A DNA stretch of 64,000 bases from assembly GCA_016800925.1 (NCBI GenBank), contig JABCPU010000043.1, positions 1 through 64,000 on the forward strand, written 5' to 3'. The DNA is from Suillus spraguei. Lineage: Eukaryota > Basidiomycota > Agaricomycetes > Boletales > Suillaceae. Shown one piece after another: positions 1 to 64,000 of this stretch. A program made the translations under genes and the position numbers. Positions within the stretch are counted from its first letter, which is position 1; the number at the start of each line of letters is the position of its first letter. The notes beneath the pieces were generated by a model. The model did not search any database. It saw nothing but the letters and a program-made list of their open reading frames with translations, and was not told the DNA's origin.

Positions 1-620
1 GGTACTTGACACTCGGTGAACTGTGCAAGGAAACAGAAAATTTAAATGATACAGATTTTTGCAAGTTTCAATTTTGATTTTGAAGTTTGAAGTGTGAAGT
101 TTCGGGGTTCGGGGGTCAGGTTCCGGCACTCGGCACTTGTTACACTGCCAGGAATTCGGGATTCGGGTCCCGGGTCTTGGTACTTGACAGTCAGTGAACT
201 GTGGAAGGAAATAGAAAATTTACATGATACAGCTTTTTGCAAGTTTCAATTTTGAGTTTGAAGTTTGAAGTGTGAAGTTTCGGGGTTCGGGGGTCGGGTT
301 CCGGCACTCGGCACTTGTTACACTGCCAGGAAATTCGGGATTCGGGTCCCAGGTCTTGGTACTTGACACTCGGTGAACTGTGTAAGGAAATAGACATTTT
401 ACATGATACACATTTTTGTGAGTTCCAAGTTTCCAAGTTTTAAGTTTCGAGGTTCTGGGTTCGGGGTTTCGGCACTTGGCACTTGTTACATTGCCAGGAT
501 TCATGATTTGGGTCCGTGGGTCTTGGTACTTGACACTCGGGTGAACTGTGTGAGGAAATAGGCATTTTACATGATATACATTTTTGCAAGTTTTCAAGTT
601 TTGAGTTTTGAGTTTCAGCT
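1..620. repeat. Tandem repeat, about 3.5 units of 167-179 bp
   Basis: Units begin at about 1, 179, 358 and 525, each with a variant of GGTACTTGACACTCGGTGAA. They continue through a stretch rich in AAGTTT and TTCGGGTTCGG words and a block reading GGCACTTGTTACACTGCCAGG. Units 1-3 are nearly the same length; unit 4 is shorter and more diverged. Open frames on the minus strand across this block are themselves repetitive and have no recognisable domain, so I treat them as non-coding. The array reaches the window edge and may continue to the left. Confidence 0.85.
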
Positions 621-1524
621 TTTTATTGCCTCACATTTTCTTTTGGAGTCCCAAGTTGCCAAATCCTGAGTGCCGAACCCCAGTAGTCCACAATTTCGGG
701 GTTTGGCACTTGGGATTCAGCACTCAGGACTCAGACAAATATCAGGCAATCAAAAGATTTGATTCACACATTTTTGGTAGATATCTTTTTTGTCTCGAAT
801 CTGTTATGGCCATGCAAAACCAGAGGCTACTCAGATGTTCCAGCTTTGCATGGGGTCTCACTGGAGTGTCATAACTAAATCATAAGGGCTTGGCCTCCAC
901 TCGTGCGCTGTGCCCCTTATACAAGTATGTGCCCCTAATTTTGCATGAAGTCTGAGGGGGAGTTCCAGTGAAGTCCAGAGGGGAACTCCGGAGGAACTCT
1001 AGGGCTAGACTGCTCAATAGTGCGCCGACGGACTACTGGAGGATCATGGCAACCACGCAGGAACTATTTCCGGAGGACAGGAAATACAGGTAAGACTACT
1101 GGGTTAAGTCCCAAGTAGAATGGAATGGAGGATGGACTGCCAGACAAAGTCCAGGGCAAGATAGGAGGGAAGCTCCAGGGGGAAAGGTGATCCACAGGAT
1201 GTCAAGGGTGGGGTAGGACAGGTCCGGAGGTCCGGAGATAGGAGGTTTGGAGATAGGAGGTCTGGAAAGGGAGGAGTGGAGGAGTGTAGGAGTGGAGGAC
1301 CAGAGAAGTGAAGCTCCATGGATCCAAGGGGAAGTATTTAGGACATTGATGAGGATCGGAAGTCTCAGATGTCAGAGGAGGGAAAGTCCGGACATAGTGG
1401 TGGGTGAGCTGTGCTCAGGGTGGGCTAGGATATGCATAGGGTTAGCAAGCTAGCTGCAGAGGTCTGAAGGTCCAGTCAGATGATATACAACTACCTCAGC
1501 TCCGCCATGTCTACAATTATCATA
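621..1524. other. Non-coding, purine-rich low-complexity stretch
   Basis: No supported gene. From about 1180 to 1310 the sequence is a run of imperfect GGAGGTCTGGAGATAGG-like words, a purine-rich microsatellite on the plus strand. Short open frames here are driven by the base bias. Confidence 0.5.
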
Positions 1525-1980
1525 CACATGGGCCCACCCATCTATATTTTATACCACCCTCAGCCCACCCGTCTGATATAATATACTGTACAACACCCTC
1601 GGCCCACCCGTCTAATACAATATTTTATATAACACTCTCGGCCCAACCATCTAATATGTGTCTGGGCCCACCCGTGTATGTGATAACAAGTACCCTTCAC
1701 ATACCTGTCTACCTGATACACATCTACCTTGGTACACCCATCTACATAATATCTAACTACCTCGGCCCATCCGTCTACCGGATATTCATATACATCGGCC
1801 CACTCATCTACTCTACATATTCCTTGCATGGGCCCACCCGCCGTCATCGGGAATAATATTCCTCCCGGCCCATCCGTCATCAACGAGGATATTTCTACCA
1901 TGGGCCCATGGTCCGCTGGCCCGTATCATACGGGATATTATGCATGTCCGCTCACTCGTATAATACGGAGATAGTTCACT
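1525..1980. repeat. Degenerate minisatellite with a CGGCCCACCCGTCTA core
   Basis: A core close to CGGCCCACCCGTCTA recurs roughly every 45-60 bases (near 1555, 1599, 1639, 1666, 1765, 1797, 1829, 1868 and later). AT-rich spacers such as ATAATATA lie between the cores. Copies are diverged, and two antisense ORFs across the block only reflect the repeat. No gene is supported. Confidence 0.65.
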
Positions 1981-2315
1981 GTAATATGTGACACCATGAC
2001 TTGCAAGAAGGTGCTGACGAAGTCCCAGATATCCGTTCAAAGGAGGTATTATAGACTGGAACAAACTGGAGAAAGTTGATAGAAGAATTACACCTGCAGG
2101 ATTTATTGAAGTAATTGATGTGATTGGCTATGGGTCACAAGGCATGGAGGCAGTCTGGAACATTGATGCACTCGTTCTGCTGTTTTTTTTGACAGAACTT
2201 GCTCCAAAATATTTCTGCTCACAGCACTACCTGGCTTGTCCTCAGTGGAAGGTCTGGCAGCAAATCCAAAAAGGTAAAACTATACAGTTTTAAGTTTTCT
2301 TGATAAGGCAAGTAC
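1981..2315. other. Spacer before the hAT element
   Basis: No gene, promoter or terminal inverted repeat could be recognised here. The 5' end of the hAT element that follows should lie in or near this stretch, but the TAGTGATG terminus seen at its 3' end was not found. Confidence 0.3.
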
Positions 2316-5300
2316 ATGCCGTACCTTACACTCACTTTCATAATCATGCCTGTTATCGTGTCTGATGATAAGTCCGCACCATCAGCGCACATTGTGTCTC
2401 GACCACACCAAACTGTCATACTGTCCTCACGGCTCACAGACACCAACAATGACGCAACTCTGGAGCTTTCCATTCACAGGAACAAGCCTCTTCTACCTGC
2501 CATCCCTCAAAAGCCTGCACAGTTGAGTGGCAAACGAGCAGCTGCCAATTATGTAGATAGTCTGTTGGGAGACGAGGGTGCACCTGATGAGGGTGCTATG
2601 GATGATGGGCATCATGAAAGTAAGCATTTTCTTTATCTTTCATCTCATGCTGATTACAGTCTTTCAATTTTGAAGGCAAACACTTGCGACATGCTGTTGC
2701 AAACACTCGTGCCGACATGTCTTTTGATGTGCTTGCAGGTATGTGATTCTTTTAAACTTGATACTATTTTTTTTTCAATTGACTAATGATTTTTGTATTG
2801 GTATACAGGTATTTAATCCAATGCTACTGCTCGCACCTCTAACATGCTTGACAGGCACTGAATCCAAGTCTACAGTGCCTGTGGACATGCATACAGGTAA
2901 GTCTAAACCTTTGATGTTTCATCTCTTAATGCTCATGCTTTTGAAGGAACACTTGATAGTGAAGGCTTCAAGTGTATTGATGACACCCGCACCACAGTCT
3001 CAGACCTGAGCAGCGCAACGAGAGGTTTGTCTAGTATTGACAATGAGTAATATAAATATACACTAACTTTGATTGTATACTAGGATGTGCTCGATCAGAT
3101 GCTGTGGATGGCAATGGATTATTAGAATATATTGATGTCCAAGACATCAACATGACCATGAAGCCATGCCAGGAGGACAAGACTATGGACATTAGTGCTT
3201 TCTTTGGAGTACCCTATGCTGCAAAGTCGAAGGATGGCAAGACTCATAACATCAGAGACTGTAAATCATGCCAGTAAGTGAACCATTTGTATTCCATTCT
3301 CAACAACACCCATGTGATCACAGGAAGAAAGGATTGCCTCATCAAATTGTGAGTGACACATCAACGTGTCGACGTCATGTTGCATACAGACACTTAGTAA
3401 GTTATCTTTTATCCCTTGGCCCTTTACTTATGTGTTGTGGCACTGTAGGATGCATATTGTAAATGGTGCAAGGCCAACAAGTTTGAATCTATGCTGCCTT
3501 CAGATGTAAAGGAACGAAAAAATGCAGCCACTGTTGCAAAAGTACAGCAGGGCAGTCTCGATTCTCATCTTCATGAGGTTCAACCAGGTGAACATGTTCT
3601 CCATATTCCGACAAGCTTGTTCATGAAGCTGCAATCGAGTGGTTGGCATCTACTAACCAAGTATGTATATTCCATCTGATGTAGCTAGATACTGATATCC
3701 TTCTCAGCCCATTCATGCAGTTGATCATCCGAGCTTTAAGAAAATGATTGATACTGCATCATGTGCCACAATAGGCATCCTCATACCAAATCGAAAGGCA
3801 ACACAATCTGAAATTACTTCCATCTTCAAGCAGCAGATGGCGAGATTAAAGGAACAGCTTAATGTAAGTTTCAAATGGCTTAAAGGCTCTTGCTTGTTTC
3901 TGATGCCTTCGAGCAGAGTAAAGCTGTGACAGGTGCCATCAATCTAACATAGGATGCTTGGCAGGCAGCTAATGTGGAGGCATATTTTGCTGTCAATGGC
4001 CATTGGATTGAGGAGCTGTCTGTTGGGGTTTGGGAAATTCAGAGTGCCATGATTGGGTCACACTTCTCAATAATGCACACAATGGGTGTTACAGTCGTAT
4101 GTGCCCCTATTCATTTTCCTTTCCATTCTCGTACATCACGTGATATGGAGCTTATTGCTCGGACACTTCCACTTCCATCAGACATCACATGATTGCATAA
4201 CTCAACCAGTACGTCATATCATGTGATGTCATGACTCTCCATGACTCCGTTCTCGGACTCAACCGGTTTAGCATATGCGTATGCTAAACCTATGTCTTTA
4301 TCTCCGACTCATGCGTCTCAACATGTTTGTACAATACATGCCTTCCTTATTAGGATACGCACTTATATTCCCATGGTTACCTGGTCTGTGTGCACATATG
4401 TACCTATATAAGCACAGTGTACTTGTAGTAGATTCCTTACTTTAATCTTACTGGGTTTTACCTGGATTCCTCTTCGCTAAAGATCTCCAATCTTTAGTCA
4501 TCTTGAATTGTCTCTAAGTCTAAGCACTCCTTAGCCTTAGCCTCTATTCTTGTAGAACCTCTTAGACTTGTCTTTGAGGCTGAACCCTTGATAGTACTTG
4601 AAACATGTTCCTTGTACTTTCACCTTGTCCTCTTCTGGACATTGTAGAACTTCCCAGCAGACCGTCTGTGTCTTTTCACTGTCACTGGTGACGCCACCCC
4701 AGTTCATAACAATGGGACATGACTTGGCTAGGCCCTCTTCAAAATCATTGATCGAGTGTGAATTGCCCACAAGGTTTGTCATTTCATAGTTTACTTGCCA
4801 GTTATTTACAAAATAACAGATTGGGTACATCACATGCGACAATGCTTCAAACAACAATACCATGCTTGATGAGTTTGCACTTTGAATTGAGGCTCATAGT
4901 GGCAAGACCTTTGAACCCAAGAAACATTGTATCAGGTACACTGTTTTTCATACATCCTAGGCAGTAATTTAGCTCTTTACAGGTGTCTTGCACATGTGAT
5001 CCATCTTGCCACTTGTGCTCTGATCTCAACATAACATATAGCAAAGCTACCTATTATGATCCTGCACAAGCTGAACTTGCCATTTATACAGAAAATGGCC
5101 ATCGGGATGAAGTAGGTCTTGTTCGTGCAATTACTGTCAAGGTAATGTACTGTCTGTTATCTATGTGAGGATGGCTTCCAACAGCTTTCTAGGAGCATTT
5201 GTCTGCTTCTCGCAAGCAACTTTTCAAAGATATTCAGACTCATAGTGAGGGTGTCACCCCAGTCCAGCTTCTTCTTGATATGCCTATTTGTTGGTCCTCT

Positions 5301-6575
5301 ACCTATGTAATGCTTGACCAAGCTGAGAAGAAAAAGCAAGTAAGTCTTATTTCCACTTCGTGTTTTGAGTCAGTACTGAAGGATGAAAGGTTGTTAACAC
5401 CTTTGTTTATGAACTCGGCAAGAAGGAGACCAACCTTACAAAGCAGGCAAAGATCAATGCACTCAAGCTTGAGTCTGATGAATGGGATCATGTAAAATTA
5501 TTTGTAAACTTACTTGCAGTTCGTCTGTTCATTATAATTGATGTTCGTCACTGATTGTCCTGATCAGCATGTAGATAATGCCCAACAAGTCTTCTCATCT
5601 GATACTGGACCTGCCCTTTATTTTGCCCGTCCTGCTCTCGAGGGTCTTCATAAGGCCTGGACCTCTTCCTCAAATAGCCCAAAATATGCTCCCTTTCATG
5701 CTGTATTAACAGCTGCTACTGACAAGATCCATGAGTATTATGAGAAGTCTGCAGAATGTGATGCCTATATCATTAGCATGTGTATGTCAATTTCTTACAT
5801 CATTGTCTTTGCTTTTCTGCTCACTCATGTGAAGTAATTAATTCCAATCACAAATATAGCCATTTCAAGCGATTCTGGGGCAAGGATTTGCACAAGGAGG
5901 TCCTTGAAGTTACAAACAAAATTGTAAGTTCATTTCTTATTTTCATTTCTATTCTGACATGTTACTCGAAGTTCAAGGAAAGGTATATCCAGCTATATGG
6001 TGAGAATAATGCTTCTTCGTCACCCAGGAGGAGGGGGTCAGCAAAGTTGGCTAGTGTCCTTTGGGAGTTATCCAGTGACGAGGACAGTGGCAGTGAGATC
6101 AAGGCTGAGGCACCTATTGATCCAAAGGAGCCATGGATGAGGGAATTCAACCTCTATTTGAACACTGTTGAAACTGTGTCTAACAAGATGTCCATCATCC
6201 AGTTGTGGGGGGTATGTGCTGAACCATTAGATATGATGACTTATTGACCTGAATTTATAGATTAATGCTCAATGCTATCCTGTCTGGGCCTCATTGGCCC
6301 ATGACTATCTCTCCATCATGGCTTCTTCAGTATCTAGTGAACATGCTTTTTCAGCTGCTGGGATGACTATTACAAAACATCATAATTGCTCAAAGGCTGA
6401 CGTGGTAGAGGCACTTCAAGTCCTTCACTTCATGTATCAGTGAGATTTGATTTTTCGTGAGCCTGCTCCCACCTCAGTCCTAGAAGTTGAGTTGGAGGCT
6501 GAGTCTTGTGGTGTAAATGTAGGTGGTGATGAGGGCAGTATCTTGCAGTCGGAGGACTCTGATATTGATGTTTAA
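2316..6575 (+). pseudogene. hAT-family transposase, BED zinc finger type, decayed
   Basis: This is a multi-exon cut-and-paste transposase relic. The start is uncertain. A BED-like finger lies at about 3195-3470, with an ISAFFG entry, an RDCKSC cysteine pair and an H/C pair in YCKWCKANKFE. The hAT core follows: TCDNASNNNTM near 4822-4855, then RCLAHVIHLATCAL, then WSSTYVML near 5291. The C-terminal dimerisation signature (SVSSEHAFSAAG, then KADVVEALQVLHFM) is at about 6328-6440. The acidic tail ends at the TAA at 6573-6575. It is interrupted by a solo LTR at 4087-4711, at least one frameshift before that LTR, and a TGA at 6441-6443 where an arginine CGA is plausible. Introns are short. The family call is firm, the exon edges are not. 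Confidence 0.85.
4087..4711 (+). mobile_element. Solo LTR inserted in the hAT gene, TSD ATGGG
   Basis: The element starts TGTTACAGTC and ends TCATAACA, so it has the TG...CA ends of an LTR with short inverted termini. It is flanked by a perfect 5-base duplication, ATGGG at 4082-4086 and 4712-4716. A TATATAAGC box lies at about 4406, followed by a T-rich stretch. The last 250 bases match two other copies in this window, at 7810-8283 (+) and 24631-25106 (-). It is longer than those copies (625 against about 475), with extra sequence after the first 60 bases. No internal retrotransposon sequence remains, so it is a product of LTR-LTR recombination. It splits the hAT transposase just after AHNG. 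Confidence 0.9.
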
Positions 6576-6607
6576 ATGTACAATTCACTTAAATAGTAGA
6601 ATATTAT

Positions 6608-6744
6608 TCTTTGGTACATTTTCATGTCGAAGGCCCTGGCCCAGGCCCAAGCCAAGCCCAGGCCCTGTGGAAGGGCCTGGCCTGGGTTTTAATGAAGCCA
6701 AAGCCCTCTAAAGCTAGGCCCAAGCCAGGCCCGGCACATCACTA
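6608..6744 (+). repeat. hAT 3' terminal region, GGCC-rich
   Basis: The stretch is packed with GGCCCAGGCCCAAGCC words and ends GGCACATCACTA. The reverse complement of that end is the TAGTGATGTGCC start typical of fungal hAT termini. It lies just downstream of the transposase stop at 6575. A similar terminus (GGAACATCACTA) occurs at 36705-36716. The matching 5' terminus and the 8-base target duplication could not be identified. Confidence 0.65.
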
Positions 6745-7067
6745 AATAAGAATTCATTTGAAATATCTGGAAGCAATATTAAGCAAGCATAGGGGTAAGA
6801 GTGGGAGGACACACCTCGATATAGTATCATTTGAGCACGGAAAACGCTCAGCAAGGTGGCATACAGAAATGCCTGTAACACAGGCATATAGGAAGATGGC
6901 AAGTTGCTCTTCCAGTATGATGTGTTTTGATTCATTTATGCCAGCGTCATGAAGTACTTGTAGTAATACAGTGAATACATGCCGATGTACAACAAGCTCA
7001 CATCAAATTCATTCTGGATGGCCGTTGAGAAGCTCGTTGACCCAGCCAACCCCTGTCAGAATTGAGG
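6745..7067. other. Spacer, nothing recognised
   Basis: AT-rich unique sequence between the hAT end and an LTR-like block. No domain-bearing reading frame was seen. Confidence 0.4.
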
Positions 7068-7791
7068 TGTGATAGGGCTGTTTGTTGTAGTGTCATATAC
7101 CATACTTCTGATCCCAGATCCGATCGATTCTATTTCCGTCTGGTCCACAGATCCTGTCTGGATCACCCATCTGAATGTGCCCACTTCTCGCACTCTAACT
7201 CCCTTGTGGATATCTGCGTCTATCTCCTTTCGTCATTCCTCCTGTTTCCGGTATCCCAGCTGTGTATATTTCTGTCCTGTGTCACTGATCTGTTACCTGT
7301 GTTTCATTTCCGATTCATGCTTACTGATCCGCTGTGCATTAACTAATAGACTTCTGTAATACTTCGTACATAGCCCTCGGTCCCGGACTCGTTGATTATC
7401 CGTACTAGATACTTACAGTATATAAACCACTTGTAGATCTCTGTAGAACCTTAGTTCAAATATCATCTTAGATTCTGCTCATTTTGCTTCCTCCAGACTT
7501 GAGTCACTTTCCACTCTAAGTCATCCTCCGAGACTTGGGATTGATTCCTTTAGTCTATATCTCTGACTCTATCTTCGGATAGTCTACCTCTGTTAGTTTC
7601 TAGTTAGGAACTTGTTCCGAAGCTAGCCTTAATCCTTGTTCCATCCCTATACTCCAGATAACCTTTGGACATATCATATCCGATATCTTCAGATGTCTGG
7701 ATCCATCATGCAACTCCTTCCGGATCTTTGAACGTATACCTACTCTCTGAAATAAGGAGCATTACTCAGGAAAGGGGCACAGTGCATGAAC
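7068..7791 (+). mobile_element. Candidate solo LTR of a second family
   Basis: The block starts TGTGATAGGG. It is pyrimidine-rich and has a TATA box (ACAGTATATAAACC at about 7416) in mid-element followed by CT-rich sequence, as in fungal LTRs. A 5-base direct repeat TGAGG is found at 7063-7067 and 7792-7796. The right end would then read CATGAAC, which is not the expected CA terminus, so the boundary is doubtful. Two overlapping open frames at its start show no domain. Confidence 0.35.
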
Positions 7792-7809
7792 TGAGGCCAA
7801 AGCCCTTTG

Positions 7810-8283
7810 TGTCACAATCATACGTGCCCCTATTCATTTTTCGTCTCCTTTATCTTGTATATTATGTAACATGACTCTGACTCATAAGCTCAACGCATCT
7901 GTACTATAGTAGCCTTCCTTCTTTGGATACGCACTTATGTTCTCACATCTCTCCTGGTCCATGCGCACATATTGGCTTATTTAAGCACGTTGTATTATGC
8001 TTGTATACCTTACTTTAATCTTACTGGGTTTTACCTGGAATCTCCTTCGCTTAGGCCTCCAACCTAAGTCGTCTTGAATTGTCTCTAAGTCTAAGCACTC
8101 CTTAGCCTTAGTCTCTATTCTTGCGGATACCTCTTAGACTTGTCTTTGAGGCTGAACCCTTGATAGTACTCAGAACACGTTCCTTGTACTTCCACCTTGT
8201 CCTCTTCTGGACATTGTAGAACTTCCCAGCAGACCATCTGTGTCTTTTCACTGTCGCTGGTGACGCCACCCCAGTTCGTAACA
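7810..8283 (+). mobile_element. Solo LTR, same family as 4087-4711
   Basis: Starts TGTCACAATC and ends TTCGTAACA. It aligns along most of its length with the LTRs at 4087-4711 and 24631-25106, including the shared block with TTGAATTGTCTCTAAGTC near 8071. Flanking 5-mers are CTTTG and CTTCG, a target duplication with one mismatch, which suggests an older insertion. It interrupts the minus-strand acidic reading frame at 8284-8635. Confidence 0.8.
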
Positions 8284-8635
8284 CTTCGGATCTTTCACCC
8301 TTTGAGTATAGTCTTAACATGTAGTATGTATTTGTGTAGGAGTTAACAGCAACCCCCGCAATATTGATGACTTCAGAGGCTGATGTGACCATGTGCTGAA
8401 AAAATTTGATGATAGCATGAAGAAACTTGATGTCTGATTGCTCTGCATCATCAATATTCTTGTCCTCATCCTCATCCCCTTCATCCCTCTCATCTCCCTC
8501 ATCCTCCTCATCCTTCTCATGATTCCTTGAGTTTGACGAATCCTCTTCATCTGCAGAAGGGCTGTCACTGTGGTGAAAGAGGCGGGGGAGCATGGCTGTG
8601 GTATGTATGTACATATACACGTGTATTGATAACAC
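8284..8635 (-). pseudogene. Acidic-stretch protein fragment, family unknown
   Basis: The minus-strand frame has a dense Asp/Glu run (about 8440-8560, repeating DEEDEGDERDEGDEDED-like residues). A helical-looking segment follows, with FLHAIIKFFQHMVTSASEV. The frame then runs into the solo LTR at 8283, so the downstream part is displaced or lost. I do not recognise the family. The fragment could be part of another transposon-borne gene. Start codon and exon borders are uncertain. Confidence 0.35.
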
Positions 8636-8639
8636 TAAT

Positions 8640-9247
8640 CAGTGTGACATCAGTTTCAAGCTCCAAATGGTAGATGTTTACTTAACTATGTTGTTTTGTT
8701 TCTTGAAGTTTGTCGAAGTTGGGCGAAATCCTGATCTCAAACAGACACTAATTGGAGGTTAGCTAGTTAGTAGTTAGTTAGTGTTAGCTAGGATTATATT
8801 CTGTCTCGGTTAGTTAGATTAAGTTAGGTAATGTTAGGTAATGGGTTGGTGTACTGGTAGTTACAATGGTTAATGCAATACATTAGTCTTGTACTAGGCA
8901 AGTGTAGGCTAGCACAGACAAATGCAGACAAATGAAGGAGCACAGACAAATAAAGACAGGTGCAGGTAAGTCAAAATCAGTGTAGACAAGAGAGCAACAA
9001 GTGAGAATGAGTGGAGCACAGATACTGTTAAATATGTTTGTGACATGTTTACTTGAACCAAAAGTCACATGACTTGATGCACATCACATACCTTCTTTAT
9101 TTCCCTTCATTATCCTACATCACCGAGATTCCTCAAAACAGATAAGGGCAGGTCAGGTCAGGTCAGGTCACAAAAGGCACACCAGACATGTCAGCAAACA
9201 GAAGGAGGAACAGTTTATCAGACCAGAATTAGAAGCAGGATTTCTGC
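8640..9247. other. Low-complexity spacer with short tandem repeats
   Basis: No gene seen. It contains GTTAGTTAG/GTTAGGTAATG repeats at 8760-8870, ACAGACAAATG-like repeats at 8915-8960 and a clean (CAGGT) array at about 9153-9171. The TTAG words are too irregular to be a telomere. Confidence 0.5.
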
Positions 9248-9714
9248 TCAGTGTGCCACCTGCATTTGAGACTTAGCAGATTTTTTGGCCTTAGGAGTAC
9301 ACTGGCTTTGCTTTGACGGAGATATTTCTGTAAATCAAAATTTGTCAGTGTGGTGATCAAGTAAATATAAGAAAAACTCACCTGGAACTCTGGGACGTGA
9401 TCTTGAGGCATCCAAGATCTTCGGTGATCTTGGTGGTATCGGCTGAGAACCTGGAAAGTTTAATGTTAGTGAATATGACTCACAAGACCAACACACATTT
9501 TGATCTTCTTGCTCTTGCGTTCAGTTGGTACAGTTCTGTACATTGAGTTAGCAATCTATTTGTGAGAAGATTGGAATCAAAAGACATGCACCTTTTCCTT
9601 TTGTGATTGCCTGGTATCAATAAATCTGCCTCACTATTGGCAGATTCCGGGATGTGAACCATCTTGATGAGATCCTTGAGCCGGATGATAAGTTTCTAAA
9701 CCAAAGTTGGTAAG
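9248..9714 (-). pseudogene. C-terminal exon fragments of an uncharacterised gene
   Basis: Several minus-strand exons with short introns can be joined by GT-AG borders. One carries NHKRKR, another VPTERKSKKIKM, then PIPPRSPKILDASRSRPRVP and SPSKQSQCTPKAKKSAKSQ, ending at a TGA at 9248-9250. The composition is basic and low complexity, like the tail of a nuclear protein. It may be the true C-terminus of the gene whose exons lie at 10784-12187, separated from it by the truncated Tc1 end and the LTR between them. This link is inference from position and strand. Confidence 0.4.
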
Positions 9715-9716
9715 TA

Positions 9717-10075
9717 CAGTGGCTCAAAAAAGTGTCTGAATGTTTGTGGAAATTTGTGTAATTGCTTCATTGTGAGTCAGGGTGTGGAAATATGACTAAG
9801 CCATAGTGAGGTGTCAGGAAGCCCTGTGTCTCAGCTTTATTAGTGTTCCCTATGGCGTGGGAATCCACTCACACCATGTGAATATATGGTCATTTTAATT
9901 TGATGACTCATTTGGACACTTTTTGACTTTCAGTTTGACCAACACAATCTCTATAATTCTGACACTTTGTGTGACCTCCTTTTGCTCTAATCACTTATGC
10001 CACTCTTCTAAACATATTATCTATCCATTTCTGATATTCCTCCTTAGCTATCTTGCTCCACCCTGCTCACCTGCC
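9717..10075 (-). mobile_element. Truncated Tc1/mariner end
   Basis: It starts CAGTGGCTCAAAAAAGTGTC right after a TA at 9715-9716. It then shows the inner motif GACTCATTTGGACACTTTTTGA at about 9902-9924, so it is one whole terminal repeat. The start of the adjoining coding end follows, which on the minus strand reads MFRRV then VIRAKGGHTK, matching the C-terminus of the intact Tc1 transposases (PRRIEAVIKAKGGHTKY). The rest of the element is missing. It is clearly more diverged than the two intact copies. Confidence 0.75.
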
Positions 10076-10199
10076 CTTGCATTCTCACCCACCCTCGCAT
10101 TCTCACTTGACTTCTCATCCTCACCCATCTTTGCAATCGCAAAGCCCTTTCCGCATGCCAGAGCCCTGGGTAATGTCTTTGCAGGCAATAGTGTAATAT

Positions 10200-10700
10200 T
10201 GATGCATTAGAGCAGGCTAAGTAGCCTAGCTTTGTGATGCATCAAGCTTGCTCATTGTGTGATGCATCATCTGTCCGGTACATATTTGGGCTGTGCTGTC
10301 CATATTTAGCACTCATCCATCCATCGTGCCCTATATACCCTGCTCCCGGCAGTACCTTGCTTACCTACTCCTTGCTTCCCACTTTGCCCTGATAGTACCT
10401 TGCTTACATACTCTAATTCTTTGGTATCCGGCCACTCAGTACTCACTTTAGTAGGTCTCTTTCTGTCTTTTTCTGCTTACATACTCTAATTCTTTGGCGT
10501 TCGGCTACTCAGTACTCAGTATTCACTTTAAGTAGGCCTCTTACCTGTTCCAGCTCTCGTTGGGATTAGTAATAGGGTTCAAGTTTTGAATTCACTAAGT
10601 CTGTGTGAGCCTTGAATTCACTAAGTCCCTCACTCCATTCCGCCACCTTGTTCTGATTATGTAGTATGGAGTCAAAATAACTGTATTGCAGGTGCGACAC
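10200..10700 (+). mobile_element. Candidate solo LTR with AATAT direct repeat
   Basis: Starts TGATGCATTAG and ends GGTGCGACAC. AATAT occurs at 10195-10199 and again at 10701-10705, as a target duplication should. A TATA box (CCCTATATACC) is at about 10330. Inside are two partly repeated blocks with CTTACATACTCTAATTCTTTGG. The right end does not finish in CA by one base, so the exact border may be off. No coding potential was seen. Confidence 0.5.
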
Positions 10701-10783
10701 AATATTTGATACAGGACGTTGTTACAAGTATATACACACACTCTAAATGTAGGACATTGACTGGACTCTCACAACCCTACCAT

Positions 10784-12187
10784 TCAAGAGTGCCGAGCCT
10801 TTCTGTGGAGTTTATTAGCGTGTTTTTGCAACAAAATAAAATGGACGTACTTCCGTGAGTCTGCGGGGCGAGCACGACGTGCTGGGACTCCAATGTTGTT
10901 ATCACGCTCTTGTGGATTGAAGGGAACATTGTTACGCGCACAGAGACGAGGCGCGTTCATCTCCATGTGCACTGGCAATGTAGGTGGGTCCATGGATGAT
11001 GTAGGAGCCAGGGATCTGTCAACACACCGTCTGCGTGCCCCATGGCGAGGATGAACCTCCGGCTGGTTGAGAAGTGAATCATCGTCCTGTCCTTCCTCAC
11101 TATTCGCAGATGGGACAGCAGGGAGCAGCACCTCCATTTCTTGATTTGATGGGGGGCAATCACAGTCGTCTGGAGATGTCAGGTTGGCGGGAGACTGCGC
11201 AGGCAAATCTGACAACTTGTTGGTAGTATCAAGGGCCCGCATGGACCTGACCAGTCATTGTCAAGGACACCAGGCTCAAAGTAGGGATTGTTGACAATAG
11301 CAGCGAAGGCATGGGGATCAAAGGCAGAGAAATTGGTGGTGCCTTCTACGATGGGGTCGAAAGCAGTAGAGTGAGAAAGAAATTCGGTAGCGAGCGATGA
11401 ATTATCGACAGTTCCAGCCATGCTGCCAAGCGCCGTTGATGCATCAGCTGATGCCTGGCTAGCAGTTGTGGGAAACACTTTGGGCAATGCAGAATCCAAG
11501 AGGGTATCCAATGGAGTAGTATGTGAGCCACTCTGTGCGCACGGTGAGACACATTTCACTGCATATTGGTAAGCTATTACTCACAGCATGATCCTTGAGA
11601 ATTTCATCACTGGCAGATTAGGGAGTTATGCGATACAGGTTGTTTGTATCAAAGAGTGCGAGATCCTCGACTTGACTCATATCCTCCTCAACACTCTTTC
11701 CTCGTCTATTGTTGTTATCTTCGTCAAAGTCCCAGTCTGATGAGGACTCTTCGTCTTCATCCTCTGCCATCTCATCATGTGGTAGGGTAGACTCAAATAC
11801 TGATTGGGGAGCACGTAAGTCTGTGTCTCTGAATTTAGAAACTTCAGCCATACCGAGAGCATTTTGAACGAATGCTAGGAATGCAGCTTGCATTCCATTG
11901 AAGTCTTTGTACACATGATTGAACTGGGCACCACTTTGAAGTTCGCCTACGTGATAGCTTGATTACGATAAGCACAGTTTTCCTTATGTTTGCGAATGTT
12001 GCTCACTTGTAAACTGATGTTTCACCCGTCCTAGGATCACGACCTCCCATAAGAACCGTAAACTTCCACCCGCCCGTAATGTGCGTGAGATATTTGAGGA
12101 TGCAGTCAAGCATTGGACCTAGCTCCCGAATAGCTCTACCGCAGAGGATTGAAGTCAGTAATGTGACATTCAATTGATTAGTAGGTA
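10784..12187 (-). pseudogene. C-terminal half of uncharacterised Agaricomycete protein
   Basis: Read on the minus strand from the Tc1 border at 12187, the frame starts at once with VPTNQLNVTLL, then GRAIRELGPMLDCILKYLTH and GGWKFTVLMGGRDPRTGE. After an intron comes GAQFNHVYKDFNGMQAAF. The rest is an acidic, Ser/Pro-rich tail. The GWxFTVLMGG-DPR signature is one I associate with an expanded but unnamed Agaricomycete family, and I know no function for it. It has no N-terminus here; the missing part is at 24441-25612 beyond the second Tc1. A TAA at 11618-11620 and a frameshift near 11245 mark it as decaying. Confidence 0.7.
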
Positions 12188-13804
12188 CAGTGGCTCAAAA
12201 AACTGTCCGCATGTTTTGACATTTTTCACTATCTATGATATTGTGTGAGAATGAACAAATTCCTCAAGGACATACTTATACCACATTGTAGTATGGCTTC
12301 AGGGCTTTTATTTGAGCCCTACACCGTGGGAATCGGCGGAGATATGGTGGAGATATAAGGCTTATAAAATGATGACTCATGTGGACAGTTTTTTGAGTGT
12401 ATATTAAAACTATATAAATCATTATTTATGACACCATAAAAATCATGCCACTATTATATAAATTATAAAGTGGTGTCATTATGTTATTTTATGACTATAT
12501 CTAACTATATAAACCAGAATATCTCATGTATCATAGTCATAATCACCATGAAAGCCATCTCCTCTGCTCAAAGAGATAATATCCTCTCTCTGTCTTATGC
12601 TGGCCTCTCTGCTCGCCAAATTTCCTCTAGAACTGGAGTATGCAAGTCCACTGTGGCCAAGTTCATCAAAGAAAGCCACCCAGACAAGGAAAACTCTTGT
12701 GGAGGACGTCCATCCAAGCTTACCTCTACTGACAAAAGGGCTATTATCCAACATATCACTACAGGAAAGGCTGATAATGCTGTCCAAGCCACCCATTATA
12801 TCAATTCCACCATCACTACCCCTGTCTCTTCACAAACTGTGAGGAATGTTCTCAAGGCAGCTCATCTCAAGGCAGTAACAAAGAAGAAAAAGCCTCTTCT
12901 CTCCATCAAACATAGGCAGAGAAGACTAGCCTTTGCCTTAGCTCATCAACACTGGACTGTAGAGGACTGGAAGCGTGTTATATGGTCAGATGAGACCAAA
13001 ATCAATAGGATTGGGTCAGATGGGAAGGTGTATGTATGGAAAAAGAAGGGAGATGGCCTAACAGACAGAGAGGTTAATGGGACTGTCAAGTTTGGAGGAG
13101 GTTCTTTAATGGTATGGGGCTGTATGGGATGGAATGGTGTGGGAATGCTTGCTGAGGTTGAGGGGAAGATGAATGCTGAGCAGTATGTGGACATTTTAAA
13201 TGACCACTTGCTGCCTAGCTTGGCAGAATCAGGGATTGATGAAGAAGATATCATTTTCCAACAGGATAATGATCCCAAGCACACATCCAGAAGAGCTAGG
13301 GAATGGTTTGAAGAACATAACATCAATGTTCTTGACTGGCCAGCACAGTCTCCTGATGTCAATGTCATTGAACATCTCTGGGGAACACTCAAGAAAAAGC
13401 TTCAAGCCTATGAAAACCCCCCTAAAGGAGTATGGGAGCTTTGGGAGAGAGTAGCAGTGGAATGGGGGAAGATCACAGCTGAGGATTGCCAGGAATTAAT
13501 TGAGAGTATGCCTAGAAGGATAGAGGCAGTAATTAAAGCCAAGGGAGGTCATACAAAATACTAGAATACCTGGTTATTACTGTAAAATACTTGAGTCAAA
13601 AAACTGTCCGCATGAGTCACCATTTTGTGAGCCTTGTATCTCCACCATATCTCCACCGATTCCCACGGTGTAGGGCTCAAATGAAAGCCCTGAAGCCATA
13701 CTACAATGTGGTATAAGCATGTTTTTGAGGCATTTGTTTGTTCTCACACAATATTATAGATAGTGAAAAATGCCAAAACATGCGGACAGTTTTTTGAGCC
13801 ACTG
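12188..13804 (+). mobile_element. Intact Tc1/mariner transposon, copy 1
   Basis: The element is 1617 bp from CAGTGGCTC to GAGCCACTG, flanked by the TA duplication at 12186-12187 and 13805-13806. The terminal inverted repeats are long, about 209 bp (12188-12396) and 210 bp (13595-13804), and imperfect. Each begins with CTCAAAAAACTGTCCGCATG and ends inward with a GGACAGTTTTTTGA motif in the opposite orientation. It carries one complete transposase gene. Every part I compared with the inverted copy at 25615-27231 is identical. Confidence 0.97.
12548..13564 (+). CDS. Tc1/mariner DD34E transposase
   Basis: Encodes 338 residues from the ATG at 12548. An upstream in-frame ATG at 12470 gives 364 residues, but the added residues are hydrophobic and unlike the family, so I prefer 12548. 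The N-terminus holds two helix-turn-helix units (LSYAGLSARQISSRTGVCKS, then GGRPSKLTSTDKR). The catalytic triad is present: D in WSDETK, D in FQQDNDPKHTS and E in SPDVNVIEHLW, with exactly 34 residues between the last two. The frame is uninterrupted and lacks introns, so the enzyme may be active. It catalyses excision and insertion at TA, acting on the terminal repeats that flank it. Confidence 0.97.
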   Translation: MKAISSAQRDNILSLSYAGLSARQISSRTGVCKSTVAKFIKESHPDKENSCGGRPSKLTSTDKRAIIQHITTGKADNAVQATHYINSTITTPVSSQTVRNVLKAAHLKAVTKKKKPLLSIKHRQRRLAFALAHQHWTVEDWKRVIWSDETKINRIGSDGKVYVWKKKGDGLTDREVNGTVKFGGGSLMVWGCMGWNGVGMLAEVEGKMNAEQYVDILNDHLLPSLAESGIDEEDIIFQQDNDPKHTSRRAREWFEEHNINVLDWPAQSPDVNVIEHLWGTLKKKLQAYENPPKGVWELWERVAVEWGKITAEDCQELIESMPRRIEAVIKAKGGHTKY

Positions 13805-14694
13805 TATGAAGATTCAACTTCTTAACCTTTTTGCCAGAGGACCTTTCCTTTCCTTTCCCTTGGAGGATTCACCCTGCTTTGCACTCAAAGCAGCTTCACG
13901 ATGTCCTTGAGTAGCATGCTCCTGCGGAAGCTCAGTAGTATGATAGTGCTCACATGTGGTCTTGCTGAATTGCAGAACTGTCTGTCCAAGAATGACTGTA
14001 GCACTATCAAAGAGGGAGAGTGTGTTGTCTGTGTGCAAGCGAAGTTTAGCAAAAGCGTGTCAGGTTGCCAAGTCAAAGAGCAGATTTAAAACAATCAAAT
14101 TATGAGTCTTGGGGAGGAGATCCTCGAATACTGGAAGCACACACTGAATCTCAAGAGTATTAGCAGATGTATGACTCACATAGATCCAAAGACTTACCTG
14201 AAGGAGATTCTCAAAGTCTCGACCTGCCAATCTCTTCATCACTGAAGTGTTCTTGTGAAACCATCAGATAGTGCCACATCTGAATGTTGGAACTGCCTGA
14301 TACCTTCAAGGCATCAAATTATTGAAATCTCTTGATATGATTACTCACCGTTTATTCAACTTTTGGATAATATTACCACCTTGGGCATAGAGGATGCGCA
14401 ACAAGTGGATGAAAATTGCCTTCCACACGCCAAGTTCAAATTTGTGTAGAAGATCAACAACAAACATAATAAACATGTTAAATCCAAATTTCTCGAGTTG
14501 ATCTGAGAAAGTGTTCTATGCAGAAGCATTAAATATCCAATTCAGTTCAGTTTATGATGGAGCTTACTTGGATAGGGACATAAGACTCATCACTGAGAAT
14601 CGCCTTGACATGAACTCTATCAACAGATGCACCAAGCTCAAAAATGAGCCTTCAGGCGTTCTCGATATCTCGACAGTTGTGTTGATTGTCCACT

Positions 14695-15425
14695 CGTTTT
14701 TTTTGGTCTCTTGATGCTTCATGTTGAGCTTAGTACCCATCTTTGGAACGTCACATTTTTTCACAAGGCAGCGCGGGCACAGACACTGGCCAAGGAACTT
14801 GATGCTCGGCAGAAGGACCCTAAAACAAACTGTGAGCAAGCAAAAACAAACAGAATAATTTAATACTCACTTTTCAGGGTAATCAGCAGAATATGAGAAA
14901 AATTGAGGGAACACACAACATGTGATTCCATTTGCGCAACGAATAACCATTCCATGCTCATAGGCATGCATGAAATCTTCATCAAGCAATAACTTCCAAA
15001 TTGCTTGAACAAGTTCATGCTTACAGAAGGTGTGGACCTCATCTGTTGTTGCTTCACCCACGTTTTTTTTGGTCTCTTGATGCTTCATGTTGAGCTTAGT
15101 ACCCATCTTTGGAACGTCACATTTTTTCACAAGGCAGCGCGGGCACAGACACTGGCCAAGGAACTTGATGCTCGGCAGAAGGACCCTAAAACAAACTGTG
15201 AGCAAGCAAAAACAAACAGAATAATTTAATACTCACTTTCAGGGTAATCAGCAGAATATGAGAAAAATTGAGGGAACACACAACATGTGATTCCATTTGC
15301 GCAACGAATAACCATTCCATGCTCATAGGCATGCATGAAATCTTCATCAAGCAATAACTTCCAAATTGCTTGAACAAGTTCATGCTTACAGAAGGTGTGG
15401 ACCTCATCTGTTGTTGCTTCACCCA
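14695..15425. repeat. Near-exact 366/365-bp tandem duplication in the Plavaka gene
   Basis: Copy 1 is 14695-15060 and copy 2 is 15061-15425. Reading them base by base I find one difference, a T lost in the CACTTTTCAGG run (14868 region against 15235 region). Each copy holds the end of one exon (HTFCKHELVQAIWKLLLDED to SADYPEK), a short intron and the next exon (VLLPSIKFLGQCLCPRC to HQETKKN). Both copies begin at CGTTTTTTTT. It is either a very young duplication or an assembly or gap-filling artefact. Confidence 0.9.
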
Positions 15426-15499
15426 CAATATATTTCCTGAATATCATCTGGAAGCTGTACATATGACCGTCAAATCAGTAGTTACATCTATAGGAAACT

Positions 15500-15985
15500 T
15501 TAAAGACTATGTCCACTACTGGGTAGATCCAGAGCTAGACAATAATCTTGACCTATAGTATGTGCAATGGGGTAAAATCAGGTACTGTATCGTGTGGGGT
15601 ACGTGGTGCTTATATATCCTAAATCATATGTACTCAGAATGCTCTAGGCGAGATCAGTAGTGCTCAAGTATAGTAACCACCATATGTAAACATAGTGTGA
15701 GGTGCTGCGGCACGAGGCAACATGTAATAAGGCTTGCCATGGAATCAGTGATAATGAACATAAAACAAACAACACACCAAATGGAGCTATGCAGACGCGG
15801 CAAGGACATGGGAGGACATCGGTATGTGGAATGAGGTGCGGCAGTCGGTACAGTGTGCGGTAAGCGTGGGATGCCGCTGGTAATGCTAAAGGGGTAAGAT
15901 GGCCATGGACAAGTGGTAACTCCTATAGACGTGAGACGAGTGTCAAAAGGTAGGGTTTTAAGCCTAGTGCCAATATGTTCATTAC
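15500..15985 (-). mobile_element. LTR-like insert replacing part of Plavaka
   Basis: This block lacks Plavaka coding sequence, which is continuous before and after it apart from a missing piece. On the minus strand it starts TGTAATGAAC just after the codons for DDIANTL. It holds a TATATAAGCACCACGTACC promoter-like motif near 15610, and its far border is unclear around 15540-15560. No target duplication was found, so a deletion probably accompanied the insertion. It could also be other non-coding DNA. Confidence 0.35.
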
Positions 15986-17133
15986 AACGTGTTTGCAATG
16001 TCATCCTCAAAAGCTGACCGAATGACTGATGTGAGCAACCAGTGATAAATTCCTGGCACTTCGAGTTCTGGTGCGTGTTCCTCTGATTGCCATTTCATTC
16101 GTTCTTTTGGTAGGCGAATTTTGACTGAAGATTGACACCACCCAAATTCTTCATGCAGAGGATTTGACTGATCTTGCAGAGACTTATCTAATAGTTTAGC
16201 CTCACAAGTGCAAGTGAAGCCAGCCAGATCCTTCGATCTGAAACATGGGTGCTGGTGAATACCAGCTAGCCAATTAATTTCAGTGTCAGATTTATTGTTC
16301 ATCCCAGTATAGTGCCAGGACATCAGCAATCCACATGTTTGATTGGTGAATGCATCAAATAGATGGTCATCATCCACACCCAGGGGTGCGAGTCCAGTAG
16401 TAGACACGAGTGAGCCCAGGCCTGTCACAGGTGGTCCTTCAAGCGCCGGTGCATCTGTGAGATTGATGAGGGAAGTATCGTTTGGAGGGATGAAGGAGGG
16501 ACGAGCTGGGTAGACTTGATAAAGACCCATTGAATCTGGATCCATCTGAAAAGGGTCTGCAGGAGGCAGCTCGACAAATAATAGATCCTTGTCAGAAGAA
16601 TCTGATGGAGTTGGTTCCTGCTGAGGAGGTGCACGGCACAAAGGTTTCTTGACTGGCATGTGAGCCAGGGGTATTGAGGAACCAGGAAGGTAGTCAACAA
16701 AATGCTGGGGCATTCAAATAGAACACCCCGAACACTTTGATAGACATTGCATGGGTGGAGTGGGTGACCTTGCTGGCGGTGGAGTGGGTGGATTTGCTGG
16801 CGGTGATGGCAGGCGAGACGGTCCAGCAATGTTCATGTCCTAGAAATAAAATAGTAGTATACACAAAGAAAATTAAACACAAGCTTACCTCGAGATTGAG
16901 ATCCACATAGTCGAGCTGGTCTTCAGCAAAACTTTCTTCTTCCACCTGCTGATGGTGCTTCTTCATGTTATGGAGAAGATCTCATCCTTGAGACTTGCGT
17001 TTTTTGGCCTGTTTTGAAAAAAATCATCCAAGGTCAGTGCCTTGTTCTTTTCACACTTTAAGGCATGCATGGAGAGTTGTCTCTGTGACATAAAGCCCTG
17101 ACCACAGCCAATACAATGGACTGTACTATCCAT

Positions 17134-17812
17134 AATGTGAAGATGGTGGATGTGCACTGACAACAGAGAACAGGAACTGCTCACTTTCTATCAGTATTGT
17201 AGTCTGCTGATCATTTAAGGTGCTTGCAGGTTCGGAGTAAATGCATGCGGTGATCTGCCATAGGGTGAGTCTCAAGTCACAATGCAATGCCAGTTATCAG
17301 AATTAGTTATGATTATGGTGCATACAGTATGTGAAAGGGCATGTATAAGAAGACAACAAAGGGTTAAGAATCAGAATTACCACATACAGTAGTCCAGAAC
17401 CTTGTGCGGTACTTGGTACACTGGACACAGGTCCTGTTCCATTGCAGTATAGGTACTTATTCTGGTCCATTCAGAAGGCTTCAGAAGGTGGTGGATGGCA
17501 TGGGCTGAAAGAGCAAGGGCAAAGACCACAAGTCCCTGTAGGGTTGATGCATCAAGTCTGTTAGTTTTCAGTAATAGGTAATGCATCAACTCCGTACATT
17601 ACAAAGCCTCACAATGCATTGGTGATGCATTAGAACATGCTAACTATCAGACTTGAGTACCTTGTGTAGTACTATACTTTGCTCTTCCCCCGGCCAGTTA
17701 TTAACCCCGGTAACTTCAAGACAGTAACTTTGAGACTGGCAACTTCATTCATCAGTGATGTAATACAAGGTACACTACATAGGTACCAACAGTAGACAGA
17801 AAATCCAAAGCA
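17134..17812. other. Spacer between the Plavaka start and the KDZ end
   Basis: No supported gene. It should hold the 5' end of the Plavaka element, but I found no clear terminal repeat. TGATGCATCA and TGATGCATTAGAACA words at 17524 and 17621 resemble the start of the LTR-like element at 10200, so an LTR scrap is possible. A 70-residue minus frame (17377-17589) has no recognisable domain. Confidence 0.35.
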
Positions 17813-20800
17813 TCAGGGCATATTACCTGGGATTGGTAACATGGCAGTTGGATTGCCCAGTATATCTTGTGGAGAAATAAATGGGGCCCATATGCTGCGA
17901 AAATGGGCAGCGAGGCGATGGCGAATATTGGCTTGCTGCGATGCATAAGCACGTAGGCCTTCATCCCGGGCAGCAGTTCCTGGTTCTTCTCCATTGCAGG
18001 GGGCAGACTCGTAGACCTGGAGGACTCCCTGCCCTTTCCACCAATTTGCCTGCCAATTAAAAAATTGCAGGACCTGGCGCATCTCCTCCTGGAGAAGATC
18101 TACTTCTTCAGCCCAACAAAGCGCCCTAGCACAGGATTTACACCATTCGACGCGAACACCTAGCAAATACTGAGATTAATTCCACCCAAACGAAAAAAAT
18201 CAAAACGAAGCCTTACCATCGACATCCCCACCATCTGCACAGCCGTCCACACCGTCCATCATCCAAATCCATGTTAGCCTTCGCCTTCCCTCTCCCTGAG
18301 TGGCAAATGGATCAATGAGTGGCTTCACATCGTCATCAGAGAGGTCCTGCAACCGCCCGCGCCAATCTACTTTCTTCAGAATGGGTGCGAGACGTTTGAG
18401 CGCCCCCCATGCGGTCCTATAGCGCTTCACGCAGGCCGCCTGCCTGGCATGTACACATGTGAGTGCATTTTGAGCCCGAGTGTTGGCCCCATGGCCTCAA
18501 ATCCACTCTCTCTTGAAATTTAAGAGGGAGCAGTGTACACGGAGGCACTGCCTAAGTTCTTCTAAAGCGTTGTGAGCTTGCACAAACCGCAACTCCCACT
18601 CGATATGCTGGAGGTGGGGATCGCAAGCATTGCCATTCAATGCAGATGGGAGCCACAGTTTTATGAGCTCAGCATTATCGAGATCACTGGTTGCTGACGC
18701 GGTGACAAGCACTTGCACCGATGGCACGTACAGAAGTTGGGTCTGCCTCCATGAGTCAATCTTTCGACGAAGAGAAATCCTTGTGCGGAGGACACTCAAT
18801 TTCTGTGTATCTGTGGCATGAACACCCAGATTGTCGGCTACGACCTTCAAACACCGTCTTGTAGAAACTTTTAGCGTGGTAAGGGAGACACAGGCTAATC
18901 ACTCACTGTTCTTCTTCGAGGTCCATACCTGATGCAACGAGTACACTTGGTGATACGTCAGGGTGAAGTGAAAGATCTACACCACGCTCGAGCTCCTTGG
19001 CCTCGAGCTGGGCCAAACTCAAGTGCGCACTGGCTTGCGTAATTGCTGGTCGATATATTAAGTAGGGTACACCAAAGAGATATCAAACCAAACTTACTGA
19101 TGCCTTTCGGCTCTAATGGGTTGGTAACTGTCATATCGTTCGGGTTTTCCTCCCATGCCTCCATTTCAGCCTTCCAGGCCATGCGGTTTTCAGAAGAAAT
19201 TGCTATCAAACTCCTCAAAAGCAACACCGTGTTCGGCCTTTTCTGTCTGAGCTTCTTTTATCTTGAGCAAGAGCAATGATCCTAAGACCAACTCTATCAG
19301 TTTTCACGCATGTAATACCACGCAACTAGAGCTCACCAAGTCCAACCACTTTCTTCCAGTTCCAGTCGCCGAAATGGTCGTCTAGTGTGTCTCGACGACA
19401 TCCTGGACCCATAGCCTTCGTGCTTGAAGCTACAGGATTGATATTGGACCAGCCTCACTCTGGTGCCTCGCCATCTGTGCGCCCCACAAAGCGAGTAAAG
19501 TTGAACGAAAAAATGGTTTGGCACTTGGAGACGTGCGCAGGGAGATGAAACTTAGGCACAAAAAATGGATCGTCCTCGCAACATAATTAAAGTGGTGTGA
19601 AGGCGGCAAAGACAGCATGCGCGACCAAAGATGCTTGTGCCATTGGCAAGCAATGTCATATGACACGTTCAAGGCATCCACCGTCGAGTGTCGTAGTGAT
19701 GAGAAAAACAAATAATCCATGTTCAAGTACTTGATTGTGTTTGTCAGATCAGATCATAAAATCAGTGAGAAAACACACTTCTCTCCCTTTTGAAGGTCGC
19801 CAACTCCATTGGGACGCTTCATATTATGACGTGCGCAATCAACAGTACCCACTCCCATTGCTGCAAGTCCTTGAGACAATTTGGTTTCTGCCATATTCAT
19901 GGCATTATGGTTCGAGCATGTGCTTTTCTGTAAGTTAGAATGGTCAGATGGCATCTTGATGCAAGCAGTGAAGAAACATACCTCTTGTATGTCTCCAATC
20001 CTGTCCAAGATGTAAGACTTGTAAGATTTCTCCTCTACAAAATAAGCCCAACCTTGTGAAAGGCTGGGATCAGTCTCGTCGGATGACACAGCACGTCTTT
20101 TCAGACAAAAGTTGGCATCAATCGCTAGAAAAAGACCATAAAGCCAACTGGGACATGATCAGCGCTCCCGACCACCTCATGATATACATCGGACTCACCC
20201 TTTGGCCTTCGGGGCATCTTGCCAATCATCTGGGAGATTTTTCCCAGGTTGCGGACATGCAGGGCATAGCACAGCACACTGACCCTCTGAAGTACCTGCC
20301 ACACCACTTGGATCATGGCCGCGACCTGAGCGTTTTAACATCACTAAATGACGCCATTGACGAATCATGCGCATGAAAGATTCATAATGGTCCTGAAGCG
20401 ACAGTGTGAACTGAGAAATTAACACTTAGAGAGATTAAAACTTACCTTTTGTCACGTCAAGCCCGTGTTGTCTGTTAAATGAACCAGCGAATGATAAAAC
20501 TCGTATGCGGAGGTCTTTGATTCAAAGGATAGGACATGATAGTGATGAAGAACACGAAATGTTGCAGCCGATCGTGGATCAGTAGAAGTCGATGGATACC
20601 AACCAGCACGCAATAGTTGCTTGGTATGTGTCTGGGAGGTCGTGCAACCACAGAAGTCCAGCCCAATCTCATGTACGCCATTTGTGTCAATGAGAACAAA
20701 TTCATCATTGAATGCTTTCTTTGGAAGAATACACCGTTCGCCAATTGTATGACCAAGCTGTACGCGAAGACCCATAGTTTTCAATGAAATGCGCTGAAAA

Positions 20801-21570
20801 AATTGACCAGTCCATTCCTAGGAGGCTAATGAGTGATCAGGACTTTCACAGCTAAGAAATAAAGCTGACCTCTATACGATGAGTAGGCAACCGTATGTGA
20901 TACTGGATGATACAGAGACCACAGTATAATTGTGAATCTAAGTAGTCCTGACACCGATATTGAGGGGGAGTCGATGTTGGACATGGACATCCAGGACACA
21001 CATCAGAAGTGTAACCTCTGCGTCCCTCGTGCTGCAGCAGTTCCGCCAGAAATAAATCGCGTTCATTCATCCAGATGAGAAGGGGGTCGTCCTAAGGTTT
21101 CATTCAATGGGAGCAATCACTTATCACTAAATTAAACATACCACGGGCATTCGCTTGCGCCCTGGTGTATTCTCTGAATCGTCTAGTAGTACAAACGGAT
21201 CTGGTTCTCCGAAATCATATGAAAGATCACAGAAATCCTCTCCTGGAACAGCAGATTGATTGTCGGGTTCATAAGATGGTGATACAGACATGGTTCCCCG
21301 GATTTGCTGCCTAGAAACCTTCAAAATGCCATCTCGGCAGGACGAAAATGTGAAAGAGGCATGGATTGGTGCTTGGGAACGCTGGTTGGGTGGTGTATAG
21401 TGGTTTAGTCGAGCTCGTTTTCGGCTTGGGTTTGATTGCCCATGCCCACGGCTGTTGATCTGGCGGAAGGTCCACGGAAGAGGTGCGGCCTGAATAGTTT
21501 GCAAGGAAGGACCCGATGATTCATTGTTGGCACTTGTGCTAGCCCACATTCCAGTTAACTGATTCAACAT
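17813..21570 (-). pseudogene. KDZ (Kyakuja-Dileera-Zisupton) transposase
   Basis: About ten minus-strand exons can be chained with GT-AG introns of 35-60 bases. The order is as follows: a Ser/Pro-rich N-terminus; a CxC2-type cysteine cluster near 20880-21020 (CPGCPCPTS, YRCQDYLDSQLYCGLCI, LPTHRIE); FCGC near 20645; the signature CPACPQPGKNLPDDWQ near 20260; WLYGLFLAIDANFCLKRR near 20120; CSNHNAMN; ARHNMKRPNGVGDLQKGEK; YDIACQWHKHLW near 19650; and a long coiled-coil C-terminus ending near 17813. These are hallmarks of KDZ DNA transposases. In-frame TGA codons occur at 19455-19457 and 18497-18499, and frameshifts near 19560 and 19190, so the copy is dead. KDZ elements can travel with TET/JBP genes, but none was seen here. 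Confidence 0.88.
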
Positions 21571-21694
21571 CGCAATGGCTGGCTGCAGAACTTTTCGTTT
21601 CGAAACTTCTCACGCCAGAAAGACCGGGATCCGACGCAACACGAACAAGACCATATGCCATTGATGAAACTCTACAGAACAACTAAAATAGTGC

Positions 21695-21985
21695 CTAGGG
21701 TTCCACCATCTCCACTTTGCCCTGATCAATAGCCTCCCGAAGCAGCCTCTCCCCAATTGCGATGGAGACTGCATTATTGATCTGGATGGAAGATGGGATA
21801 CGCAAGCCTTCAATGAAGAATGGTACCTGGGAGTGCATGATTGTTAGTGCAGGGACTGGAGAGGGACAGTACATGCCCTCTATAATACCTCTATATAGAC
21901 CTGCAAAGCGACGTATGTGTCTTGTGGGATCCGAACATGTCTTGTGGGCATTTGACTTACTGAAATTGTCAAGATTCAGACACAA
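21695..21985 (-). pseudogene. Unrecognised frame upstream of KDZ
   Basis: An open frame of 96 codons contains FAGLYRGIIEGMYC, VPFFIEGLRIPSSIQ and IGERLLREAIDQG, which look like real protein rather than random sequence. Several GT and AG sites inside would allow short introns, so the frame may be a set of exons. I do not recognise the family. It lies just upstream of, and on the same strand as, the KDZ gene and could be an accessory gene or a relic. Confidence 0.3.
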
Positions 21986-21989
21986 GGAG

Positions 21990-22880
21990 CCTGTTCAATA
22001 CATTTAACACGTATTAGACTTACCAGAAAAGAAATGGTGTGTTGGAGAGAAGCTCAAAGGTCTGAAACTGAGAAGCTCAAAGGTTCTGAAACTTGCATTT
22101 GAGTTGCTGAAAGTAGGAGGATAGGATGAACTTAGCCGTTGTTCACAGTGGTGTATAGATTACATAATATGGTCCAACCACTTATTTCAGTCCGACCATA
22201 CAGTTCACAGCTGTAAGTATCAGTTATAATTGAAGCCATTCACCTACATGTCGCAGCTGAGGACCACCGTGATCCATGGAACAACAATGCAGTGATATGT
22301 TTACCTATATATGAGTCACCATGTGTGGACAACAGCTCAGTTTTGCATCCAACTACTGGGTGGCGTCATGGCGTCACTTCATTCACACTGAATACTAACT
22401 TGAATGAATGCTAACAACAGCTCGAATTCAGGGGAACTTGTTAATCCTCATGCTACATAGGTAAGTCTATGATGAAATTATCGTGAAAGCATGTCATGAT
22501 GATGTATATATCACTCCCAGGCAGGTATCTTTAGTCCATTCCTCTGAGATAGCAAGTCTCTCTTGGACTTACCATCTTACTGTGTTTTATGGTCCGACCA
22601 TCTGCAGCATAAGTGCTTCCTAGGTGAGTCTACAATCATATTTATTGACAAAGGTATGTCATCATGATATATATACTACTCCCAGGTGTCTGTTGTCTAT
22701 TCTTTCTGAGTATGCAAGTCTCACCCCGACTTATCATCTTACTGTATGTTTTACAGTCCGACCTTCACACCAATCGAAGACTTGTTGTTTGGGTCCAAAT
22801 AGTGTAAGGGTCTATTTAAATGCTTCGTTCTTTTGCTCCTCACGATCCAAGGTTACTTTGCAGTCCCTCCATTTTTCACC
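21990..22880. other. Non-coding stretch with an imperfect direct repeat
   Basis: No gene recognised. Two imperfect units at 22457-22600 and 22620-22763 (period about 163) share a TAGGTRAGTCTA start, a TATCACTCCCAGG-like middle and a CTTACTGT...GTCCGACC end. A further TCCGACCAT word lies at 22190. The promoter of the gene that starts at 22881 would be at the right end. Confidence 0.55.
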
Positions 22881-23570
22881 ATGGCACGCCCAACATTATA
22901 CAAAACTCATCAGGCTAGACTACAAGCAGCGAAAGAAAAGTGCCGTCGTCATTATCAAAAGTAAGTGATGAAGTGACGGTATCTAGGAGTCAAGTTAACC
23001 AAAAGACTCCCCAGGTTTTGAGAGTCTATCCTGGCCAAGAGGCGTCAGTCATGCAAAGAAAAAAAATCTCAAGGCAATGAACCTTCGGACAACGAAGACG
23101 AACCAATGTATGTACTGCGTAGACTTGGTTGTGTTAAGGTGTCTGACTTTTACATCAGCAAAACCTTACATGACTGCATTGCTACAGTTAAGTACGCCAA
23201 GGATGACTTCATGGCCTATGTGAAAAGTCCACGATGATTCTTCGACCTCCTCGTGGATGAGTACTCCAAAACAATGCCTGACCCCGAGTTACACCCTACC
23301 GCGAATGGAGACAAGTCTATATTCGAGTGCGCTATCACATGCTTGGAAGACTTCCTCGACCAAGCTAATCGCGGGCTTGATGGTATCCTTCAGATGTGTG
23401 GTGTGAGTGATGAGTGGTGTGCTGCAGATGGTGTCTGCAGGTTCATGAGGGAGATGATAGGGATGATCGAAGACATCTTGTTGCGTCTGGCGGAGGGCGG
23501 AGACGGTGAACTATCAATCGCTTTCATGGGGAATGAGTTGTGGTACCAGGAGTACAAATTCCCCGTCTAG
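22881..23570 (+). pseudogene. Expanded Agaricomycete family protein, unknown function
   Basis: Three or more exons. The first starts MARPTLYKTHQARLQAAKEK at 22881 and has GT-AG introns at about 22961-23014 and 23108-23158. The later part includes FFDLLVDEYSKTMPDPELH, CLEDFLDQANRGLDGILQM and SIAFMGNELWYQEY. The MxRPxLYxT start with a basic YYxK-like region, followed by a small helical domain, matches proteins often seen as unnamed multi-copy genes near transposons in Agaricomycetes. Two in-frame TGA codons (23019-23021 and 23235-23237) both stand where arginine would keep the protein intact (KFRESILAKRR and KSPRRFFD). It is therefore a pseudogene, or its introns differ from my reading. Confidence 0.55.
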
Positions 23571-23726
23571 TTAGTACATGCCCTGTAGAGCTTCTATCTT
23601 GGTTTGCAAGACCTCCAGAATACAATTACAGATGACAGTTTGAAGTGTAGGGGGGCTATGCACAGATCTCTTTGCGAAGACATGTGCAGGCGCACGGCTC
23701 TGTGATTCAACTGCTCTCCTCTCACC

Positions 23727-24120
23727 ATGTCCATGTCACAGATTGCAGTCCTCACACGTGACCAGCACGATATGCTTAAAACATTTTTACCTGCTTTTAA
23801 AATTGCTCGTTCCGGGTCAGTGGAAGAGCGGGAATTTTTTTGGGAGAGCATTTACTCCCAGTGGTTCGCAACTTGGCCTGAACGTGCTGTGCATTTTGGG
23901 GAGATACCTCACGATCAAGTGTTGTCTGACCTGCAGGAGACATCACTCATTGAAGCCATTAGGCGCCGTTGTCGAGTATGTCACGACTCATTTCATGTTA
24001 AGGGGGACATATATTGACTGTAGGAGAAGCGCATTCAGAGTTTTGTACTTATGAACACGTTGTATCAAGAGACATGTGTGACGCTGAAGGAGCATTTTCC
24101 TGCGAGGAAGTCGAGAAGGT
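23727..24120 (+). pseudogene. Fragment related to the N-terminus of the 24441 gene
   Basis: MSMSQIAVLTRDQHDMLKTF begins a frame whose pattern (FxxxFxxArxG..EEREFFWESIYSQWFATWPERAVHF) parallels the protein starting at 24441 (LSFMSEFCES...DDFFMRIWALWFERWSEEHVIF). A GT-AG intron at about 23976-24025 leads to a second exon with KRIQSFVLMNTLYQE that ends at a TGA near 24120. It lacks the rest of the family's length, so it is a short relative or a remnant. Function unknown. Confidence 0.45.
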
Positions 24121-24440
24121 GAGAGATTCTGGCTGGGTCTTGTACCACAAAAATTGATTCAGTATATCAGGGGATAGACAAGGTAGTCAGTCTGTGTGCA
24201 CACAAAGTGAGAGGATGTGGGCATGTCATTATATGCATTATATGTGTAGATCTAGTGTAGATATTGAGAACTTGCCTTGCACGGCGCATAAATGAGTTAA
24301 ATTAGTGAAGCTCTAGACATATATATTATCAATAAGGACCGCACAGAAGAAGTTGAGGATCACCGTACTTGAATATTGTCTCCCATGAAAGTGCGCTCCA
24401 TGCATTTTCTTCATTTTTTTAAAAACTCACCCTGCTACAG

Positions 24441-25612
24441 ATGGCGGGCAAGAAGTGGGCTACTCCAGAGCAAGAGGAATTTCTCCTCAGCTTCATGTCT
24501 GAGTTCTGCGAGAGTGCCGCAGCCAAGAACTACGATGATTTCTTCATGCGCATCTGGGCTCTATGGTTCGAAAGGTGGTCTGAGGAACATGTCATCTTCA
24601 AAGACATGCCAGATGACTATGTTCGCACCCTGTTACAAACTGGGGTAGCATCACCAGCGACAGTGAAAAGACACAGACAGTCTGCTGGGAAGCTCTTACA
24701 ATGTCCAAAAGAAGACAAGGTGAAAGTACAAGGAACGCGTTCCAAGTACGATCAAGGGTTCAACCTCAAAGACGAGTCTAAGAGGTATCCGCGAGAATAG
24801 AGACTAAGGCTAAGGAGTGCTTAGACTTAGAGACAATTCAAGACGACTTAGGTTGGAGGCCTAAGCGAAGGAGATTCCAGCTAAAACCCAGTAAGATTAA
24901 AGTAGGAAATCTACTACAAGTACACTTGTGCTTAAATAGGCCAATATGTGCGCACAGACCAAGTAACCATGAGAATGTAACTGCGTATCCTAATAAGGAA
25001 GGCATGTATTGTACAAATGCGTTGAGCATATGAGTCATAGTCTCGTGACAAGATATACAAGTAAAGGAACGAAGGAAAATGAATAGGGGCACATATGATT
25101 GTAACACACCCCGGACGACATTAAGGCTCTGGCAAGAGCAGTTGAGATGCGTCAGCAAGTAAGAACATGCACGAAAACCAGATAAAACACATACTGATTG
25201 ATTTTACAGCAACTGGTTACCTGGTATAGGTGGCAGATAAACCCTGCGCATCATGCTTGCTCAAAAGGCGCCAGGGGCATGCTGAAATTTGATACCGTCT
25301 TAGGTGGGGGCATGGAACTCAAAGGTACACGGGCACCCCAAAAAATCGATATTTACTCGCACAAATTCTATGAAGCGAAGGTTAAGAATGTTGCAGACAA
25401 TGCAATTACAACAGAAAACATCACCAATAGAGGCCCGAAGCTGAATAAGTGCCGTGAGATCATGCAGCAGATGTACTTGGAGGAAAGTGAGTCTGTCAAA
25501 GCGGATATTGATAGGAAGTATCGCAAGGCAAAAGCAAATTTCGCAAAAAAGTGCCAGCAGCTGAAGTGTGGGAAGCCATTAAAACTCGATGATGCCACAA
25601 AAGTGAAGTATG
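24441..25612 (+). pseudogene. N-terminal half of uncharacterised Agaricomycete protein
   Basis: Starts MAGKKWATPEQEEFLLSFMS. The first exon is cut by a solo LTR (24631-25106). Removing it with one copy of its CACCC duplication restores the frame from DDYVRT straight into PDDIKALARAVEMRQQ. A GT-AG intron follows (about 25158-25208), then LVTWYRWQINPAHH, RAPQKIDIYSHKFYEAK and CGKPLKLDDATKVKY, which runs into the Tc1 border at 25613. The continuation, VPTNQLNVTLL, is found on the minus strand at 12187 beyond the other Tc1. The W-Y motif near the second exon start and the later GWxFTVLMGG motif suit the same unnamed family. No function is known to me. Confidence 0.7.
24631..25106 (-). mobile_element. 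Solo LTR inserted in an exon, TSD CACCC
   Basis: 476 bp, reading TGTTACAAAC to GATTGTAACA on the plus strand. It is the reverse complement of the family at 4087-4711 and 7810-8283. The target duplication is perfect: CACCC at 24626-24630 and 25107-25111. It sits inside the first exon of the 24441 gene and its removal restores the reading frame, so the host gene was intact at insertion. An open frame that crosses from the host exon into the LTR is only a fusion artefact. Confidence 0.93.
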
Positions 25613-25614
25613 TA

Positions 25615-27231
25615 CAGTGGCTCAAAAAACTGTCCGCATGTTTTGGCATTTTTCACTATCTATAATATTGTGTGAGAACAAACAAATGCCTCAAAAACAT
25701 GCTTATACCACATTGTAGTATGGCTTCAGGGCTTTCATTTGAGCCCTACACCGTGGGAATCGGTGGAGATATGGTGGAGATACAAGGCTCACAAAATGGT
25801 GACTCATGCGGACAGTTTTTTGACTCAAGTATTTTACAGTAATAACCAGGTATTCTAGTATTTTGTATGACCTCCCTTGGCTTTAATTACTGCCTCTATC
25901 CTTCTAGGCATACTCTCAATTAATTCCTGGCAATCCTCAGCTGTGATCTTCCCCCATTCCACTGCTACTCTCTCCCAAAGCTCCCATACTCCTTTAGGGG
26001 GGTTTTCATAGGCTTGAAGCTTTTTCTTGAGTGTTCCCCAGAGATGTTCAATGACATTGACATCAGGAGACTGTGCTGGCCAGTCAAGAACATTGATGTT
26101 ATGTTCTTCAAACCATTCCCTAGCTCTTCTGGATGTGTGCTTGGGATCATTATCCTGTTGGAAAATGATATCTTCTTCATCAATCCCTGATTCTGCCAAG
26201 CTAGGCAGCAAGTGGTCATTTAAAATGTCCACATACTGCTCAGCATTCATCTTCCCCTCAACCTCAGCAAGCATTCCCACACCATTCCATCCCATACAGC
26301 CCCATACCATTAAAGAACCTCCTCCAAACTTGACAGTCCCATTAACCTCTCTGTCTGTTAGGCCATCTCCCTTCTTTTTCCATACATACACCTTCCCATC
26401 TGACCCAATCCTATTGATTTTGGTCTCATCTGACCATATAACACGCTTCCAGTCCTCTACAGTCCAGTGTTGATGAGCTAAGGCAAAGGCTAGTCTTCTC
26501 TGCCTATGTTTGATGGAGAGAAGAGGCTTTTTCTTCTTTGTTACTGCCTTGAGATGAGCTGCCTTGAGAACATTCCTCACAGTTTGTGAAGAGACAGGGG
26601 TAGTGATGGTGGAATTGATATAATGGGTGGCTTGGACAGCATTATCAGCCTTTCCTGTAGTGATATGTTGGATAATAGCCCTTTTGTCAGTAGAGGTAAG
26701 CTTGGATGGACGTCCTCCACAAGAGTTTTCCTTGTCTGGGTGGCTTTCTTTGATGAACTTGGCCACAGTGGACTTGCATACTCCAGTTCTAGAGGAAATT
26801 TGGCGAGCAGAGAGGCCAGCATAAGACAGAGAGAGGATATTATCTCTTTGAGCAGAGGAGATGGCTTTCATGGTGATTATGACTATGATACATGAGATAT
26901 TCTGGTTTATATAGTTAGATATAGTCATAAAATAACATAATGACACCACTTTATAATTTATATAATAGTGGCATGATTTTTATGGTGTCATAAATAATGA
27001 TTTATATAGTTTTAATATACACTCAAAAAACTGTCCACATGAGTCATCATTTTATAAGCCTTATATCTCCACCATATCTCCGCCGATTCCCACGGTGTAG
27101 GGCTCAAATAAAAGCCCTGAAGCCATACTACAATGTGGTATAAGTATGTCCTTGAGGAATTTGTTCATTCTCACACAATATCATAGATAGTGAAAAATGT
27201 CAAAACATGCGGACAGTTTTTTGAGCCACTG
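25615..27231 (-). mobile_element. Intact Tc1/mariner transposon, copy 2 (inverted)
   Basis: 1617 bp, the same length as copy 1 and in reverse orientation, flanked by TA at 25613-25614 and 27232-27233. Both terminal repeats and the transposase frame match copy 1 where compared, including the small differences between the left and right repeats. Its left neighbour is the N-terminal half of the uncharacterised gene and its right neighbour the C-terminal third of Plavaka, which do not belong together. See the inversion finding. Confidence 0.97.
25855..26871 (-). CDS. Tc1/mariner DD34E transposase, second copy
   Basis: The 338-residue product, from the ATG at 26871, is identical to that of 12548-13564, with the same HTH units and the same D, D, E residues 34 apart. 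There are no stops or frameshifts. Identity of two full copies in a region full of decayed elements shows recent movement, gene conversion between the copies, or duplication of one sequence by the assembler. Confidence 0.95.
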   Translation of the reverse strand: MKAISSAQRDNILSLSYAGLSARQISSRTGVCKSTVAKFIKESHPDKENSCGGRPSKLTSTDKRAIIQHITTGKADNAVQATHYINSTITTPVSSQTVRNVLKAAHLKAVTKKKKPLLSIKHRQRRLAFALAHQHWTVEDWKRVIWSDETKINRIGSDGKVYVWKKKGDGLTDREVNGTVKFGGGSLMVWGCMGWNGVGMLAEVEGKMNAEQYVDILNDHLLPSLAESGIDEEDIIFQQDNDPKHTSRRAREWFEEHNINVLDWPAQSPDVNVIEHLWGTLKKKLQAYENPPKGVWELWERVAVEWGKITAEDCQELIESMPRRIEAVIKAKGGHTKY

Positions 27232-27233
27232 TA

Positions 27234-28696
27234 CGTACAAATACCATGCGCTTGGGGACTACCTGAACACAATCTGATGCATGGGGACAACCGACAACTA
27301 CACAATGCAAGTGGTGCATACACAATTTAATTTTAAAATTGATGCTTAATGGTCTGACAGGGTGAGTTGGAGCATCGATGTTCCAAACATTGGTATCCAA
27401 GGACAAACAAGAATAGGAAAACCTTGCTGAAGAATATGGCTGTTCAAGAATCACGGTCCCGTATTTTTATAAAGATTAATGCACAACTAAAGAGCACCCT
27501 TGCGGCTCGAACTGCGCTCAGGAATACACACTGTCGCCAACAGACATCTCCCTCCGGCCATTATCATGTCGCAAAGCATCCGAGGGCATCATTCAACCTC
27601 ACCTCCTGGTTGACTGACATCAAAGATGATGATTCAGCCAAGAGGGTCAGTCTTTTCCCTTGACGATATCATATATACTAAAGGCACACACATCAGAACT
27701 TTATTCCCCATCTGAAGGACCATCTACTTGCATGCCTTCATGGCCTTGACTACTCAGGCGATGAACACACATTCTCAGATGTTGAGTGAGACCTTATTAT
27801 CTTTGCTAACAACAAGATACATGAACACAGCATCCTTCGAGTAAACTACACGACGTATGATCTCAGGAGAGAGCAAGACTGTATCAATCCCTGAACTCAC
27901 GCTGATCTGATGGTGCTCTCGCATGAAAATGACGATGAATGTCACCCTTATTGGTATGCTCGTCTCATATGCATATTCCATGTCGACATCTGGTATTATG
28001 GTGAAAAGAATGCACCATCAACATCAAAGCACATGGACGTCCTGTTTGTGCGCTGGTTTGGACGAGACATGAATTTTCATGGCGGGTTCTCAAGCAAACG
28101 CTTGCATCGCATCGGTTTCCTCACTGATGACATTGATTCAGACTCTGGCTGCTTCGGATTCATTGATCCTGACCAAGTTATTTGTGGGGTGCATCTAATC
28201 CCTGCATATGCTTACGGTCGCATGGAAAAATACCTTGGGCCATCATTTGCTTGTTGTGAGGAAGAGGGTGATGAAGACTGGATGTATTTCCATGTCAATA
28301 TGTATGTTTTATTTTTTTCATATTCTACATGATGCCTTATGCTGATGAACTGACAGGTTCATGGATCGCGACATGTTCATCCGCTTCCATGGTGGTGGTG
28401 TAGGTCACAAGGCAATGCGAGAGTGGGATGAGCTCTTGCTGTCTGACGGCACACCCAACACTATCGCAACACTGAGTGAAACCGATGATGATAACATTAG
28501 TTTAGACTTTGAGGATAGAGAGGACGACCTAGAAGAGGGAGAGGGACATCAAGGTGAAGAGGATAGTGATTTGGATGTAGAGGCGGATGAGGATGAGGTA
28601 GATGATCCAGATGCAGTGATTGCAGACTCGGACGAGGAGCTTGACGATGATATACTTGCTCAGGAAGATATGGTGCACTTTAAATATAAATTATGA
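27234..28696 (+). pseudogene. Plavaka transposase, C-terminal part
   Basis: Directly after the Tc1 and its TA, the frame reads TYKYHALGDYLNTI, then, after an intron at about 27312-27360, GELEHRCSKHWYPRTNKN. Further exons give HADLMVLSHENDDECHPYWY, FVRWFGRDMNFHGGF, KRLHRIGF, GFIDPDQVICGVHLIPAYAY and NMFMDRDMFIRFHGGGVGHK, with an acidic tail ending at 28696. These are the standard Plavaka C-terminal motifs, in order. The upstream part is at 13807-17133 on the other strand. TGA codons at 27275-27277, 27787-27789 and 27892-27894 replace likely arginine codons, so the protein is broken regardless of the rearrangement. Confidence 0.88.
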
Positions 28697-29090
28697 CCGC
28701 AATCTATTAAAAAATGGATAGTATTCTAGTAGTAGGTGAACACAAGGTCAGAACATATTTGGGAGACATGCAGATGATTTGAACCTACCTAGAGCACGTC
28801 ATACTGGTGGCAGCCTTACCAAGAGGGCATCAGTCTCACAGACTTCTTATTGCGCTGACATAATATGAACTTGATATGTCATTGCCCTTACGCTTGTGGC
28901 GCGGGAAATTGTCCAAATAAGGCAGCATCAGATTTTGAGAATTTTGGTGATTGTACCTTGCGTTCACTCTTGCTCCGACCGTTCAGTTTTATTATCACCA
29001 CATGCTCAATTCTGGCCTACTCGAAAATGTATATATGTCATGCATGTACTCTCGTATCTCTAGCGAATTCTATCCTAAAGATTCCCCGCT
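28697..29090. other. Spacer, nothing recognised
   Basis: Should contain the 3' end of the Plavaka element, but no terminal inverted repeat was identified. No supported gene. Confidence 0.35.
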
Positions 29091-29390
29091 CACTGTAACT
29101 GGTCTTAGCCGGATGGTTGCTACAACAGAATCAAAATCTGTTTCTCTTGGACTGTGTAGGATCGAAACCTGCTCATGCCGAGGTTTTTGTCTATCGAAAC
29201 ACACCTTGATATCCATTCATCAATGGTTCCTTTAAAAATTCACCATAACTGGCCTAGCCTGGTGGTTGCTACAGCAGAATTGAATTCTGCTTCTCTTGGA
29301 CTGTGCGGGATCGAAACCTGCCAATGATGAGATTTTTTCTATTGAAACACACCTTGATGTTCACTCATCTATAGTTTCTTTTGATCGAAG
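29091..29390 (+). mobile_element. tRNA-like SINE, tandem dimer
   Basis: Two units of about 150 bases start at AACTGGTCTTAGCC (29097) and AACTGGCCTAGCC (29247). Each has an A-box-like TAGCCNGGTGG and a B-box-like GGATCGAAACC (29159 and 29309). In unit 2 the middle folds into a perfect 5-bp stem GCAGA/TCTGC with loop ATTGAAT, giving a TGA anticodon, followed by a CTTCTCTTGGACTGTG variable arm as in tRNA-Ser. No acceptor stem forms, so these are not tRNA genes. Both units share a T-rich tail with GAAACACACCTTGAT. A tRNA-derived SINE dimer is the best reading. Confidence 0.5.
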
Positions 29391-29407
29391 TCCTTGCCCA
29401 CTGTTCA

Positions 29408-29419
29408 CAGCTTGTGAGT
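29408..29419. repeat. LINE target-site duplication, left copy
   Basis: CAGCTTGTGAGT, repeated exactly at 36030-36041 after the poly(A) tail. It defines the LINE as 29420-36029. Confidence 0.9.
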
Positions 29420-29598
29420 AAATCGCTTCTTGGACCTGAACCAGGTGGCACCCCGACTAGGACCCCGGAAACCAACCGCCAACAACGCGCTCAACAGCGC
29501 TAAGGACGCCCAGAGGCGCCCCAGCGGTCACCAGGACACCAGACAAACCGCCAAAACCCTAGACCAAGAACCAAGAACAAAGCAACAAAGCAAACAAA

Positions 29599-31155
29599 AT
29601 GCCAACAATCAACTCAACGAGCCCGGTCACCATGACAACCACAGGTAGGGCCAACCGACGGACAGCAGCTGATAAACCTTTGCTTTCAACCAGTAGACCC
29701 ATACAAGACCACATATCGGGCACAGGAACGAAGACAGATGTTGTCAACCTGAACACAGCACGAAAAATCTTGTCCATGCACGGTCTCATAATGCCAACAG
29801 CCGGTAGCATGTTGCAATCAATCTCGGTAGCTTTATTCGAATTTAGTATCACAGCAAATCTAGGTGCCACACATACTGACATACTACGAGCAATTGCACT
29901 AATAATACAGGAAGTCAATACGGAAATAAACACGGAAAACATCATAGAAAAAGTCAAAGCCCTAATAGGCGGACCGATTGCGTCCCTAGACGAGAAAGTC
30001 GAGACATTAACAGAAACAATAGACGCGCAAAAGAAAACAATAGAGTCGATGACGGAGGTACGCACCAACTTGAAATCATCAGCGGAAGATTTGGGAAAGA
30101 TAGCTGGAAACATGAAGAGCACAACGCCACAAAGAACGAGTGATGAACGGTCTGACGGACCACGAACGTTTGCAGACGCAGCCAAAACTAACATCCCTGC
30201 CCCACTAACGAAGGTACTAGCGAGAAGCGAGACACAGGCAAGGCAGATCCTAGTCGACAGATGATCACAGCTCTTCGCCAACTCTCTGAAAGACCTAACG
30301 GAGGCGCAACTAGTAGCAAAGGCCACCTTAGCAGTGGAGCAAATGTCAAAGGAGAAAGTCGTACTTCCAACATCAATCAACTTCATCTCAGCATGCCGTC
30401 TCCCTCATGGAGGAGTCCTTTACGAGCTCAACTCACCCGAGGCAGCAGAGTGGTTCAACGTGGCAGCAAACCGAGGATACTTCCTGGAACACTTCGGAGC
30501 GGAAATAGTGATCAAGGAGCGAACGCACAACGTTATAGTGGAAAATGTACCAGTAACCTTTGTACCCAACAACCCAGCAGCACTAGCGGACGTCGAGAAG
30601 AAAGCGGGCTTGAAACCAAAAACGATTAGCAAGGCGCGATACATCAAACCGGAAGCAAGGCGCAAACCAGGACAACGAACAGCCCACATAATAGTGACCT
30701 TTAACTCCAAGGAGGGAGCAAATCAAGCCATCAAGTTCGGCCTGACAATCGAAGGTAAGAAAGTATATGGAAGAAAGCTAATACCAGAACCGACCAGATG
30801 CCTCAAATGCCACTCGTTCGAAAACACTCACATGGCCGCAGAATGCCCACAGGAACAGGAGACGTGCGGTACATGCGGGGAACACCACCGAACAGCCGCG
30901 TGCCAAGTCACAGATCAAAACGAGTTCTTCTGCAGGAACTGCAAAGTGAAGGGCCACGCGGCCTGGAGTCGACAATGCCCGACGTTCACGAAGAAGTGGG
31001 ATGGACACAAGAACCGCAATGAAGACGCTAAGTACCGATTTTTCCTCACAGAAGACCCTCTTACCTGGGAACCACTAACGAGTCAAAATTTTGAAGAGAA
31101 CAACGAGACAGCCCCAATATGGCAGCAAGCGATGGAGGATCATCAACCACAATGA
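29599..31155 (+). pseudogene. LINE ORF1, Gag-like protein
   Basis: The frame runs from ATG 29599 to the stop at 31155, about 519 codons, with one TGA (30262-30264) where the context (VDR, then SQLFANSLKDL) would read through as arginine. The first half is predicted to form a coiled coil (SLDEKVETLTETIDAQKKT). The second half holds CCHC-type zinc knuckles: CLKCHSFENTHMAAEC, then CGTCGEHHRTAAC, then CRNCKVKGHAAWSRQC. Such proteins coat the LINE RNA and act with ORF2 in the ribonucleoprotein. An internal ATG at 30334 opens the second half on its own. Confidence 0.85.
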
Positions 31156-31466
31156 TACCCACCACCAAGAAACAGAGCGGAACATGGATGGCCCACCAAC
31201 AACAACAACAACCAAGAACGCGAGGAACGGAACCTCAACAACAGGAACGCCAACCGAATCTTATTGGGAGGTCAATCCCGAATCCCAGAAGCATGGCAGA
31301 TGACAAGACCTCAAGCAGACCACCGAACACAATGGAAACCACCCACCCAAGAAGAGACTGAAACGCAATCAACACCTCCAAGATGGTCTAGCTCCCCTTA
31401 CGGCTCCCCCCACGAACCCTACAGCCCACAAAGAGGGTGGGACCAGGACCATGCCGGAAACTAGTG

Positions 31467-34400
31467 ATGGATGACGCCGACAACACACACCAAGAACGCG
31501 AGGACTTGAAAATCTGGCAGCAAAACCTTCGGAAATCCAACAACGCATGGGAGCACATGCTGAAAAACTTAAACCCGCACGTATACAATATAGTGTGCAT
31601 CCAAGAACCATATCTCAACCCCGTGAATCTTGCTAACGCCTCCAATCTAAGACAGTTCTGGGACATAATCTACCCAACGGACCACCACGCAAACCCAGGA
31701 CGATCACAGACGATAATCCTAGTCAACAAGAGACTATCGAAAAACAATTGGCACATTATACCACTCAAGTCAGCGAATGCTATGGCGATAGAGCTAACGG
31801 GGGCTTTCGGCAAGGTGCGTATCTACAACATATATAACCCCTGCGATAGCGATAGCACACTCCACTTCATGGAGAGGCACATGGTGTCTGAACGAAACTC
31901 CCAGAGACATCGCACGCAGCAGTGAATCGCTCAAGGCGACAACACTGTATATAATGAACATATAATCTGGCTAGGCGATTTCAATCGCCACCACCCAATG
32001 TGGGAAATGCAAAATAATGTACATCTCTTCACTGCGGCGAACTTAGACGCCGCAGGAGTACCGATAAACCTTCTATCACTATATAACTTAGTCCAGGTCC
32101 TCCCCCCAAACATAGCCACTCTAGAGGCATCAAACACCAAAAACTTAACGCGCCCAGACAATGTATTTTGTTCAGCAGATCTTGAGCACTCATTCACACA
32201 GTGCAGTGTAGAGTACCAGCTACGCCCAGTAGTAACTGACCATTTCCCCATAATTAGTACCATCAACCTCCAACCAGAACGAATTGAAACCAGCCCCAAG
32301 CGCAACTTCAGAGACACGGACTGGGAAGAGTTCCAGGAGGTCCTTGAAACTAAACTAGACGACATCCCACAGGCAACGGAAATCAAGACACGAGAACAGT
32401 TCGACAAGGCGTTCAAGGCACTCACAACAAGCATCGCCGAAACAGTAGAGAAGTGCGTACCGAAGACCAAACCATCCCCGTACGCGAAGAGATGGTGGTC
32501 GAAGGAACTGGACACCGAACGAAAAGCAACACACAAACTAGGAAGGATATCAAGAAAGAAATTAGCGAGACGAAACGACCCAGTGCACGAGGAATATAGA
32601 ATTGCACGAAACCGATTCTCAGAAAGTATCAAGCGAGCGAAGACAAACCATTGGACAGAATGGTTAGAGGAACTGACATTCACAGGAGTATGGACCTTTC
32701 ATAGATACGTAGCAGGCGACCCTTCCGACCAGATACACACAAGGATCAAAACCCTCCAAGACCCGAGGGCAAACAATCAGGACAACACAATGCAAGATAA
32801 CACCCGAAAGAGCGAGCTACTTTACGAGGTATTCTTCAGAACGCCGCCAGACGATGACCAAGTGAACCTGGACTTCGACTACGACCCTCCAATATGTGAA
32901 TTCAGACCAATCACGAACCAGCAAGTACACAGAGCAATCGCGAAACTATCACCGTTCAAAGCCCCAGGACCCAATGGGATAAGCAACGTAGTATTCATGA
33001 AATGCGCTGACCTTCTTGTACCATTCATGGCACCAATATACAGAGCTACGTTCACCCTCGAAGTGTACCCGAACGAATGGAAATGTTCCTCGACGATCGT
33101 ACTCAGGAAGCCAGGAAGGCCAGACTACAGTGTCCCGAAGGCATATAGACCGATAACGCTATTAGACACGATGGCTAAGATCCTTTCATCATGTGTTGCC
33201 GACGATCTAACATATATTGCAGAAGAACACCATCTATTACCCCCAACCCACTTCGGCGGTCGACCGGGACGATCAACGGTAGACTCCCTCCACCTGCTAA
33301 CTAAGTTCATAACAGATTCCTGGGCATCGAAAACAAACAACCACGTTTCCCTACTCTTCCTTGATGTAAAGGCGGCCTTCCCGAGCGTGGTAGCAAGCAA
33401 GCTACTACACAACCTCAGAAAAGCAAGAATACCAAAGGAATATGTAGATTGGTACAAACGAAGACTGGACAACAGAACGACGCATCTCTTTTTCGACAAC
33501 TACCAGTCAAACTTGTTCAATGTGTCAGATGGACTAGACCAGGGATGTCCGCTATCCCCAATGGGCTTCATCTTCTACAATGCACCAGTCCTGCGAGTCG
33601 CAGACCCGAGACCCAGCAAAGGAGAACTGAGTCTAGGATTCATCGACGATGTAGCGCTAATAGCAAGAGGGCGCTCATATGAGGAATCAAACGCAAAGGT
33701 CAAAAACATGATGGAAAAGCAAGGAGGTGCACTTGACTGGAGCGAGGAATACAACGCTGAGTTTGAGCTAGACAAAACCGCACTAATTTGTCTTTCCAGG
33801 ATACGAGTTCGAAGCACCGAAAACCCCAACAAGACAGTCCCTACGCCACGAGTACCCATCACCATCCGCGATCACACAATCCAACCTTCGAAGTCGCACA
33901 AATTTCTAGGAATCATCATCGACGAAAATCTAAACTTCAAGGAGCAGGCGGCCCACACACTGGCCAAAGGAACAAAGTACGCGCTAGCATGTAGCCGGAT
34001 GATACGTCCGACGAAGGGAATACACGGGAAACTGATGAAAAAACTGTATGAGGGAGTAATCGTCCCGAAGATGTTGTACGCCGCAGATGTGTGGTGTGCA
34101 GGTCTAGTAGAAAAGGGGAGGGGGAAAAGGGGGAAAGGGCGAGGAGCAAGAGGCTTCGCCTCGCAGATGGCGCGAGTGCAGAGAATGGCAACCATATCAA
34201 TTGCGGGAGGACTAAGATCAAGTCCCACAGACATGCTAGACACGCACGCTAATGTACTACCTTTTCAGCAGACTCTTCGAAAAGCATGCTACAGAGCCAC
34301 GCTCAGAATGGCGACACTCCCACAGAAACATCCACTAGCCAAGGGAATCAAGAACGCATACGATTACGGCAAAGAGAGAGATTTTAAGGGGAAAAAACGC

Positions 34401-35811
34401 TATCCATCCCCACTGCATAAGCTGATGTACGAATTCAGGATCAACCCATCGACGGTGGAAAAGATAGACCCAGTCAGACACTACCCCAAGTGGGAGCCGG
34501 ATGTAGACATCCACATAGCGGAGAAGGCCGAGACAGCAAAGATAGAAGACGGACTCGCCGATGAAAACCTAAGGGCGTACTCAGACGGGTCAATGGTGGA
34601 TGGGGGAGTTGGAGGAGCAGCAGTGGTCATGAGAGGCAACGAAGTGATAGGAAGCAAGAGGTTTCACTTGGGGAGCGACCGCGAGCATACGGTCTATGAA
34701 GCAGAGTTGGTGGGGATGATATTAGCAGTACAACTGCTGAAGGAGACGGGAGGAAGAAGGGGCACCATATCCCTAGGTGTCGACAATCAGGCAGCGATAA
34801 GAGCAACCGAAGCTTTCCGCTCACAGCCAGGACACTACCTCATGGACCAATTCCACGATGATCTTAGAAGACTCATCCCTGAGCACGACGAAAGAAAACT
34901 CAAAGTCAGATGGACGCCAGGCCATGTAGGGATACCAGGGAATGAAGAGGCAGACACTCACGCGAAACGCGCCGCACGAGGCGAATCATCAGACACACGA
35001 GCCCAGCCAAAGTCGCTCCTAACCGAGGAAGGAGAACTCAGAATCCTACCAAGGAGCAAAGCGGCACTAAGACAACACTTCTACGCAAAGATCAAAAAAG
35101 AGGCCACCACCATCATGGAGAACTCACCGCGCTACACACTGCTCAAATCAGTCGACACGTCAGCACCATCAAAGAAGTTTGCAAAGAACATCAGGAAATT
35201 CACACATTCCTTGACATGCCCTTATGCGGACTTATTTACACTTAACTGCCTTGGTGAAATTGAATCTACTTGTCCAAAATTTCAATGTGAATGAATTCAG
35301 AAAAAAAAAGTTGAGATATATTAATATACATGTTTTATTGTATTTCGCACTCAAAAAATATAAGATATGCCAGGTGAATGATGTGAGAGAGAGCAAACAA
35401 GTTTTGAGATAAGTGAGTTAAGCTGATTAAGCATGTTAAGGAATGTGTGAATTTCCTGATGAAGATAGAGAAGCTACCGAGACGTCACAGCTCACTGATG
35501 TTTCAACTCCACACGGGACATATAGCGCTCAACAAACACCTCAAACGAATAGCGAAATCCCCAACGGCGCGTTGCCCAGCATGCGAAAACCATGACGAAA
35601 TGGTACACCACTTCATCCTAGTCTGCCCAGCATACGTGAACCAGAGAGAACAAATGAGGAAAGAAGTCGGAGCAAGACAATGCAAAATCGAGTACCTGCT
35701 GAACGAAAGCAAGGGAATGAGAGCAATGTTGACGTACATCACGCACACGAGAAGATTGGAACAAACCTTCGGAGATGTAACCCCCCCAGCGGAAAAGGAG
35801 AAGGAATAGAG
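31467..35811 (+). pseudogene. LINE ORF2: endonuclease, reverse transcriptase, RNase H
   Basis: The endonuclease carries QQNLRKSN, CIQEPYL, LGDFNRHHPMW and VTDHFPI. It is cut by a single TGA at 31923-31925, likely from CGA. The reverse transcriptase has FLDVKAAFPSVV, GLDQGCPLSP and the catalytic FIDD. RNase H shows YSDGS, EAELVGM, GVDNQAA and WTPGHVGIPGNEEAD, so its D-E-D-D set is present. A CCHC knuckle (CPACENHDEMVHHFILVC) closes the protein. The MITE at 35189-35461 interrupts it between SKKFAK and KIEKLPRRHSSLMF. Removing the MITE plus one 2-bp repeat (275 bp) restores the frame. The start could also be the ATG at 31437. The enzyme nicks the target and copies the RNA in place. Confidence 0.9.
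35189..35461 (+). mobile_element. 273-bp MITE inside the LINE
   Basis: Terminal inverted repeats begin CATCAGGAAATTCACACATT and end with its reverse complement (about 25 bp). The interior is AT-rich and non-coding. AA lies on both sides (35187-35188 and 35462-35463), so the duplication may be only 2 bp; a CAGG...CCTG element with AT duplication would fit equally well. A copy of the same length lies inverted at 36270-36542. Because it sits in a young LINE, this MITE moved recently. The autonomous partner is unknown. Confidence 0.88.
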
Positions 35812-36029
35812 GAAACGCGACAACAAGTCGCACAAATCATATCAAGAGCCTGAAGAAGGCCCTAACGTCCGCGCGCAAGCCAGGACCACTGTATAGCATA
35901 GACAACCAAAAAAACGGACCAAAGCATATATGAATAGATTAGATGTACAGTAGGTAGTGTCCATCATAGGGCATAGCCCCAACAGACAATAAACAAGGAT
36001 CAAAAAAAAAAAAAAAAAAAAAAAAAAAA

Positions 36030-36269
36030 CAGCTTGTGAGTGTGTCGATCTTCCCTCGAGTTCGATCCATGCTGATCGAAGCTTACTGTTCGTAGCTTCT
36101 CACTCACTGCTCTCGCTCTCGTACTCGCTGCTCTCACTTGCTGGTAACCTCGACGCCTACCTCAGCCATTGTTGCAGCATACCCTTCATATTTACTTCCT
36201 AAGTATAACGGTGAACCTCTGACAGTCAGACAGGCACTTTTTTGTTACCACGACCCGATTCACATTCTT
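36030..36269. other. LINE right duplication and host flank
   Basis: Begins with the second CAGCTTGTGAGT (36030-36041). The rest is pre-insertion host DNA, continuous with the sequence left of 29408. A short frame at 36180-36269 reads LLPKYNGEPLTVRQALFCYH, which looks protein-like but was not identified. Confidence 0.4.
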
Positions 36270-36542
36270 CATCAGGAAATTCACACATTCCTTAACATGC
36301 TTAATCAGCTTAACTCACTTATCTCAAAACTTGTTTGCTCTCTCTCACATCATTCACCTGGCATATCTTATATTTTTTGAGTGCAAAATACAATAAAACA
36401 TGTATATTAATATATCTCAACTTTTTTTTTCTGAATTCATTCACATTGAAATTTTGGACAAGTAGATTCAATTTCACCAAGGCAGTTAAGTGTAAATAAG
36501 TCCGCATAAGGGCACGTCAAGGAATGTGTGAATTTCCTGATG
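36270..36542 (-). mobile_element. 273-bp MITE, second copy, inverted
   Basis: Same termini and same length as 35189-35461, in reverse orientation, flanked by TT on both sides (36268-36269 and 36543-36544). Comparing the two base by base I see two differences (a G/A near one end and a T/C in the middle). Only 808 bp separate the copies. Confidence 0.9.
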
Positions 36543-36574
36543 TTGCTACCGCCACTACCTATCACTATCTGATA

Positions 36575-36716
36575 CCTCTATTGGGCCGTGGTTCAGGCCA
36601 GGCCAAAGCCAAGCCGTCATTGACGGCTTCGGCCCGGCCTGCAGTTCTGCAAAGCTGGAGCCATCTGAAGCCAGGCCAAAGCTGCGGCTTTCAGGCCAAG
36701 CCAGGCCGGAACATCA
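36575..36716 (+). repeat. hAT-like terminal sequence
   Basis: GGCCAGGCCAAAGCC-rich block ending GGAACATCACTA, very like the hAT terminus at 6608-6744. No transposase is attached, so it is a remnant or part of a small non-autonomous hAT. Confidence 0.5.
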
Positions 36717-38294
36717 CTAGTTCCTCTTTACACTCGTCTCTCTTCAATTAATTTCAGTATCAATATTCTATAACCACAGTGACTACGGTCATATAAACTT
36801 TTATATACGTCATACTACTTATTATGCTTAATTTGATTTTCGCTTTAATTTACTTTCAGTAAAGCAAGAAGTAAGTAGGTCTATACTTGTCATGACGAAA
36901 TAAAGATGAAAATAAGTAAGGTAAAGAACTGGGCGTTTCACTGATGTAACTATCTGCAATAGAATGACAGGGTAGCCTCGTTCTACAAGCTTCTGAGTCA
37001 ACCTCGTGCGCCTCGTGCACCACAATCACGGATCAAGGTGCGCCAGATTTCCTATCTACATATCTTGATTTATATATGTTCTACAAGCTTCTGAGTCAAC
37101 ATCGTGCGCCAGCGCACCACAATCACGGCACTTTCAAACGCACACATACCTTCTTTTCGCCATTCCTTCACACTTTATAATCTTTCTTCCTCCAATTAGG
37201 CAAAGCACACTGTCTACAATCGCTTGTGAAGCACATTTGAGTAACACTCTTCCAATTGCTTCAAGACTGTTTCTCAGTGTCACTCACATGCATGAGCGGA
37301 AAATCTGACGGCAGCATTGACTTGCTAGGTTGGTGATGGCTACCCCCTTCTGAATCCCTGCACAATGTAAAGTGCAAAATCAGATGTCTTACTCGACACC
37401 ACTACTCAGTTGCACCCTCGACACGCATGTCCCCCAAAGTTCTTTCATTGCCTTGACGCTGACCTGTCACGTCCTCTTTCCCATCATACAGCTCCCTACC
37501 CCTGTGCTGTTCCCCCCAGAGCCACACGCTGAAATCATCTTCGTAGAAGTCGGCTTTGCCTTTGAAATCCAGCTTTTGCTGGTTTGTATTGTCTTCTTTG
37601 CGGGAATTTTGGTGTTCACTGGGATCGTGACCCTACCGGGGGCGGGTAGTCTTTGAAGATACTGGTCCATAACTGGAAAAGTGATGCATCAACGACTCAA
37701 CTCGAGCGTCGAATCTCGATGTATGTATATCCACATCATGATATTCCTCTCTACTTTGGTCGCACTTCGCAGATGCACCAATTATGTATGTGACTGAATT
37801 CGCATGTTGATTTTACCATTCCAGATCGACTCTGACTAGCACTGCTATCCCTATATACGTCGGGGCTGGGCTCCATATCTTGGCACTCATTGGCAGATTT
37901 AGGCACAGATGATGAGGCGGAACGAACCGAGGGGTGTCAAAATTTGAAAATCTGAACCGAAGCCATGATCACAGGATTTCAGGAAACCGAAGAACATCCT
38001 CTGCATGATCTACAAAATGAAGCGGCATGTACTTGTGCGATATGTATCACTGATATCCCGAAATGGAACATGAAAAGGCACATGCGCAGGCGGTCAAGCA
38101 ATAATGTTCTCGTTGTAGCCTGGATCCTTTGTTCAGACAAGGCAGACGTTCCGGAAGAACTCCGTCACTCAACAAACATTCTTGGGATCCATGAGCTGAC
38201 AAACCTACTGTGATTTTTTGCGATTGAAGGCACCATATATAGTACAAAAGGGCATTGATGTATTCTTTCTTATGATTCTGTTATGTCTTTCTCG
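36717..38294. other. Intergenic, with a 98-bp-spaced direct repeat
   Basis: A block of about 51 bases (GTTCTACAAGCTTCTGAGTC...) occurs at 36980-37031 and again at 37078-37128 with three or four changes. Short plus-strand frames at 37372-37656 and 37965-38213 lack recognisable domains. The latter has CTCAIC and MKRHMRRR, a possible zinc-finger scrap. No gene is supported. The 3' side of the giant gene that follows lies at its right end. Confidence 0.4.
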
Positions 38295-41200
38295 CTAATG
38301 AATGAGAGACCCTCTGGGCTTTGTGAATGATTCAGCAATTCCAAGGAATGTTTCAGCAAGTTGAACCTAAAAAACATGTCAAGTGGGCTTGACGCTCATC
38401 ATTAGATGGAGTTGCATACCGTATCTAAGGCTTCTGTGTATGAGGATGGAACTGTAGCTGCTGCGGGAGTCAAGGCATCTCGTGGGGCATTGTTCTGGAT
38501 CTCGAGAGCAATCAGGAACATCCTTCTCAATGTCGCAGAAAACGTATTTCGGCCAAAGTACACAGAGTGGAAGGATAGTGCTTTTCTACACGAAAGTCTA
38601 AAAATCAATGGATTAAGAGAAAAGAAAAAAAAGTCACGAACCCGAGGCGGACTGCAGCATGGCACAAATCTTGAACAGTTTGGTTCTCGATAGGGCACTG
38701 GCCATCCGACAAAAAGATGACGACAGGAGTTCTAGAGTATACACCTGTATAAACATTGTGCAGATCAATAGTTTGAGACTTACCTCTCCGTGCTCCAGTA
38801 TTGCTCCATAACTGACTGTGCACGTTGAATCGCAGCAGTAAAATTTGTGCCTACCGAAGTGTTGTAACGTAGCACAGCATCTAGTAGTTGGTCAGGCGAG
38901 CTGGAGAAATCGTTCACCACGGCGTCTACAGCGGACCGATCAAATAAGATGATACTGTAAGAGTCTCGCCTGGCTGATTGTCGACCGGAAACTGCTGCAG
39001 CTCGGGCAGACCAAAAGCCGTACAGTGACGAAATAACGGCGCCAAACCTGTTGTTAGAACGTTGGATGATTCTGTCTGAGACAGGAGTATTCCTGAGAGG
39101 TTGTCGATCTGGCGACTTCATAGAGCTAGATCTGCCAATAGTCAGTATGCACTATTATATTCAACATGTGGCACATAATACCTATCCGCCACAAAAATTC
39201 TGGTGTGCGCTGATTAATGACTTTCCTATGGAACACAAAAAAGAACATCTTACACATGAAACGCCTGCTGCATCACCACGGGATTCCTGCAAGAGAAAAA
39301 ATGCCCATTGTTGGAGACGTAACCGAGGGTTGCCGGGACGTTGTTTGGATCCACTGGAACGTGAAAGAGAGGCAAAGTACAAAAAGATGGCTGAGTGGCA
39401 TTGCCCTCTGTAGCAGTGTGTTCAGGACCTGGTCCATTGATGAGCAACCAACAAAGATCAGCAACAGAGATGACTTGACCGCTGCACATGGAATCACTGA
39501 AGAGGGATTGTGATTCATTATATGGACTATGCACTGAAAAACCCACCATTTTGCAAAGTTTGTTTGTTCCTCCCGAGAGTACGGGTCTTTGAAGCCTATG
39601 GACTGCATGATACCAGTGACACAGGGATAACATGACGACTTACCACTCCGCCTCCAGAAAAGATTGTGTGTCAAAAAATCTTTGGGACGGTCTGAGTGTG
39701 GTAACAGTCTCTTGGAAATATGCTCAGTTTCATCGTTTCCTATGCATGAGGCAGCATCCTCTGCACGACAGTAGTCAATGTGAACATGTCTGCCCAATGC
39801 CTGACAGACGAGGTTGCACATCATCGGTGCGCCCTCATCATTTGAAGAGAAGCGACGACCTTCGACCTCCAGACCCGTATCGTCAGGGCCATCAACTGCC
39901 CATCGTGACGAGGACATGGATCCATGTCTAGTTTCATGCTCTTGCTGCGGGTGACCTGACATAATGATTTGAGAAGCGTGACTGCTGAGGTACCCCAAAT
40001 GTACTTACCGAGCGGCAATGTACAATAGTAGCCACAGTTATCACACCTTAAAAACGATTAAAAAAAATGAGGAATGACCGCAAAAACGAAGGAAATTTTC
40101 CAACTTCGTTCTGCAAAAATGCACTACTCTTTGATCCAAGCTATGATTGTGCCAACCTTCATGGGCTACTAGGCCTGGTGATATCAACTTGGCGCATCTC
40201 AATCGTTTAGCCACTGTTGAGGGTAAGTCAGTGGTATTGTCAGAGGTAACCAACCTGACACACACCTTGCGAGTACTGCGACCCAAAATCATATATTAAA
40301 TCAGAAAATAACATCCACGATAAAAACAGCACGCCACCTTCGTGTACTGGAACGTCTCGTGCCTTCCAGTGAATGTCGCCTCGATCGATTGCGGTGCAGT
40401 CTCAATTTCGCAGATGCCCTCAGCAGTGCATTGTGCCGAACATGAGTGCTCCTCCCTATTTGAAATTTAATTATTAACATACAAAGATACACCAGGTGAT
40501 TATCGACAAACCCGCAGAGATGAATGGCGCCATCTTCCAAGCCGTGGAGATGGTCTGTATTCGCACAGAGTCTCTTGCACAGTTGGCAGGGGAAAGAACA
40601 AAGTCGAGCATCGCACAAGTGTTGGTCATGGTTCACATCACTGCAGTAAATGAGGTGTCAAAAGTCGGATCAAAGCGTTTATTTGGTAACTTACCTTGCA
40701 ATGCCACAAGTACCGCGGCAAGGGGGAGTGGAACCATCACTCAACCTAACCTTTGACAGATCACATGGCTAGAGGTGTTTTTAGCATGCAAAAATGTTGT
40801 TCAATGGTGAAACATACCTGACCGCAGGCATGCACAGTAGCAGCACATAGATGGTCGTCTTCTACATGCCCAATCACCTTTATACATTCTTCCATACATC
40901 CCTGTCTCCCAAAGAGTTTGCAAACTTGACCACAGAGATGCGCATTTACAATACATCTGGAAAAATGGAATCTAATATGAGCTCATGTACGGATATGATC
41001 ACGAGAGGCTTGCATATGATAGCCTGGGTGACCCGCTCTGAATGGTTATCAGTCATTTAGTGTCGCACAAGTACAAATATTGGCTTACGACATGGAGCAA
41101 GCCTTTGTCTCTCCAGACGATATACAGAAATCACAAGAATGTATGCAATCATGAGAAGTCTGACAGTCATGCTGTCCGTCATGCAATCTGCTCTGAATGC

Positions 41201-44200
41201 AGAGCAGCTCGCAACTTCCACATTTCAACTTACACAACTGCAAGTTGCTCTTCAAGTCCACTGTTGCGCTTTCAAACGTTCTCATGAGTTCGTCAATGCT
41301 TGCTTGCCCACTTTGGAAGCGAGCGACATTTGACAATATCCACTCGTGAACGTGGGCAATGCGCAAATTAACCAGACTGTCAATATGAGTTAGCAAATTC
41401 TCAATCCAAAGAGCATCCGGCATGTGATGGCGAGAACCATAGTCTCTCCATGCCTGTAGCAGAACTTGGAGAGCGGCCTCTCTAGAAGGAGATTGCAGCC
41501 CCCCTGTGAGTGAAAATTCTGACGGAGTATCAGGCATTTCAATTGGGACATCATCATCCAGGTTCTTGATAAATACCGGGTTAAACGCCATTCGAACAAC
41601 AGACAGCGCAAGTCATACCTTCAAAGGTTCTGGGTCAGGATGAACCTCCTGCAGTCCGAATGCCAGAGCATTGGGCAATCGGGCGAGAAGAAGTTGTGCT
41701 CGATGCGAGGCCATCGATTCTGCAATACATCATTCATTCATTAAACTAGCGATTATTGCAAGAATACGCACGCGACAAGGCGCCCCAATCATTTGCCTGC
41801 ATAGAAATCTCATGAGTGCCCTCACAAAATGTACAGCAAACCAAGCGTACCTTCAGTTTTGCCATTAAGGTCTTCACCATATGAAGGAACTCTCCTGCTG
41901 TGTTATGAGTCAGTTTTTGTTTGTCCAACTGACGCTTAAGGGCTGGAAACAGCTGATAAAATTCCTGCGACTCGATCACCGGCCTACAAAAACGATAAAG
42001 TTGTATATGGACATAGACATAAGAACTACTGCACGTACCATGGGATTATATTCAACTGTCCTGCATGGAGGCGAGAAATGAAGTTGGCCTCTTGTTCATC
42101 CTGGACAATCTTCTGGAACTTGAGAGCGAATCTGAGTATTAACTTGAGCATACGCTCGTCAGGATATAGTCAGAAACGTGCTCTTTGGCGATATCTGCTT
42201 TGTCTGAATCTACGACATCCTGAAAAGTTGCTGTGGTGAGGAGTATGGAAAGCGACTATCGGAAATAAAAATCACCTTGATAATAATGGCCAATGTTGAT
42301 TGAAAGAGGCTCGGGTTAGCTGCTGGGTCTAGGACAGTCGCACTCGACTGGAATGACTGGAATAGTCCTGTTATGTCACGACTCAAGGCAAAATTATTCC
42401 GGAATAGCACCTATGAAATGAGCTCAGGCTCTCATTTACAGCATGAAGGTAGTGGCGAACCAAGTTAGAAATTGCAGTATTGAAAAGGACGAGTAAAGTA
42501 TCTTCTTGAGTAGAACGCTCGATACTATGAACACCTTAAGTCATTAAGTTATTCAGTGGGGATTCAGATTAGCACATGATATTGCAAGGATGACCGATTC
42601 AACATACCTTCAAAATCTAAAGCGACCACAAGAGTATCTTTGGTCGGGGTCACTGACATCCACACTCCTTCCGTAGTGCGCATTGCTGATCCAGCGAAAG
42701 ATGTATCCACGAGATGATTCAAGGAAAAGCTTTTCCCTACTGATTGTTCACCCATAGATGACACAACTTTGACAGGCTTGAAGGCACCAAATGAAGTCAG
42801 TGCCATGTGAAAATCGTTGAGCATTCAGGCGATGGATACCTTTTTGGCCATGTATGACTGAAATAGAGATTCATACCAACCTAAGGATACGTAGTCGACA
42901 ATGCGATTGACATCCGCGCCAAGAAGGGATTTTTCCAGTTCAGCAGAATACACGCCATCTTTGAGCGGAATAAAACGGTTTTCCTTTGTCACAGCGATCT
43001 GGATAGGAATGAGACAGAGTAATTCCGCCAGCCATTCACCAGCACGAAAATTTGATATGCTCCACTCCGCACCGTCGAGGTAACCATGGTGAAAAGTAGA
43101 GTATGTCGTTGCAGAGACAGCGATTCTCTTGAGAACATTTCCGGTTGGCTTCTTTGACATCCTTTCAAAGTTTAAAATAAGATCATGGAAGTGTGGCACG
43201 AATGCATGATGGTCTAGGTCTGTAACGAAGACTAATGTTCGCTGACACCTTTTGCTGAGTGATGTGATCGTTTCCCGCTGAACGGCAGGAAGAACCGGGA
43301 AGCGAGTCCATACTTCAGTGTGACAATCGATGAGACAGTTGTGGGCAGTAACACTTTCGGGCTTTGCATTCCCTCCTCGGGCACCCTTTTCTTTGAAGGT
43401 GAATTCTGTCACTTTACGGGTGATATCGAGAGCAATAGATCGACATGACTGAGTGTCTATGTCAAGTGTGACCAAATGCACGATGTTCCGGCTAGTCAAC
43501 GAAGTCAGAAGCAGTGGCTGGTCCAATGGGAGATCAGGGATCTCAAGGGGGATGCCGCCTGTTGAGCCGAGAGTGCTCCAGTGGTAGGCGGTCAGCATCA
43601 AACCAGACCCACGAACATGAGCCGTAATTAAACAGGAACCATCTGGAGTTGAGTAAACCGCTGTTGGAATCTGAATGAGGTTAAGAGTCGCAGGCCTGTG
43701 GTGTATGAATGAGATGTCTTTCACTCTTGTAAGAATAAATCTGACCTAAACTGCATTGTCGTTAGGGAGTAAACTCTGGCCTGTGCTAATGTGTCAACAA
43801 GTAGCAATTCTTCGCCACCGCAGACGAAACACGCATGATTGATGGAGGATCCCTCAGGATACCATTGAGTCAGATTGATCGCACTGCCGCTGGCCTGAAA
43901 CCCGAGGGTATCATCGAAAACAAAGATGTTTAGGAAGAGCTGATGGCGCGTTTGTCAGGCGCGTCATAGCAGATCCATAGTGAAACGAACCTTCTCTGTT
44001 CCAACAACACTGAGTACGCGCTTCGACTCGTCAAAAGCCAAAATAAATTCCCCAATCTTATCGCGGTACAACTTTTTCCCTCGGCTACCGTGAGCCAAGG
44101 CACCCTCGATGGCAGTGAGACGTTCCAGGTACACCGTCAGGTTTCCAAACCGATCAGTCATCGCAAGCAGGATCCTCTCGCCTGGAAGCAACTGCGCCCT

Positions 44201-47200
44201 CCTATGATTAACGGTGTATATCTGTGTTAGTTATACCTAGGAGTCGAAGCGCAAAGAGCACATACACCACTGAATGACCAAGGGATAACAAGAACGAGAA
44301 CGAGTTCCTGAACTGTGGTAAGGGGATCGTACTAGAATCTAACTGTAAAGAATGTAGATCCTGCGTTGTCAATTGCATAGTGTGAACCGTGCATTCCAAC
44401 TTGGGCTCCTCGAAAGATTCCCTTGAACCAGTTATTTGCACCAAAGACGCTGCTAGAGACCGCTTCATTGATATTCAAAACTAAAAAGAAATTTTCGCTT
44501 ACCATGATAGTAGCCTCGTCCATCCTCGATGGCATCAATAAGAAGGACATGCCTGCCAATTTGTGGTTATGGATGTGATGAAGCGGTAACACGGAAAATT
44601 GCTTACGAATGATGACCTGTCTGTGAATTGGCATTGATGTCAGCAATGAACCTCTTTCGTGATTCGGCCAGCTGCTGCTCTTCACTGGTGGCTGCTTCCC
44701 TATGAACGCGGGCCATAGATTCATTAGTTTGTATCCGCAGCGATGCATGAGTCAAGGTTGTTGTTTGCGTCGCTAGAAGTGTTCTGAAATGTACCAATGC
44801 AGCAGCCCTGGTACCTGTGACAACTTTTTTCATGACAGGAAGCCTTTCCATTTCGTCCAACCTAGCGAGGAACTGGGTATCACTGAGCGTAGATGCAGCG
44901 GCCTCTGCATCTCTGAACGTCTTGTCAACAAACTGGGAACCTTGCCCAGACGAGAAGAAGGAATTAATACTGCTCCAAGCTTGCGTCATCAATCCCTTGG
45001 GTTGTTGGTGTGGGGAAACATGTCTCCCTAGCATCTTGATAGATTCCTTTACATGTCGCATGTCCTCGTGCAGGATTACATCCAGGAAGTCTTCGTCTTC
45101 CATCTCGATACCAGGAAATTGACGAAGTAGACCTTTCGCAATGTAGACTCGTTGCTTGTAGTTCCTGAAATCGCGACTGTTAATCTTCTCGGGGCAAAGC
45201 TTTTGCAACGTGTGGTGAAGCTCTTTCTCTATTTCTGGATATAGCTTAATGATGGTCGAAAGTTGATCTAGATAGCCATTACTACAATGCAACTTCATTA
45301 CATAAATGAATACCTTGGGTTTCAGAGCTAGCCTGCTCGCTTTCTGTGGACTGAGGGTAAGATCCATCAGCCAGCATACTTTGTGATTGAATCAGATATG
45401 GATGAGGCAGTTCCAAATTTCAAGTACGACTCACGGAGGAGCGACAGCAGGTTCGACCGGATCTAGACGGAACATGATTATCAAACGAGTTGATTACACA
45501 GAAAACATACCTTGGGCTACAGAGTTGCCTTGTTCGTTTTGGTTAGGGAAAGGGAAAGAATCACGAGTGAAAGTGCTAAAGTGATCGAGTTAGATCTAAG
45601 AGAGTGATGCAGAGGATACTAACGGAATTTTTTTGACGACGGTGTCTACCAATTCCATATGGAAAATGCGAGCGAGAAGGGGCAAATTGTTCTCAAACTT
45701 TGTCCTGATGGTGGCCTCAGTCGATGCCTTGGTGGCCCTGGCATTGGAGGAAATATTGGCAGACTCCTGCTGCCATTGTTCGCACAGTTGCGGGAAGCGA
45801 TTCCGAAGGCCTACACCCAGTAAAAGATGCACTGCGTAAGCATCCAGGTTCTCCCTCAACCGCAATCCGTCACTGTGTCTGAGGAGGTATCAATTAAAAT
45901 CCAAGAACTGCAACGCAAGAAGTAACACCCACAACCAATCACCTAACTGGAGGCGAGTGACCGACTTACGCTTCCAAACATCGGTGATCTGCCTGGCGGG
46001 TAGATAGTTGATCGTCATGAACCCTTGAGTAGTCTCGCCGTGTAACAACCAAGGCTTATGCAGTGCAAAATCTTCCGTTGCCTCTGGGTGAGGTTGGGGC
46101 ATGGCTATGTGAACGGATGTAGCCTACATGCGCTTGTTAGTACTGTACTAGTGGCAATAAATTGAGCAAAACCTTGAATCCAGGACGTAGCTTTACAGCT
46201 TCTTCCTGCTCGTTGGTTTTCATAACTTCAAATGTAAACATTCTATCCGGCTCGTCTTCTTCTTTGTCCATCTTTACCACAGGATCTTTGCCTTCCTGTC
46301 CGATCCATACAATGGAGCGGGCATGCTCAGGGGAGACGAGTGCTATGATTTGATCACACATTGTCGTGAGGTACCTAATGCCTGTGTTAAAAAACCCTAT
46401 CAAACTCAAGGAGGATTAGACGAACCGCATGAAGGTAACACGGTTACGTTTCACGGATGAAGGAGCCGAATCATCCCAAGTGGCATCCTCGGGCCAGTAG
46501 ACAACGAACAATTGTTCATCGGATGTAGCTTTACAATTTGTTCGGATAATGTAAAGTCCAGAACGAAGGCTTGGCTTCGAAACATTGGACTCGCTGTCGA
46601 TCATAACAAGCTGCGTTGCTCTACAGGAAAACGTTCTTCAAGATATCGATCTGTAGCTCAAACTTGGTATCTCACATGTGGTTGTCAACAACACCGAGAG
46701 ACAATAAGAGTCGCGCTATTTCTCCTTTGCTCCCATAAATACCAATAGGCTTCACGATCAAGCCATCCAGCGCGCTGAACTTGACTTTTGTCATAGACAC
46801 ATATGAGCCGGGACAAATAGTATTGGTAAATGCCCGGAGTGAATCCTGCGCAATGATAATTTTGTCCACTAGAAATAATCAACGAAGGAATACTGAGCAA
46901 GGACAATAGAGTCACCCAGTCCACTACTCCCTTGTTCACTGATCAAGTCCAAGACCCGATACATCCCTTCGATCGACTGAACGAGGTCACAAGCATCATC
47001 ATACGGAGGGGAGTCTTCCACATCCATCTAACAAAGAAGAGCGTGGAAACTCCAGCCCACATCATGACGATTACAAGGAAACTAAACTTACATAGTCTTC
47101 ACCATTATCGGATATTATTGATTGATACAAGTCGTCATCTGAGTCCTCTGTCCAATCTGTTTGATCACCTTTCGACGAGCGAGCTTGTGAAGCCAAATGC

Positions 47201-47217
47201 TCGTCGTCGTCACCCAT
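38295..47217 (-). CDS. Giant GBP-like GTPase / Cys-His-rich / vWA protein, copy A
   Basis: A spliced gene with dozens of exons and introns of about 50 bases, likely 2,300-2,600 residues. It runs from about 47217 (MGDDDEHLAS) to the TAG at 38295-38297. Order: a helical N-terminal third; a propeller-like part near 42830-44200 (YSTPDGSCLI, LLVDTLAQARVYSLT-like); a GTPase near 42300-42800 with P-loop GEQSVGKS, RTTEGVWM as switch I, LDFEG as G3 and SRD as a GBP/atlastin-type G4. A Cys/His-rich zone follows at about 40300-41300 (LKCGSCELLC, SHDCIHSCDFC, CDARLCSFPCQLC). The vWA domain is at the end with MIDAS DRSSS and GTNFTAA. The vWA exon is out of frame near 38640-38660 relative to copy B. The 5' exon seen in copy B is missing here. 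Likely cytosolic; function unknown. Confidence 0.75.
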
Positions 47218-47726
47218 CTCGTCAAGCTAAGTTAGGAACTTTGTGGATCACGAAAAATCTGTTTGCGTATTCTGTGCTGAGCGAGATGTGGGTGTTGAAC
47301 AAGCCTATGCCAGCCGGTGGCGGTGGCTGAACGTTAACTACAGCCTACAGGCTGCTCGCGTGCTTTATTATGTACACCCGTACTTTGCACATTTCTTGAA
47401 TCTCGGTGTTTGTGTTGCATCCCTAGCCTCACTTGTCGATGATTATCGGATACAGTATTAGCAATGTTGCACTTGCAGAAGAAGACGAAAGAGTCTGTCA
47501 GAGGCTACATAATATTAACTTAGTAAGTAATGCACGGGAATATGATGGGCACGAAAGGACAATAAATCAATTAAGTGCAAATTTAACATTCAGTCAGGTC
47601 CGTATGCCATCTATGAGCCCTACGCCAGGTGTCGAGAAACGCCCAACGTATGGTCAATGACTCCAACTAAATCTGACACAGAAAAACAAACATAAAAATA
47701 AGAAGCTGAAAGTCCTGCCTCGCCTG
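47218..47726. other. Spacer upstream of copy A
   Basis: No gene recognised. It should hold the promoter of copy A. The 5' exon MDESYVPQKL seen in copy B is absent. Confidence 0.35.
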
Positions 47727-48450
47727 TCACTTCACATAATTGACTCCAGATACAATGGACGTCTGGTGCCATCGTGCGTATGGTTCGGTCCTTCGACCAC
47801 GACGTCGAGGAGTACCACGCTCCCGTGGCGCACTCGAGCCAGCTGTCGTTGGGACCCAATCCAAGCAATTATTGACAACGAGGTTACGCAAAATTTTGGA
47901 AGACTCTTCAATGGGGGTGGTAACAACATCCGGGATGCCTGGGTAACCCTGAAGCGCTGTGACGCAAGCATGACCTGCGAATTGCATGCAACGACTCTTG
48001 AACTGCTCCCCGTTGGTATCCCACCATTTTCCATGCACATCTCTCTTTCCAATTCTGTGATGACGGCAACGATCGGGACCTTCTTCTGGCAGATCCCAGC
48101 GTAAAACGTATTGTAGACCCGAGAAAGAGCGTGAGGGGCAGAAGTGCTGTGTACACAGTACACCAGAAGGCCGATGCCACCCGACTCGGGGTTCATGAGT
48201 TTGCACAATAAGCTTTTCAACTGTCTTTCCGCCTTTGCCGCCGGCACCGTGCCTTCAGTCCCCTCGTTTAGACCTGCGTATCAAACAAGACGAATCTCTG
48301 GCCATAAATTCCAACTGGGTAGCATTCAGAGTTAGTTGGAAGTGCATCCTAGTGCATCATTAGATGTTTTCGCTAGCTCTTGTGCGATTGTATTGATGAT
48401 TGAACTTTTTCCCACACCGGTCTCGCCAAATTTCTTCCCGTCTGCTGCAT
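47727..48450 (-). pseudogene. Small AIG1-like GTPase, two frame breaks
   Basis: The P-loop FGETGVGKSSIINTIAQELA lies near 48430 and GCTSN (switch I) near 48370. RFVLFDT is followed, one base out of frame, by AGLNEGTEGTVPAAKAERQL, so the G3 motif DTAGL is split. GIGLLVYCVHSTSAP and VPIVAVITELE follow. A second one-base slip near 48020 then leads from CMEN to WWDTNGEQFKSR, and the end has HACVTALQGYPGIPDV. This matches a common Agaricomycete G-domain family. Two single-base losses suggest a pseudogene, or sequencing errors. It lies between the two giant genes on the same strand. The 5' exons upstream of the P-loop were not resolved. Confidence 0.6.
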
Positions 48451-49041
48451 TTAATCAAATAAGAGCGACAACCTCAAGTAGGTGACGCACTTTGCAGTTA
48501 CTCAATGATATGACTGGTTGTGGTGGTGATCCGGGTACTTCTGTACATTGAACTACGCTCCGCTGGTCATAGTGTCACTGTCGAAACCACAATCGTCAAT
48601 GTGCGTCGGACTTCTGAGCTGTGGCCCTGTCAGAGTCTCGCTCACAACAAACAAGCCTGTCACAGGATCAACGTCCTTGTTCAACGTTCAACAACCACCT
48701 GTAGTCAAAATCTCCATATGATATCAATGCTACCCTGCACCATGTTGCATACATAGGCTCACCTCCCAATGTCATCCCCTTGGTCACCACTTTGTGCAAT
48801 CTCCCTGATACATACAAGGTGATCCCATGGACTTGATACTTGTCACGCTTTTATATTTCTTGATTGTGGTACTTGTGATACTACTTGCAAGTTCATATTT
48901 CGTTTCCCGGAGCTTGGGCAATGACTCGTGTTAGGGCTGCATACAGGCTCGACTCGGCCCATATGAAGTGTCACAACAATATAATATTACATCGGTGACT
49001 AATAAATCTGGTTCTTTTCAAATGCTCAACGCATCTTTCCA
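48451..49041. other. Spacer between the small GTPase gene and copy B
   Basis: Contains the promoter and perhaps first exons of the small GTPase gene and the 3' flank of copy B. Nothing further recognised. Confidence 0.35.
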
Positions 49042-52000
49042 TCAATGTATGAGAGATCCTCTTGGCTTCCTGAGGGATTCTGCTATTCCCAGGAATGTTT
49101 CGGCCAGTTGTACCTGCAGACAGCGTTAAACACGCCTTTCATGCGTTCGTGCAGTAGCACTCTTACCGTATCTAAGGCCTGTGTATATGAAGACGCAACT
49201 ATTGCTGCAGCTGGGGCCAATGGATCTCTTGGGGCATTGTTCTGGATGTCAAGCGCAATTTGTGTCATTCGTCGCAAGGTGGCAGAGGATCCATCTGGAC
49301 CAAATGATACTGCGTGGAAAGACAATGCTTTGCTAGAGGTTGTGTCACAGATTTCCAATCCGACGATAAAATAAGCCACGGACCCAAGACGAACCGCGGA
49401 GCGGCACAAATCTTGAACAGTTTGATCTGCAATACCGCACTCGCCATCTGACAAAAATATGATTATAGGGCTCCTAAAAGCAATATTAAAGAGTTTAGAC
49501 GTGTTTATGGTAAGATCAACCCACCTCTCTGTGCTCCAATGTTGTTCCATGACTGATTGAGCCTGTAGAACCGCTGCAGTGAAGTTCGTGCCTCCGCCGG
49601 CGCCATAAGGCAAGACGGCATCTAGCAATTGGTCTGGGGAACTGACGAAATCGTTTACGAAGGCATTCGTAACGGATGAACCAAACAGAATAACGCTATA
49701 TGAATCGCGTCGGGCTGCTTGCTGGCCACCAATTGCTGCAGCACGAGCAGACCAGAAGCTATATAGGGAGGACAGCACAGCACCAAACCGGTTGTTAGAG
49801 CGTTGCACGATTCTGTCCGAGGCAGGCGTGTTCGGAAGGGGATGTCTGTCACGTAAGGTCATGGAGCCAGATCTGCCAATAATCAGCAATAGTAGCTAAG
49901 CGAGCAGTGCCTCGTACTTATCAGCCACAAAGATTCTGGAATGTGTATATTGATTAATACAACTGTAACTGAAGCAGGAGACCACTCACACATGGAATGC
50001 TTGTTGCATAATCACGGGGTTCCTGCATGAAAAGAGATGTCCATCATTGGAGACGTATCCTAGACCGACTTGGGCATTGTTAGGATCCATCGGCGGGTGA
50101 AACAAAGGTAAAGTGCAATAAGATGGCTGAGCAGCATTTCCGGCTGCAGCCGTATGCTCGGGACCTGGTAAAATGGTAAATCGCTAATTGGAGCAAGCAT
50201 ATAAGGAACCATACCACTACACATTGAGTCACTGATAAGAGTACGAATTTATTTGTGTTATCATACCACTTTGAACATTCAAAACGCACCACTTGGCAAA
50301 ATTTGCTTGCTCCTCTCGAGAATAAGGGTCTTTGAAGCCTGCAGACCACGTGAGTTTAGTAATACAACCGAATTATTTACTCACCGGCCCGCCGCCAGAA
50401 GAGATTGTGGGTAATGAAGTCCTTGGCGCGTTCCGGGTTAGGCAACACTCGCTTAGAAATATGCTGAACCTCGTTATTGCCTCTGCAAGCGGCAGCATCT
50501 GGAGCGCGACAGTAGTCGATGTGAATGTGGCGGCCCACTGCCTGACAAACAAGGTTGCACATCATTGGTGCGCCCTCATCATTCGAAGAGAAGCGACGGC
50601 CTTCCACCTCCAGACCCGTATCATCAGGGCCATCGACTGCCCATCGTGACGAGGACATGGATCCATGTCTAGTTTCATGCTCTTGTTGCGGGTGACCTGG
50701 TATATCGGTTTGTAAAACGTGACCAGAGGTGCCATAAATGTACCTACCGAGCGGCAAAGTACAATAATAACCACAGTGATCACACCTTTAAAAGAAAAGA
50801 AAAATGAGGAATGGCCGCAGAAACAAAAAAATCTAACTTTGCTCTGCAAAAATGTACTACTTTTGGGTCCAAACTATGGTTGTGCCGACCTTCATGGACT
50901 ACTAAGCCTGGTGGTACCGACTTGGTACATCTCAATCGTTTAGCCACTGTTGAAGGCAAGTCAGTGGCAGTGTCAGAGGTAACCAACCCGACACACCTTG
51001 TGAGTACTGCGAACCAAAATCATATGTTCACTCAGAAAATGGTATCTACAACAAAAACAGCACGTCACCTTCGTGTACTGAAACGTCTCGTGCCTGCCAG
51101 TGAATGTCGCCTCGATTGATTGTGGCGCAGTCTCAATTTCACAGATGCCCTCAGCAGTGCATTGTGCAGAACACGAATGCTCCTCCCTGTTTGAAGTTTA
51201 ATTATCAACATACAAAGCTACAATGGATGATTGTCGACAAACCCGCAGAGATGAATAGCGCCGTCTTCCAAGCCGTGGAGATGGTCTGTATTCGCACAGA
51301 GTCTCTTACATAGTTGGCAGGGGAAAGAACAAAGTCGAGCATCGCACAGGTGTTGGTCATGGTTTACGTCACTGTAGAAAATGAGGTGTCAGAACGTGGT
51401 GCGACGTGTTTATTTGAAGACTTGCCTTGCAATGCCACAAGTATCGCGGCAAGGGGGAGTGGATCCATCGCTCAACCTAAGCTTCGACAGATCACAGGGC
51501 TAGAGACGTTTTAAGCACGTAAAGAGGTCGTTCGAGGGTGAAACATACCTGACCGCAGGCATGCACCGTAGCAGCACATAGATGGTCGTCTTCTGCATGA
51601 CCGATAACCTAACGACAAGCTCAATGACCTTTCACTCACGGTAAAGAAGACCATCTTACTTTCGTGCACTCATCCAAACATCCCTGTCTCCCTGACAATT
51701 TGCAGGCTTGACCACATAGATGTGCATTAACAACACATCTGGAAGGGGTGATGAGCTCATGCACGGATACGATCATGAAAGGCTTAACATGTGGTTGCCT
51801 GGATGTCCCGCTCTGAAAAGGTTCAGTTTACTGAGCCAGGCAGAAGATTGATCACCTACGACATGGAGCAAGCCTTCGTCTCTCCAGATAACGCACAGAA
51901 ATCGCAAGAATGTATGCAATCATGAGAAGTCTGACAGTCATGCTGTCCATCATGCAATCTGCTCTGGATGCAGAGCAGCTCGCAACTTCCGCATTTCAGT

Positions 52001-55000
52001 TTGCACAACTGCAAGTTGCTCTTTAAGTCCACTATTGCACTTTCAAACGTTCTCGTGAGCTCGTCGATGCTTGCTTGCCCACTTTGGAAGCGAGCGACGT
52101 TGGACGATATCCACTCGCGAACGTGGGCGACACGTAAATTGACCAGACTGTCGATATGAGCAATCAAATTCTCGATCCAAAGATCCTCCGCCATGTGATG
52201 GCGAGAATCATAGTCTCCCCATGTATGAGACAGAACTTGGAGAGCGGTTTCGCGAGAAGAAGACTGCAACCCCCCCACCAATGAAAATTCTGACGGAGTA
52301 TCAGACATGTCAATTGGGACATCGTCATCCAGGTTCTTGATAAATATCAGATTAGATGCAATTCAAACAATAGACAGCACAAGTCATACCTTCAATGGTT
52401 CCGGATCAGGACTAACCTCTTGAAGTCCAAATGCCAGGGCATTTGGTAACATGGCCAAAAGAAGTTGCGCTCGATGTGAGGCCATCGATTCTGCGGTGTG
52501 GTTCGTCAACTGAACTATGAATTCTTTGAGACTACGCACGCGACAGAGCGCCCCAATCATTTGCCTACACGAGTTCTAATGAGTGTTCTCAATATGTACA
52601 ACAAATCAATCATACCTTCAGCTTCGCCATCAAGGTCTTCATCACGTGAAGGAACTCTCCTGCTGTATTATGCGTCAATTTTTGCTTGTCAAGTCGACGT
52701 TTAAGGGTTGGGAACAGCTTATAAAATTCTTGCGACTCAATTACCGGCCTACATCGGAACAATCAAACAAGAGGAGGTCACCAGAGATATTTCACATACC
52801 AAGGGATGATATTCAGCTGCCCAGCGTGGAGGCGAGAAATAAAGTTGGCCTCTTGTTCGTCCTGAACTATCTGCTGAAACTTGAGGGCGAACCTGAGTGA
52901 CAATCTAAGTATGCATTCATGTGGACACCGTCTGGAGCTTACTCTCGAGTAATTTCTGCTTTGTCCGAATCTACGACGTCCTAAAAGTCGACGAGTCAAA
53001 ATACATCAACAAATTTCAAGAGATGGAAAAGTACCTTGATGATGATCACCAATGTCGATTGAAATAGACTCGGATTAGACGCTGGGTCGAGTACGGTCGA
53101 GCTTGATTGGAATGACTGGAATAAACCTGTGATATCTCGGCTCAAGGCGAAGTTATTCCGGAATAGCACCTACGTCAACAACGTTAGGCAACCATCAGAA
53201 ACATATAGCAGGCAGCAAACCAAATTAGAGATCGCAGTATTGAACAGCACGAGCAATGTATCTTCTTGAGCGGAGCGCTCGATACTATGAACGCCTGTTG
53301 AGGGAAGATATCATCAATGCGGAATGTCTACCGATGGTCGCTTCAACATACCTTCAAAATCTAAAGCAACGACAAGAGCATCCTTGGTCGGAGTCGCTGA
53401 CATCCAGACCCCTTCCGTCGTACGCATGGCCGATCCTGCGAATGACGTGTCCACAAGATGATTCAACGAAAAGCTTTTCCCCACCGATTGTTCACCCATG
53501 GATGACACAACTTTGACCGGCTTGAAGAAGATTGCACCGGATGAAGTCAGTGTCATTCATTCAACTCAAGGGATTCGTATGATGATACCTTTTTTGCCAT
53601 GTATGACTGAAACAAAGATTCATACCAACCAAAAGACAGGTGATTGACAATTCGGTTAACATCCGCGCCAAGGAGGGACTTCTCAAGTTCGGTCGAATAT
53701 ACACCATCCTTGAGTGGAATGAATCGATTCTCCCTCGTCACTGCGATATGAATTGGAATGAGGCAGAGAATATCCACCAACCATTCCCCGGCCCTGAACT
53801 TTGACACGCTCCATTCTGTGGCCGCAAGTTGACCATTGGAGAAACCGGAATATGTGGTTGCAGAAACAACCATTGATTTTAGTATAGTTCCTGTTGGCTT
53901 CTTTGACGTCCTTTCAAAGTTGTAAATAAGGTCGTGGAAGTGAGGTGAGAACATATGATGGTCCCGGTCTGTAATGAACACCAATGTTCGCGGACATCTG
54001 TTGCTGGATGATGTGATCGTCTCTCGCTGAACGGCAGAGAGAACCGGGAAACGGGTCCACACGTCGGCGTGGCAATCAATGAGACAGTTGTGTGCAGTGG
54101 CATTCTCTGACTGAGAACCTCCTCGGATGCCTTTTTCTTTGAAGGTAAACTCCGTTACTTTGCGAGTAATGTCGAGAGCGAATGATTGACAAGAATTCGA
54201 GTCGATGTCAAGCGTGACTAGATGGACGATACTCCTCTTTACTAGAGAAGTCAAAAGCAGCGACTGATCCACGGGAAGGTCTGGTATTTCGAGCATGACG
54301 CCATCCGTCGAGCCAAAGGTACTCCAGTGATAGGCGGTCGAAGTCAATTCGGAGCCACGCACATGAGTGACAATCAAACAAGAGCCATCTGGAGTGGAGT
54401 AAACTGCCTTTGGGATCCGCATGAGATCAAGTGTGGCAGGTCTGTCATACACATATAAGCGGTCATCATTCACCGTAAGTTGCGCTCCTACCTAAACTGC
54501 ATCGTCGTCAGGGAGTATATTCTGGCTTGTGCCAATGAATCCACGAGCAGTAGCTCTTCGCTACCGCAAATAAAGCACGCATGAATGATAGAGACTCCTT
54601 CCCCATACCACTGAGTCAAGTTAATCGTGCTGCCAGAAGCCTGGAAACCACGGGTGTTATCATGAACAAAGATGTGCAACAAAAGCTGATGAGGTATTCG
54701 TCAGACCTGTCCAAAACATTGCTTGTGAAACTAACCTTTTCTCTGGCAACGACACTGAGCAATCGTTTTGACTCGTCAAATGCGAGAATAAATTCGCCGA
54801 TTTTATCGCGATTCAGCTTTTTCCCGCGGCCCTGATGAGTCAAGGCGCCTTCGATTGCGTTGAGGCTTTCCAGAAACACCATTAGGTTTCCATACCGATC
54901 AGTCGTTGCGAGCAAGATCTTATCGCCTGAAAGAAGTTGTGCCCTCCTAAATCAAGACCGTCAATTCATGATGCATCACTGTCTGTGTCAAAAGCACTGA

Positions 55001-58000
55001 CGCAACTGAATCCCCAAGAGGTAATTTGAACGAGTACGTGTACCTGCCCGTGAACTTCGGCGAGGGGATTATGGTAGGGTCCATTTTCAAGGAATGTTGA
55101 TCATGTTCCGTAAGCTGCATGAGATGGACAGAGAATTCACAGACAGGATCCTGGAAATATTCCCTTCGGCCAGAGATAAATATCTGTGCTATTATAAATC
55201 ATTTCGTCAGAGAGGGAATACATGAGGATAGCTAGACTTACATTGGTAATTTTTTCGTATCTCCTCGGCGGAATCGATGACGAAAGTGTACCTATCAACA
55301 CGAGATGAAGATGAGGCAAAAAAAAGTGAGGATCCACTAACGCATAATGTCCTGTTTTCGAAAAGTTGTTGACTTCATGGATAAACGCCCTCCGTAACTC
55401 AGTAAGTTGCTCCTCTTCATGACTAGCGGCTTCTCTCTGAACCTGAAGTAGACACTGATCGATTTGCGTGCGCAGTACAGAATGTACCAAAAGTCGGGTC
55501 TGTTTCGTCAGGTTAGATCTAAAGTGATCCATAGCTGCTGCCCTAGTCTCTTCTACGATTTTTGCCAAGATATGGGGCATTTCGACATCATTCAACTCCT
55601 CGAGGAACTGAGCGTCGCTGATAGAATCGGTGTCTGCCTCTTTTAACGATTTACCGAAGTTACGCAGATCAAGGTCGGGTATGACCACAGAACTGAATTT
55701 ATTCCAGATAGTGTGCATGTATCCCATGGGCTTTTCATGCGGGATGTTCCCTTTGCTGATCGATTTGAGGGCTTCCTTAACGTGTGACATGTCCTCGTGA
55801 AGAATGATATTGATGAAGCTATCACGCGTTTCCTTCGGCATATCAGGAGAGTTGCGAAGGACATTCCGGGCAATGCAGATCCGTTCTTTGCCTTCCTTGA
55901 AGCTTCGAATGTTGATTCTCCCCAAATGCACCTTACGACGGAGCTCTTCCTCTACGCCTGGATATAAGGCAATAAGTTGATTAAGCTCATCTGCGCAAAC
56001 TAATCAATAAAATGTAGAGCATTGCAAACATGACATACTTCGCGCTGAATTACGTTCCTGATCATTGCTGGTTGGGTGCAGAGAGGAATCGACAGTGGAA
56101 GTACTTGAAAACCGATATCAGTGATACACAAGGACCTGACGAGGCTATAACTCACGAAGAGTCAGTACCCACTGGAATATCAGCCATGGCTGAATCTGTA
56201 AATGCCATTATTCCAAGATAAAGTGGTTACAGGAAGCACGGACCCAGTGTTGACGGACCGTCCTGCTCGCATTCTGTAGGACATGGGAAAGATTCGTGAG
56301 TGAAGGTACTAGGGCTCGATCAGACACAGGCAAAGTGTGCAAAGTAAGAACGCACGGAAATTTACCGATGATAGCATCGACTAAGGCATAATGAAAAATT
56401 TTAGTAAGATGAGGCTCCCTTCTCTCCAGATCCTCTCTAATCCTTTTTTCATCTGTCTCCTTGCTGGACCTAGTATTCGATGAGATAGCCATGGATCGCC
56501 GCCAAAATTGTTCACACTGCTGTCGGAAACGATCCTGGATGCCATTATATATCAGAATGTTCAGAGCATTTACGTCCAGACCCTCGCTGATCAGCAATGC
56601 ATCAGTCTTTCTGGAGAGTGTTAATTGAAGGACAAAGTTCAGCTGCTCAGTGTAATACTCACAAGTAATTGCCCAACTGGATGCTAGTTAAGGACTGCTT
56701 TTTCATATGTTCGGCATTGAGCCTGCCTGGTTGAAATGCGACGGTCATGAACCCTTGAGTCGTCTCACCGTGCAACAACTCAGGCTTCAGCAGACTGACG
56801 TCTACTGGTGTATCCAGGTGAAGCTGTGGTATGGTTATATGCTTAGACGTGGCCTATAGAGGCGGTTCTGAGTACTCAGCCGCTCGTATCAATAAACCAA
56901 ACTAACCTTGAACCCCGGGCGCGGCTTTACTGCCTCCTCCTGCTCATTTGTTTTCGCAACTTCAAAAGTGAACAGCCTACTGGACTCATCGCGGTCTTCG
57001 TCTAGATCCACGGTGACGTCTTCACCTTCCTGGTCATTCCACACGATTGATCGAGCATGCTCTGGGGAAATGAGTGCCGTGACTTGATCACACATTTTCA
57101 TGAGGTATCTAGCGTCTTTGATTAGGAGCAGGGGCCAAACCAAGAAAGAATTGACGGACCTCATGAAGGTTACGCGGTTGCGTCTCACAGACGAAGGGGC
57201 TGAGTCATCCCATGTCAAATCCTCCGGCCAGTAGATGAGGAAAAGCTGTTGGTCAGGTGTAGCCTCGCAAGCTGCACGGACAATGTACAATCCAGAACGG
57301 AGAGTCGGCATTGAAACGTTAGAGTCACTTTGGTTCGTGGTGAGTTGCTTTGCGCTATAGAACAAATTTTATTAAAGTGTTAATCTGAATATTGGCACTA
57401 ATCTTACATTTCTTTGTCGACGACATGCAGAGATGACAAGAGTCTCACGATTTCACTCTTGCTTCCGTACACACCAATAGGCTTCACGATAAAGCGGTCT
57501 AGCGCGCTAAAGTTTACTTTCGTCATGGACACGTATGTGCCCGGACAAACACTGTTGATAAATGCACGGAGTGAATATTGAGCTATAATAACCTTATCCA
57601 CTAAAAGTAAAGGTCAGCAAAGGCAAAGCATGTCATGGATACTGATGAAGATACCTAGCCCTCCGCTCCCTTGTTCACTGATCAAATCTAGGACCCGATA
57701 CATCCCATTGATCGACTGGACAAGATCGCGAGTATCACTATGTGGAGAGGAATCTTCCACGTCCATCTGAACCAGAACGTGAGAACTCCAGCCCACATCA
57801 TGATGATCGCAAGCTTAAAGGAAGTGGACCTACTTCTCCATCATCGGATCTTACTGAATGATAGACGTCGTCGTCCGAAACCTCAGACATGCGGGTAGAG
57901 TTTGCCGCATCACCTTTCAACGCTGGAAGTGCTTGTGATGCCAAGGGCTCATCATCATCATCGTCCATCTCGTCGATTATGATCGATGGTGCAGATGCGC

Positions 58001-58211
58001 GGGAATATGAGCCCTGGGCAAAACGATTCCAATTACTATCGCCAATACCGAAGGAACGATCTGTGCTAATTATGAACGATAGCTTCCCTGAATGCGAAGT
58101 TCACTAACCTACTCCTTTCCCTTTGTCTATCCTCTGCTTAAAGGGTTGTATACCTATATCTTGACTGGCACTGACTGGGAACAATTTTTGTGGTACATAC
58201 GACTCATCCAT
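49042..58211 (-). CDS. Giant GBP-like GTPase / Cys-His-rich / vWA protein, copy B
   Basis: Paralogue of copy A, collinear along its length at an offset of about 10.73-10.75 kb. It starts MDESYVPQKLFPVSASQDIG at 58211 and ends at the TGA at 49042-49044 after KPRGSLIH. The second exon is acidic (DEMDDDDDEP). A helical region follows (about 55100-57800), then a propeller-like part (53560-54930, with VYSTPDGSCLIVTH). The GTPase has P-loop GEQSVGKS at 53473-53496, RTTEGVWMS and LDFEG. A stalk leads to Cys/His clusters at about 50700-52100 (CGSCELLC, HMCNLCLHLCGQAC, CSAQCTAEGIC). The vWA domain at 49042-49940 has MIDAS DKSGS formed across an intron, and GGGTNFTAA. I saw no stop in the exons I could follow. 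The GBP/VLIG-like G domain is my inference from its motifs. Confidence 0.78.
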
Positions 58212-58957
58212 GGTGGTGGGTGAAAGTGAAGGACAGAGAAACTGTTAGCATCGCCCCACTTTATAGTTGTTGATGTTGCCAAGTGCCTTGGTCTAGGCTT
58301 GGTTAGCGCCCCAGCCACTGACCGCAAGGTATATCGAAGGACATATCGTAATTAGCTAGTAATTAAGTCGACGTGTCTTCGCAATATACAAATGATGATA
58401 TTGGAACAAGCAAGTTCAATCTAGGCAAGTGCATCAGGACATGAACGTTATGAACATTTGAACCGTACTGCAGTGACTGTTTTACATAATTGCCAAATTT
58501 AAACAATTGTCTTCAAGCTGGTCTGTGCGTATGCTGTATACACGTCACGTTTGACGTACTCTGTTCTGAGTCTCCTAAGCTGGGCACACGTATTCTCGTC
58601 TGATCAACTGAAGGGGCCAGCCAACGTTTGATCAGAGCCATCCAAATCCTTTCCTCTATGCATTGTTCGTTATTCTTTGATAAAGCTGTAATTTAGTTGC
58701 CTCTCGATGATTTCCGCCTAGTCGAAAACCCTAGTTGTACATTATGCACCGTGACGTCGGTCAGTCTTTCGACCTCACGATGTCTTAGAAAGAGAAGTCT
58801 TAAAAGCCTCGAGCAAGATCGTTTTTGAACTATGGAATGCCAGAGCGAATCTTAGGCAAAACCTCTTCGCCACTAGCTACGTGGATGTCAGAGATAATCA
58901 TGATACAACGCTGGCTATGTAGTAGAAATACAGTACAATAGCCTCACCTTATAGCTG
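58212..58957. other. Intergenic, promoter of copy B
   Basis: No gene seen. It separates the accessory region from CSN1; copy B starts at its left edge. A TTTATAG word near 58260, about 50 bases upstream of the start, could be a core promoter. Confidence 0.35.
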
Positions 58958-60796
58958 TCAATCACCTTGCAACATATCCGTCGCACGTTCTTGTTCACGG
59001 CGCGACTTTGGCGGCTTCACCACTAAGTCTGCTTGTTGCCTGCAAACTCAGATTAGAGAGTGAGTTTCACATCTCCTATATACACTCACAGACGCATCCG
59101 CAACAGTAGCTTGCGGTTGGTGCTTTGTATCTCAGCAGCGGTCTTTATAGCACGCGCGAACAATTCGGCCCTATGATCTACCTTCCTCGCTTTCAAGATC
59201 TGTAGCGTGAATGGTGTCAGTGATGTCCTCCCTAAAGCTATGCCAACAAGTGTCACTGGCCTTGTTCTGACTGTCAACTCGGCCTTGAATCTGACCGCTT
59301 TGAATGAGCGCAACTACCTCCCTCTCAACTTCGTCGACGGTCCAGCCGAACGCAGCGCTCATTCTGTCGAGACGAATGGTCTGGAATGGCTGGAAATAAA
59401 GCACGACCGCGACATTACGAATGAGGTTCGTCAGATCATATACATGCGAGTACATATGAATGTCCACATAATGCCGCGTCTGGTGCAAGGACGTCTCAGG
59501 GTAGTTGATATTGATGGATATAAAAGCATACCGAGTACCGCTCAAGAACCTCCAGGACATTTTTGAAATCGCTTGAGAGATATGACTGTATCAAGTCTCG
59601 AACATATGGTTCTTGTTCAATGTACGCAGAAAAAATAGCGTTTCCCGTAAGTTGAGACTTGATTGCAGATCGCGACATGCTGGGAAGAGCGCATAGAGTC
59701 CCATATACCGCAAAGTCTCCAGGAGCGACAAGCTAGAATAGCATGACCAAAGGTCGGCCGGATAGAGAATTTTGCCCACCTTGCCAATCCAATCGCCAAG
59801 AGAATCCGGAGGGCCGACCTTCAGGAAAAACTGGGCAGCTTTTTCGTAGTTAGCTTGTCCTAGGTGGAACAAAGCCATCGCAAAGTCCAGCTTGGACTGT
59901 ACCTGCTCACGCTCTGCTGACTTTTTAGGTAGTGGGACAGCTGAGACATTGTTGGAACCAACAGCAGGATTAGATGCTGCTGCGGCGCTTGCCGTATCAA
60001 GTGCACCATCAGCCTTAAAGACGTAGGAAGATATATGCGCGTAATTGCGTTGTTCGATCACAAGCTATAGAGTCATGAATGACCAGACAATGATACCAAT
60101 GAACTGAAATATACCTCTAGCACAGAAAGACACATGTCAAGAACATGCTGACTGGTTGAGCAGAACTCCCTTGATTTCGAATAATGTTTGAGTGCTTGAG
60201 TGTAGTCTCCAGTGGCACGGTAGAAGTCACCGAGGTCCCTGTGGCCCATCTGACGGAGAGACGGTATTTAGAGTCTCTGAATGAATGAAGACATTGGCTT
60301 TACCCTTATGCTCTCTTTAATCATGTTATTAGAATACGTCTTCAGCTCGACCTCCAGCTTCGTTCTCTCCGCCTGATTCTTTTTCGTAACCTCTTCGCAC
60401 CACACCGTGTTCACTGAACACAACTCGCTAGTAGGAGGGAGTTGCACCTCTGGAAGGTCCGCCACAGCATCATATGCATTCATCGCAATCTGATAAAGGG
60501 TTGGATCACGAAGCTCCTCGATCTGCGCAAATGCCAGCTTCAATGCCTGTGGTGCCAAAGTCGGACATGTTGAGATAATGTGCACAAGCCTGTCAAATGC
60601 AGTACGACCTTGGAGAGTTGGAAACCTCGATGTAAGCTAGTGCATCAAGAGGGGTGTTTGATATCATACCAGAATATCCCGAGATGTATGCGTCTAGATC
60701 GAAAGGATGAGCATCGTCCACTGGTCGGATTCGTCTCCTCTGGACTGCGGGAGGTTGCAATAGGGAGACTTCATTTTCAATGTAATCAATGTCCAT
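58958..60796 (-). CDS. csn1: COP9 signalosome subunit 1 (CSN1/GPS1)
   Basis: Starts [16 protein letters not shown] at 60796 and ends at the TGA at 58958-58960 after ATDMLQGD. It has about eight exons. The N-terminus has the CSN1 motif [12 protein letters not shown], then [21 protein letters not shown] helical repeat region includes [20 protein letters not shown] and [20 protein letters not shown]. The PCI domain includes [40 protein letters not shown] and [10 protein letters not shown]. The protein is part of the complex that removes NEDD8 from cullins, in nucleus and cytosol. Length is in the usual range. The border of the first intron near 60630-60660 does not splice cleanly in my reading, which may hide a small error. 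Confidence 0.92.
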
Positions 60797-60906
60797 TCGT
60801 AATACACTTGGGTAGGAAACGGAGGTCGAGTGCTGATTGCACGTTACGGTTCTGTTCTACAATAATTCAGTCAGTGATGTGTTGTCATCGGCCACTAGGC
60901 ACACGC

Positions 60907-60988
60907 GGGCCCTTGGCACAGTTGGTAGCGCGTACGCTTCGCACATCGTGATTGCGTAAGGTCGTGGGTTCAACTCCCACAGTGTCCA
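60907..60988 (+). tRNA. tRNA-Ala (anticodon CGC), 9-base intron
   Basis: The acceptor GGGCCCT pairs with AGTGTCC and includes the G3-U70 wobble that identifies alanine tRNAs. The D arm carries a perfect A box (TGGCACAGTTGG). The anticodon stem is TACGC/GCGTA. The loop reads TTCGCA, then an intron of about 9 bases (CATCGTGAT), then T, so the anticodon is CGC. The T arm is GTGGG/CCCAC with a B box GGTTCAACTCC. The mature length is 73. C5-U68 in the acceptor and A12-C23 in the D stem are mismatches, so mild decay is possible. Confidence 0.75.
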
Positions 60989-60994
60989 TTTTTT
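60989..60994 (+). terminator. Pol III terminator of the tRNA gene
   Basis: Six T residues directly after the discriminator base A of the tRNA, the usual RNA polymerase III stop signal. Confidence 0.75.
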
Positions 60995-61506
60995 AGGCGC
61001 TCAATCTGTGAAGAGTATGCAATCATCTGTATCCTCATACATCTCTAGACGTGGTATTTTAACATCTCAAAATTCAGCAGTTCAAGCGTAATTATCAATG
61101 AAGAGGGACTCGGACGAGGTGTTCAGAGCTGATCATCCATGCGCCTTCTTGAAATAAATGATTTTCATGTGAGCCTGTCCACCGCGATGTGAACGTTAAT
61201 CAACTGACCATTACTTAATGTTGATGTGAACGACGCGCTGTACTAGAGATTATGATTATTGTAATCGGTGCTGAAGCACCCTGCCACGCTGCAAAAATAT
61301 GCACGTCTGCACGAAGAGCCGTGCCCACAGAGGTAGGAGGAAAGAGTTCAGGACAAGCCCTATCGCAAAAATTCGAAATCTCACCAAACTTACTGCAAAA
61401 GGTACAGATGCCACGTCATGAGATACAGCTGATGTACAACATGCGCTGGACACAAGTGCATCCCGTCAACGCTTGAAGGTCGGTAACAGGAAAAGAGTAA
61501 TACTAG
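60995..61506. other. Intergenic between the tRNA and NOP53
   Basis: No gene recognised. A 74-residue plus-strand frame has no domain and no sign of splicing. Confidence 0.4.
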
Positions 61507-63168
61507 CTACTCAAATCTTTTCCAGGCATGCTTCTCAAACTCTTTCAGCTTCGCTCGCTTGGTTGGGCTACAGGATGAAGTACGTCAAAAACTGCACTAA
61601 AACATATCACGAACACTCACAGGACGGGTACGCGAGGCTCAATTAGGGCTCTTTGCTGCATGCTACGGAAGCGATCACGGAATAAGTTGCCCTCAGGCTG
61701 ATGGGAGGCTATCAGCAATGTCGATAAACTAGTGCAGCCGACACACCTTCAGTGTTCGTAGGTTTTCGCTCAGATCCTCCCCAATCTGAACCTCGATTTC
61801 ATTTTCGGGAACTTTATATTTCCCTAACCGTTTGCCAGCTAGGCCTTTTCTAAGTTTCATCTTCAACTCCAACTGTCTTGCCAATCGCGCTTGATTTTGC
61901 TGTTGGCTAACTTTCTCCGCAGCTGAACGGAAAGATTTAGCCATTGTTATCGTGGCAAGCATTTTCTTTCTTGCCGCCTTTTCTGCCAAGGCTTGTTTCT
62001 AGTGCAAGCTCAGCAGCTATGGTAAGGAAGCGACAACAGGCTTACCTCCTCGCGCAATCGCAGCGCTTTTGCTCGTTGCTGCTTAGTTTTACGTGCCGAT
62101 GGTTTCTTTGGTACAACTGCATCATGTTGTGCGACTGGTTCGCCATCGTCTACGGGTATCTCGTCCAAAGTCATTCCAAGTGGAAGGCCCTCCGTGATAT
62201 TTGTATCAAGTGCGCGTGCATCGGCAACCTTGCGTCGAACTTCGGCTAATCGATCCGCTTCCTCTTGCCTACGTCGCTCAACCTTACATGCCTCTATAAT
62301 AAGCTCATCGTGTGCAGCAGCAGGGGGATTGTATGATGATCCTTGATGTGGTTCTAACACAGCAGGAACTTCTATGACGTCGCGGGGATGAGATAACTCC
62401 GGGCGCTGTGACTATCATCAGGAAATTGCTGGTGGCAGGAAAGAAAGTCTTGCCTTGATCTTGGGTTTCTTCGTATGCTCTAATCCATCAGCCACCTCTT
62501 CCACCTCCTCGGCAGTCCATGGGTCATAAGAGCCACTATGTTTCACAGCAGCGCTAACATCGATTAAAGCACTCCCTGCACCAAACTCTGTGTGGTCCAT
62601 GACCGCATTGAATGGGCCCTTTCTTGGCCGCTTTGCGATGCGAAGCAGGCGCTCCTTGTCAGCCCTACTGATTTTTGATCTTGACGGAATAGAGTCTTTT
62701 GTTGGGCGAGAAAACACGGCAGGAACGGCAGATCGTTGTGAAAGTATTTTCGTAGAAGTCAACTCGGCCTTAGAGTACCGCGGTAACGACTTGCGAACTA
62801 GACAGTTTTATACTTTTTACCTAGAGATGTTTTGCAAGAACTTACCTTTATTGTCTCCTTTGGTGTCCACAACAAATAATTGATCGTCTGTCTGTTTCTG
62901 TAGCGTGGAACTGTTGACGTGGATAAATGCGATTAGACGATAGACACATGCAAGAGACAGAATTTTCATACCCGATGACTCGCTCCTCTGAACGCAGACC
63001 CTCTAGGCCTTGTTCCACGGGCTGTATGTCAATATTTTTCCGCCATGCCTTCTTGCCCTTACGACTGGATTGAGCAAGTTGGGAAGGTGCTCCGACACCA
63101 GACGCAGCGTGTTTTTTGATAGAGGACTTTGAAGCCGAAGAGGCCTTGCTGGTTTTCGTTGGAGCCAT
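61507..63168 (-). CDS. NOP53: Ribosome biogenesis protein NOP53
   Basis: Starts MAPTKTSKASSASKSS at 63168 (an upstream in-frame ATG at 63240 gives a non-conserved extension). It ends at the TAG at 61507-61509 after EKHAWKRFE. The NOP53/GLTSCR2 hallmarks are GKKAWRKNIDIQPVEQGLE near the start, DDQLFVVDTKGDNK, then SRPTKDSIPSRSKISRADKE. A long basic helical part follows with MAKSFRSAAEKVSQQQN, RLARQLELKMKLRKGLAGK and VPENEIEVQIGEDLSENLR, and a final exon RALIEPRVPV. NOP53 is a nucleolar factor that recruits the exosome helicase to late pre-60S particles. There are five or more exons with short introns, and the frame looks intact. Confidence 0.92.
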
Positions 63169-64000
63169 TAGGTAGTGGCTCCTTGCCTGTTGTGTTAGTG
63201 AATCTAACAAAGTTCTACGATTACACCAGTCACGTGTCACAACCTTACGATGTCACAAGCTGGTCTGAAGCTTCGAAGACTGAAACTTGCCATCGATTTC
63301 ATGTCAGATTGCGGCGCATCCGCGACCATAATATAGTGCATGACATGTCACCTCTGTACTAGTTGACATGGACTAATCTGCCGACCAAACCTGGTTCTTT
63401 ACGTAACTAATAACTATTGCATGCCACCCGTGGCAGATACTTCAATAATCCGAGTCATCCCTTCTTTGTTATGTGCTAGTTCGTCAGATTAATTCACCAG
63501 TGGTTCCAATAAACCATAATTTTCAGGTTCGTCAATCTACTGCCACCGAGCACTCGACGTGCGCGCATATATCAAGTTCCATGTCGTTGAAATTACGAGG
63601 TGCGGGCCTGAATCCTACATCAATACTCTTAGAGCATTCAATGCGGCCCTTGCACCCTTGTGAGTGGATACCGGATATCACTGGGTTCTGTGCAGTGGGT
63701 GGACGCACGACGATCACACTTTCTGGGCGTTGGGCATCTGAGTCTATCATTCATTGGGGGGTGCGGGTAGGCGGAGCAGCAGCAAAGAAATAAATAGACA
63801 TCACCAGCGTTAGCGGAATAGCAGTCAATTTCTAGAATGGTGCGCACCCCGTAACCGATGAGAAGCCGTTGGCTTATGATCCAGGATAATGGAATATAGC
63901 CGAGCTGAGTTTCCATGGTATATCCGTAATTCGATCAACATACCCGGGTCTTTATATCGGTCGTATGATAAAGGATGATGTTCAATACACTCGATACTGA
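63169..64000. other. Right edge, no assigned gene
   Basis: Contains the NOP53 promoter on the left. Overlapping open frames occur at 63473-63793 (+), 63532-63750 (-) and 63638-63916 (-). The last starts METQLGYIPLSWIISQRLLI and could be the first exon of a minus-strand gene, but none shows a recognised domain. Confidence 0.35.

Follow-up and report, generated by a model that had tools for sequence, protein, structure and literature searches.

Did the segment between two inverted Tc1 elements in Suillus spraguei truly turn around, and if so, by which mechanism? Transposons are often blamed for inversions, and the ancestral order, the kinship of the elements and the scar are seldom visible together. 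We analysed a window of 64,000 nucleotides at the start of contig JABCPU010000043.1 (here C625). The inversion in this window is probably real, whatever its mechanism. The best reading, to which we give an even chance, is a local hop of Tc1 followed by recombination between inverted sibling copies.

Two identical Tc1 elements in opposite orientation

Tc1 copy 1 lies at 12188-13804 on the plus strand between TAs at 12186-12187 and 13805-13806, with inverted ends, transposase domains and an open transposase reading frame of 338 aa at 12548-13561. Copy 2 (25615-27231, minus strand, TAs at 25613-25614 and 27232-27233) is identical. The first-pass annotation had placed identical 1617-bp copies at these two sites, which is borne out to the base. 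With the TAs included, 12186-13806 equals the reverse complement of 25613-27233 over 1,621 bp, and the pair forms the longest inverted repeat among those listed for the window. Each element measures 1,617 bp and has inverted ends of about 211 bp that are 93% alike. The transposase matches the Pfam families DDE_3 (PF13358, 4.6e-16) and HTH_Tnp_Tc3_2 (PF01498, 1.1e-12), both above cut-off. TA is present at all four element ends, and the Tc1-free relatives inspected have a single TA. The bounding elements combine the HTH and DDE transposase, the TIRs and the TA target duplication of Tc1/mariner elements. The best relative among the matches listed in a protein search reaches 93% and lies on a 1.8-kb contig.

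Each Tc1 element parts halves of two different transposons

Compared with Tc1-free relatives, each Tc1 copy separates halves that come from different elements, X and Y. Element X is a 10.1-kb KDZ (Kyakuja-like) transposon split by Tc1. Its inner part (17527-25614, plus strand) adjoins copy 2 with its A end. Its outer part (10182-12187, minus strand), delimited by comparison with relatives, now lies left of copy 1 with its B end. Relatives on C447, C373, C338 and C408 are 96-97% identical. Profile matches to KDZ (2.2e-21) and CxC2 (3.6e-46) in the inner part bring together a KDZ transposase and a CxC cluster. X also contains a 476-bp dispersed repeat (24631-25106) that none of the six flank-A relatives has at that position. 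Element Y is, judging from its sequence, a probable Plavaka relic. Its inner part (13805-17470, minus strand; relatives on C601 and C642 at 92-93%) adjoins copy 1 with its C end, and its outer part (27232-28955, plus strand, by comparison with relatives) lies right of copy 2 with its D end. The Plavaka profile PF18759 matches a broken frame at 14867-15229 with 1.7e-5; its 24.7 bits fall short of the cut-off of 26.3. C601 and C642 have no counterpart of window positions 14703-15985. Three open frames from the C601 relative, where the Plavaka-matching stretch is missing, gave no match to a Pfam family. Both X and Y exist in multiple copies, nested with other repeats.

The present order is B-Tc1-C, then A-Tc1-D, and the segment at 13805-25614 (11,810 bp including TAs) runs backwards relative to the ancestral order. 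A joins B at a TA in five of the six relatives of A found among the 40 best candidates scored; the site is deleted in the sixth, yet the A side still leads to the B side. C joins D at a TA in three of eight relatives of C (C601 and C642 at 93%, C575 at 67-71%). Four others have C and D in the same order and orientation with a gap between them, and one has no D in the compared piece. Close relatives are fewer than they appear because two pairs are nearly identical: C601 and C642 at 99%, flanks included, and C373 and C338 at 98.7% over 1.5 kb, of which about 1 kb lies outside X.

Reading frames support the same joins. A plus-strand frame that ends DDATKVKY at 25612 had been proposed to continue through one TA into PTNQLNVTLL, which begins at 12185 on the minus strand. 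The Tc1-free relative on C447 indeed reads ...DDATKVKYVPTNQLNVTLLTSILCGRAI... as a single open frame through the A/B join. The second pair, KKLNLH to 13807 on the minus strand and TYKYHALGDY from 27234 on the plus strand, had likewise been linked through one TA and is uninterrupted as ...KKVKKLNLHTYKYHALGDYPNTIQHMGTTDNY... in a single open frame through the C/D join of the Tc1-free relative on C601. The prediction that inverting 13805-25614 rebuilds both joins agrees with the adjacencies present in relatives and with the X duplication. The description of two split and swapped genes stands for the split and the swap, and fails in that both genes lie in transposons, one, of no recognised kind, within the KDZ element X and the other in the probable Plavaka relic.

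Target duplications and termini

The target-site duplication of X provides an independent test. CAAAGAC occurs at 17520-17526 (plus strand, inner end) and at 10175-10181 (outer end, minus-strand reading), and is a direct repeat at the X ends in the rebuilt order only. As assembled, the longest word that the X ends have in common within 14 bp is 3. The copy on C447 has CTGGCAT as its 7-bp duplication, and X termini read CACAAG..CCTG. A target duplication was looked for in the C373 copy and none was found, so two of the three X copies examined carry one. The absence of TIRs is a criterion of the Kyakuja class; by eye, TTGATGCAT is found at a similar offset from both X ends. An excerpt of PMC12730594 gives a 7-bp target duplication and CA..TG termini for Kyakuja, the combination seen in two of three X copies. 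For Plavaka, the same excerpt gives CATCA..TGATG or TGT..ACA termini and a duplication of 2-3 bp. The Y copies on C601 and C642 have one end near TGATG(GTA); the other terminus and a target duplication were looked for in these copies and neither was found. With its ends too poorly defined, Y was dropped as a source of a second independent test by target duplication.

Coincidence could account for the arrangement if X and Y had been broken beforehand and Tc1 had landed at unrelated ends, which the many copies of X and Y and their nesting among repeats would favour. However, both pairs of halves meet at a TA to the base, and the far ends of X keep matching 7-bp duplications. Such a coincidence is scarcely conceivable and, from the flank joins in relatives, is in practice refuted.

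A second copy of the window locus was sought with 17260-23150, 8290-10300 and 27800-29560, scoring the best 40 candidates per query. Among these candidates were other insertions of X or Y and dispersed repeats, and no second copy of the locus. The flanks outside X and Y had only repeats among the scored matches, where the uninverted allele was not seen.

Assembly and control Tc1 copies

Identical inverted repeats of 1.6 kb are a classic source of misjoins. The chromosome might read B-Tc1-A ... C-Tc1-D, with the repeats left on the wrong sides by the assembler. The inverted orientation of the elements and their identity over 1,621 bp fit such an error, as does the fragmented assembly (1,256 contigs). 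The assembly also contains near-duplicate contigs at 98-99%, which suggests two haplotypes in the sample. However, the scored matches listed contain at least 40 near-full-length copies of Tc1, counting the two in the window, that were assembled whole, and 298,487 bases inspected (overlaps counted) contain no N.

Eighteen Tc1 copies, including the window's two, were examined for flank rejoining, and ten look normally inserted. The flanks of five (C569, C1146, C869, C372b and C669) rejoin in Tc1-free relatives by DNA. The copy on C936 appears ordinary by a Pfam reverse-transcriptase profile, which matches from 79 to 161 and then from 164 to 205 (the second piece below cut-off). Four appear ordinary by eye only, from local repeats (C95, C372a and C423) or a Ty3-like frame (C313, where a Pfam search of the piece gave no match). 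The inverted Tc1 pair on C372, about 8 kb apart, has not flipped its intervening segment. Copies on C451, C472, C902 and C947 have no relative for comparison. Flanks fail to rejoin at both window copies, C338 and C297a; the right flank of C297a is repeated at C297:106831-107031 and C23:16537-16737, with Tc1 copies adjoining there. A wrong join was demonstrated in none of the 18.

Two further observations speak against a misjoin. Both window copies carry a private G at 13493 (plus strand; 25926 on the minus strand in copy 2), where 217 other copies have A. This base sits 311 bp inside the element and is retained in both window copies. Secondly, C338 is inverted relative to its near-twin contig C373, with Tc1 at one breakpoint and TA-TG-TA, an apparent Tc1 scar, at the other. 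A simple inversion between two Tc1 copies is ruled out for C338 by the second breakpoint without Tc1, and misjoined Tc1 copies would not readily explain the pattern. The assembly error raised in the first-pass annotation stays an unlikely rival, made less probable by the normal Tc1 copies elsewhere and the C338/C373 inversion. We infer that the chromosome itself, and not just the assembly, carries the flip.

Recombination or transposase

The sequences themselves show that the flanks were exchanged, which adjacencies are ancestral, that the rebuilt order restores the X duplication, and that both copies carry a base found in none of 217 others. The shared private base implies that the window copies are siblings or mutually converted. 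As expected of inversion by recombination, opposite copies lie at both breakpoints with exchanged flanks. Under the preferred reading of hop and recombination, a TA within the KDZ transposon X would have received a Tc1, and a short hop would have brought Tc1, in opposite orientation, into a TA of the adjacent relic Y. A crossover between the inverted identical copies would then have flipped the intervening 11,810 bp, yielding B-Tc1-C and A-Tc1-D. A recently active Tc1 family is proposed as part of this explanation. The earlier sequence of two insertions and then a flip is supported for the flip; that both insertions preceded it is unproven, since the shared private base makes the copies siblings or mutually converted, and a single transposase-driven event could produce the same arrangement.

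Alternatively, a single aberrant, transposase-driven transposition between X and Y might have involved the ends of sister Tc1 elements, or those of two close copies, and created the second copy along with the flip, with no part played by homologous recombination. The sibling-like copies placed exactly at TAs are consistent with this, and the C338 breakpoints (Tc1 against a bare TA-TG-TA) fit a transposase that cuts and joins ends. Inversions in which both breakpoints carry an element are described in an excerpt of PMC8225341, where impala of Fusarium and Sleeping Beauty are cited for non-standard transposition. However, local hop and recombination need ordinary steps only, and C338 is equally explained by recombination followed by ordinary excision. 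Anatomy cannot discriminate between the two mechanisms because the new duplication is TA under either, and the duplication-swap test for recombination is unusable here because every Tc1 site duplicates TA. We regard the transposase route as possible, if on balance unlikely.

Comparison with known inversions

A Tc1-bounded inversion is an already known kind of event. The Tc1/mariner elements impala (Fusarium) and Sleeping Beauty reportedly undergo non-standard transposition and cause rearrangements, in work said to be that of Hua-Van in 2002 and Geurts in 2006; impala provides the fungal case. Inversions generated by Galileo in Drosophila buzzatii are far larger than 11.8 kb. Excerpts of PMC2775673 and PMC4168063 place copies of this DNA transposon at inversion breakpoints, as with Tc1 here, and invoke ectopic recombination. 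Galileo belongs to the P superfamily and its inversions segregate in nature, whereas the present case involves Tc1, 11.8 kb, one assembly and an uninformative TA. In maize, alternative transposition of Ac/Ds inverts the flanking segment and leaves a cut-and-paste element at each breakpoint (PMC8225341, in excerpt), much as here. Ac/Ds are hAT elements whose 8-bp duplication reveals a single event, seen in maize lines, whereas here alternative transposition is a rival reading. The same excerpt cites impala and Sleeping Beauty as non-standard cases. In humans, inverted repeats of 1.6-24 kb bound 22 predicted inversions of 5.1-226 kb, 17 of which were validated (PMC3961182, in excerpt), and the present repeat length and inversion size lie within these ranges. 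The human inversions differ in organism and repeats, and their orientation was tested by inverse PCR.

Implications

One genome holds Tc1-free relatives for both breakpoints, and its intact target duplication allows a separate check. The same genome holds the Tc1-bounded inversion, base-marked copies and a second inversion with an uninverted near-twin contig. Because relatives, duplication, marked copies and second inversion coexist, the choice between passive recombination and an active transposase becomes testable by simple PCR in few isolates. We suggest, tentatively and as a rather doubtful proposition, that the transposase of this Tc1 family itself generates inversions, one aberrant local transposition duplicating the element and flipping the DNA between the sites. 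If true, such events would leave elements at both breakpoints, as on C625, and the loss of one copy would leave an element and a TA-TG-TA scar, as on C338. Small inversions would then arise repeatedly and segregate between fungal nuclei.

Swapped flanks around two identical Tc1 copies

The two Tc1 elements bounding positions 13805-25614 lie at 12188-13804 (plus strand) and 25615-27231 (minus strand), measure 1,617 bp each and are completely identical over 1,621 bp, TAs included. Both have inverted ends of ~211 bp and an open transposase of 338 aa with DDE_3 and Tc3-type HTH domains (Pfam). The Tc1 family is large and young, given that the left-end 36-mer occurs 310 times in the genome (86.2 Mb, 1,256 contigs; the window is C625:1-64000) and that two further full copies, set against those of the window, differ from them by only 1 and 2 bases. 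Some elements seem to bear the 36-mer at both ends, as its occurrences include close opposite pairs.

The flanks of the window copies are swapped. The first-pass annotation had predicted that turning the segment round would join flank A (ending at 25614, plus) to B (starting at 12187, minus) and flank C (ending at 13805, minus) to D (starting at 27232, plus), and both joins are present in the reading frames of Tc1-free relatives on other contigs, DDATKVKYVPTNQLNV and KKLNLHTYKYHALGDY. Among the best 40 of 2,975 candidates scored with an A-only query, six were A relatives (93-97%), the remaining rows matching only a 476-bp repeat at the query start. Five run from A directly into B at the TA (C447, C408, C373, C338, C350; within 5 bp in C338), and the sixth, C1235, has a deletion jump from 25564 to 11172 that retains A side to B side. 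A C-only query found eight relatives. C leads directly into D at the TA in the close relatives C601 and C642 (93%) and the distant C575 (67-71%), C354, C576, C1102 and C1023 keep order and orientation with a gap between, and the piece of C936 examined held no D. The independence of these relatives is limited by the likeness of C373 to C338 (98.7% over 1.5 kb, ~1 kb of it outside the transposon cut between A and B) and of C601 to C642 (99.2-99.9%, flanks included). A dispersed repeat of 410-476 bp, very common in the genome, lies at 24631-25106, 7809-8283 and 4302-4711; a query containing one gave the 2,975 first-look candidates.

The interrupted frames belong to transposons

A and B together form one transposon of ~10.1 kb, X (17527-25614, inner part, plus; 12187-10182, outer part, minus), with KDZ and CxC2 domains; the gene spanning the A-B join matches no Pfam family. 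X starts with CACAAG, ends with CCTG and is flanked by 7-bp target duplications, which read CAAAGAC for the window copy and CTGGCAT for that of C447. The C373 copy, unlike these, shows no duplication at the ends looked at, and may itself have arisen by recombination between two X copies. The 7-bp duplication and CA..TG termini are shared with two Kyakuja families of Laccaria (PMC12730594).

C and D belong to an old element, Y (17470-13805, inner part, minus; 27232-28955, outer part, plus). Y is a probable Plavaka relic: one piece matches Plavaka slightly below the cut-off, and we take the joined C-D words to resemble Plavaka. In the C601 relative, from which the stretch with the Plavaka match is missing, the frames match no Pfam family; in C601 and C642, ~85 bp replace 14703-15985, the part holding that match. 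The two split genes thus lie in transposons, and no host gene is seen to be broken.

Further repeats were observed in the window. Y contains a tandem duplication of ~365 bp (14695-15435, 98-100%). Inverted repeats of 286 bp (35187-35472 and 36259-36544, 98%) are spaced 786 bp apart, and X copies in C1235 and C373 contain similar units of ~270-290 bp, as does the C642 copy of Y. In a LINE-like element (30265-35294), the first ORF looks zinc-knuckle-like by eye, with no Pfam match, and the second, of 1,122 aa, has RT and RNase H domains plus a weak hit to an endonuclease. Long direct copies at 38626-47038 and 49368-57777, ~10.74 kb apart with matched pieces 75-90% alike, go back either to an ancient duplication in tandem or to a large element that inserted twice. 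Positions 1-600 hold a tandem array of ~178-bp units (67-95% alike).

Inversion or assembly error

The ends of X are distant from the Tc1 copies, and only one X end falls within the supposed inversion. Target duplications are necessarily direct repeats, and CAAAGAC (17520-17526, plus, inner end; 10175-10181, minus, outer end) is direct only once 13805-25614 is flipped; in the assembled orientation, the X ends share no word longer than 3 within 14 bp. The rebuilt order is therefore supported independently of Tc1, of the reading frames and of the inner sequence of relatives.

The order as assembled could also mean that the assembler joined the wrong sides of identical repeats. We surveyed the flanks of 18 Tc1 copies, including the window's two. 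Flanks rejoin in Tc1-free relatives for four copies (C569, C1146, C869, C372b), at more than 20 places for C669, and fit consecutive parts of a reverse-transcriptase profile (Pfam) for C936. Four appear ordinary by eye only (C95, C372a, C423, C313), and four are without a relative for comparison (C451, C472, C902, C947). Three do not rejoin, both window copies and C338, and C297a, counted apart from these, did not rejoin either. The right flank of the Tc1 copy at C297:116197 recurs ~11 kb away, inverted, at 100% beside Tc1 (C297:106831-118278), and on C23 (16537-17065) at 99%, also beside Tc1; the left flank does not follow the recurring right flank, perhaps reflecting a further Tc1 rearrangement. 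C372 carries an inverted Tc1 pair with ~8 kb between, unflipped. The 298,487 assembly bases retrieved contain no Ns, and among the matches scored at least 40 near-full-length copies, counting the two of the window, are assembled in one piece.

A second Tc1-associated inversion distinguishes the near-twin contigs C338 (25700-44926) and C373 (102039-120288). C338 reads P-TA-Tc1-TA-X(left)-F-Q-TA-TG-TA-X(right), and P and Q have full-length matches on these two contigs only, with partial ones elsewhere. Set against C373, to which it is ~98% identical, C338 carries an inversion of ~12.7 kb, since in C373 X is unbroken at the C338 breakpoint and Q joins P at a single TA (C373:119577-119578). One C338 breakpoint holds Tc1, the other TA-TG-TA; TG is the dinucleotide with which the element ends, and Tc1 scars typically take the form TATGTA. 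Tc1/mariner scars span 2-4 bp (PMC7913693). The second junction has no Tc1 by which an assembler could err, with the limits that Q contains hairpin repeats and X is multi-copy. Taken together, the other Tc1 copies, the gap-free sequence with its whole copies and the C338/C373 inversion make it probable that the window inversion is real.

Proposed recombination between sibling copies

The window copies are siblings, by local hop or duplication, or one was converted by the other: both carry G at the position of window 13493, and the 35-mer with G occurs exactly twice in the genome, in these copies, versus 217 times with A, counts that leave out copies differing elsewhere within the 35-mer. A family-wide consensus would yield A, and the assembly has thus retained local information inside Tc1.

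Recombination between two inverted sibling copies, which would flip the segment between them, is the simplest account of the window inversion, and resembles Galileo in Drosophila, where inversions are attributed to recombination between transposon copies (PMC2775673). The main rival is inversion driven by transposase, known to leave an element at each breakpoint, with impala in Fusarium and Sleeping Beauty cited as cases (PMC8225341). Sibling copies and the C338 scar fit both routes, and lift the odds of the transposase route above those from anatomy alone. For maize elements a duplicated target tells the two routes apart (PMC8225341), whereas every Tc1 target here is TA, and this test fails. 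No earlier description of inversions bounded by Tc1 in basidiomycetes came up in the open literature, which argues only weakly that there is none; the KDZ and Plavaka-like elements suggest that the host belongs to this group. Inversions with transposons at their ends are a familiar phenomenon, and the internal evidence for the one in this window is unusually complete.
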